From: a virus
Strand: one strand, 5' to 3'
DNA: 30,617 nucleotides
IMG/VR virus record: IMGVR_UViG_3300009537_000113
Coordinates: 1 to 30,617 of that record
Shown here: positions 1 to 30,617 of the stretch, in pieces
Position numbering within the stretch: position 1 is the first letter of the stretch
Layout of the letters: each line of letters opens with the position of its first letter
The notes under the pieces: generated by a model
Told to the model about the DNA's origin: nothing
The model's database searches: none
What the model saw: only the letters and a program-made list of their open reading frames with translations
Translations under genes and position numbers: made by a program

Positions 1-1
1 G

Positions 2-427
2 GGCCGCGCGTTCCGCCGCTCGAGCGACCAAGTGGACGCACTCAGATACGCGTGGAAAAGCGACATGTTCGGAATCATGTACGGTGCCAGACCCGCGTTC
101 CCGGGCGAGCTCGAGCAGCCAAGATCTCTGCGCCCCCTGCTGCGCCTACTATGGACAGTGTGCCGCGTCATGTCCCCACACCTCGATCCGAAGGGGTGCC
201 TGTCCTGTTACGTCATGCGGAACAACGTCCGTGAGCGCGGCGACCCGATGGACTGCCCTCAGTGCACAGCGCGCGAGCACCTGAGTACGGCTGTGCGCCT
301 GGAGGATCCGCGCGTTCTCAATGACCCGGACCTGCACCGCGTCACCTACAGGCGGCGGGACTTCCGACGCGTGCCCCTGGGGGACTCGGTGGGACGGCGA
401 TGGTGGGTGTGGCTCGAGTACGTGTGA
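2..427 (+). CDS. 3' part of a Cys-containing phage protein (5' end outside window)
   Basis: The frame is open from base 2 to the TGA at 425-427. Its third codon positions are overwhelmingly G or C, which the other two frames do not show, so I take it as real coding sequence. The visible 141 residues contain two CxxC pairs, GCLSC and CPQC, about 20 residues apart, which could bind one zinc ion. The first residues include DQVDALRYAW, which loosely recalls the DALRYA segment near the C-terminus of some large terminase subunits. The rest of the protein does not look like a terminase, so I do not make that call. If it starts inside the window, the ATG at 62 is possible, but nothing there looks like a good ribosome site. 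Function unknown. Confidence 0.55.
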   Translation, partial: GRAFRRSSDQVDALRYAWKSDMFGIMYGARPAFPGELEQPRSLRPLLRLLWTVCRVMSPHLDPKGCLSCYVMRNNVRERGDPMDCPQCTAREHLSTAVRLEDPRVLNDPDLHRVTYRRRDFRRVPLGDSVGRRWWVWLEYV

Positions 428-454
428 CGCGACCAAGTGCGTAGTTGCCAGGGG

Positions 455-765
455 TTTCGCGGGGTTACGTGTGGTATCGCCGTAAGTGCGTGAAATCATT
501 GAGCTCTACTGCCATCCTACTGTAATCTACATCACAAATCTCGTGCAGACGTCGCACGATGCGCAGGACCCGCATAATCGCGGCGTACGGGCCTCGTACG
601 GGCGGCTCGTGCGGACGTGTCGCGCGGGGTGCGCGATGACACCTCGTACGGATGACCGCCGTACGGGCGCGCTGAGGCCCTCCTCGCTGAGGCGTGTGAT
701 TTCGCGGGGTTAAGTGGGGTGCAGCGGCGCCTGCGACCTCTCGTCAATGATTACGCGGGGTTACG
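455..765 (+). repeat. Three direct repeats with core CGCGGGGTTA
   Basis: Three copies share a 15-base pattern TTNCGCGGGGTTANG: 455-469 (TTTCGCGGGGTTACG), 700-714 (TTTCGCGGGGTTAAG) and 751-765 (TTACGCGGGGTTACG). All are in the same orientation, spaced about 245 and 51 bases apart, and none lies in a gene. They resemble iterons or protein-binding sites. No other copy was noticed in the window. Confidence 0.75.
584..666 (+). repeat. Cluster of four CGTACGG repeats
   Basis: CGTACGG occurs at 584-590, 595-601, 645-651 and 660-666. The core CGTACG is its own reverse complement. Related sequences (CGTGCGG near 608, CGTATGG near 822) flank the cluster. The first two and last two copies are paired at 11- and 15-base spacing, suggesting sites for a dimeric DNA-binding protein. 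The cluster lies between the first and second CGCGGGGTTA repeats. Confidence 0.65.
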
Positions 766-886
766 CACAATCCTCGTGTGGGTGTGCTTTTGTCCGCATT
801 GGGTGTTGACATCGAGACGGACGTATGGGCGGATTTCGTCTACCCACACTAGACTTTGGCTCGCGAGAGCTCGGGTGTGCGCGGCG

Positions 887-931
887 CGCCGGCCGAATGC
901 AGACAAAACTCCCTCCACACTCCGGCCGGTG
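887..931. repeat. Inverted repeat CGCCGGCCG / CGGCCGGTG
   Basis: A nine-base arm at 887-895 pairs with 923-931 (eight Watson-Crick pairs and one G-T) around a 27-base C-rich loop. No T-run follows on either strand, so it does not look like an intrinsic terminator. It marks the boundary between the GC-rich repeat zone and the AT-rich tract. Confidence 0.5.
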
Positions 932-937
932 CCCTAC

Positions 938-1120
938 CTAATACGGATAAAAAAACAAGATATCAAAAATGAGCTCTTCAACCCAAACAAACACACTCTT
1001 CTTAAAATATTATTATTATTATCATCTGTATATGTACGAGTGTTCATATCTAACCTACATTCACTGTAGCCTCTGCATTTCACGCTCAATCGTACACCCC
1101 CTGGGCATAATAGTATTGAC
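938..1120. other. AT-rich tract upstream of the early genes
   Basis: This is the most AT-rich segment of the window, including an A7 run near 949-955 and the ATT-triplet run at about 1008-1022. It sits directly beside the repeat cluster. A DNA-unwinding element or an UP-element-rich promoter region are both plausible. The base composition is seen directly; the role is inferred. Confidence 0.5.
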
Positions 1121-1144
1121 TACTACGCCGTAGATTGATTAGTG
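1116..1144 (+). promoter_or_regulatory. Possible sigma70 promoter with an internal palindrome
   Basis: TTGACT at 1116-1121 is a good -35 match; 17 bases on, TTAGTG (1139-1144) is only a weak -10. The spacer holds CTACGCCGTAG (1123-1133), a perfect inverted repeat with one central base, which could be an operator. It lies about 55 bases upstream of the first early gene, whose HTH product might be its own regulator. Confidence 0.35.
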
Positions 1145-1197
1145 TGTAGTGTTTTCCCGCGCGCACGCGCGCATACTGGACGCCACCGGAGATCCAC

Positions 1198-1761
1198 ATG
1201 AAAGACATCAGCCCAAGCCAATTCGCAGCCCAAACGGGCATGAACCGCTGCACCCCAATCCAGCAGGACATTCACCTGTGGATCCTCACCCAACCCCTCG
1301 GCCTGAGCTACCGCCGCATCCGCGAGCTCTCCGGCATCCCCCTCTCCACCATCCAACAACTAGTCAAAGGCAAGTTCCCCGGTCCACGGACCTACTACCG
1401 CCTCCGGGAGCTCATCATCCAATGCAGAGACGCCTACGTCCTGGACGACCCCCGCACTCCCTACCTCGTAGCTCACAAGAAGGCCATGCTTCGTCTCATC
1501 AACGACGTCCTCGATCTACCCCGCCCCGCCAGCGAACTCCGCCAGTCCGAGGCCATCCGCGCCTATCTCACCTCACTCACCGAGCCAACGCCTGTCCCCC
1601 GCATTGTCACCTACGCCCGGAAGCGGGGCTGGCCATGGCGAGTCGTCCAGAACATGTCTTCGCGCATGCCCATCACCAAGTCCCGCCGCCGCACCTCCAG
1701 GCACACCACCACGCTCTGGCAATTTACCCCTGTTGACGACCCGCCTACTCGCAGCGTATAA
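1198..1761 (+). CDS. Helix-turn-helix DNA-binding protein, first early gene
   Basis: 187 residues, starting at an ATG preceded by CCGGAG at suitable spacing. Residues about 35-58 (LSYRRIRELSGIPLSTIQQL) read as a classic helix-turn-helix: a hydrophobic helix, a Gly turn and a Ser/Thr-rich recognition helix. A second possible HTH-like segment (VTYARKRGWPWRVVQNM) lies near residues 137-153, and the C-terminal 30 residues are basic. No family beyond a generic transcriptional regulator is recognised. It follows the repeat-rich control region, so a role in regulating early transcription or binding the origin is reasonable. The coding strand here and in the next two genes is markedly C-rich, unlike genes from about 8.4 kb onward. 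Confidence 0.7.
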   Translation: MKDISPSQFAAQTGMNRCTPIQQDIHLWILTQPLGLSYRRIRELSGIPLSTIQQLVKGKFPGPRTYYRLRELIIQCRDAYVLDDPRTPYLVAHKKAMLRLINDVLDLPRPASELRQSEAIRAYLTSLTEPTPVPRIVTYARKRGWPWRVVQNMSSRMPITKSRRRTSRHTTTLWQFTPVDDPPTRSV

Positions 1762-1770
1762 ACGCCCGAC

Positions 1771-2214
1771 ATGTCCAAGAACCGACAGACCCGCCGTGAG
1801 CGAGAACGACGCCGCGCAGGGATTAATGCTGTCGCCACAGAGCGAGAGCGAGATGCCCTTAGACTACAGCTCGCCCAGCTACGCATCGAGCACGACGCAG
1901 AACTCGCTTGCCTCGCAGAGCACCGCGTCCAGATGCAGGCTGCGCACAACGCCGAGCTCGCTCAATTCGCTCGAGACTGCCGCACCTCTGAGGAGCGCAT
2001 CAAGCGCGAAGCTCGTGAGCAAATCGACGCCGCTAACCACGCCGCGGTCGAGATGGGCGCGCAGCTCCACGTCGCTCAAGCCCGTATCGCCGAGCTCGAG
2101 GCCGCCGTCCCGGAGTACGACAAGCTCCGCAGCCGTCTCAAGAAGAAGTCCCAGACCATTACAGAACTCCAGAGGAAAATCAATGCCTACCTCAAAGAAT
2201 CAAGTTCCCTATGA
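1771..2214 (+). CDS. Coiled-coil protein of unknown function
   Basis: 147 residues beginning with a strongly basic segment (residues 3-16, rich in Arg). Nearly the whole remainder is alternating Glu, Arg, Leu and Ala with Gln, typical of a long alpha-helical coiled coil. There is no recognisable catalytic motif, signal peptide or membrane segment. It begins nine bases after the HTH gene, and the following P-loop gene starts inside its 3' end at 2183, so the three are probably one transcript. The basic start could bind nucleic acid, but this is a guess from charge alone. Confidence 0.7.
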   Translation: MSKNRQTRRERERRRAGINAVATERERDALRLQLAQLRIEHDAELACLAEHRVQMQAAHNAELAQFARDCRTSEERIKREAREQIDAANHAAVEMGAQLHVAQARIAELEAAVPEYDKLRSRLKKKSQTITELQRKINAYLKESSSL

Positions 2215-2581
2215 TGAACTGAATCGCCAGCTCGCTGAGCTCAAGCGCATCAACGCCGAGCAGCTCGCCCGACTCAACACTACCTATCTCCTCAAGCAGG
2301 AGAACGCCCGGCTCAAGCAACAGCTCGGCCAATCGCCCCTGTTGCCTGCCACACCTCCCGGCGACCCTACGGGTGTCCATGTCCTCATCTACGGCAAGCA
2401 CGATACCGGCCGTACTACTATGGCCAACCTATTCGCCCAGTTTCTGAGGGAGAACAGCTACGAGAACGTCATCGTTCGGGACACTCCTTCGCTTCCACCA
2501 CACCAGAAGGAGAAGTTCGAGGAGCGATTCCGCCGCAACCGCCAGCGTCCTATCGCCATCACAGTCAAGACGGTCCCGTGA
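2183..2581 (+). CDS. Coiled coil joined to a small P-loop domain
   Basis: 132 residues; the ATG at 2183 follows AGAGGA and overlaps the previous gene by 32 bases. Residues 10-48 form a Leu/Glu/Gln-rich coiled coil. From residue about 66 the protein resembles the small P-loop proteins common in phage early regions: a beta strand (VHVLIYG), a Walker A-like loop GKHDTGRTT, a helix, and a terminal strand (IAITV). The usual Lys of the Walker A loop is Arg here (GRTT instead of GKTT), which often weakens or abolishes ATP hydrolysis. No Walker B Asp is obvious. It may be a nucleotide-sensing or purely structural derivative. Function unknown. Confidence 0.65.
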   Translation: MPTSKNQVPYDELNRQLAELKRINAEQLARLNTTYLLKQENARLKQQLGQSPLLPATPPGDPTGVHVLIYGKHDTGRTTMANLFAQFLRENSYENVIVRDTPSLPPHQKEKFEERFRRNRQRPIAITVKTVP

Positions 2582-3111
2582 CGAACCCCCACAAGAACTA
2601 CTCGCCCGATTGGTGTACACCTCCCGAGTGGTGGGAGTGGGCTGAAGAAACGCTGGACGGTATTGACCTCGATCCATGCGCGGATCCTGCCTACCCGGGC
2701 CCAGTCGAGCAGTCCCTCACCGCACGCGGACGTAGCCGACCCTGGCGAGGTAGAGTCTACTGCAACCCGCCGGGCTCGAATTCCGTCAAATCCATCAAGC
2801 CATGGTGGAAGCACGCCATGAAGCAACTCGAGTCCGGCCGTACAACCGACCTCGTGTGGTGCTTCTTCAATATGGAGACGGTGTTTTCGCTCGAACCGTC
2901 TCCTCTGTCCTTAGAGGGCTGGCTTCTCCTCCCTTCCCGACGCGTTGCATTCCATCGAGACGGGGGGCGACCCGTCAACCCGAACACCGGTCGTTTCACC
3001 TCACCGCGTAATCGGACGTGGTTCTGGTCGACATGCGACCCCGCCTCACCACCCATCTCCTCATGGGTAGTACGTACCCCCTGTTCTGTGTTGGACGCTT
3101 CCATGAAGTAA
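2578..3111 (+). CDS. Phage DNA N6-adenine methyltransferase-like protein (Dam family)
   Basis: 177 residues, GTG start overlapping the previous stop (GTGA), so translationally coupled. The N-terminus has the arrangement of the phage Dam family: DWCTPPEWWEWA (about 11-22), then DLDPCADP (about 30-37), then the motif IV region YCNPPGS (about 61-67), and later a FFNMETVF segment followed by LLLPSRRVAF. These proteins methylate adenine in DNA using S-adenosylmethionine, often to evade host restriction. The motif IV position is NPPG rather than the usual NPPY/DPPY, as in a subgroup of the family I recall having NPPGG. Activity is therefore uncertain and its target site cannot be predicted. Confidence 0.75.
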   Translation: MTNPHKNYSPDWCTPPEWWEWAEETLDGIDLDPCADPAYPGPVEQSLTARGRSRPWRGRVYCNPPGSNSVKSIKPWWKHAMKQLESGRTTDLVWCFFNMETVFSLEPSPLSLEGWLLLPSRRVAFHRDGGRPVNPNTGRFTSPRNRTWFWSTCDPASPPISSWVVRTPCSVLDASMK

Positions 3112-3122
3112 CCGAAGGGAGA

Positions 3123-3221
3123 ATGCCAGTGAGTGATCTCAGAAGCACGGCAACGAAGATCGCCAACGCTATCCGCGCCCTCGCCCCCACCGCCAGCACG
3201 GAGGGAGCGGATGGGGAGTAA
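3123..3221 (+). CDS. Possible 32-residue peptide
   Basis: A short frame whose ATG follows GAAGGGAGA at good spacing, 11 bases after the methylase stop, and whose stop overlaps the start of the next gene. The product is Ala/Thr-rich with no motif. The start of its coding sequence (TGAGTGATCT near 3129-3140) resembles the sequence at the start of the gene at 3387, so one may derive from the other. Position and ribosome site support translation; nothing supports a function. Confidence 0.4.
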   Translation: MPVSDLRSTATKIANAIRALAPTASTEGADGE

Positions 3222-3390
3222 GCGCGTAACGCTCTGCCACGGCGTGGAGGACTACGCTCGTAGCACCTGCCCACTCGGCACCGCGCAGCACGACAAGCGC
3301 GCGACCTGTCCCGATTGCGGGGATGTCTTCTGCCCCGGATGCGAGTACTGCTGCTGCCCACGCACACCACCGAAGGAGCCGAGCGAATGA
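3211..3390 (+). CDS. Small Cys-rich zinc-ribbon-like protein
   Basis: 59 residues; the ATG at 3211 follows GGAGGGAG. The C-terminal half contains CPDCGDVFCPGCEYCCCP, with at least three Cys pairs of CxxC type, so it probably binds zinc. The N-terminal half has two further Cys residues and a His. Its stop overlaps the next start (ATGA). No family is recognised; small zinc-binding proteins of this sort are frequent in phage early regions and usually uncharacterised. Confidence 0.6.
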   Translation: MGSKRVTLCHGVEDYARSTCPLGTAQHDKRATCPDCGDVFCPGCEYCCCPRTPPKEPSE

Positions 3391-3686
3391 GTGATCTACG
3401 AAATGACCGCAGCCGTCATTCGTCGTGGTGTTCCTGCACCGAGTGCAAACCATGGCGGCTGCTCGAAGAATCCCAACGCGAAACAGCTGCTGAACGTGAG
3501 CGCATCGCCACCCTAGAGCGCCAGCTCGCCGAGGCGCGGGCGCTGCTTGCTGCGTGTGAGGGGCAGCTGTTTACGTGTGCCAGCTCATCGAGCGCGCTTG
3601 CAGTTCTCCGAAGCGTTGCGGAGTGGTTTAGCGCCAACCCGTACAACCCGACCGCCACCCCCGAGCCCCGGAAGGGAGAGGACTGA
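3387..3686 (+). CDS. Small protein with CxCxxC motif and coiled coil
   Basis: 99 residues, ATG overlapping the previous stop, with GAAGGAG upstream. After a polar start there is WCSCTEC (residues about 14-20), then a charged helix of about 40 residues rich in Glu, Arg, Ala and Leu that looks like a coiled coil, and a C-terminal part (VLRSVAEWFSANPYNPTA) ending in a charged tail. The next gene begins on the last base of its stop codon. The architecture, a short Cys motif followed by a coiled coil, is like that of the following gene, suggesting related roles or pairing. Function unknown. Confidence 0.6.
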   Translation: MSDLRNDRSRHSSWCSCTECKPWRLLEESQRETAAERERIATLERQLAEARALLAACEGQLFTCASSSSALAVLRSVAEWFSANPYNPTATPEPRKGED

Positions 3687-4171
3687 TGGCAAGCGGACTC
3701 GACAAATGCGCTCGCTGCGGCGCGACGGACCTGCATATCGATCTCGTGCGTCACTGTTCGACGTGCTACGCGAACCTCCGCGCCGAGAACGAGCGGCTCA
3801 AAGACGTAGTACTCTCGCTCTGTGAATGGGCAAGTGGCTACGATGGTCGGCTCCACAACGTAGCGCTGGGAATGGTCGTGATGAAGGCTCGCGCCGTACT
3901 CAGCGACTCCTTCGAGGATTCATTCGACGATGACACGCCCGGCGGATCGCTCGCCAAGATCAAGCATCTCGTCAGGCTGATGTCCAAAGAGCCGAATCCC
4001 GAAATCCGCGACTATGCTACCGAGCTCGCCGAACTCATCCCGGGCCTCGCCGTAGGTCGCGTCACTGAGATCCACGGAGGCAAGCCCTGCTGCCACCCGC
4101 CGTGCAGCGGTACATGGGGCGCGAACTGTCCGCACTGTCACTGGCTCGACCACGTATGTCCCGATGCCTGA
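3686..4171 (+). CDS. Zinc-ribbon / coiled-coil protein of unknown function
   Basis: 161 residues, start overlapping the previous stop (TGATG). Residues 8-27 hold two CxxC pairs (CARC and CSTC) forming a small zinc ribbon, followed by a coiled-coil segment (NLRAENERLKDVVLSL). The middle is helical and acidic. The C-terminus holds a second cluster of metal-binding residues, CCHPPC then CPHCHWLDHVC, about residues 134-159. Two separate zinc sites at the ends of a helical protein suggest a scaffold or nucleic-acid-binding role, but no family is recognised. Confidence 0.65.
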   Translation: MASGLDKCARCGATDLHIDLVRHCSTCYANLRAENERLKDVVLSLCEWASGYDGRLHNVALGMVVMKARAVLSDSFEDSFDDDTPGGSLAKIKHLVRLMSKEPNPEIRDYATELAELIPGLAVGRVTEIHGGKPCCHPPCSGTWGANCPHCHWLDHVCPDA

Positions 4172-4322
4172 CATCAACATAGTCTGCCGTAACTGTCCCA
4201 CCACCTTCGTGCTCACGGAGGAGGAGCAGCAGTTCCTACGCCGGACGTTCGGCGACAAATACACTCAGCCCGTGCGGTGTCCCTCGTGTCGCATGCGGCG
4301 ACGAAGAAAGAAGAGCGCATGA
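4164..4322 (+). CDS. 52-residue zinc-ribbon protein
   Basis: The ATG at 4164 lies just inside the end of the preceding gene, and the stop TGA overlaps the ATG of the exonuclease (ATGA). The product contains CRNC near residue 8 and CPSC near residue 40, separated by a segment with FVLTEEEQQFL. This is the layout of a treble-clef or zinc-ribbon domain seen in small proteins annotated only as zinc-ribbon. The C-terminus is strongly basic (RMRRRRKKS), suggesting nucleic-acid contact. Perfect packing between its neighbours supports it as a real gene. Confidence 0.65.
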   Translation: MPDINIVCRNCPTTFVLTEEEQQFLRRTFGDKYTQPVRCPSCRMRRRRKKSA

Positions 4323-4891
4323 CCGCCTACCAACACCTGATGATTGATCTCGAGACACTCGGCAAGAAGCCCGGATGCGCCATCGTTCAGCTCGGCGCGT
4401 GCCTGTTCAACATCGACGAGTCACCTCACGAGATCTTCTGCGAGAGTCTTGACCTGCAGAGCTCCATCGATCTCGGGCTGTATATCGACGGTTCGACGAT
4501 AAACTGGTGGATGCACCAGAGCGGCGAGGCGCGCTACAGTGTCTTCGACGGCGGCGAGCGAGGTGTCGTAGAGCTGGACTCAGGCATCGCGCTGCTGCTA
4601 CGCTGGCTCAGTCAGGGAGGCCTCACCGACTTCACCTCGCTGCAGGTGTGGAGTCATGGGCTCGCCTTCGATGTCCCCATCCTCGAGCATGCCATGGCGG
4701 TGTGCGGGATCCCGGTGCCTTGGTCGTACAAGAACCTGCGTGACACGCGCACGCTTGCCATGCTCGCGCCTGATGTCGAGCGCTATGAGCCTGCCATACC
4801 TCACAACGCCGGCGCCGATGCCACAGCTCAGGCCCTCTGGGTGCGCGACATGCTCAACGCGCTCGACGCAGCCGGTGCCTCAAGCGCCTGA
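4319..4891 (+). CDS. DEDDh-family 3'-5' exonuclease
   Basis: 190 residues, starting at the ATG that overlaps the previous stop. A longer frame from 4277 exists but would overrun the zinc-ribbon gene. The RNase H-fold exonuclease signature is complete: D10 and E12 in IDLETLG, D118 in LAFDVPIL, and H162 with D167 in HNAGADA, giving the DEDDh set that binds two metal ions. The protein removes nucleotides from 3' ends; phage members are similar to the Rv2179c/ExoVIII-type exoribonuclease group, so RNA or DNA could be the substrate. It is the last gene before a 105-bp gap holding a palindrome, repeats and a promoter. Confidence 0.85.
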   Translation: MTAYQHLMIDLETLGKKPGCAIVQLGACLFNIDESPHEIFCESLDLQSSIDLGLYIDGSTINWWMHQSGEARYSVFDGGERGVVELDSGIALLLRWLSQGGLTDFTSLQVWSHGLAFDVPILEHAMAVCGIPVPWSYKNLRDTRTLAMLAPDVERYEPAIPHNAGADATAQALWVRDMLNALDAAGASSA

Positions 4892-4961
4892 GGTGACGCC
4901 AGGCACGCTGGAACGCCCGGCGCGCATGCGCACGCGGTGCAATTCGCCTCAGACGCCTGAG
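4880..4961. repeat. CGCCTGAG repeats and GCGCATGCGC palindrome
   Basis: CGCCTGAG occurs at 4885-4892, where it overlaps the exonuclease stop, and at 4954-4961. The second copy pairs with CTCAG at 4948-4952 to make a small hairpin. Between them is a perfect ten-base palindrome GCGCATGCGC at 4922-4931. The 13-base TCAAGCGCCTGAG at 4880-4892 recurs exactly at 18278-18290. The position just upstream of a promoter suggests binding sites for a regulator. Confidence 0.55.
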
Positions 4962-4973
4962 ATACGTATAATT
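4944..4973 (+). promoter_or_regulatory. Promoter with consensus -10 box
   Basis: TATAAT at 4968-4973 is a perfect -10 hexamer, 23 bases upstream of the 2H phosphoesterase start. At the -35 position there is only TTCGCC (4944-4949, 18-base spacing), a poor match. The CGCCTGAG repeat occupies the spacer, so the promoter may depend on an activator or be controlled by a protein binding that repeat. Confidence 0.6.
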
Positions 4974-4995
4974 CGACATGCCATAGGAGGCTCGG

Positions 4996-5508
4996 ATGAT
5001 ACTCGGTGGTCATGCCATCATGTTGTCGGTCGACTTGCCCGACGAGATCAAAGCTGCCCGCGACCAATGGATCGCCGCGAGTCCCTCGCGCAAGGCAGTC
5101 GCCAATCCTCATATCACGCTGCTCTTCTTGGGACGCGATCTCGAGGAGTGGGTCGGCGATGCGATGGTCGACGTTGTGGATGAGCTAGAGCTCGAGATGC
5201 TGCTCCCGTTCGAGGCGCAGAGCACTGGGCGGTTCGAGATGTTCGGTATGTTGGGCGAGTCGATGGTAATGACGATGAAGGACGGTCCCCTCACCGTGAC
5301 GCGCGAGAAGCTCAAGGACATCTTCGACGAGAAGTTCGGCATCCGTCCTGATGGCTCCTTCCACAACTTCCGGCCGCATATCTCGCTCGCTGAAGGAGCG
5401 ACTGGTGATCCGCCCCCTGTCACGAGGGTCCCGCCGATGCTGATTCCGTTCAAGCAACTGCAGGCGAAGATCGGTTCGGCGCGCACCCACTCCAGGACCA
5501 TCGGCTGA
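4996..5508 (+). CDS. 2H phosphoesterase (LigT/CPDase-like)
   Basis: 170 residues; ATG at 4996 preceded by a perfect AGGAGG (4985-4990). The two signature motifs of the 2H superfamily are present: H39-I-T41 in NPHITLLFLG and H128-I-S130 in RPHISLAEG. These two histidines act on 2',3'-cyclic or 2',5'-linked phosphodiesters. Family members open cyclic phosphates on RNA ends, hydrolyse 2'-5' oligonucleotides, or (Acb1 of phage T4) degrade the cyclic nucleotide signals of CBASS immunity. The sequence alone does not decide which. It is the first gene after its own promoter and is followed by a zinc protein overlapping its stop (TGATG). A counter-defence role is possible, not shown. Confidence 0.85.
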   Translation: MILGGHAIMLSVDLPDEIKAARDQWIAASPSRKAVANPHITLLFLGRDLEEWVGDAMVDVVDELELEMLLPFEAQSTGRFEMFGMLGESMVMTMKDGPLTVTREKLKDIFDEKFGIRPDGSFHNFRPHISLAEGATGDPPPVTRVPPMLIPFKQLQAKIGSARTHSRTIG

Positions 5509-5666
5509 TGGACGTCGAAACCCAGTGCATCAACTGCAACGAGAACCTCGACTCTGAAGAGGAGGAGTTCATCTGCGAACACTGTGGTCAGGGCCTGTTC
5601 TGCGAGGCGTGCCTCGACCAGGAAGACCACGACTGTCCTGAGCTCGAGGTTGAGCCCACCGAGTAG
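5508..5666 (+). CDS. 52-residue B-box-like zinc protein
   Basis: Its ATG overlaps the stop of the 2H phosphoesterase (TGATG), so the two are translationally coupled. The product is very acidic and carries CINC, CEHC, a single Cys followed by CxxC (FCEACL), and a C-terminal HDC. This spacing of about seven Cys/His residues would hold two zinc ions in a B-box or AN1-like cross-brace. Such domains mediate protein contacts. It is too small for an enzyme and may be a partner of the phosphoesterase. Function unknown. Confidence 0.65.
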   Translation: MDVETQCINCNENLDSEEEEFICEHCGQGLFCEACLDQEDHDCPELEVEPTE

Positions 5667-5685
5667 GGTCTGATAACGTGGATGG

Positions 5686-6303
5686 GTGAACCTCTTTGTG
5701 GTCCATCCCTGCCCATTCACTTGCGCCATCGCGCTGGATGACAAACGGGTCAACAAGATCCTGCTCGAGACCGCGCAGATCCTGTGTACGGTGACGGGTC
5801 ACAGCGCGTATCGTCCGACGCATCGAAACCATCCAGTCGTTCGATGGGCAAGACGACACGTTCGACATACTTATTGGGTGTACCTGTATCACCTGGCTCT
5901 GGCTGCCGAGTACACCCACCGCACCTCGCGCTCTCACAAGTCGTGGGCGGATGTCGGTGCTCAACTGAGATTGAGGCGACAGCCTCCGCCGCATGAGTTC
6001 TGGAATCAGACCCCCTATACGGCGTCTGTGCATACGTCTTACCGCTGGTACTTGCGCGACAAATGGCGCAGCGACACGCGACCGCCGAAGTGGACTCATC
6101 GCTCGCCTCCCGACTGGCCGAACTATGGGGACGAGTATGACCTCCACAACCTACGGTTCCACGTTCATCGCGTTCAGGAGGATGGGGTTGCTATTCTTCA
6201 CGCGCCGGGAGACGGGTTCATCTACGTCAATTCGCCGGAGCTCGAGGCAATGACCAAAGCTCGTTCACGCCCTTACCCTTCTTCAAGACGCCCATCTCGT
6301 TAG
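5686..6303 (+). CDS. Probable pyrimidine-dimer DNA glycosylase-like protein
   Basis: 205 residues from a GTG start at 5686 with only a weak ribosome site. The N-terminus has the order FVVHPCPFTCAIALDD, then KRVNKILLETAQIL, then HRNHPVVRWAR, then a helix with Tyr/Trp (TYWVYLYHLALAAEY). This matches phage proteins annotated in the Pyr_excise group: a conserved Asp-Lys/Arg-His/Arg-Val start, a LETAQ helix and an NHP motif. Such proteins are presumed to repair UV damage, though the link to T4 endonuclease V is distant. Its last 77 bases overlap, tail to tail, the end of the primase-helicase gene on the other strand, so its final 25 residues may not be conserved. Confidence 0.6.
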   Translation: MNLFVVHPCPFTCAIALDDKRVNKILLETAQILCTVTGHSAYRPTHRNHPVVRWARRHVRHTYWVYLYHLALAAEYTHRTSRSHKSWADVGAQLRLRRQPPPHEFWNQTPYTASVHTSYRWYLRDKWRSDTRPPKWTHRSPPDWPNYGDEYDLHNLRFHVHRVQEDGVAILHAPGDGFIYVNSPELEAMTKARSRPYPSSRRPSR

Positions 6304-8137
6304 CGGCCTTGGAGATCGCAGACGCCGACACAGAACGGGCTTCGCCTGCGCGGAGGATGCGTCGTAAGGACACCTGTCCCTCCTCGAGCAGTTCGGCCAG
6401 CAGCTTCTCGGCCTCCTTGACCACCTCACTCTTGGTCGAGTGACCGTTGGTCGGGCCGGTAATGATCTGGTCGCTGGTCAGGTCTACGTACTTGCCCCAC
6501 ACGAACCGAGATCGATCTGACTGCTTGAGCGTGTCGGGTAGTTCTTCGATGGTGAACGTCAGTGTCTTCGGGGGACGCGTTACATTGATCTTGGTGACGG
6601 CCAGGGCGCGGATGTCTTCGACCTCATCCTCGTCCGGTACAACGCCGACGGTCATCACGATGCGCGCGAGGCCTGCGAAGGCAATGCTGCCTTGGCCTCT
6701 GTACAGTGCCTTCTCCTTCGATGACTTCGTGAGGTGACGCAGGACGAGCACGGCGCAGTTGTATCGGCGGGCGATGTCAACGAATCGCTTGAAGACCCAC
6801 TGAGTCTCAGTTGCCTTGTGCGAATCTGAGCGACCCATGTAGGTGTTGATGGTGTCGAAGACAACGAGCGTTGGCTTGAGATGCTCGATGGCTTCGTAAA
6901 CGCGGTCGATGATGTCATCGTTGTCAATGCTGAACGGCTCCTCCTCCTGATAGAAGTTGTGGAGGTTCTTCACGCCGTTCAGAGTGAGCCGCTTCTTGGT
7001 CACACTGCCGCTCGCGTTTTCGATGTCGAAGTAGGCTACCCTACCTTCGACTGGTGGGAACTTCTTCCGGCTGTGAGGGAGTCGCTTGCCGTCGCAGATC
7101 GCACCGCCTATCATCTGGGCGAGGTAGGACTTGCCGAGCCCCGGGTCGCCTTCGAGGATGGTGAGTTCGCCGCGTGCGAGGTAAGGATACCAGATCCAAT
7201 CCATCTCCTCGTCTTCGACGTCCTGCATGCTGTGGGCGAGGAATTTGTACGACTCATCCTCGAACTCGATCTCCTCGCCTTCTGTTAGTTCGGAGGGCAT
7301 CTCCTCGCCTGACTCATCGTCTTCGACGCGGAAGTGCTGGGTGAGTGACTTATTGAGCTCTCTCTTGAGCTGCTCATCGCCATCGCGACGGGTCCTGAAT
7401 TTGTTCCATGGGGATGCTCGCAGCAGTTCAAACGCCTCATCCTTTGATAGGCCCGCCTCGACAAGCTCGTGAGTCAGACGCCACATGACTTGGCTGCGCT
7501 TGCCCTTCGTCGGCTTACCTTTCAAGATGGTACGACGCACCCACCCAGGCAGTGCGTGCTCGTACTTCTTGTAGATACGTGCAGCACTGCTTAGCTTGCG
7601 GCCGAGCTTCTTCTCCTCGGGTACCAGTTCCTCGAGCTGTTCGATGGTGAACGTTGATCCATCACTCCAAAGTAGCTTGACTCGTGGAGTGCTTGTGTAC
7701 TTGTAGTTTCGGGTGTTCGGGATGCGCAAGACCTGAGTGAGATCCCAGCCTCCTTTGTCCGCGCCGATATGGTAGGTCAGGCGTCGGTTCAGGTTCTCTG
7801 TCATATATTTGTCGAGGATCCATAACCCGCAGTATCTGCCGGGCGATGACTCCCACGCGACTGTGGGTAACAGGTCGCCGAGAGTACGCGGGTCACACTC
7901 GTCAAGATCCCCCCACAGAAGCTTCGGGATCTCGGCGTATTCTTTGAGACGGCGGGGTTTGCGGAATCCGTGAGGACACCAGTACAGATCCTTGTCTAGG
8001 TTGTCCTTGATGAAGGCTGGGACCGTCTTCAACTGACTCCGCCGGAAGAAGTGATCCTTCCAGTCCCCCGATCTGCTCTTCGTTGAGATGCAGAAGAATT
8101 TACCGGGAACGTTTTTCCATATCCTTAGAATCAGCAC
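6227..8137 (-). CDS. Bifunctional primase-helicase (RepB-like primase plus RepA-like ATPase)
   Basis: About 636 residues. I prefer GTG at 8137, which has GAGGAG just upstream, over the TTG at 8149. The N-terminal third looks like a primase-polymerase of the archaeo-eukaryotic type: WGDLDECD with a DxD metal motif, SSPGRYCGLW, and VLRIPNTRNYKY, like the R-P-x-T-x-N-x-K signature. From about residue 320 there is a RecA/RepA-type helicase: Walker A GDPGLGKS, a Walker B strand TLVVFDTI, and VLVLRHLTKSS as a sensor-like segment. The C-terminus ends in a winged-helix-like region. It would unwind and prime DNA for the polymerase at 11316. It is the only replication gene on the minus strand and is coupled to the HTH gene upstream (48-base frame overlap region). 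Confidence 0.85.
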   Translation of the reverse strand: MLILRIWKNVPGKFFCISTKSRSGDWKDHFFRRSQLKTVPAFIKDNLDKDLYWCPHGFRKPRRLKEYAEIPKLLWGDLDECDPRTLGDLLPTVAWESSPGRYCGLWILDKYMTENLNRRLTYHIGADKGGWDLTQVLRIPNTRNYKYTSTPRVKLLWSDGSTFTIEQLEELVPEEKKLGRKLSSAARIYKKYEHALPGWVRRTILKGKPTKGKRSQVMWRLTHELVEAGLSKDEAFELLRASPWNKFRTRRDGDEQLKRELNKSLTQHFRVEDDESGEEMPSELTEGEEIEFEDESYKFLAHSMQDVEDEEMDWIWYPYLARGELTILEGDPGLGKSYLAQMIGGAICDGKRLPHSRKKFPPVEGRVAYFDIENASGSVTKKRLTLNGVKNLHNFYQEEEPFSIDNDDIIDRVYEAIEHLKPTLVVFDTINTYMGRSDSHKATETQWVFKRFVDIARRYNCAVLVLRHLTKSSKEKALYRGQGSIAFAGLARIVMTVGVVPDEDEVEDIRALAVTKINVTRPPKTLTFTIEELPDTLKQSDRSRFVWGKYVDLTSDQIITGPTNGHSTKSEVVKEAEKLLAELLEEGQVSLRRILRAGEARSVSASAISKAANEMGVLKKGKGVNELWSLPRAPAN

Positions 8138-8297
8138 GGCTCTCCTCAATCACGCGCTTGACTTCGTCCTTGTGAATGGCCAGGGCCCAGCCATGTTTTT
8201 CTGCTTTGACTTTGCCCCGACGTATTCGCGCTAGGAGAGTGGGATATGAAACACCGATTTTCTCGGCAGCCTCTTGAGCTGTTAGGTAATCTTTCAT
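8100..8297 (-). CDS. Small helix-turn-helix (excisionase/MerR-like) protein
   Basis: 65 residues from the ATG at 8297, preceded by GGCGGA; a TTG at 8315 would fall inside the promoter region. The sequence YLTAQEAAEKIGVSYPTLLA, followed by RIRRGKVKAEKHG and WALAIHKDEVKRVI, is the standard winged helix-turn-helix of the HTH_17/excisionase group: a helix, a Gly-Val-Ser turn, a recognition helix ending in RIRRG, then a wing. It is the first gene of the leftward operon and reads directly from the overlapping promoters at 8309-8354, so it is a good candidate to control them. The primase-helicase starts inside its 3' end. Confidence 0.8.
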   Translation of the reverse strand: MKDYLTAQEAAEKIGVSYPTLLARIRRGKVKAEKHGWALAIHKDEVKRVIEESRADSKDMEKRSR

Positions 8298-8308
8298 GTC
8301 TTCCGCCG

Positions 8309-8336
8309 TTGACAAGCGGTGTCGAAATTACATAAT
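8309..8336 (+). promoter_or_regulatory. Rightward sigma70-like promoter
   Basis: TTGACA (8309-8314), a 16-base spacer and CATAAT (8331-8336) give a near-consensus promoter about 37 bases upstream of the dNMP kinase start. It overlaps the leftward promoter almost completely, with the two -10 boxes sharing 8331-8332. Confidence 0.7.
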
Positions 8337-8354
8337 GTCGAGGCTCAGAGTCAA
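8327..8354 (-). promoter_or_regulatory. Leftward sigma70-like promoter
   Basis: Read on the minus strand: TTGACT (8354-8349), a 16-base spacer and TGTAAT (8332-8327). It faces the HTH/primase-helicase operon. A direct repeat TGTCGA at 8320-8325 and 8336-8341 brackets the shared -10 region and could be an operator. Confidence 0.65.
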
Positions 8355-8372
8355 CCACGGAGAACAACTAAG

Positions 8373-8879
8373 ATGAACATTGTGCTCGAGGGCCCCGATG
8401 GCGGGGGGAAGTCGACGCTAGCACAACGGTTGGCGGAGAGCTTCGATGATTTCCGCATTCAGCCGAGCGAAGGACGCGACAAGTACCCCGGCGAGCAGAA
8501 CGAACGTGTCGAGCGATACTTGATGATGCAGAACGTCTTGTTTGACCGTCACCCGGCGATCTCGCAGGACATCTACTGCATGATCCGCGGCGGACACGAG
8601 ACCTGTGACCCTCAGTTGGTGGCGAGGTTCTATACGACAGATCCTGTCATCGTGTACTGTCGGGTCACTGATGCCGCCACAGCGCTGGGTCATCATGTCA
8701 TCAAGGACCACGACACGCCCGAACACCTGAGGCAGGTCGAGGAGAATTACGATACGCTCATCCGTCACTATGATGAGTGGGCGCTCGAGCACGCGCATAT
8801 CATCTACCGAATAGGTGACTCGCCCAAGCCGGTGTTGGCGTTCATCCGCCGTCGTATCTATGAGGCGAGAGTGGCGTGA
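8373..8879 (+). CDS. Deoxynucleoside monophosphate kinase (thymidylate kinase-like)
   Basis: 168 residues; ATG at 8373 follows CGGAGA. A longer in-frame start lies inside the promoter and is rejected. The N-terminus MNIVLEGPDGGGKSTLA has the P-loop (residues 7-15) of the thymidylate kinase family, and FDRHPAISQDIYC (about 57-69) is the DR..S..Y nucleotide-binding motif. The enzyme would phosphorylate dTMP or a modified dNMP to the diphosphate. It is the first gene of a coupled run (8373-11319) of nucleotide enzymes, so the substrate may be the hydroxymethylated nucleotide made by its neighbours, as for T4 gene 1. Confidence 0.8.
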   Translation: MNIVLEGPDGGGKSTLAQRLAESFDDFRIQPSEGRDKYPGEQNERVERYLMMQNVLFDRHPAISQDIYCMIRGGHETCDPQLVARFYTTDPVIVYCRVTDAATALGHHVIKDHDTPEHLRQVEENYDTLIRHYDEWALEHAHIIYRIGDSPKPVLAFIRRRIYEARVA

Positions 8880-9670
8880 GGAAAGCCTTTCTGCAACAAG
8901 CGCTGAAGATGGCCGGTACGGAAGCCGACTTCTACAGTGGATGTCGCAAGATCCTGCAACGCCGCAGGCTGCGGTTCAAGCTCAAGGACGACTTCGCCAT
9001 CAAGGATTGCGGGTTCACGAAGACCAAGCTCACGCTGCTGCGCAAGCTGTATCTCCACGACGAGAGTCGGGACATGGCGGTGAAGCTGTGGCATCGCCGG
9101 CTCGAGCAGAAGAAGTACGGCAGTGTGGGGTTCACCTGCTACAACCACCTGCTCAAGGCTGACCCGTCGAAGAAGAGCAAGCGCGCCAGCGTCATGGGCC
9201 CGTGTATCCAGGCCGTCACGCTCACACTGAATGAGCGGGGCAGTGTCAACATCGATGCGTTCTACCGCACCACCGAGCTGTTCAAAAAGTTCCCGGCGGA
9301 CCTGGTGTTCATGCGCGACGAGTTGCTTGAGCCGTTCGAGCTCGAGAACCCGACGGTCACGTGCCACTTCGCCAACATCACGTGCCATCCGATGTACTTC
9401 GTGACTCTGGTGCCTCTGATGGACCGACCGATCCAGGCGTTCGAGGATCTGCGGCACGACGAGCACTTCTACAACTGGTGCGTCAAGTGGACGGCCCGGT
9501 ACGTCTGCGAGGAGAACTCGCGCGGCATCCAGAAGTTCGCGCAGGCTCTCCGCGTACAAAAGGACGCGCTCGAACGCATCGAGCCCAAGCAGCTGAAGAA
9601 GCTGCAAGCGTATCTACGAAAGAACCACCCCGGGTACCGCAACGACTACGAAGGAGATGACGATGAGTAG
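8876..9670 (+). CDS. Divergent thymidylate synthase-family protein (possible dNMP hydroxymethylase)
   Basis: 264 residues; GTG start overlapping the kinase stop (GTGA). The central part fits the ThyA fold. MGPC110IQ carries the catalytic Cys. Twenty-one residues later comes YR131TTELFKKFPAD142, the phosphate-binding and base-recognition segment. ANITCHPMYF corresponds to the sugar-binding HxY region. The residue 11 after the Arg is Asp where dUMP-specific enzymes have Asn. The conserved RSxD is weakened to RTTE, and the N-terminal 80 residues are not recognisable. It may be a second hydroxymethylase, a non-catalytic partner of the ThyA-like protein at 10079, or an enzyme with another substrate. 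The family call is moderately secure; the reaction is inferred. Confidence 0.6.
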   Translation: MRKAFLQQALKMAGTEADFYSGCRKILQRRRLRFKLKDDFAIKDCGFTKTKLTLLRKLYLHDESRDMAVKLWHRRLEQKKYGSVGFTCYNHLLKADPSKKSKRASVMGPCIQAVTLTLNERGSVNIDAFYRTTELFKKFPADLVFMRDELLEPFELENPTVTCHFANITCHPMYFVTLVPLMDRPIQAFEDLRHDEHFYNWCVKWTARYVCEENSRGIQKFAQALRVQKDALERIEPKQLKKLQAYLRKNHPGYRNDYEGDDDE

Positions 9671-10082
9671 ATTCACAGAGGACCTGGAAGCATTCCACAT
9701 CAAGTACGGGCTCGAGTACACCGGCATGCCGCGCATGCTCCCAGGAGAGTTGCTCGAGTTCAGAGTCAAGTTCCTTCAGGAGGAACTGCGTGAGTACATC
9801 GACCACATCTCGCAGGAAAACCAAACCGAAGCCTTGGTGCAGTCCCTGGACGCACTCGTCGATCTTGTATACGTTGCTATTGGAACGGCATACCTCCATG
9901 GTTTCAGCCCGGTCATCTTTGACGAAGCGTGGCGCCGCGTCCAAGAAGCGAACATGAGCAAGGTTCGCGCCGAGCGGGCGAGCGATTCCAAACGCGGCAG
10001 CACGTTCGATGTCGTCAAGCCCTCTGGATGGACACCTCCCGACCACACCGACTTGGTCAACGGGGTCTGGCGGCCCGCATGA
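9663..10082 (+). CDS. MazG/HisE-like nucleotide pyrophosphohydrolase
   Basis: 139 residues; I choose the ATG at 9663, seven bases after AAGGAG, over the one at 9657, which is too close. The all-alpha NTP pyrophosphohydrolase motif is visible: LQEELREYID (about 38-47), then LDALVDLVYVAIG (about 61-73), supplying the EExxE and ExxD-type metal ligands, followed by FDEAWRRVQEANMSKV, a segment typical of the phosphoribosyl-ATP pyrophosphohydrolase subgroup. In a phage nucleotide cassette this is likely a dNTP pyrophosphatase that removes an unwanted dNTP (such as dCTP, as T4 gp56 does) and supplies dNMP to the neighbouring enzymes. Its stop overlaps the next start (ATGA). Confidence 0.8.
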   Translation: MSRFTEDLEAFHIKYGLEYTGMPRMLPGELLEFRVKFLQEELREYIDHISQENQTEALVQSLDALVDLVYVAIGTAYLHGFSPVIFDEAWRRVQEANMSKVRAERASDSKRGSTFDVVKPSGWTPPDHTDLVNGVWRPA

Positions 10083-10867
10083 AACGCTACAACAATTTCC
10101 ACCTCGCTATTGAGAAGACGCGTGATGAGCTGCGGTACACGAGCTCACTCGTACACCCGAGCAAGTGGCAGAGCATCGATGTCAGCGACAAGCCGGACAT
10201 GGCGACCTACGAGATCCTCAATCACTCGTTCCAGGTGCCCCTGTTCAGCGAGAACCTCGAGCATCTTCGCGGCGACATCGAGCCCAACCTGCCTTGGGCG
10301 GACGACCACTTTGAGGAGCGCGTCGGCGAGGAGCCGCTGAATCCCGGCGAGCAATGGAAGAACTGGCCCTACGCCCACAGCGCTGACCGATTCCGCACCG
10401 AAGGCGAGCAGTTCTCCCACACCTACATGGAGCGGTATTGGCCGAAGCGAGCGGGCAACAAGGCCGACGCATTCAAGCCTCACCTCGGCATCCGATACCG
10501 GTATGGCGACCTTCTGGACGTGGTCGATCTTCTGCAGCGCGAGCCTCTGACGAGGCAGGCTTATCTGCCGATCTTCTTCCCCGAGGATACGGGCGTGCAC
10601 CACGGTGAGCGCGTGCCTTGTACGCTCGGGTACCACTTCATCATGCGGCACGGGTACCTGCATTGCGTGTACTACATCCGTAGCTGCGACTTCGTGCGGC
10701 ACTTCCGCGATGACATCTACCTGACCGTGCGTCTGCAGCTGTGGGTCCTCGAGCGCATGCGCAAGACCCCTGGGTGTGAGAACGTCAAGCCGGGGACGAT
10801 GACCATGCACACTACGTCCATGCATATGTTCCGCAACGACTACCTGCAACGGTGGGGGGACCGATGA
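10079..10867 (+). CDS. Thymidylate synthase-family dNMP hydroxymethylase, probably acting on dCMP
   Basis: 262 residues; ATG overlapping the previous stop. ThyA-family features are clear in the C-terminal half: catalytic C181 in RVPCTLGYHF, then R201-S-C-D204 in the phosphate and base site, and MHTTSMHMF (about 243-251) in place of the usual HxY sugar site (Tyr to Phe). The segment RSCDFVRHFRDDI aligns closely with RSNDVVFGFRNDY of T4 dCMP hydroxymethylase, and D212 falls exactly at T4 Asp179, the residue that selects cytosine; thymidylate synthases have Asn there. I infer that it converts dCMP to 5-hydroxymethyl-dCMP using methylene-tetrahydrofolate. It sits between a pyrophosphohydrolase and a dCMP deaminase. 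Confidence 0.75.
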   Translation: MKRYNNFHLAIEKTRDELRYTSSLVHPSKWQSIDVSDKPDMATYEILNHSFQVPLFSENLEHLRGDIEPNLPWADDHFEERVGEEPLNPGEQWKNWPYAHSADRFRTEGEQFSHTYMERYWPKRAGNKADAFKPHLGIRYRYGDLLDVVDLLQREPLTRQAYLPIFFPEDTGVHHGERVPCTLGYHFIMRHGYLHCVYYIRSCDFVRHFRDDIYLTVRLQLWVLERMRKTPGCENVKPGTMTMHTTSMHMFRNDYLQRWGDR

Positions 10868-11319
10868 GGATCTCGCGCCACAACATGTTTATGAAGATGG
10901 CGCGCGCTGCATCCCAGCGCTCGACCTGCCATCGCCTGAACGTAGGTGCCATCCTCGTCCTCGAGAACAATGTCATAGCGACAGGATATAACGGTGCTGT
11001 GTCAGGAGCACCTCACTGTGGCGGAACCGATTGCCAATACTTCGAGCGCGGCGCATGTACCGTGGTCCATGCCGAGGAGAATGCGATTCAGCGTCTCGCC
11101 CTGACTGCCTTCCCAGATACCCTCTATGTCACCCACTCGCCGTGTATGCGCTGCGCTGAGATGCTCGTCAAACTCGGCGTCCAGGCCGTGTACTTCGAGG
11201 TGCCGTATCGCAAGCCACAGGCTATCGACTTCATGGTCGAGAACGGCATCGACGTATATCAACTGACGCCGGGCGGATACCGCGTCAACCAGAAGACATT
11301 GGTTGTCGAGCAACTGTGA
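10864..11319 (+). CDS. dCMP deaminase (ComE/Dcd family)
   Basis: 151 residues starting at the ATG that overlaps the preceding stop (ATGA); an upstream ATG at 10852 is inside the previous gene. The zinc site is intact: H69-A-E71 in VVHAEENAIQ and PC94MRC97. Further Cys/His residues near the N-terminus (HCGGTDC, about 51-57) match the second metal site of phage dCMP deaminases. The enzyme converts dCMP to dUMP, feeding thymidylate or hydroxymethyl-dUMP synthesis. The next gene starts on its stop codon (GTGA). Its presence beside a presumed dCMP hydroxymethylase mirrors T4, where both are made. Confidence 0.9.
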   Translation: MRISRHNMFMKMARAASQRSTCHRLNVGAILVLENNVIATGYNGAVSGAPHCGGTDCQYFERGACTVVHAEENAIQRLALTAFPDTLYVTHSPCMRCAEMLVKLGVQAVYFEVPYRKPQAIDFMVENGIDVYQLTPGGYRVNQKTLVVEQL

Positions 11320-13841
11320 GAGGCCTACAGAAATACCGCGACCCCGACTGCACCGACTGCCGACTGCATAAGACCGCTCAGTTCGTATGTCTGCTTGGCG
11401 ACGGACCTGTGCCGTGCGACATTATGATAGTCGGCGAGGCTCCGGGCAAGCGAGAGGACGCGAGCGGTGTACCATTCATAGGACGTGCGGGGCAGTTGCT
11501 TGACGAGTTGCTCGAGGAGCACGGCATAGGACGGAAGCAGTGCTTCATCACCAACGCCGTCAGCTGCCGCCCGCCAGGCAACAAGACGCCCACGAAGGGC
11601 GAGATCAAGAAGTGCAAGCACTGGCTCGAACTTCAGATCAAGAAGGTTAAGCCAAAGTACGTTCTGCTGCTTGGCAATGTTCCGTTGATCTCGGTCACCG
11701 GTAAGGCGGGCATCAAGAAGATGCGGGGTCGAGCGTTTGAGTTGGATGGCATCACGTACCTGCCGACGTTCCATCCCGCGTTCATCCTGCGAGATGACAA
11801 GAACCGCCCTCAGCTCGAGGCGGATGTAAGGTTCTTCGCCGAGATCGTCAAGAACAGGGGCATCCCACGAGAGGAGGGCCTCAACCACGTCATCGTCGAT
11901 GACAAGTCCGGCTTCCAGGATATGCTCGACGACATGAGCGGCCTCGTGTCCTTCGACGTCGAGACTACGGGCCTGTACCCGTGGGACCCGGTCATCGATC
12001 TCCCGCCGAATCCGAAGTATCCCGACGTGCCGCGCAAGAAGGGCGTGGTATCGCTCGGCATCGGTACACGACACAGGCAATGGTGTCTGCCGCTCGCACA
12101 CCCGGGAGCACCCCGGTGGCGTCATCTGCCGAAGATGATAGAAGCGCTTGACCAGCGATTCCACGACTGCGAGGTAGCAGCGCAGTTCGGCAAGTTCGAT
12201 TGCCTGTGGATGCGCGTCATGCACGGCGTCCGCTGGTATCACGACTTCGACACAGGCCTGGCACACTACCTCCTCAATGAGAACATGCGACACGGCTTGA
12301 AGCTGCTAGCGCAGGTGGAGTACGGCGCGCCTGACTTCGACGAGTCAATCGGCATGAAGACAGGCGCCGAAGGGTCACTCGAGGACCATTGCTACTACCT
12401 CGCCCATGACCTTTACTATACGCGGAAACTGCGCTTCACGCTGGGCAAGAGACTGCGACAGGACCCGGGCGTCCAGCAGGTGTTCGACAATATCCTCATG
12501 CCGTGCTCTCGACTGTTCACTGACATCGAGCATCACGGAGTCTACGTCGACCGACCCGAGTTCAAGAAGGCCGAGAAGTACCTGCTCGAGCAGATCGCGA
12601 AGGCAGAGGCCAAGCTCAAGAAGATAGCTGACATTAACTGGGGCTCAACGCAGCAGGTAGCCAAGGTCCTGTACGGCAAGTTCAAGTTGCCGGTGATGGA
12701 GAAGACGAAGACAGGCGCACCATCCACCGGCGAGAGCGCACTCAACCAGCTCGATCACCCGGTGGTGAAGACGCTGCTCGAGTTCCGCGGGCACAGACAG
12801 CAGTACAACTTCTTTATCAAGGGGTGGAAGCCGTTCCTCGTGGACGGACGCATGCACCCCAGCTTCAAACTCCACGGTGCAGTGACCGGTCGACCGTCCT
12901 GTGAGCATCCAAACTTGCAACAGGTCCCGCGCGACTCGCTTATCCGGTCGCTCATCACTGCACCACCAGGCTGGGTGCTTGTTGAGGGCGACCTGTCCCA
13001 GATCGAGATGCGCATTGCCGGCGAACTCAGCGGTGACCCGACCCTGCTCCGCTGCTTCAATGAAGGGATTGATGTACATTGGCAGACGGCCGTCCGGGAG
13101 ATGGAACGCGGCGGTGCTGAGCCGGAGTTGGTCAAGGAAACAGCATTCAAGTACAGCGGGCAGAGGCTGAACTACGGCGATGCGATTGAGGTCATCCATG
13201 CGATGGGACCGGACGTCGCCATCGAGCTATTCCCCGAGTGGAAGGAGTTGAGGAAGAAGGCCAAGGCGGTGAACTTCGGGTACCTGTTCGGGATGTGGTG
13301 GAAGAAGTTCAAGGCCTATGCCCGTGACAACTACGGGGTCATCATCACGGATGACCAGGCCCGCGAGAGTCGAGAGGCGTACTTCGAGCTATACGATGGG
13401 CTGCCGGGCTGGCACGAGCGACAGCGCCGCTTCGCGCGCCGTAACGGTTATGTCCGATGCCTCAGTGGTCGCAAGCGTCGACTCCCCGACGCACTCTCAC
13501 CGCACGACACGCCGGCTAGGGGGGAGGCCTTGCGCCAAGCAATCAACTCGCCTGTCCAGGGGTTCGCGTCAGAACTCAACCTCATGGTGGCGTTGCAGAT
13601 GGCCGAGGAGTTCTCACGCAACGTGTTCCGGCCCATCGGCACAGTACATGACTCGATGCTTGCCGAAGTGCGCAAGTCAGCGCTGACGAAGGTCTGTACT
13701 CGCTGGCTCCAGATCATGGAGGGCCCGGCGATGCTGGAGAGGCTAGATATCAAAGTCCGTGTACCGCTCCGAGGCGACGTAGCAGTCGGCCCGTGGAGCA
13801 AGGGGAAGACATTCCATGCCGTTCAAGATCAGCCAGTCTAA
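11316..13841 (+). CDS. Family-4 uracil-DNA glycosylase fused to DNA polymerase I
   Basis: 841 residues, GTG start coupled to the deaminase. Residues 1-180 are a family 4 uracil-DNA glycosylase: GEAPGKREDASGVPFIGRAG (40-59), the HPA motif (about 153-155) and all four iron-sulphur cysteines (C12, C15, C84, C100). Residues about 195-400 are the 3'-5' proofreading exonuclease (D214 and E216 in FDVETTG; FD in QFGKFDCLW; YLAHD). The polymerase follows: motif A GDLSQIEMRIAG (about 555), motif B KAVNFGYLFG (about 650) and motif C VHDSM (about 776). Two variations stand out: the motif B Tyr is Phe, and motif C has Ser after the catalytic Asp, where Glu is usual. The phage SPO1 polymerase also has a UDG-like N-terminus. 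This is the replicative polymerase. Confidence 0.93.
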   Translation: MRGLQKYRDPDCTDCRLHKTAQFVCLLGDGPVPCDIMIVGEAPGKREDASGVPFIGRAGQLLDELLEEHGIGRKQCFITNAVSCRPPGNKTPTKGEIKKCKHWLELQIKKVKPKYVLLLGNVPLISVTGKAGIKKMRGRAFELDGITYLPTFHPAFILRDDKNRPQLEADVRFFAEIVKNRGIPREEGLNHVIVDDKSGFQDMLDDMSGLVSFDVETTGLYPWDPVIDLPPNPKYPDVPRKKGVVSLGIGTRHRQWCLPLAHPGAPRWRHLPKMIEALDQRFHDCEVAAQFGKFDCLWMRVMHGVRWYHDFDTGLAHYLLNENMRHGLKLLAQVEYGAPDFDESIGMKTGAEGSLEDHCYYLAHDLYYTRKLRFTLGKRLRQDPGVQQVFDNILMPCSRLFTDIEHHGVYVDRPEFKKAEKYLLEQIAKAEAKLKKIADINWGSTQQVAKVLYGKFKLPVMEKTKTGAPSTGESALNQLDHPVVKTLLEFRGHRQQYNFFIKGWKPFLVDGRMHPSFKLHGAVTGRPSCEHPNLQQVPRDSLIRSLITAPPGWVLVEGDLSQIEMRIAGELSGDPTLLRCFNEGIDVHWQTAVREMERGGAEPELVKETAFKYSGQRLNYGDAIEVIHAMGPDVAIELFPEWKELRKKAKAVNFGYLFGMWWKKFKAYARDNYGVIITDDQARESREAYFELYDGLPGWHERQRRFARRNGYVRCLSGRKRRLPDALSPHDTPARGEALRQAINSPVQGFASELNLMVALQMAEEFSRNVFRPIGTVHDSMLAEVRKSALTKVCTRWLQIMEGPAMLERLDIKVRVPLRGDVAVGPWSKGKTFHAVQDQPV

Positions 13842-14949
13842 GGTAAACACGTGGCGGACGTGTCACTACAAGTATCACCTCAAGTACGTCGAGAAGCTCG
13901 TGCCGCTCGCGAAGAGCCGACCGTTGAAATTCGGTGGCATCATCCACAAACTGATCGAGGTCAATGGCGAAGGCGGAGATTGGCAGTCCACGCTCAACGA
14001 GATCGCGCATACCGAGAAAAAGCTATTCGCTGCGGAACGCGAGGCCTATGGCGAGATCATCGATGACATCCGCATCATCTTCGCGGCGTACCTCGAGTAT
14101 TGGGGCGACCGCAGGCACCATGCGAAGTCCCTCAAGTTCATTGAGCGGGAGGGAAGGCTCACTGAGCTGCCGTTCCAGATCCCCATCGACAACGGTAACT
14201 TGCTCTTCAAAGGTGTCATTGACGGCTTGTTCCGCACGCCGAACAAGTTGAAGTGGCTAGGAGAGCATAAGACCTTCACTCGGATGCCGAGCCATGACCA
14301 TCGATGGAAGAGCATTCAGCCCGCGGTGTACATCCGTGCTATTGAGATGCTCGGCTGGCTAAAGGACGTGGATGGAGTCGCATGGAACTATATCTACTCG
14401 AAACCTCCCACACGTCCACAGAGGCTGAAGTCGGGGGGACTCAGTCAGAAGAAGATCGTGACTCTGCCCTCTGTGGTACAAGAAGCGCTCGAGCGCGACA
14501 GCCTTGACCCCCGTGACTATGCCAAGCTCATCGACATGGCCGGGGAGTCCCAGTCCGTGTACTTCCGGCGTGTCTTCACCCCAGTAAAACGACCTGTGGT
14601 GGATTTTCTGTTCAGTGGTTTCATTGACACCAGCCGCAAAATAGCCGACAGTCATGGTCGCGTCAAGGATATGAACATCGGACGGAACTGTGACTGGTGT
14701 AACTACGAACCCATCTGCAGCGCCACACTGACCGGCGGCGACATCGACTTTGTGAAGGAGAGGCAGTTCATCCATGAAGATCAAAGGCAAGAAGCAAAAG
14801 AAGTCCCCGGCAACGGCAAAGTCGAAGCCAGAATCAAAAAGCATAGGGGCAAGGGTGAGACCCGCAAGCAAGCTAAACGCCCATCGAAGCTGCGTATTGT
14901 ATGGCCGAAGCGGGACGGGGAAGACGACGGTAGCTGGGACATTTCCTAG
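13816..14949 (+). CDS. Cas4/RecB-like PD-(D/E)XK exonuclease with iron-sulphur cluster
   Basis: 377 residues; ATG preceded by AGGGGAAG and overlapping the polymerase end by 26 bases. The N-terminus (ISQSKVNTWRTC16) and H44 in FGGIIHKLIE, D136 in GVIDG and E150-H-K152 in LGEHKTF give the complete nuclease active site. C16 together with C292, C295 and C301 (CDWCNYEPIC) would hold a 4Fe-4S cluster, as in Cas4, AddB and Dna2-type nucleases. It would resect DNA ends for recombination with the Sak4-like ATPase next door. The last 58 codons, basic and low in complexity, overlap the start of that gene in another frame. Confidence 0.85.
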   Translation: MPFKISQSKVNTWRTCHYKYHLKYVEKLVPLAKSRPLKFGGIIHKLIEVNGEGGDWQSTLNEIAHTEKKLFAAEREAYGEIIDDIRIIFAAYLEYWGDRRHHAKSLKFIEREGRLTELPFQIPIDNGNLLFKGVIDGLFRTPNKLKWLGEHKTFTRMPSHDHRWKSIQPAVYIRAIEMLGWLKDVDGVAWNYIYSKPPTRPQRLKSGGLSQKKIVTLPSVVQEALERDSLDPRDYAKLIDMAGESQSVYFRRVFTPVKRPVVDFLFSGFIDTSRKIADSHGRVKDMNIGRNCDWCNYEPICSATLTGGDIDFVKERQFIHEDQRQEAKEVPGNGKVEARIKKHRGKGETRKQAKRPSKLRIVWPKRDGEDDGSWDIS

Positions 14950-15610
14950 CCCGGCCATCTTGCTCGACTGCAAGGATGAGGGGACGGACAGCGTCTCGGA
15001 CATCGACGGTCTCGACGTCCTTGATGTCAGGACGTGGGACGACTTCGAGGAGGCCTACTGGTACTTGCACTCGAACCCGAAGAAGTACAAGACGGTCATC
15101 ATCGACACGGTCAGTCAGCTTCAGCAGATCGCCATTGCGCGATGCGCGAAGAAGGACGTCGAGAACCCGGGAGACTGGGGTACGATGACGAAGCGCGACT
15201 GGGGCGAGGTCAGCGGCCTGCTGAAGTCGTGGATCCTTGACTACCGCGACCTGCCTTGTAACGTTGTCTTCGTGGCGCAAGACCGCACCTTCAACATGGA
15301 TGAGGAGGACGAGGGCGGCATGATTGATCCCGAGGTCGGCCCACAACTGATGCCATCCGTCGCCAAGCATCTCAACGCTTCGGTCAGCATTGTCTGCAAC
15401 ACCTTCATCCGTCGCCGCGTCGAAGTGAAGAAGATCAAGAAAGGCAAGAAGACGTTGACAAAGGAGAAGGAAATCATCGAGTATTGCTTGCGGGTGGGAC
15501 CTAATCCTATCTACGTGACCAAGATCCGCAAGCCAAAGAGTGTCCAGGTACCGAGCATCATCGTGGATCCCACCTACGATGACCTCATCAACATCATCAA
15601 AGGAAAGTGA
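14774..15610 (+). CDS. Sak4-like RecA-fold ATPase (phage NTP-binding protein)
   Basis: 278 residues; ATG at 14774 with GGAGAGG upstream at long spacing. After a basic 35-residue tail comes SCVLYGRSGTGKTTVAGTF with Walker A at 44-51 and a Walker B strand KTVIIDTVSQL (about 106-116), the layout of the AAA_24 phage proteins related to Sak4, single-strand annealing and strand-exchange helpers. The middle has NVVFVAQD and conserved acidic stretches; the end is typical (PTYDDLINII). It follows a Cas4-like nuclease and precedes a DUF669 protein, a recurrent phage recombination cassette. The first 176 bases, including the P-loop codons, are also read in another frame by the nuclease gene. Confidence 0.85.
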   Translation: MKIKGKKQKKSPATAKSKPESKSIGARVRPASKLNAHRSCVLYGRSGTGKTTVAGTFPSPAILLDCKDEGTDSVSDIDGLDVLDVRTWDDFEEAYWYLHSNPKKYKTVIIDTVSQLQQIAIARCAKKDVENPGDWGTMTKRDWGEVSGLLKSWILDYRDLPCNVVFVAQDRTFNMDEEDEGGMIDPEVGPQLMPSVAKHLNASVSIVCNTFIRRRVEVKKIKKGKKTLTKEKEIIEYCLRVGPNPIYVTKIRKPKSVQVPSIIVDPTYDDLINIIKGK

Positions 15611-15613
15611 GCC

Positions 15614-16258
15614 ATGGCTAGAGCACGAAAATCCAAGAAGAACAAGCTGAAGGTCAATTTCGAGGGCGTCGAAGGACGCACGCTGGTTCCCGAGGGGGAC
15701 TACCACGCGAAGGTCTTGGAGGTCACACAGGAAGAGGGGAGCGACTCCGGCGAGCCGTACCTCGCGTGGAAGCTCGAGACCATCGACGACAACAAGAAGC
15801 TCAACGGCAAGAACCTGTACTACAACACTTCGCTCCAACCGAAGGCGCTGTGGAATCTCAGGAACCTGCTCGAGACACTGGGCGTCGAGATCCCCGACGA
15901 TGAGCTCGAGATCGATCTCGACGAGCTCGTGGACCTCGAGCTGATGGTCACCGTCGAGCACGAGAAGTACGAGGGCAAGAACAAGGCCCGCATCGTGGAC
16001 TTCGCTCCCGTCGGCGACTCGGACGACGACGAGGAGGGGGTCGAGGTCGAGGACGACGAGGACAAGGGGGAAGAGGACGGCGAAGAAGTCGAGGCCGTCT
16101 CGGCATCCGACGTCAAGGAGATGAGCACCAAGGAGCTGAAGGAGCTCATCAATGAGTACGAGCTCGAGTGCGAGTTCAACGGGGCCAAGACCCTGCGGAA
16201 GAAGCGCTCTCTCGTCATCAGCGCCCTCGAGGAAGCTGAGCTGCTCGCCGAGGAGTAG
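15614..16258 (+). CDS. DUF669-family protein, probable single-strand DNA-binding accessory
   Basis: 214 residues; ATG three bases after the ATPase stop with AAGGAAAG upstream. Residues about 25-130 (VPEGDYHAKVLEV, SGEPYLAWKLETIDD, then LYYNTSLQPKALWNLRNLLETLG) match DUF669, a beta-barrel family always found beside Sak4-like ATPases. Then comes a very acidic linker (about 135-160, Asp/Glu with almost nothing else) and a C-terminal helical domain resembling a SAP or HeH DNA-binding unit (MSTKELKELINEYEL and LRKKRSLVISALEEAE). Acidic tails and an OB-like barrel fit a single-strand-binding role, which is inferred. The following nuclease starts on its stop codon (TAGTG). Confidence 0.8.
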   Translation: MARARKSKKNKLKVNFEGVEGRTLVPEGDYHAKVLEVTQEEGSDSGEPYLAWKLETIDDNKKLNGKNLYYNTSLQPKALWNLRNLLETLGVEIPDDELEIDLDELVDLELMVTVEHEKYEGKNKARIVDFAPVGDSDDDEEGVEVEDDEDKGEEDGEEVEAVSASDVKEMSTKELKELINEYELECEFNGAKTLRKKRSLVISALEEAELLAEE

Positions 16259-16554
16259 TGTCCCGCCAACCCGAAAGCCGGCTCCAGCGCAAGATTCGCA
16301 AGGCGTTGGAGTCGGCTTATCCGGGCTCGTTCTGGTTCAAGGTACATGGTGGCCCGTTCCAGAAGGCGGGTCTTCCCGATCTCATCGGTTGTGTACGCGG
16401 CACCTTCATCGCGCTCGAAGTCAAGATGCCGGGTAAAGAACCGACGGAGGTTCAACGATTCGTGATGAGTCAGATCCTGTCTGCCGGTGGATATGCGGGA
16501 TACGTTACCTCGGTGGAGGAAGCGATTGAAGCTATCAACCGCCTTATGGGATGA
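16258..16554 (+). CDS. VRR-NUC domain nuclease
   Basis: 98 residues, about the length of stand-alone phage VRR-NUC proteins, GTG start on the last base of the previous stop. The PD-(D/E)XK core is clear: GLPD41LIGCVRGTFIALE54VK56, and Q66 in the following helix. Phage members cut branched DNA or act with the helicase encoded next to them. The SNF2 helicase gene begins 68 bases before this gene ends, so the two are co-translated, and they are neighbours in many phage genomes. Confidence 0.88.
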   Translation: MSRQPESRLQRKIRKALESAYPGSFWFKVHGGPFQKAGLPDLIGCVRGTFIALEVKMPGKEPTEVQRFVMSQILSAGGYAGYVTSVEEAIEAINRLMG

Positions 16555-18139
16555 GCTGTACGACTACCAGCAAAAGGCCGTTGAGTTCGTAGTTGCTCGG
16601 GACGGCAGCGCCTTGTTCTTCGAACAGGGGACCGGTAAGACCTGGATCACTGCTGCTGTGATCGAGCGATTGATGAGCCGAACCTTCCAGGCCTTGCTCG
16701 TTGTCCCGCTCGCCAATCTTGAGACAACGTGGTACCGCACCTTGACGAAGAAGGTGCTCGGTCTAAACGTCGCCATATCGTGGGAAGAATTCAAGCAGAT
16801 GCCAATGCCTCGTGTCATGCTGCTCAACTACGAGGCCCTGCCTGATGTCAAGCGTGACGGCGTTGTAGTGACGCGGGGCCTGATTCACCGGGTACGCAAG
16901 CATCCCTGGGATCTGGTCGCTTACGACGAATCTCAGCGCCTCAAGGACCGAGGCTCGGTGCAGTCCCGACGCGCGAAGCAACTGCGTCATCACAAGCGCC
17001 GCCTTATCCTGTCAGGCACGCCAGTCGAACAGGCTCCACAGGACGTGTGGGCACAGCTCCGATTCGCCGCATCGGACGTACTTGGTGACCGCTGGGCCGA
17101 CTTCGAGGACGAGTTCCTGCGCCGAGCTGGGTACATGGGCTACAAGCGCGAGTTCAAGAAGCACAAGCTACCGCAGTTCCTCGAGCGCATCGCTCCCGTA
17201 TGCTGGCGTGTGGAGAAGAAGGACGTGCTCGAGCTGCCGCCGCTGAAGACCAAGCGTCATGTCGTCAAGCTGCGGGGTGAGCAGCGTGAATTGTACGAGG
17301 CACTCGAGCGGGACATGGTCGCGAACGTTGGCTCGAGCAAGGTGAGCACCGAACTCGAGATCACCAAGATGGTGAAGTTACAGCAGGTATGCGGAGGATG
17401 GGTTAAGGATGACGAAGGCGAGATCCAACGAGTAGGTCAGGCCAAGCAACGTGCAGTCGGACGCATCGTCAAACGCATCAATGGAGCTGTGGTGATCTTC
17501 TGCCGGTTCCGCGAGGAAGTCGCGATGCTGCTCGAGCGATTACCGGGATCCCGCGCATTGACAGGCAAAACGCCTAAACGCCACAGGGCGGGCTTAGTCG
17601 ATGCGTTCCAGTCAGGTGAGTTCGATGTCCTGATATGCCAGGTTCGGACAGGCGGAGTGGGCCTCGATCTGTTCCGAGCCCATCACGCCATCATCTACTC
17701 CTCGACTTTCAGCTTCATCGACTACGACCAAGCCATCGCCCGACTGCACCGTATCGGGCAAAAACACGAGGTTACGATCCATCTGATTTTTGCTAGAGCC
17801 ACTATTGACGAAGACATCATTACAGCTTTATCATCTAAGCAATCTGTCTCTGACCTTGTGCTGAGGCGATTGAAACCAACCGAAGGGAGGCCATCAATGG
17901 CCAAAGGCAAGAAAACGACCAAGAAGACCACGAAGAAAAATGGTAAGTCCGAAAAGAAGGCCGCCGCCGAGAAGCCCAAGTACGGCGTCCTCGAACTCGC
18001 CGAAGCGCTCGAGATCGAGCCCGCCACCGTGCGCGTGAAGCTGCGCAACGAGGGCATCAAGAAGTCCGGCAAGTCGTACGGCTGGGACACCAAGGCCGCG
18101 TTCGACAAGGTGATCGCCCAGCTCACCGCCGAGGAGTAG
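16487..18139 (+). CDS. SNF2-family DNA helicase with C-terminal DNA-binding extension
   Basis: 550 residues if started at GTG 16487; ATG 16493 is equally possible, and the homologous region begins only near residue 21. Helicase motifs in order: FEQGTGKT (Walker A, about 45-52), VVPLANL, LVAYDESQRLKD (DESQ in the DExH position), LILSGTPVEQ, then the second lobe VIFCRFREE, QVRTGGVGLDL and IARLHRIGQ. It moves on double-stranded DNA using ATP and probably serves replication or recombination with the VRR-NUC nuclease. After residue about 465 there is a Lys/Thr-rich linker and a small helix-turn-helix-like domain, and this part also has its own ribosome site and ATG (separate entry). A terminator follows the stop. 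Confidence 0.88.
   Translation: MDMRDTLPRWRKRLKLSTALWDELYDYQQKAVEFVVARDGSALFFEQGTGKTWITAAVIERLMSRTFQALLVVPLANLETTWYRTLTKKVLGLNVAISWEEFKQMPMPRVMLLNYEALPDVKRDGVVVTRGLIHRVRKHPWDLVAYDESQRLKDRGSVQSRRAKQLRHHKRRLILSGTPVEQAPQDVWAQLRFAASDVLGDRWADFEDEFLRRAGYMGYKREFKKHKLPQFLERIAPVCWRVEKKDVLELPPLKTKRHVVKLRGEQRELYEALERDMVANVGSSKVSTELEITKMVKLQQVCGGWVKDDEGEIQRVGQAKQRAVGRIVKRINGAVVIFCRFREEVAMLLERLPGSRALTGKTPKRHRAGLVDAFQSGEFDVLICQVRTGGVGLDLFRAHHAIIYSSTFSFIDYDQAIARLHRIGQKHEVTIHLIFARATIDEDIITALSSKQSVSDLVLRRLKPTEGRPSMAKGKKTTKKTTKKNGKSEKKAAAEKPKYGVLELAEALEIEPATVRVKLRNEGIKKSGKSYGWDTKAAFDKVIAQLTAEE
17897..18139 (+). CDS. Possible separate 80-residue basic HTH protein from an internal start
   Basis: Inside the SNF2 gene and in the same frame, AAGGGAGG (17883-17890) stands six bases before ATG 17897. 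The product would be a Lys-rich tail (about residues 3-30) followed by a winged-helix-like unit: LELAEALEIEPATVRVKLRNEGI and SYGWDTKAAFDKVIAQL. The helicase proper has already ended, with DLVLRRL. Such a layout arises when a stop codon between two genes is lost, or when a gene makes both a long and a short product. The domain resembles small phage DNA-binding or nucleoid-type proteins. Both forms may be made. Confidence 0.5.
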   Translation: MAKGKKTTKKTTKKNGKSEKKAAAEKPKYGVLELAEALEIEPATVRVKLRNEGIKKSGKSYGWDTKAAFDKVIAQLTAEE

Positions 18140-18210
18140 AGTCCCGCGGCACGGCGGCTGTTCCCCCGCTCCCAAGCGACAACCCAGTCCGTCTTGCAGT
18201 GGCACTCGGG

Positions 18211-18254
18211 CCCCGTCTTCCCATTTTCGCTATTCCGGGAAGGCGGGGTTTTTT
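18211..18254 (+). terminator. Strong intrinsic terminator of the rightward genes
   Basis: CCCCGTCTTCCC (18211-18222) pairs with GGGAAGGCGGGG (18237-18248; one G-T pair) around a 14-base loop, followed directly by T6 (18249-18254). It lies about 70 bases after the SNF2 stop and ends the plus-strand early transcript. There is no T-run on the other strand, so it would not stop the converging late transcript in the same way. Confidence 0.92.
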
Positions 18255-18277
18255 AGTGCCATAGGGCACGAATGCCA

Positions 18278-18378
18278 TCAAGCGCCTGAGAACGCCTGAG
18301 ACGTCCGGGTCAACCCGGCCCGGTCGCACGTCGCTGAGAACACCCGGACGCGTCAGCCGGCGTTGAGGCGCTCAGGCG
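18278..18378. repeat. CGCCTGAG repeats and nested inverted repeats between the two operons
   Basis: CGCCTGAG is at 18283-18290 and 18293-18300, with an inverted copy (CTCAGGCG) at 18371-18378 just after the amidase stop. The first is embedded in the 13-base TCAAGCGCCTGAG also found at 4880-4892. Between them, CCGGGT-CA-ACCCGG (18305-18318) forms a tight hairpin, and TCCGGGT (18304-18310) also pairs with ACCCGGA (18342-18348). No T-run follows on the minus strand. Regulatory or structural role unknown. Confidence 0.55.
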
Positions 18379-18383
18379 ATGCG

Positions 18384-19250
18384 CTAAAACAGGCGCGTTG
18401 CAGCGACGCCGACAGCGCTTGCTGCGCGTGCCAGGAACGCGCTGATGCCACCGGCTGCGAGGCGCATCCCGATGAGGCTGTGCACCATAGGCCAGTCCCA
18501 TCGAGGCTGGGCTCGCAACGCGCCCGGGTCCCAGCCGCCGGACGGCTGACTTCGACCGTACAGATCGACGTCCTCATGGCCCGGCAACGCAGGCGAACGT
18601 GGACCTCCCTTCGGATCGAACAGCCAGCCGGGCCCCCAGCCCCATCGATCCGCGAGATCGCATGCGAGTAGCGCCACACCGAGATGCTGAGCAGCTGTGT
18701 GCCACAGTCCCTTGCGCAGCGGCGGAGCGATGTAGCCTCCGTTGACATAGCAGGGGGGCATCTCGATACCGACCGAGACATTGTTGACGCTCTTTGTGTG
18801 GAACAGGTGCTGCGGGCTCTTGTAGTGCGGCCACGCCTTGCGCCAGCTAGCGACCGTTGCCTTCGAGATCTTCCGACCCTCGTGGTCAGCGACTCCCTGC
18901 GCCCATCCGCCGTTGAGGTAGAGCGCCCGCTCGGGCGTCTCCACACCGACGTGTCCAACTCGGATTCGGTCATCCGTCATCTGCCAAAGCTCACCATCAT
19001 ACCCGATGAGGTAGTGGGAGCTCGTGCGCTTGGTCGTGTAGTACGACAGACACTTCTCGAGCGGATCGAGTCCTTCGCGCAGCGCCTTGGCGACAATAGT
19101 CCGACCGGTCATATGAACAACGAGAACGCCAACCGACTCGTCGCTCCTTCGCTCGCGACCGCCGCGCCAGTCGTCTGCGTCATCATCGAGACGCATCGCG
19201 AGCGACGAATCGCCCGCGGTGTCAGCCCATACTTTCCAGACTCGCGTCAT
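18384..19250 (-). CDS. Endolysin: N-acetylmuramoyl-L-alanine amidase (Amidase_2)
   Basis: 288 residues; ATG overlapping the previous gene's stop (ATGA). The amidase_2 fold is visible: H46 in LVVHMTG, SSHYLIGYDGELWQM (about 77-91), VSVGIEM with E163, and H225-E-D-V-D later, followed by WDPGAL (about 240-245), giving the zinc ligands. It would cut the bond between muramic acid and the stem peptide to lyse the host. No signal peptide is present. The C-terminal 20 residues (GGISAFLARAASAVGVAATRLF without charges apart from Arg) may form a membrane-seeking helix. It is the last gene of the late operon, but no holin is adjacent. Confidence 0.87.
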   Translation of the reverse strand: MTRVWKVWADTAGDSSLAMRLDDDADDWRGGRERRSDESVGVLVVHMTGRTIVAKALREGLDPLEKCLSYYTTKRTSSHYLIGYDGELWQMTDDRIRVGHVGVETPERALYLNGGWAQGVADHEGRKISKATVASWRKAWPHYKSPQHLFHTKSVNNVSVGIEMPPCYVNGGYIAPPLRKGLWHTAAQHLGVALLACDLADRWGWGPGWLFDPKGGPRSPALPGHEDVDLYGRSQPSGGWDPGALRAQPRWDWPMVHSLIGMRLAAGGISAFLARAASAVGVAATRLF

Positions 19251-19873
19251 GCGCGATCGGTCTTGAAGTAGCCGTTATAGAGGATGAGCTGTGAAGCCGG
19301 GGCAGAATCAGCGTTCTCGACAGCGACCCAGTACTGAGTGTTGGTGATGCCGACTTCAGGTGTGCCGAGTGTCTCACTCAACGTCTGAAGACCCCCGCCA
19401 CCATCGGACGACTGGGTTGAACCGATCTGCACAGGCGCGGCCGCTGCTGTCCTCTTCCAGAGCTTCGCGTCAATCGTATAGGGATTGCTATCGTCCTTGA
19501 CAAGAACGCCCCACTCCTTGATGCGCTCGCCGACCATGAGGTCGATTGGCATGATCGCAGGTTCTGCGGTGGCATCTGCGTTCTGCATGAATGGTGCATC
19601 TCCAGAGATGGACTTATCCCATCCCTGACCATCCAATGCTCTCTCGAAATGCGATATCGCACGAAGATGCTCTTGCTCTGGCTTCGGCTGTGCATCATCC
19701 GTGAAGTTGTCGTCGAGCCACTTCGCCCACTCATACACCTTGTTCCAGAACCAGTTGACGTAAGAGTTCGGCGGTCGTTCTTCTTCGACCCACCCGACAT
19801 CTTTCTTACCGCTGATCGGTTCAACGATGTCACCACTGACATCGGCCCACCGAGGAAGAGTTGGCTTAGCCAT
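19247..19873 (-). CDS. Probable tail fibre or tail-tip protein
   Basis: 208 residues. The N-terminus (LPRWADVSGDIVEP, then ERPPNSYVNWFWNKVYEWAKWLDD) matches the aromatic-rich attachment region found at the start of many phage tail-fibre proteins. The rest is short and beta-rich, with a C-terminus ending in LILYNGYFKTDRA. Location right after the baseplate wedge genes and before the endolysin agrees with a fibre. It is small for a host-recognition fibre, so a longer fibre may be encoded elsewhere or this may be an adaptor. Confidence 0.6.
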   Translation of the reverse strand: MAKPTLPRWADVSGDIVEPISGKKDVGWVEEERPPNSYVNWFWNKVYEWAKWLDDNFTDDAQPKPEQEHLRAISHFERALDGQGWDKSISGDAPFMQNADATAEPAIMPIDLMVGERIKEWGVLVKDDSNPYTIDAKLWKRTAAAAPVQIGSTQSSDGGGGLQTLSETLGTPEVGITNTQYWVAVENADSAPASQLILYNGYFKTDRA

Positions 19874-20718
19874 TACGATCCTTCTTTCGCGGAAGCGAAC
19901 TTCCCGCCGGCTCCGGGTGCAGACTCATCATCGTAGCCTTTCCCTGGACCGCCGTCTTGAGTAACTGAAGCGTTGTCGGCATGAGCGAATCCTGTTGTAC
20001 CAGACAACGTAAACGTAGTTGCATCGTGACTCGTGTATGCCAGGGTTTCTTCCGTGGCGAGCCCCTCGTCGATGATGATGGACCCAGTGGCGTCGAACTT
20101 CGAAGCGTCATCAACGATGACAGTGCCAGATCCGCTGCCCTGAGCACCATCGAGCGGTGAGAATCGAGCGAACGTGAACATCTCTGCTGCGACATCACCG
20201 GATGTCTCGAGCAGGGCACGGACTCCGGCCGCAGCTGATCCACGGAGGAAGTCAGCAGCAATCGCAGAGATGTCGGTGGTGACTGCGATCCCATCGATTC
20301 GGATGCGTAGACCCGCAGGAAAGAAGTACTCGAGGACGACGTCTGCAGTTTCTTCGATGAAGATCTGCCGCATCACACGGAGTACATCGAATGCGATGCC
20401 ATACGAGCGCTGCTCCCAGATCTTTGCACGAACGTATCTGCGGTAGTCGGCATCGCTCAAGCTTGAGTCGATCTCGGCACGATCCAGTCCCACGATTCTG
20501 CCGATGACGTCGAGCTGCGCACCGACGGCTGTCGTGATGCTGCGATCCACCAGAAGCTGGATCAGCATCTCCTCGGTCTTCACTTCGGAGTCGCCACCGC
20601 TTGCCGGAACGGCGAGGGCGCGGATCAAGCCGGGAAGCTTGACTTTGTCCTTATGGCGTTCCGGCAGTCGGTTCGCCGCCTCTGACTGATGATCGAGGAT
20701 TTGAGTTACCGATGCCAT
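19873..20718 (-). CDS. Baseplate wedge protein (DUF2612/gp48-like) with added beta domain
   Basis: 281 residues; its ATG directly follows the stop of the baseplate J gene. The helical N-terminal part carries TAVGAQLDVIGRIVGLDRAEI and SDADYRRYVRAKI, which fit the DUF2612-type proteins that follow baseplate J genes in many phages. Residues about 185-255 are a glycine- and threonine-rich beta module (GSGTVIVDDASKFDATGSI, then ETLAYTSHDATTFTLSGTTG), found as an add-on in several virion proteins. The C-terminal 30 residues are Gly/Pro/Asp-rich and likely disordered. Role: completes the wedge and anchors the fibre. Confidence 0.65.
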   Translation of the reverse strand: MASVTQILDHQSEAANRLPERHKDKVKLPGLIRALAVPASGGDSEVKTEEMLIQLLVDRSITTAVGAQLDVIGRIVGLDRAEIDSSLSDADYRRYVRAKIWEQRSYGIAFDVLRVMRQIFIEETADVVLEYFFPAGLRIRIDGIAVTTDISAIAADFLRGSAAAGVRALLETSGDVAAEMFTFARFSPLDGAQGSGSGTVIVDDASKFDATGSIIIDEGLATEETLAYTSHDATTFTLSGTTGFAHADNASVTQDGGPGKGYDDESAPGAGGKFASAKEGS

Positions 20719-22086
20719 CTATGGAGTACCTGACACAGACACAACAGTGATCCGAGAGGTGTCGTACTTGGCGATCTCTCGGACGTTGATTGCGACGGTC
20801 GCTTCGCTCGACGGTGCAGGAGCATCATCGATTTCAGCGAGCGTGACGTCGAGAACGCCAGGGACATCGAAGCACCACGATTTGACCGCGCTCGAGACGG
20901 AGTCCTTCCCTGTGGTCGACAGATTTCCTTGGGCAACAATCGCAGCCTTGACCTGATCATCGCCATCTGTCGGGTACAGCGCAGCGTCGTAGGTGAGCTC
21001 GATGTCGATGTAGATCTCGACCTCATCGGGTCTGCTGAAGGCTTGAGTATGGACGTTACCTTCTGAGTCTGTTGCACTGCCGATTTCTGTGCCGAATGTT
21101 TGGATGCCGGCTGCGATGTTGGCGAGCAGTGCATCCCAGATGTCTTGGTCGTCGCCGCCGATGATCAGCGCTTCAACCGCATGAGGTGGAATGTCTACAC
21201 CGCCGACTGTAATCGGATCGTCGGTGTTGTTCACGAACAGGCTGACGAACTCCACGTCGAGAATATCGAGCAACGCAGCGCGGACAGCGTCGATCGGGGA
21301 TGTTCCAGCGGTGGCGAGTTCATCCTCGCGGCGAATACGGAAATCAGCATCAGATTCGATGTCGCTTCCGGGGTCCGCATCGAGTACGTTGATGACGCCT
21401 GACCAGCCGGATACCGGAGTCTCGATAACGGTGACCTTGCGGGCGAGCGCGATCTTCGGTCCGGTCTCGGTTGCCTCCGCCGCCGCATCGACCACGCCAT
21501 CACCTTCACCCAGGAAGTCCCAAGTGACGCCACCGTCAACAATGCCGGTACCGGTCCCCGTGGGTCCGCCTGCGCCGGCTGAGGTCCCCGCCACGACGCA
21601 CTCGTAGATGCGATCCGGCGTATCGTTCTCGACCCGGTCGCCCACGACGTAGGCAGTCGTCGGTGCCCACACGGGAGCGGCGACGATGGTCGCATCGGCG
21701 AGTGTCTCGAATGTGACGCCGGTGTCTTCCTCACTGGCCTGGCTTCCGCCCGGTACCAGTGTTGCCGCGGTGCCGGTCAGAGCCAGCACGATCTCGGACA
21801 GGGTAGCCGGCTCACGGACCGTGCCGGTTAGCGCAGCGAGCGCCTCGAGTTCCGTACCCGTCGCCTTGTCAGGATCGGCCGAAGAGTTGATCGCTTCTGC
21901 GAGTTGCCAGAGCAGGGCGAAACGTTCAGCGATAATGCCAACGAGCTGACCGATCGCAGCCGTGTCGGATGCAGCAGCCTCGCCAACAGATTCACCGAAC
22001 AGATCCGCGATCTCCTCGACAATCTCAGAGCGGATTGTCTCGAGATCCTTTGGTACGAATCCAGTTGGAGTTAACCCGAACGCCAT
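20719..22086 (-). CDS. Baseplate J-like wedge protein
   Basis: 455 residues, the usual length of Mu gp47/P2 J-like wedge proteins. The N-terminus (GFVPKDLETIRSEIVEEIADLFG, IGQLVGIIAERFALLWQLAEAI, LEALAALTGTVREPA) is diagnostic. A module near residues 138-195 (WAPTTAYVVGDRVEND, IYECVVAGTSAG, GVTWDFLGEG) looks like an inserted CBM5/12-type carbohydrate-binding domain. The central and C-terminal parts have SDIESDADFRIRREDEL and IDIELTYDAALYP as in the family. It joins wedge units in the baseplate ring. AGGAGAT precedes the ATG, inside the end of the upstream gene. Confidence 0.9.
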   Translation of the reverse strand: MAFGLTPTGFVPKDLETIRSEIVEEIADLFGESVGEAAASDTAAIGQLVGIIAERFALLWQLAEAINSSADPDKATGTELEALAALTGTVREPATLSEIVLALTGTAATLVPGGSQASEEDTGVTFETLADATIVAAPVWAPTTAYVVGDRVENDTPDRIYECVVAGTSAGAGGPTGTGTGIVDGGVTWDFLGEGDGVVDAAAEATETGPKIALARKVTVIETPVSGWSGVINVLDADPGSDIESDADFRIRREDELATAGTSPIDAVRAALLDILDVEFVSLFVNNTDDPITVGGVDIPPHAVEALIIGGDDQDIWDALLANIAAGIQTFGTEIGSATDSEGNVHTQAFSRPDEVEIYIDIELTYDAALYPTDGDDQVKAAIVAQGNLSTTGKDSVSSAVKSWCFDVPGVLDVTLAEIDDAPAPSSEATVAINVREIAKYDTSRITVVSVSGTP

Positions 22087-22467
22087 TTAGATCTCCTGAG
22101 TGAGGGATCCTGTGATCGTATCGTCGAACTCAGTACGAACTTCCCACGCGACAGTCACTGTCCGTGTCTTACCATCGTACTGAGCACTGAGTGAAATAAT
22201 TTCTTCCACACCTTGAACTTGGACCATAACACGACGGAACGCATCGCGCACTCGAACTTCGTTGAACTTCTGCCCAAGGATTTCGCCGTAGTAGTCGACT
22301 CCGGCCTCGAGATTGAGGAACCACTCGCCGGTGAACAACCCGAGAGCCAGATCCAGGTTCTGTGCGACAGCTTCGAGCCCGCTAGTGAACTGTAAATCAT
22401 CAGTGATGATGATCTCACCAGTGGCACGATCAATCTTGAAGTCGACGGGGTCTGTGATGAGCGCCAT
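22087..22467 (-). CDS. Baseplate wedge protein W (gp25-like)
   Basis: 126 residues. TSGLEAVAQNLDLALGLFTGEWFLNLEAGVDY and EVRVRDAFRRVMVQVQGV are typical of the small gp25/W wedge proteins (lysozyme-like fold without activity) that bind the sheath's first ring. It lies between the spike and the J protein and its stop abuts the J start (TAAATG), the usual gene order in contractile tails. Confidence 0.85.
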   Translation of the reverse strand: MALITDPVDFKIDRATGEIIITDDLQFTSGLEAVAQNLDLALGLFTGEWFLNLEAGVDYYGEILGQKFNEVRVRDAFRRVMVQVQGVEEIISLSAQYDGKTRTVTVAWEVRTEFDDTITGSLTQEI

Positions 22468-23084
22468 CAGTCAGCCTTTACGATTGAGATTCCTGGTGTC
22501 GGTGCGCTTGTTGTCGGTGCACCGGTGAAGCCGCTCGAGGGATCCGGATGGATATGCGCATCGAAGATTGCCTTCAGCGCGGTCAGGTCGCTCCTACGTG
22601 CGACCGGATCTGAGGCCGCCTCAGAACCGAGCCTGATCTCATCAGCCTCGATGACGAATGCATCCTCGCTCGCTGGATCTGCATTCTTGAACGACCTCAG
22701 CCCAGGGATCGCGATGGCGTCGATCAACTCGTTCCGCCTGTCGTCGTTTGGGTCAACGACCGTGCCGAGATCTTTCCACTTATCGAGTGACGCCTCCGAG
22801 AACACGAGCAGAACAAGGTCACCGGGCTTGACCGGAAACGTGATTCTGTAGGCTCCCGCTCCCGGGAACACGAGCGGCACACCCGGAATGACTGGTAGTT
22901 CTTCAGTACTCCGATTGCCTTCTTCATCGACGAATCCACGCTTGATCAGCGGCTTAACGTTTACTGCGATCTTCGCAGCATCGTAGCTTTCAACACGACC
23001 GGGGAGCGCGACGTGTGTATCTACCAAGCGAGCGCGGATCGCAAGCCGAAGCATCTCTGGTAGCGTTGGAGTCTGCGCCGTCAT
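22467..23084 (-). CDS. Baseplate spike protein (Gp138/gpV-like)
   Basis: 205 residues. The N-terminal OB-like domain (about 25-110: ALPGRVESYDAAKIAVNVKPL, PVIPGVPLVFP, then FPVKPGDLVLLVF) is that of phi92 Gp138 and Mu gp45. The C-terminal tip has H177-I-H179 and PSSGFTGAPTTSAP, like spike tips that coordinate iron with HxH residues. The protein would be the trimeric membrane-piercing spike. It overlaps the hub gene by four bases, a conserved neighbour relation. Confidence 0.85.
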   Translation of the reverse strand: MTAQTPTLPEMLRLAIRARLVDTHVALPGRVESYDAAKIAVNVKPLIKRGFVDEEGNRSTEELPVIPGVPLVFPGAGAYRITFPVKPGDLVLLVFSEASLDKWKDLGTVVDPNDDRRNELIDAIAIPGLRSFKNADPASEDAFVIEADEIRLGSEAASDPVARRSDLTALKAIFDAHIHPDPSSGFTGAPTTSAPTPGISIVKAD

Positions 23085-23935
23085 AGTGGTGTCGCCTCCA
23101 CAGCAGTTGTCCAGTCGCTTCCGTGAGTATCGCCGACATGCTGAACACGCTCGGCTCTAAATAATCCATTCGCTGTCAGAGACTCGACCTGAAGCTTTAT
23201 GCCGGGGTTGATCTCCGGATACAGCAGATTGTCGATCTTCAACATCGCGGGCTTCCCCTTCTGTGAGGGAGAACCGAACCCCGGAGTACCGATCATACCG
23301 TTGTCTTTGTTGACGACTAGAGCGATATTCCGACGAGCCTCGCCGTTCTTCAGAACCTGGAGAGTCTCATCCTGAATCGAGAACCTGAAGCCCTTGGATT
23401 CGAGCATACGCTCGAGCGATTCAGACGACGGGCCCTGCATGACATCGCCATTCACCAATCGATCTGTGAACTCTTTCGCTTCAGAAAGGTTCGTTGGGAT
23501 TGAAAGCCCCATGTCGTCAGTCAGTTGCTTGATGACATCGCCATACTTGACACCGCCGATGTAGGATCGATTCGTGCGAGCGTTCTTCATAGCACGCTCA
23601 CCGTCACCGACTTGGATCTTCGTTGTCCATCCTGTTTGGACTCGCATTGATTCCGTCCAGCGAATATCACCTGCGAAGATCTGCTTCAGTTCGTCTTCAT
23701 ACCCTGCAGACAAGAACAGCTTCAGCGGTTTCTGCTGGAGCGCGGCTCGAGTATCCTCCGACAGATTGCTGATCTCGATGTTGCAAGTGTTCGGATCTTT
23801 GGACAACTGCTTCTCGACGTTGAATGCGACCCTCAGCCCAGTGATCTTTGCCGCGTTCGGTCCAACCTTGAAGAAGCTACTCTCGTCGATACGAGTGATC
23901 AGGACTTCAACTGCTCTGCGGAATAGACGCGCCAT
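23081..23935 (-). CDS. Baseplate hub protein (gpD-like)
   Basis: 284 residues. The features KITGLRVAFNVEKQLSKDPN, NTCNIEISNLSEDTRAAL, LKLFLSAGYED and IFAGDIRWTESMR, then KYGDVIKQLTDDMGL and LERMLESKGFRFSIQDETLQVL, are those of the hub proteins annotated as phage late control D or gp27-like. It forms the trimeric hub above the spike, connecting it to the tube. It is larger in some phages, but this size is common in tails with a separate plug and Dit-like protein. Confidence 0.8.
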   Translation of the reverse strand: MARLFRRAVEVLITRIDESSFFKVGPNAAKITGLRVAFNVEKQLSKDPNTCNIEISNLSEDTRAALQQKPLKLFLSAGYEDELKQIFAGDIRWTESMRVQTGWTTKIQVGDGERAMKNARTNRSYIGGVKYGDVIKQLTDDMGLSIPTNLSEAKEFTDRLVNGDVMQGPSSESLERMLESKGFRFSIQDETLQVLKNGEARRNIALVVNKDNGMIGTPGFGSPSQKGKPAMLKIDNLLYPEINPGIKLQVESLTANGLFRAERVQHVGDTHGSDWTTAVEATPL

Positions 23936-24321
23936 CAGGAGATTAGGGACTGAGGAATAATGACACCGCGTTCCACGGTTTCTTCCTCAGCAAGTTCGTC
24001 GAGGTCGGTGAACGGTATGAACTGGAGCAGGACTCGAACACCGAGATCATCAAAGTCTGCGTCTGCCTTCTCACCGGATTGATCCAGCATTGCGAATGAG
24101 CCCTGCGGGAACGACGCAGAGGCGGATCTTCCCCCGATTAGCGTACCGAGTACAAGCTTCATGCCCTGACGAATCGGAGTCTCATCCTCCGCCAGGAGAT
24201 TCATGTACCACGCAGACTCGCGATCGTTGAATCGTACATCGATGATGTAGGCAACACCATCCAACGATGTATTGAATCGATAGTTGGCGACTGAAGGTAT
24301 GAGCGGTAGATCTTGTGCCAT
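23935..24321 (-). CDS. Baseplate plug protein (DUF6983-like)
   Basis: 128 residues, single-base overlap with the genes on either side. The start, DLPLIPSVANYRFNTSLDGVAYI followed by VRFNDRESAWYMNLLAEDETPIRQGMKLVLG, matches the small beta-rich proteins of contractile cyanophage-like baseplates called plug proteins. The C-terminus is acidic (DELAEEETVERG) and longer than in the family members I recall. Position between the Dit-like protein and the hub supports the call. Confidence 0.7.
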   Translation of the reverse strand: MAQDLPLIPSVANYRFNTSLDGVAYIIDVRFNDRESAWYMNLLAEDETPIRQGMKLVLGTLIGGRSASASFPQGSFAMLDQSGEKADADFDDLGVRVLLQFIPFTDLDELAEEETVERGVIIPQSLIS

Positions 24322-24932
24322 CAGAGAAGCTCAGGGCGGTGAGTCAGTCCCCATTGTTTTCGTAACCGATTCATATCCCTCTTCTGGTTATTGAGGGTTT
24401 CCGTATCTTTCGAAGACGGTGATGTCTTGGTCCCACGTTTTGATTTCTTCTGCGCTCGAGGTACCTCGACAGGGACAGCTGTCCGCTCGGTACGAACAAT
24501 CTGTATCTCCTGAAACGTAGCGCGGAACCGAAGCGCATCAGCAGGACCCTGAGGAACAGACAGATTGACCATCACCATGTTGCGATACGTGGCGATATTG
24601 GTGATGATCTCGACAGGCTCACGCTTGGCGCGGATGTCTTTTAGGATCGAGAATGCGTCATCAGACGGGATGCCCCGAAGCGGAGTATCGGCAGTGACTG
24701 CCCCCCCGGTTACCTCAGTGAGGAATACCGAGGCGTTCTCACGTTCAATCGCAGCAGCGCCGATTGGAGTATCGCTTACCACTCCCTCGATAGTCAACAT
24801 GTCGGGGAGGATGCGAATATGATCCGTGACGTCAGCACCCTCTTCGACAGGATGCTCCGTCGTAGCAGAGTTGAGACTGTGCGTCTCTACCGGAGCAGCG
24901 TCGATGAGATATCCGTTGATGATGACAGGCAT
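24321..24932 (-). CDS. Dit-like baseplate/distal tail protein
   Basis: 203 residues. The N-terminal half contains HPVEEGADVTDHIRILPDML, TIEGVVSD and LKDIRAKREPVEIITNIATYRNMVMVNLSV, the hallmarks of the Dit-like N-terminal domain that forms the first ring under the tail tube. The C-terminal 50 residues are basic and probably disordered (KKSKRGTKTSPSSKD). The gene lies directly after the tape measure, the usual place for distal tail proteins. Confidence 0.8.
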   Translation of the reverse strand: MPVIINGYLIDAAPVETHSLNSATTEHPVEEGADVTDHIRILPDMLTIEGVVSDTPIGAAAIERENASVFLTEVTGGAVTADTPLRGIPSDDAFSILKDIRAKREPVEIITNIATYRNMVMVNLSVPQGPADALRFRATFQEIQIVRTERTAVPVEVPRAQKKSKRGTKTSPSSKDTETLNNQKRDMNRLRKQWGLTHRPELL

Positions 24933-26401
24933 TACTCTGTCGCCGCCTTTGCCTCACGCATCTTCGAATCCCAGAACTCGCTGACTGCGCCACGAACTCG
25001 AGTAGCGATGCCCTCCGCATCGGCGCCCTCTGGGATACTTACGTTGATGTTCGCATTGAGGTTCGGTGTAGTCACGATCTGCTGAGTCGGGTTGCGAACA
25101 CGTTCCGGCGTGACGCCAGCCTCGTTGAACGTTTCCTGTCTGATTCGACGGAATCTTTCTTGAAGTTTCCGCCCCACGATGGTGCCTCGAGTTGGACCCC
25201 CGACCTTCTCGAACTTCTTCCCCGTGGGATCGGACGCGAAGTCCGCAACAAGCTGGATCGCTTCACCAACCTTTTGCACAATCTTGGCGATCCATTCGAT
25301 GACAACCACAAACGCGTCGATCGCTGCCTCACGGAATCGACTGAAGACGCTGCCCGCTTCGCCGAACACTCCGAACATGTCGAGTACGAAGATGATCGCC
25401 GACGCGACGAGTGCGCCGATCAACAGAAGCGGAAGTGTGGCAAGGACCCATCCGGCCGCAGCTTTCAGTCCGGATAGGAACGCCGCCTTGCCCAGAGTCT
25501 TGTAGAGGATGACGAGCTTGGTGAGACCGGCGAGAACCTTGGCGCCGATCAGCAGCACGAGCAGTGTTCGCCAGTTCTCGATGACGAACGCAACTGTCTT
25601 AGCGAACAGCTTGAGCATTCCTACGAGCTGCTTCAGTATGACTTGCAGCTTCTGTCGAATGAGTGCGCGGTTCGCCTTGATCCAACCGAGGAGACCCTTC
25701 ACCATCTCCTTCAGGGTTGGAAGAAGCGCGATGACCACCTCGTTGCGGATACCCTTGAGCGCAGTGCGAACACGCAGCTCATCGTCGTTCAGCTGCTCGA
25801 ACTGAGCAGCCATCGGCCCGTCGATTTGCGCGCCGAGTTCCACGAACTCTTCACGTAACTTGCCGATGCCCGAGCTGCCTTCGTTGAGAAGTGGAATCAG
25901 TTCAGCGCCTGACCGACCGAACAACTCCATCGCAATCGCAGTCTTCTTGGTCCCATCGGGCATCTCAGCGAAACGATCTGCTACCTCCATCAGCAGATCG
26001 TCGAGGTCCCTCAGTCCTCCCTGACCATCGCGGACGTCAACGTTCACACTTGCCAGTGCGTCCTTCGCAGTCTTCAGTCCACGCTGTGAGTCACTCGCTG
26101 TCCGGGCGAATCGTTGAAGACCCACACGCAACTGCTGCAGATTGGAGCCGCTAATGCCTGCGGCGAACTCGAGTTGCTGCAATGCCTCGACGGAGATGCC
26201 GACCTTCTTCGACATCTTCGCAAGCTCGTCCGCCTCTCGCCGCGTGTCATTGATGAGGCCGCCGAAGAACTTGACGGTCTTGAACGCGAGCAGGCCCACG
26301 ACCGCACCCTTGATAGCACCGAGGAGACGGTCGCCCTTTTTGAATGACTTGTCGTCGGTCTTCAGACCGAGTTGCGCGAATAGGTCTGCGACTTTCGGCA
26401 T
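24932..26401 (-). CDS. Tail tape measure protein
   Basis: 489 residues, starting two bases after the frameshifted chaperone's stop (TGAGATG). The N-terminal half is helical, with the TP901-like signature (EADELAKMSKKVGISVEALQQLEFAAGISG and AMELFGRSGAELIPLLNEG). Three to four hydrophobic stretches lie in the middle (TVAFVIENWRTLLVLLIGA, LATLPLLLIGALVASAIIFVL). The C-terminus has the repetitive NLNANINVSIPEGAD segment. The short length suggests a short tail, in the order of 70 nm if each residue spans about 0.15 nm; that figure is an estimate from the general rule. Confidence 0.88.
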   Translation of the reverse strand: MPKVADLFAQLGLKTDDKSFKKGDRLLGAIKGAVVGLLAFKTVKFFGGLINDTRREADELAKMSKKVGISVEALQQLEFAAGISGSNLQQLRVGLQRFARTASDSQRGLKTAKDALASVNVDVRDGQGGLRDLDDLLMEVADRFAEMPDGTKKTAIAMELFGRSGAELIPLLNEGSSGIGKLREEFVELGAQIDGPMAAQFEQLNDDELRVRTALKGIRNEVVIALLPTLKEMVKGLLGWIKANRALIRQKLQVILKQLVGMLKLFAKTVAFVIENWRTLLVLLIGAKVLAGLTKLVILYKTLGKAAFLSGLKAAAGWVLATLPLLLIGALVASAIIFVLDMFGVFGEAGSVFSRFREAAIDAFVVVIEWIAKIVQKVGEAIQLVADFASDPTGKKFEKVGGPTRGTIVGRKLQERFRRIRQETFNEAGVTPERVRNPTQQIVTTPNLNANINVSIPEGADAEGIATRVRGAVSEFWDSKMREAKAATE

Positions 26402-26402
26402 C

Positions 26403-27022
26403 TCAGCTCACCGATGCTTCCGCATCTTGCCAAGCGTAGAGTGCGAACAGACATCGGTCCACGTCATCGATTGACATCTGCTCGAGCTCAGTCATAGTCA
26501 CCTTGTTTTCCAACCAGAGGTAGTAGGCGGGCCAAGCCTCCTGGACTTCCTCCGTGAGAGTTAGCTTGACGGACTTTCCTCCGGATTTTTTGGGGTGCTT
26601 CCGCTTGCGCTCGGGACGACCGAACCGAGCGCGTCTGCGAAAAAATCCTGGTAGTTGACCTGGAGAGCGAAGGCCATCGTCATCAAGAACGCCTTGAATC
26701 GACCCGTGAAGATGGTATCGATGGCCCCCTCATTGGCCAGTTCGAAGTTCTTGTTCTCGTACACTACACTGGTCATCGCGAGAATCTCTTTGGCCAGTGT
26801 GTCCGATTCCCCGGGATCGATGTGAGCAAAGAGCTCACCAAGTGCCGGCGCCAGTTCGCCGATCTCCATGTCTTCGGAGATCTTGAGATCAGCAACTCGT
26901 GTCAGTACGGGGGCTAGGATCTTGCCCAACTTATTGAAGAGCCGGAAGGACCTCAACGCGGGAAGCTGTTGGGTCCGAACCTGTAACCCTTCAATGGTCT
27001 TAGTCTCAACCTGTAAGGACAT
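26403..27022 (-). CDS. Frameshifted tail-assembly chaperone (GT-like fusion, -1 frameshift)
   Basis: Starting at the same ATG as the shorter chaperone, a -1 shift at A_AAA_AAT (26591-26585) joins 146 residues to a 60-residue tail read in the -1 frame to the TGA at 26405-26403; about 206 residues in total. The tail (SGGKSVKLTLTEEVQEAWPA, YYLWLENKV, TELEQMSIDDVDRCLFALYA) looks coding and has no good start of its own, and it fills the otherwise empty space before the tape measure. This is the classic organisation of lambda G/GT-type chaperones that coat the tape measure during tail assembly. Confidence 0.8.
26561..27022 (-). CDS. Tail-assembly chaperone, short form (G-like)
   Basis: 153 residues; zero-frame product. 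It is helical and acidic, with LPALRSFRLFNKLGKILAPVLTRV near the start, and lies between the tube and the tape measure, the standard site of tail-assembly chaperones. The stretch ending in YQDFFADALGSVVPSASGS precedes the slippery site; the frame then ends after PKNPEESPSS. Chaperones of this kind assist the tape measure and are not in the finished virion. Confidence 0.8.
   Translation of the reverse strand: MSLQVETKTIEGLQVRTQQLPALRSFRLFNKLGKILAPVLTRVADLKISEDMEIGELAPALGELFAHIDPGESDTLAKEILAMTSVVYENKNFELANEGAIDTIFTGRFKAFLMTMAFALQVNYQDFFADALGSVVPSASGSTPKNPEESPSS
26585..26591 (-). other. Programmed -1 frameshift slippery site A_AAA_AAT
   Basis: On the minus strand the zero-frame codons are CCA AAA AAT (26593-26585), which gives the heptamer A_AAA_AAT; both tRNAs can re-pair with AAA after slipping back one base. 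CCGGAGGAAAG follows, an internal Shine-Dalgarno-like sequence. Stimulatory SD elements normally lie upstream, so its role here is unclear. Confidence 0.8.
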
Positions 27023-27031
27023 GAGACCGAC

Positions 27032-27457
27032 CTACTGGACGAGCGATCCGCCGGCGAGGATCTCGAGACTGTCGCACTCGATCATCCATTCTCGACTTGA
27101 CCCCGCATCCCCGTACTCGTTCGCGGGATACTTGCGGATCCACGCAGACTCGGCGCTGATGAGCGTTGTACCGTTGAGGTCCTTGATGAACAGGGCCCCG
27201 GCACCGGTACCGAATTGCTCATCGACCGAGTGACGCGCAGACAGCAGATCGTTTGTCGGCGATTCAGCCTGGAGTGTGAGCGTGACGAGGCCGGACTTGT
27301 TTTGGTTCCGCACTCGGGTAACATCTCCACCGGCGCCGACAGAGATCTCGAATGCATCCTCATTGCGCTCGGCGTTGACGAAGGTTCCTTCTGCGAATCC
27401 CTGAATCAGGATACCGCCGAAGGTGATGACGATTTTCTTTGGATCGTATTGGCGCAT
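27032..27457 (-). CDS. Tail tube protein (DUF3277-like)
   Basis: 141 residues, AAGGAAGG ribosome site. The pattern YDPKKIVITFGGILIQGFAEGTFV, EDAFEISVGAGGDVTRVRNQNKSGLVTLTLQAESPTND and WMIECDSLEILAGG is that of the small DUF3277 tube proteins of contractile phages, which stack as hexameric rings inside the sheath. It directly follows the sheath gene, as in most myoviruses. Confidence 0.88.
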   Translation of the reverse strand: MRQYDPKKIVITFGGILIQGFAEGTFVNAERNEDAFEISVGAGGDVTRVRNQNKSGLVTLTLQAESPTNDLLSARHSVDEQFGTGAGALFIKDLNGTTLISAESAWIRKYPANEYGDAGSSREWMIECDSLEILAGGSLVQ

Positions 27458-27472
27458 CGAGTCCCTTCCTTG

Positions 27473-28795
27473 TTAGACGCTCACGACGCCGGAGATGATG
27501 GTCTTGTGGATAGCACCCGCGAGAGTGCCGCTGAACTTGACGTCCGGAAGAGTTCGTGAACTCTTATCCGCCGCCGTGACATCTGCGACGAGCGGAACGG
27601 TGACCACAGGCTCGGGGTCTTCCGCCAAGATTGTTCGGTTGACCGCTCGAGTGAGCGATGCGAGCACCTCGGCCTGGACAACTGCGACACCCGGATCAGT
27701 GAACGGGATCTTCTCAGCTCCAGACAGCACCTCGAAGACAGCCTTCGACATGTCGTCCTCGAGCCAGTCGATGCCGCGCTGAACATCGATGAAATCGCCG
27801 TCGGCGGTCGTACCTTCGGACATGATACGCTTGCCGGCAACAGTCTCGTAGAAGTTCGCGTTGCGCGCCGTGAGGTTCGTGCGATGCGTCGTCGTGAGTA
27901 CGACGGGTGACACGCCTTGGAGCGTCTTGAACTTCCACGTGATGGAACCGACTTCCGTCGGCAGACACCGACCGAGCCACGCTGCGGCGTTGAACTCTGA
28001 CGGATCTGGATGGTAGATGCCGGCGACCCGACCGTAGCCCAGGGTGGCGATGTCGTCGAGAGTGTCGGAGTTGCCGACGGTGGTGAGGATGGCGTCGTTT
28101 TCGTTGACGTCGAAGACGTAGATCTTCTTGCGGGCATTGACCCATGCGGCAGCAGCGAGAACGTAGGCGTTCGAGTTGTACAGCGTAACGAGAGCATACC
28201 ACGAATCGTCCACGTCCTGAATCGCCGACAGATCAGTAGCAACACCCGGATCGGCGTGAAGTTGCTCAATCTTACCGTCGACCGCTGGGTCACCCAGCTC
28301 GAGCGAGAACCAGTTGCCCGGCGCATCGGCCGTGATGGTGAGATGCGTTGTGTCGTCGGACGCGGTGAAGTTCTTGCCGACGACTGCATTCAGCAACGGC
28401 TCGAGTCCCGCCGTGATCTCGGCGACAGTCGCACTGCTGTCCGCTGTGAAGGATACGGTCTCGGTGGTCCCGCCTTCGTTGACCACAGTGATCTCGTAGG
28501 TATGGTCATCGATGGCGAGCGGCGTGAACCGGTACACCTGAGTCGGCGGCAGAGCGCTGCGACCGATGGCGATACGCGTCGGATGCGGTTGCTGCGAGAA
28601 GATCGCCTGAGCAGCGAGATACTCGGGCGAGTCCGTAGCGAAATCGTCATCGACGCCATCGAGATCGTTGTAGAATCGGATTCGTTCCGCGAAGGAGGCG
28701 TTCGCCGACAGAATCAGCGGTACGCCGAATCCGGCACGGGCGACCCCGACCGAATCCACGGTGATAGTGAGCTGAACGTGATTGACCAGGGACAT
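27473..28795 (-). CDS. Contractile tail sheath protein (DUF3383-like)
   Basis: 440 residues; AGGAGG lies upstream of its ATG, with 11 bases between. The DUF3383 features are HVQLTITVDSVGVARAGFGVPLIL at the N-terminus, YLAAQAIFSQQPHPTRIAIGR, and a C-terminal region with NFYETVAGKRIMSEGTTADGDFIDVQRGIDWLEDDM. An inserted beta-rich part (about 88-175: YEITVVNEGGTTETVSFTA to WFSLELGD) is probably the exposed domain of the sheath. The protein forms the contracting outer tube and, with the tube gene next to it, proves a myovirus-type tail. Confidence 0.92.
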   Translation of the reverse strand: MSLVNHVQLTITVDSVGVARAGFGVPLILSANASFAERIRFYNDLDGVDDDFATDSPEYLAAQAIFSQQPHPTRIAIGRSALPPTQVYRFTPLAIDDHTYEITVVNEGGTTETVSFTADSSATVAEITAGLEPLLNAVVGKNFTASDDTTHLTITADAPGNWFSLELGDPAVDGKIEQLHADPGVATDLSAIQDVDDSWYALVTLYNSNAYVLAAAAWVNARKKIYVFDVNENDAILTTVGNSDTLDDIATLGYGRVAGIYHPDPSEFNAAAWLGRCLPTEVGSITWKFKTLQGVSPVVLTTTHRTNLTARNANFYETVAGKRIMSEGTTADGDFIDVQRGIDWLEDDMSKAVFEVLSGAEKIPFTDPGVAVVQAEVLASLTRAVNRTILAEDPEPVVTVPLVADVTAADKSSRTLPDVKFSGTLAGAIHKTIISGVVSV

Positions 28796-28810
28796 GGGTT
28801 TGGTTTCCTC

Positions 28811-29620
28811 CTAGGAAAATGGCGGATCGTTTTCGAGTTCCGCGATTTCGATGTACGTCCCATCCTCACTTATCTCTTCCGCAAGGTGAGCCGTGACCGT
28901 AAGTAGACCTCTGCGATCTATGTCCGAGCCGATAGTAACATCGAGCTCTTGTACCTGCGAGAAGATCGCAGGCGATACGCCGGCCGCATTGAGCGGGTCA
29001 GCGATAGACGGGAGAATAACTTTGGTCATCACGTTGTGGAGCAAGGCAGCGGGACGATTGTCCTGCGTCGGATCACCGCCGTATGCCTGAAGCGTGATGG
29101 TGAGCAAGCGAGTTCCTCGGACTGTGTGCTGGATCTCCTCACCTGCTCGAGCGGTCGATGCAGTTCCATTGATGGTGTGTGTGCCCGAGCCTGCATCGGA
29201 GAATGACACGGGAACTGGCACAGGATTGATAGCGTCCTGGAACGTCGCTGCCAGCTGGATTGTATCCACGCCGATGACGATGACCCAGTAGTCCGTGTCG
29301 AGTGCGAGCCCGGTGGGAAGGGTGCCGGTCGTAGTGAGCCGAACAGGCCCGTCTCCTGTGACGTAGGCGTGACCGGTGACGTCGAGCTCGTCATTTGCGA
29401 AGTCCACAACATCGACATCATCGGCGGCGAGCGTCAGGGGCTTGTCGACTGTGTTGATCCAGTCCTGACCCTTCTTCTCGATAGCGAGCTGGATGCCGAT
29501 GTACGGTTCGGTCGGACGCTGGATCTGACCTTTCTCGTGGAGCACCTGCTCTTCGGGAAGGCCGGTCGCCGCTACGACCCAATCGAAGATCGCATCCTCT
29601 ATGTCTGTCCAGACAATCAC
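28811..29620 (-). CDS. Neck/tail terminator protein with inserted beta domain
   Basis: 269 residues. The ends (VWTDIEDAIFDWVVAATGLPEEQVLHEKGQIQRPTEPYIGIQL, then RLLTITLQAYGGDP, LHNVMTKVILPSIADPLNAAG, IDRRGLLTVTAHLAEEI) match neck or tail-terminator proteins of the LIC_12616 type found just upstream of DUF3383 sheaths. Between them (about 70-155) sits an inserted immunoglobulin-like module (GPVRLTTTGTLPTGLALDTD, YWVIVIGVDTIQLAATF, GSGTHTI) that occurs in several unrelated phage structural proteins. It would cap the tail and join it to the head; the insert probably faces outward. Confidence 0.72.
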   Translation of the reverse strand: MIVWTDIEDAIFDWVVAATGLPEEQVLHEKGQIQRPTEPYIGIQLAIEKKGQDWINTVDKPLTLAADDVDVVDFANDELDVTGHAYVTGDGPVRLTTTGTLPTGLALDTDYWVIVIGVDTIQLAATFQDAINPVPVPVSFSDAGSGTHTINGTASTARAGEEIQHTVRGTRLLTITLQAYGGDPTQDNRPAALLHNVMTKVILPSIADPLNAAGVSPAIFSQVQELDVTIGSDIDRRGLLTVTAHLAEEISEDGTYIEIAELENDPPFS

Positions 29621-29979
29621 ACGGGCTCCGCAATTGCGATGGCGTGCCAGTACTCATCGTCATCGGGATCTTCCCAACGGTCGCTCTCAACCACGGTGTA
29701 CTCCGTGCCGTTCACAGTGAAGCGGTCACCCTCGCCGGTGTTCTTGTCCTGAACCTTGAGCTCGGTGACCGTGAAGATCTCCTGGATGTCCTGAGCGTGG
29801 TACGTCTCGGTCAGTTGCACTAGGCGCTTCCCCGTTACGGGAACCAGAACCGCATCGATGGGAAACGTCGACTCAGCACCATCGACCTTCCGACCCTTGA
29901 GCAATGTATTCGGTGCGCGGCGAGTGACAGTTAACGCTGCCTGGTTCTTTAAGCAGTCAATAGTTTCGAGGAAGCTCAC
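29617..29979 (-). CDS. Head-tail connector-region protein
   Basis: 120 residues, four-base overlaps on both sides. A beta-rich protein with KRLVQLTETYHAQDIQEIFTVTELKVQDKNTGEGDRFTVNGTEYTVVESDRWED, which reads like a head-closure or connector barrel domain. The clearest support is position: between an HK97 gp10-like neck protein and the tail terminator. Exact role in the neck is not shown by sequence. Confidence 0.55.
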   Translation of the reverse strand: MSFLETIDCLKNQAALTVTRRAPNTLLKGRKVDGAESTFPIDAVLVPVTGKRLVQLTETYHAQDIQEIFTVTELKVQDKNTGEGDRFTVNGTEYTVVESDRWEDPDDDEYWHAIAIAEPV

Positions 29980-30452
29980 TGTTCTTTATCTACTTCCCAG
30001 GAGATCGATTGTACGAGTCGACCCGTATCAACGAGCGGTCGATCTGATCCCTTGCGAGCAACGGTCCGGGGCTTTAGAGGTGGGGGGATATGTCCCTCCG
30101 AAGTGATACGTTTCTGCACTTGCGCTGCGCCCCACGCTCCGAGGATCTCGAGCGCACGCTTGTGAGTGAGCTTGCCGGTGACCACCTTCTTCGAGAGTTG
30201 AGTAGTGATCTTCGCAAGATCACGCTTCTTCTCACGGAAAGTGCGGCGGAGGAAGCTGCGTTCAGGGATACCCGCCTTGGGTGCGCCGAACTCATGGATC
30301 GTCCCAATGTCCACCATGGTCGCGCCGCCGCTCTCGGTTGGCTCCCCGCCACCCTTACTCTGCAGGATGCCGACTTTGACTCGTCTCTTCGCGAGTTGGT
30401 CCACTTCCTTACGCAGCTTCCTCCACACACGGTCATCTACTCCCTCAGGCAT
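29976..30452 (-). CDS. Neck protein, HK97 gp10-like / virion morphogenesis
   Basis: 158 residues. The core VKVGILQ, then MVDIGTIHEFGAPKAGIPERSFLRRTFREKK is the signature of the gp10-like/gpG neck family (the HEFG..GIPxRSFL motif), followed by basic helices (KRALEILGAWGAAQVQKRI) and PLVDTGRLVQSISW near the end, also conserved. It joins connector to tail in assembly. It follows the membrane-like frame at 30459 by six bases with no strong ribosome site. Confidence 0.8.
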   Translation of the reverse strand: MPEGVDDRVWRKLRKEVDQLAKRRVKVGILQSKGGGEPTESGGATMVDIGTIHEFGAPKAGIPERSFLRRTFREKKRDLAKITTQLSKKVVTGKLTHKRALEILGAWGAAQVQKRITSEGHIPPPLKPRTVARKGSDRPLVDTGRLVQSISWEVDKEQ

Positions 30453-30458
30453 GAAGAG

Positions 30459-30617
30459 CTACCCGAGCAGCTTCCCCACGACGGGCTTGGCGAACCGCTT
30501 GTACAGAACACTCCATCCGCCGGCGGCGACGATGGCGAACAGGAACGCGGACTTCACGTCCACCCATTCTGGGCTGACACCGGCGAACATCGCAGTGCCG
30601 ACCATGCCCAGGAATGC
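30459..30617 (-). CDS. 3' part of a small membrane-type protein (cut by the window edge)
   Basis: On the minus strand the frame runs from the window edge to a TAG at 30461-30459, giving 52 residues. It contains two hydrophobic stretches, FLGMVGTAMFAGVS and AFLFAIVAAGGWSVLY, separated by a short polar turn, and ends in a basic tail (KRFAKPVVGKLLG). The shape, two short helices and a charged C-terminus, is that of a small holin or membrane protein, but its position among neck genes is unusual for a holin. An in-frame ATG at 30605 exists without a visible ribosome site. Confidence 0.45.
   Translation of the reverse strand, partial: AFLGMVGTAMFAGVSPEWVDVKSAFLFAIVAAGGWSVLYKRFAKPVVGKLLG

Follow-up and report, generated by a model that had tools for sequence, protein, structure and literature searches.

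In bacteria, bidirectional promoters form an established class, with transcription starts on opposite strands separated by 18, 23 or 10 bp, and the polymerases that use them are mutually exclusive (PMC12825309; PMC10268837). In plasmid pLS20 of Bacillus, overlapping divergent promoters together with a repressor/activator form a real switch (PMC4207663), and at its own bidirectional promoter the MerR-type regulator SoxR stimulates transcription in one direction and prevents it in the other (PMC12825309). Bidirectional promoters were recognised recently; the detailed examples are bacterial and weak, and their control is little understood.

Among phages, divergent promoters are known from the cro/PR–PRM region of lambda, where an HTH gene is the first product and the core elements show no comparable overlap. 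In this study, a 46-base site in a virus contig was analyzed, at which two near-consensus promoters had been predicted to lie on top of each other in opposite directions. The window, i.e. the whole stretch of 30,617 bases that was analyzed, carries tail-sheath, baseplate and tape-measure genes and therefore comes from a myovirus-like phage.

Promoter architecture and flanking genes

The rightward sigma70-type promoter occupies positions 8309–8336 of the plus strand, with TTGACA at 8309–8314, a 16-nt spacer and CATAAT at 8331–8336. The leftward sigma70-type promoter occupies positions 8327–8354 of the minus strand, with TTGACT at 8354–8349, a 16-nt spacer and TGTAAT at 8332–8327. These sequences and coordinates, including bases 8331–8332 that are common to both −10 boxes, agree exactly with the original prediction, and the two promoters are centred alike, on 8331/8332. 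The frequency matrix prefers TAATTT with an 18-nt spacer as the leftward −10 box, which lies in the same place as TGTAAT. The rightward promoter matches the consensus at 11 of 12 positions and is the top of eight sites detected in positions 1–20000 of the window. Assuming a spacing of 7 nt, the starts are predicted at about 8343 (rightward) and 8320 (leftward), i.e. 23 bp apart, or 25 bp with the leftward choice of the matrix. The whole divergent gap measures 75 bp, from the minus-strand ATG at 8297 to the plus-strand ATG at 8373, and both sides have leaders of about 20–30 nt with ribosome sites.

The two −35 boxes form an outer inverted repeat, GTTGAC...GTCAAC, at 8308–8355, the centre of which is common with that of an inner dyad, TCGAaATTAcaTAATgTCGA, at 8322–8341. 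A putative operator covering both −10 boxes (8320–8341) contains the direct repeat TGTCGA (8320–8325 and 8336–8341; 16-bp period), from the bases of which the inner dyad is also built; because TCGA is self-complementary, these bases double as the arms of an inverted repeat. The bracketing TGTCGA repeat that had been noticed originally is real, and TGTCGA-N8–18-TGTCGA occurs as a single such pair in the whole record. Its description as a purely direct repeat was relaxed, since the identical bases form the dyad and can be read either way. Of the 24 symmetric positions 15 pair, which makes the site strongly palindromic; this level is reached at 14 of the 30,557 centres in the window.

Both directions were scored jointly, the value being that of the weaker side. 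The matrix was built on general sigma70 frequencies. On this approximate matrix the site scores 10.2; when the 75-bp intergenic region was dinucleotide-shuffled 300 times, no shuffle reached this value. It is the top bidirectional score in the window, followed by 7.1 for the next best position, and the top single promoter score of the window also lies within the site. When the two −35 boxes are kept unchanged in the shuffles, the −10 boxes of the window site still score better (p = 0.004).

On the left, the first gene (8100–8297, minus strand; ATG at 8297–8295, Shine–Dalgarno-like GGAAG at 8304–8300) encodes a 65-amino-acid winged-HTH protein, and the second gene of the unit (6227–8128, minus strand) encodes a primase-helicase with a RepB-primase-like N-terminus and an AAA_25 domain. 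On the right, a thymidylate-kinase-like P-loop protein is encoded by the first gene (8373–8879, plus strand), which is preceded by GGAG at 8359–8362. The remainder of the rightward operon (8876–18139, plus strand), whose close spacing suggests co-transcription, comprises in order genes for a conserved unknown protein, MazG-like, thymidylate synthase-like and dCMP deaminase-like proteins and a UDG + exo + DNA polymerase A protein, followed by PD-(D/E)XK exonuclease, Sak4-like, DUF669 and SNF2-type helicase genes. Among the genes examined, the HTH/kinase-like pair is the single divergent gene pair in the window.

Several further features of the window were observed. The open reading frame at 11316–13841 (plus strand) fuses a uracil-DNA-glycosylase-superfamily domain, a 3′–5′ exonuclease domain and DNA polymerase A. 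The gene at 8876–9670 (plus strand), which is conserved in the neighbourhood of thymidylate synthase, belongs to no Pfam or PHROG family and has similar DNA in phage Strzyga (about 70% identity). No convincing gene was recognised in positions 1–1150, which include an AT-rich patch at about 930–1130, and scanning the window with Rfam and for tRNA genes gave no matches.

Conservation among related phages

The order primase-helicase, small HTH gene, gap and kinase gene is shared by Brevundimonas phages Strzyga and Polewnik and by phage ctuI7215. The divergent order was likewise found in Desulfofustis phage LS06-2018-MD02, though its annotation differs at this place, as well as in many viral contigs and in a single contig from an Alteromonadaceae metagenome bin. 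Related genes, arranged differently, were seen in Pseudomonas phages PMBT14 and Lebethron and Gordonia phage Feastonyeet, which were rejected. In viral contigs, a single-sequence search with the primase gave no matches, and an alignment-based search with it gave some. At the DNA level, the window segment matched pieces of 60–80% identity in four phages, with no near copy and no piece covering the promoter, and no paper describing the promoter in these phages was found in a literature search that fell short of most subscription journals.

In nearly all of the relatives the gap contains GTTGAC...GTCAAC, which spans about 44–53 bp and has −10-like boxes for both directions close to its middle. 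Distant relatives retain the overlapping near-consensus elements, and the spacers are all close to 17 bp; examples are TTGACA-18-TATATT/TTGACC-17-TATAAT at locus L018 and TTGACA-17-TATTAT/TTGACG-17-CATAAT at locus L023. The predicted starts are 23, 21 and 18 bp apart in individual relatives and 18–23 bp apart in most.

Divergent loci were defined by the HTH and primase-helicase genes on the left and the thymidylate-kinase-like gene on the right, and were compared with 34 distant kinase loci that mostly lack this layout; two further loci (L015 and L016) were inspected by eye and set aside unscored. A strong overlapping pair (weaker side ≥9) was present at 27 of the 37 non-redundant divergent loci, to which L097, L067 and L076 had been assigned and from which L069 had been left out after the layout and scores were seen, and at none of the 34 comparison loci. 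The median scores were 10.9 and 4.1, respectively (Mann–Whitney p ≈ 2 × 10⁻¹², which overstates independence as the loci are related), and at 30 of the 37 divergent loci no more than one of 60 shuffles did as well as the locus itself. When the −35 boxes were fixed, the −10 boxes in both directions remained better than shuffles at p < 0.05 in 26 of 34 loci, where p is to be read as an effect size because the loci are related. The −10 boxes are weak in one or both directions in a minority (L010, L038, L039, L041, L070 and L075).

The rightward −35 box is TTGACA in 23 of 34 loci and the leftward box in two of 34, so that the better −35 box tends to be the rightward one. The strengths of the two directions are of similar order in most relatives, and competition between polymerases is plausible at the window site because both of its sides have near-consensus −35 boxes. 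Judged from the sequences, the 46-base arrangement is real and selected, because the same layout recurs in dozens of distantly related phages.

At two loci (L071 and L076), which lack an HTH gene and in which the primase gene is the immediate divergent neighbour, the overlapping promoters are kept upstream of the kinase gene; the HTH regulator is therefore not essential to the arrangement. Other variants were also seen. At L017 and L037 (IMGVR_UViG_3300048793_000029) the primase-helicase and kinase genes are divergent with about 2 kb of other genes between them, no HTH gene was found there, and the compact promoter unit is broken up. At L018, L019, L021–L023 and L030 the rightward −35 box is immediately followed, in the leftward leader, by a conserved ribosome-binding stretch of the CCGGGGG type, so that the −35 box for one gene also serves as leader for the other gene.

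The HTH regulator and operator-like boxes

The first leftward gene had been expected to encode a small HTH protein, which is borne out by a match to Pfam HTH_17 above the cut-off, and an HTH gene is first on the leftward side in nearly all relatives. A profile of the HTH relatives matched Pukovnik Xis from a mycobacteriophage (PDB entry 4j2n; E = 6 × 10⁻⁴) and RdfS. The AlphaFold model of the 65-amino-acid protein has a pLDDT of 85, and the best Foldseek matches of this short model were RdfS, Xis, RacA, SoxR and BldC, with a probability of 1.0 but E values of about 0.01 or weaker. The protein combines the small winged fold with the sequence relatedness of Xis/RdfS/BldC-like winged-HTH proteins, and resembles BldC, RdfS and Pukovnik Xis in size, predicted fold and sequence profile (PMC5859096; PMC11963761). 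However, the repeat period of BldC is 9 bp, whereas periods of 10 or 16 bp are common in these phages. A phage excisionase (recombination directionality factor) would be encoded together with a tyrosine integrase and an attachment site; neither was identified near the HTH gene, whose neighbour is the primase-helicase gene, in the part of the open reading frames that was scanned in this 30.6-kb record, which may be a fragment.

Nine relatives have a Cro/YdaS-like protein at the HTH position. These nine loci form one group on the kinase tree (support 92/96), a grouping that is consistent with a single exchange of the regulator.

TTGAC/GTCRA boxes are enriched between the −35 boxes in both groups, numbering 14 in the Cro-like loci (shuffle mean 3.0; maximum of 200 shuffles, 8) and 22 in the HTH_17 loci (shuffle mean 5.7; maximum 16). 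In the Cro-like loci the inner boxes form an inverted pair, TTGACATTAAACTGGTCAA, over both −10 boxes, and at L012 both arms of such a pair are changed together, to TTTAC..GTAAA. In the HTH_17 loci the prevailing arrangement is tandem with the leftward −35 box, at distances that are commonly 10 or 16 bp; tandem GTCRA boxes are present in the window and many HTH_17 relatives, and an exact inner box is absent in about ten HTH_17 loci. No convincing operator motif common to the window and its nearest HTH relatives (L038, L075, L039 and L041) was found. The way in which the box arrangement tracks the HTH family suggests autoregulation by a local, exchangeable repressor, and it is plausible that the HTH protein binds at the promoter. 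Local feedback is favoured because BldC-type proteins bind tandem direct repeats head to tail (PMC5859096) and RdfS binds and represses its own promoter (PMC11963761).

Discussion

The reading that we favour, with a probability of roughly 0.6, is that the host sigma70 polymerase uses the site as a bidirectional promoter, which would fire both replication units, with feedback by the HTH protein on its own promoter. The polymerase would bind in either orientation, one at a time, to transcribe the HTH and primase-helicase genes leftward and the nucleotide-metabolism and DNA-polymerase operon rightward. Both operons would be switched on together, early in infection, and would limit each other only at high activity. 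The HTH protein, as the first leftward product, would then bind the TTGAC/GTCGA boxes within the promoter and, after enough replication protein had been made, throttle its own promoter and probably both, so that the site would provide a shared on-signal with feedback rather than a choice between programmes. A more specific proposal, which we put forward tentatively and at clearly lower probability, is that, in a widespread phage replication module, one symmetric sigma70 bidirectional promoter has stayed fixed while the resident repressor was exchanged, for an unrelated HTH protein, from a tandem-binding (Xis/BldC-like) to an inverted-binding (Cro-like) type, with competition setting the ratio of the primase-helicase to the nucleotide/polymerase operon.

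The original prediction had held that only one polymerase can bind at a time, which is upheld by the overlapping core elements and by the steric exclusion established for this class (PMC12825309). It had further proposed that these promoters, of which only one could be in use at a time, form a switch between the primase-helicase and the nucleotide/replication operon, possibly set by the HTH protein. Steric exclusion would permit such a switch, and pLS20 and SoxR provide precedents, but DNA replication and nucleotide supply are the business of both operons, which would be needed together, and this leaves no apparent reason to choose; an early on-signal common to the two, with feedback, therefore accounts better for the layout. 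The existence of loci with no HTH gene and the similar strengths of the two directions in most relatives also speak against a switch, the operator-like dyad of the Cro-like group predicts repression of both promoters, and published bidirectional promoters compete only at high activity (PMC12825309). The switch is therefore not retained and we regard it as improbable. Somewhat less improbable, but still unlikely, is a bidirectional promoter with no local regulation, the HTH protein acting elsewhere, for example as an excisionase-like protein or a replication accessory. The same two loci that keep the overlapping promoters and have no HTH gene would fit this explanation, as would the matches to excisionase families and the observation that bidirectional promoters often work at low basal levels with no competition (PMC12825309). 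It accounts poorly, however, for the first position of the HTH gene in nearly all relatives, for inner boxes that exceed shuffles and for the shift of these boxes from a tandem to an inverted arrangement where an unrelated HTH protein, of the Cro-like type, has taken over; no integrase gene was identified in the part of the open reading frames of the 30.6-kb record that was scanned.

The GTTGAC...GTCAAC element might instead be an operator or an iteron-like replication-origin element for the primase, with no promoter pair at all, in which case its position adjoining the primase-helicase gene and the recurrence of TTGAC-like boxes within it would be natural. This is very improbable, since a −10-like box lies 16–18 bp from each −35 box at most loci, beyond the −35-fixed shuffles, even though the span of the element varies from about 44 to 53 bp, and since the element is always positioned between the two start codons.

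The site offers a strong, near-symmetric promoter, retained among distant phages at the head of the replication genes, with dozens of natural spacing variants and two unrelated regulator families. Strzyga, Polewnik and other cultured phages would allow competition between polymerases and the co-evolution of promoter and repressor to be tested directly.

With respect to known systems, the locus resembles lambda cro/PR–PRM in that an HTH gene is the first product, which in one clade of relatives is Cro-like. However, in a lambda-type bistable switch two repressors that oppose each other share operators between divergent promoters, whereas the window has one regulator gene and its first rightward gene encodes a kinase-like enzyme. 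The Pc/Pr promoters of pLS20 are likewise overlapping and divergent, with a regulator gene read from one of them, but they combine a strong and a weak promoter with DNA looping and lifestyle control, none of which is seen in the phage site, where replication genes lie on both sides (PMC4207663). The site also resembles the bacterial bidirectional promoters described by Warman, Grainger and colleagues (PMC12825309; PMC10268837), which likewise have overlapping −10 elements on opposite strands (here 8331–8336 of the plus and 8332–8327 of the minus strand) and yield two mRNAs of related function, as the phage site would. The starts predicted in these phages, 18–25 bp apart, cover the bacterial 18- and 23-bp classes (PMC12825309). 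The five tested Escherichia coli cases have low basal activity (PMC12825309), whereas both −35 boxes of the phage site are near consensus and symmetric, and, unlike its bacterial counterparts, this promoter is a phage element that belongs with a conserved module. The site is thus an unusually conserved new phage case of the known bacterial bidirectional-promoter class.

Follow-up and report, generated by a model that had tools for sequence, protein, structure and literature searches.

Phage T4 encodes a kinase, a pyrophosphatase and a dCMP deaminase alongside the dCMP hydroxymethylase gp42, a protein of the thymidylate synthase (TS) fold with a catalytic Cys, an Arg and a cytosine-type Asp (Asp179), and without the TS C-terminal tail. 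The acidic residue three positions before the catalytic cysteine (Cys-3) of the T4 enzyme, Asp145, is a hydroxymethylase signature, and its replacement in the D145N variant abolished formation of 5-hydroxymethyl-dCMP (PMC6400193). Related proteins of the same fold are RB69 ORF048 and AfhB (5-hydroxy-dCMP synthase), which also carry Asp at position 177 (Escherichia coli TS numbering), and MilA, the CMP hydroxymethylase of mildiomycin, which makes hm-CMP for an antibiotic and has an extra C-terminal domain (PMC5175136). In the MetaGPA data, TS with Asp at position 177 occurred mostly on modified-cytosine contigs, together with PRA-PH and dCMP deaminase domains; that analysis was based on Pfam domains (PMC8670742). 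Another dCMP-type TS is found in AXL3; of 37 enzymes tried on AXL3 DNA, 2 were able to cut it (PMC7504290).

Here, we analyzed a window of 30,617 nucleotides, the whole stretch of viral DNA in IMG/VR record IMGVR_UViG_3300009537_000113. It contains a phage cassette that probably alters cytosine ahead of its incorporation into viral DNA, and in which a TS-family enzyme (here D) is accompanied by a divergent companion (here B).

RESULTS

An earlier note on this DNA, made from the sequence alone, had described five coupled genes for a kinase, two ThyA-family proteins, a pyrophosphohydrolase and a deaminase. The open reading frames were found as described and, except for B, matched the named families (Table 1). 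All five junctions from the kinase gene through the gene for UDG-PolA overlap (by 4, 14, 4, 4, and 4 nt), the last of them between the deaminase gene and the UDG-PolA gene located directly downstream, and the MazG-like gene sits between those for B and D. The presence of kinase, pyrophosphohydrolase and dCMP deaminase beside B and D fits a cytosine-replacement pathway, and the combination of a TS with Asp at position 177, PRA-PH and dCMP deaminase resembles that of the MetaGPA contigs, where a protein such as B, which has no Pfam domain, falls outside a Pfam-based analysis.

Table 1 Positions and family matches of the cassette genes and of two codons in the window
Feature	Positions	Strand	Remarks
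Kinase gene, dNMP (thymidylate-kinase-like)	8373..8879	+	First gene of the cassette; ATG start; phrog_761 thymidylate kinase, 1.1e-16; AAA_28, 27.3 bits (cut-off 27)
B gene, divergent TS-fold companion (predicted structure and superfamily alignments)	8876..9670	+	GTG start; 264 aa; C110, R131, D142
MazG/PRA-PH-type nucleotide pyrophosphohydrolase gene	9657..10082	+	PF01503 PRA-PH, 1.1e-5; phrog_671, 5.4e-23
D gene, TS-superfamily enzyme, putatively dCMP type	10079..10867	+	ATG start; 262 aa; C181, R201, D212; R178 at Cys-3
dCMP deaminase gene	10864..11319	+	ATG start; PF00383, 1.8e-21; phrog_174, 1.7e-45
UDG-PolA gene (DNA polymerase I with N-terminal uracil-DNA-glycosylase domain)	11316..13841	+	GTG start; PF03167, residues 28-166, 4.4e-32; PF00476 DNA_pol_A, 6.7e-70
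D Asp212 codon (GAC), base-selecting position (T4 Asp179, E. coli TS Asn177)	10712..10714	+	Asp in 87/87 distinct relatives
B Asp142 codon, position equivalent to D Asp212	9299..9301	+	Asp in 36/36 aligned superfamily members

D matched the TS family of PHROG (phrog_160, 5.6e-28) and scored 23.6 bits against PF00303, slightly below the cut-off of 24.3. Its AlphaFold model (pLDDT 94.0) has the TS fold, with MilA as the best structural match (Z 19.4 over 218 residues, 2.5 Å), RB69 ORF048 and AfhB at Z 18.9-19.2 and many TS at Z 18-19. MilA was also the best match in sequence-profile comparisons (E 3.7e-7), followed by AfhB (6.9e-7) and T4 gp42 (3.5e-5). Profile-profile comparison matched D to the T4 family (gp42) at 8e-13 and to RB69, for which the profile is shallow, at 3e-10. 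The residues C181, R201 and D212 singled out in the earlier note were kept in 82/82 rows of a first alignment and in 87/87 distinct relatives. Its assignment of a dCMP-type Asp to D was likewise borne out, as hhalign aligned D212 with T4 Asp179, and the dUMP-type Asn177 is absent.

At several other positions D departs from gp42. Cys-3 is Arg178 in all 87 distinct relatives, so that the T4-signature Asp/Glu is missing; this position is Asp in 52 of the 52 T4-type rows in which it was located (3 of 55 were not located), Glu in 15/15 RB69-type rows, and Asp in MilA as aligned and in AXL3, which lies outside the D clade. T4 Ser94 is replaced by His114 (86/87), and D, unlike gp42, is accompanied by B. 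As in gp42, the TS C-terminal tail is missing beyond His249-Phe251. For the counterpart of T4 Glu60, the residue activating methylene-THF, the alignments disagree: E80 is invariant among the 87 relatives, whereas hhalign sets the region of Asn70 against Glu60. D is best read as a TS-family enzyme of the dCMP type, the product of which would be a C5-substituted dCMP. Since D lacks the Cys-3 acid of T4, its reaction may differ from that of T4.

Searches with B yielded no credible Pfam family (one match, E 0.13), a single PHROG of unknown function (phrog_34294, 0.0039) and, with its profile against PDB sequences, no TS, only one chance match to a cytolysin (E 1.1). Structure prediction of both proteins, proposed in the earlier note as a check, gave a TS fold for B as well: the model (pLDDT 90.9) reached Z scores of up to 12.2 over 174 residues (3.7 Å, with residues 184-264 hardly covered), RB69 ORF048 and AfhB scored 11.8-12.2, and the Foldseek TM was ∼0.45. 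We found that phrog_34294 and phrog_13667, for which PHROG lists neither a function nor a fold nor a connection with D, form one superfamily (profile-profile P 1.4e-11); companion proteins from other D loci matched one or the other. When this superfamily was compared with TS-family profiles by hhalign, the matches were weak (P 7e-4 for RB69, 2e-3 for ThyA, 0.0076 for D) and in the C/R/D register, with the Asp142 column falling on the Asp of RB69 and on the position of Asn177 in ThyA. Direct hhalign comparison with D was not significant for B (P 0.18), the B type (0.11) or the C type (0.22).

C110, R131 and D142 of B, also named in the earlier note, were present in 42 of 43 rows (with a gap in the remaining one) and in 39/39 of the B-type alignment; together with Y59 they are invariant in 36/36 members of the wider superfamily. 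From the predicted structure and the common C/R/D register, we assign B to the TS fold. The previous description of B as a ThyA-family protein with a dCMP-type Asp was supported with respect to predicted fold and invariant Asp, whereas its sequence alignments to RB69 and ThyA are weak. The 36 superfamily members have no invariant Glu at all, the counterpart of the TS folate-activating Glu (Glu58/60 equivalent) included; within the B type, the sole invariant Glu is E134, at the place of TS Asp169.

Locus counts made with HMMs revealed that the B superfamily, hitherto unannotated, depends on D. D was present in 56 of 57 B loci, and the remaining locus has D at the opposite end of the contig. In most loci B closely precedes D. 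Conversely, in tallies by organism 106 phage records carry D, and 103 of them, Muddy and 68 Gordonia records among these, also have a companion. Among D-bearing IMG/VR records, 33 had no companion in the fetched stretch and 32 of these had none in the whole record; thus, some phages make do with D alone, and D without B occurs in other clades. Searching of the open literature turned up no description of B or of its pairing with D, and term searches of the PMBT14 and Desulfofustis MD02 papers gave nothing on modification of the DNA of these phages by this pathway. None of five AXL3 cassette proteins tested matched B or C models, and the resemblance of AXL3 to this cassette is best taken as an analogy only.

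DISCUSSION

Starting from the computed gene order and overlaps, TS folds, conserved residues and dependence of B on D, we infer substrate, product, order of steps and the presence of modified cytosine in the virion as follows. We consider it reasonably likely that the cassette serves to reshape the cytosine nucleotide pool of its host during infection, with D modifying C5 of dCMP and B serving as a D-dependent second component. The pyrophosphohydrolase would lower unmodified dCTP, while D would select cytosine via Asp212, attack C6 via Cys181 and add a hydroxymethyl group, or a bare hydroxyl, to C5 of dCMP. The kinase would then lift the modified product toward the triphosphate, the deaminase would turn leftover dCMP into dUMP, and PolA would build the modified nucleotide into DNA. 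B would act only together with D, either by joining it as a subunit or by taking the product of D as its own substrate; having its own Cys and cytosine-type Asp and no conserved folate-activating Glu, it would not be a redundant second hydroxymethylase. Of the two roles suggested earlier for one of the paralogues, that of a partner is compatible with these data, as B depends on D; action on another base is less so, because the invariant Asp of B argues for cytosine.

The nature of the C5 substituent is a separate matter. D may belong with AfhB and the RB69 enzyme among the dCMP 5-hydroxylases, in which case the base would be 5-hydroxycytosine or a derivative, not hydroxymethylcytosine; 5-hydroxy-dCMP is the product of RB69-type enzymes (PMC13390438). 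We regard this as possible but doubtful. D and RB69 grouped on trees (FastTree, 0.71; UFBoot 95 in an IQ-TREE subset of 30 D, 8 RB69-type and 11 T4-type sequences, AXL3 and one ThyA, a small sampling that left out MilA), and it is for the UFBoot value that 5-hydroxycytosine is kept as a rival of that weight. Moreover, Tyr214 (87/87) and Phe251 (80/87) of D are common to RB69, and the D profile matched AfhB better than T4 gp42. However, MilA, a hydroxymethylase, scored on a par with AfhB, the profile-profile match of D was stronger to the T4 family than to the (shallow) RB69 profile, and the Cys-3 Glu of the RB69-type rows is Arg in D. The proposal that the cassette makes 5-hydroxymethylcytosine thus stands as far as TS folds, cytosine-type Asp and accompanying kinase, pyrophosphohydrolase and deaminase are concerned, but with Arg at Cys-3 and with D grouping near RB69 and AfhB, the product need not be 5-hydroxymethylcytosine.

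A further reading, which we hold only tentatively, is that the active enzyme is an obligate heteromer of D and B, with one shared dCMP site and a simple C5-modified dCMP as its product. TS-family dimers share active sites, with arginines lent to the neighbor, and in T4 and MilA the phosphate is bound by such partner-donated arginines (PMC6400193, PMC5175136). As B is without the conserved pair and D keeps Arg159 and Gln160 (87/87, opposite the paired arginines of T4 in the alignment), D:B could form one dCMP site; B was not seen without D, which mostly follows it closely. On the other hand, 32 D-bearing records are devoid of B, Arg159 and Gln160 are the same whether or not D is accompanied by B, and B retains its own Cys and Asp. 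In addition, the MazG gene separates the two genes here, B lies ∼5.6 kb downstream of D in two loci (L022 and L029), and no B-D fusion occurred among the 57 B loci examined.

A more specific, and in our view unlikely, role for B would be that of a folate-independent TS-fold tailoring enzyme acting on 5-hydroxymethyl-dCMP made by D. Cys110 would attack C6, the hydroxyl would be expelled to give an exocyclic methylene, and another nucleophile would be added, so that cytosine would be hypermodified as a mononucleotide, ahead of polymerization. Catalysis by B would mean that a TS-fold enzyme can work without the folate-activating Glu. DNA C5-cytosine-methyltransferases use Cys-C6 chemistry, as in this proposed reaction. 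A homologue of these enzymes was found just upstream of D in 6/6 records from two separate branches that lack B but lie nested within the B-bearing loci, accompanied in 5 of the 6 by an asparagine-synthetase-like gene; among 39 records with a companion, the same search gave a single distant match. By analogy, the methyltransferase homologue would fit as a functional substitute for B.

Ordinary thymidylate metabolism, with D as a thymidylate synthase and B as an unrelated gene, is very improbable: most D relatives are annotated "thymidylate synthase" and kinase and deaminase would also serve dTTP supply, but position 177 is Asp instead of Asn throughout, the TS C-terminal tail is missing, Triscuit has a separate canonical ThyA (with Asn) adjoining D, and two relatives additionally carry an FAD-dependent thymidylate synthase. 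The SPO1-like hydroxymethyluracil system considered in the earlier note, to which the UDG-PolA fusion directly downstream might point, is disfavored and highly improbable, because dUMP-using relatives, and with them the SPO1 enzyme, keep Asn at the base-selecting site (PMC5175136) where D has Asp, and the UDG domain would equally fit uracil removal after dCMP deamination.

With the cassette read as a cytosine-modifying pathway, a superfamily filed as of unknown function is now tied to cytosine modification in about 100 sequenced phage records. Modified cytosine is thereby predicted in the DNA of phages that are already culturable, among them Muddy, which has served in therapy (PMC10893344), and would bear on their encounters with restriction and CRISPR. 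A search for decorating enzymes covered 21 records (15 with B and D, 3 with D only, T4, RB69 and AXL3). The carbamoyltransferase C-terminus was found in none of the 21, and T4 likewise scored nothing in this search despite its two glucosyltransferases. Glycos_transf_1 was detected at E ≤ 0.001 in two of the 21 records and over the cut-off in one, and Glycos_transf_2 in three, namely, two large D-only records and Zuko.

The cassette and its phage

The window, an IMG/VR virus record of 30,617 bases, belongs to a contractile-tailed phage, with sheath, baseplate, tape-measure and neck genes on the minus strand. On the plus strand, six genes overlapping end to end encode a kinase, B (a divergent companion protein with a thymidylate synthase [TS] fold), a MazG-like pyrophosphohydrolase, D (a dCMP-type enzyme of the TS superfamily), a dCMP deaminase and a UDG-PolA protein. 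Family scans backed every gene except B. The cassette that an earlier note had described was confirmed beyond chance, and its coordinates and residue numbers were correct. Two further plus-strand genes encode a pyrimidine-dimer DNA glycosylase-like protein (PF03013, 1.3e-10) and a small protein matching phage DNA methyltransferases (phrog_111, 1.2e-11), for which Pfam gave no match at 0.01.

Coordinates of the cassette and of other genes mentioned in the text
Sequence	Feature	Position	Strand
Window	Six-gene cassette	8373-13841	plus
Window	B (264 aa)	8876-9670	plus
Window	D (262 aa)	10079-10867	plus
Window	Glycosylase-like protein	5686-6303	plus
Window	Small phrog_111 protein	2578-3111	plus
L102 (Triscuit)	gp66, gp67	6932-8637	
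L026	Stretch upstream of D with the methyltransferase homologue	3536-6703	
L034	Methyltransferase homologue with insertion	3964-6123	
L054	Divergent B-superfamily member	5447-6385	
L077	Divergent B-superfamily member	1041-1937	
L080	Divergent B-superfamily member	6124-6936	

D and the predicted modified base

D is a TS-superfamily protein of the cytosine type. T4 Asp179 corresponded to D212 in a profile-profile alignment, and C181, R201, D212, R159, Q160, Y116, H249 and R178 were each present in 87/87 distinct relatives. Relatives were detected by tblastn in 106 of 50,697 phage records, all below 60% identity, and the best 80 of 113 stretches matching an IMG/VR pattern scan were also taken. 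The AlphaFold model of D (pLDDT 94.0) matched MilA (Z 19.4) and AfhB (Z 19.2 and 18.9); because many ordinary TS structures scored 18 to 19, nearly all within ∼1 unit of these, the fold does not tell which reaction D performs. In Microbacterium phage Triscuit, a canonical ThyA with Asn directly follows D, and dCMP-type and dUMP-type enzymes are thus both kept.

T4 Asp145, three residues before the catalytic Cys (Cys-3), is described as essential for hydroxymethylation, with Glu there in some phages (PMC6400193). Among 55 distinct T4-type rows, 52 have Asp at Cys-3 (the motif did not locate the other three), as do AXL3 and, by alignment, MilA; the residue is Glu in 15/15 RB69-type rows and Arg in 87/87 D rows. 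Where T4 dCMP hydroxymethylase combines Asp with Ser94, D has Arg178 and His114, the latter in 86/87 relatives. By profile-profile score the family closest to D was T4 (8e-13, versus 3e-10 for RB69, whose profile is shallow). In trees, D joined RB69, with a support of 0.71 in FastTree and UFBoot 95 in IQ-TREE (30 D, 8 RB69-type and 11 T4-type rows, AXL3 and one ThyA; 202 columns). D and RB69 share Tyr214 (87/87 D) and Phe251 (80/87 D; His in 7). In RB69-type phages, a TS-superfamily synthase is reported to make 5-hydroxy-dCMP (PMC13390438), and RB69 ORF048 was identical, over the aligned stretch compared, to PDB 9iqu, titled dCMP hydroxylase. On these comparisons, we did not class D as a T4-type dCMP hydroxymethylase; it would behave as an enzyme that modifies dCMP at C5.

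The supporting genes of the cassette fit the logic of T4. According to the MetaGPA report, TS with Asp at position 177, the base-selecting site, lies mostly on modified-cytosine contigs and co-occurs with PRA-PH and dCMP deaminase domains (PMC8670742), which lends independent support to cytosine modification by such cassettes. The virus DNA likely contains modified cytosine, as the earlier note had proposed; its choice of 5-hydroxymethylcytosine as the product is not established, D having Arg at Cys-3.

B and its superfamily

B had no credible match in Pfam and none among PDB sequences. Its AlphaFold model, built from 35 sequences of the window and IMG/VR (pLDDT 90.9, pTM 0.87), aligned with AfhB (Z 12.2, 174 residues, 3.7 Å), and the rows listed were TS-family structures; Z was at least 8 for 396 of 999 chains compared, and Foldseek gave an E value of 8e-5 and a TM score of ∼0.45. 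The better matches spanned residues 1 to 183, barely covering the helical tail. An iterated HMM started from Muddy gp47 recruited B, and profiles of B-type members only and of C-type members only (the other companion group) aligned over 220 columns (P 1.4e-11), which together place the relatives of phrog_34294 and phrog_13667 in a single superfamily. Three very divergent members (L054, L077 and L080), recruited only after iteration, bridge the two groups. Only Y59, C110, R131 and D142 were invariant in 36 members chosen from 58 distinct ones, and the arginine pair lent to the neighboring subunit had no invariant counterpart among them.

Pairing of B with D

The pairing of B with D is real and wide, and we found no earlier description of it in the literature searched. 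Searching with B alone retrieved 57 loci (55, and two from a second search; several redundant or already in the first sets). D was present in 56, in each at most 1.2 kb downstream between domain ends; the exception (L221) is one end of a 57.4-kb contig with D at its other end (L071). The order is not absolute: B lies ∼5.6 kb downstream of D in L022 and L029. In the phage collection, companions (members of the B superfamily) were of the Muddy type in 85 records (Gordonia 68, Mycobacterium 9, Streptomyces 4, Microbacterium 2, Mycobacteroides 1, Curtobacterium 1) and of the Lebethron type in 15, and the window type added Brevundimonas (2) and Desulfofustis (1). This total of 103, versus 106 for D, is consistent with how the D records are distributed over organisms; tallies and not accessions were compared, the matches listed leaving out 46 rows for D and 25 for companions. 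Of the three remaining D records, two (MT836181, MT121960), both among the matches listed, are distant, at 27% identity.

A companion was missing from the fetched stretch in 33 D-bearing IMG/VR records and from the whole record in 32 of these, that of L071 having one elsewhere. Six of the 33 are shorter than 12 kb, and IMG/VR records in general may be incomplete, but four measure 219 to 319 kb. Glycos_transf_2 was found in 2/3 D-only records tested (those of L056, 219 kb, and L079, 319 kb) versus 1/15 with B and D, only a hint, as the T4 control scored nothing.

Three roles remain for B, which may be a partner subunit, a tailoring enzyme acting on the product of D or a dCMP-binding regulator. 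Its conserved Cys and Asp argue, though not decisively, for catalysis on a cytosine nucleotide. The occurrence of D without B disfavors, again not decisively, an obligate B subunit of every D. A second methylene-THF reaction is likewise disfavored, if not decisively, by the missing Glu, since no invariant counterpart of the TS methylene-THF-activating residue occurred among the 36 members.

Loci without B

On the D tree, loci without B formed three separate groups amid those bearing a companion: a 16-row clade (support 0.94; one row with too little upstream sequence to judge), L026/L030/L034/L052 (0.84) and L061/L083 (1.00), with nearby nodes at 0.77 to 0.96. In all six loci of the latter two groups, a C5-cytosine-methyltransferase homologue (PF00145) adjoins D or lies one open reading frame upstream; among companion-bearing records, such a homologue was present in 1/39, as a distant 27% match. 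DNA C5-methyltransferases can couple nucleophiles to hydroxymethylcytosine via an exocyclic methylene. The homologues keep a Cys in the P-x-C stretch but have DDLP (five) or ENLP (one) at the place of the ENV motif. An asparagine-synthetase-like gene accompanied five of the six (in L030 the site was outside the stretch examined) and occurred without the methyltransferase homologue in L087 and L091. The homologue in L034 carries an intein-like/homing-nuclease-like insertion (PF14890, PF18741, PF04480).
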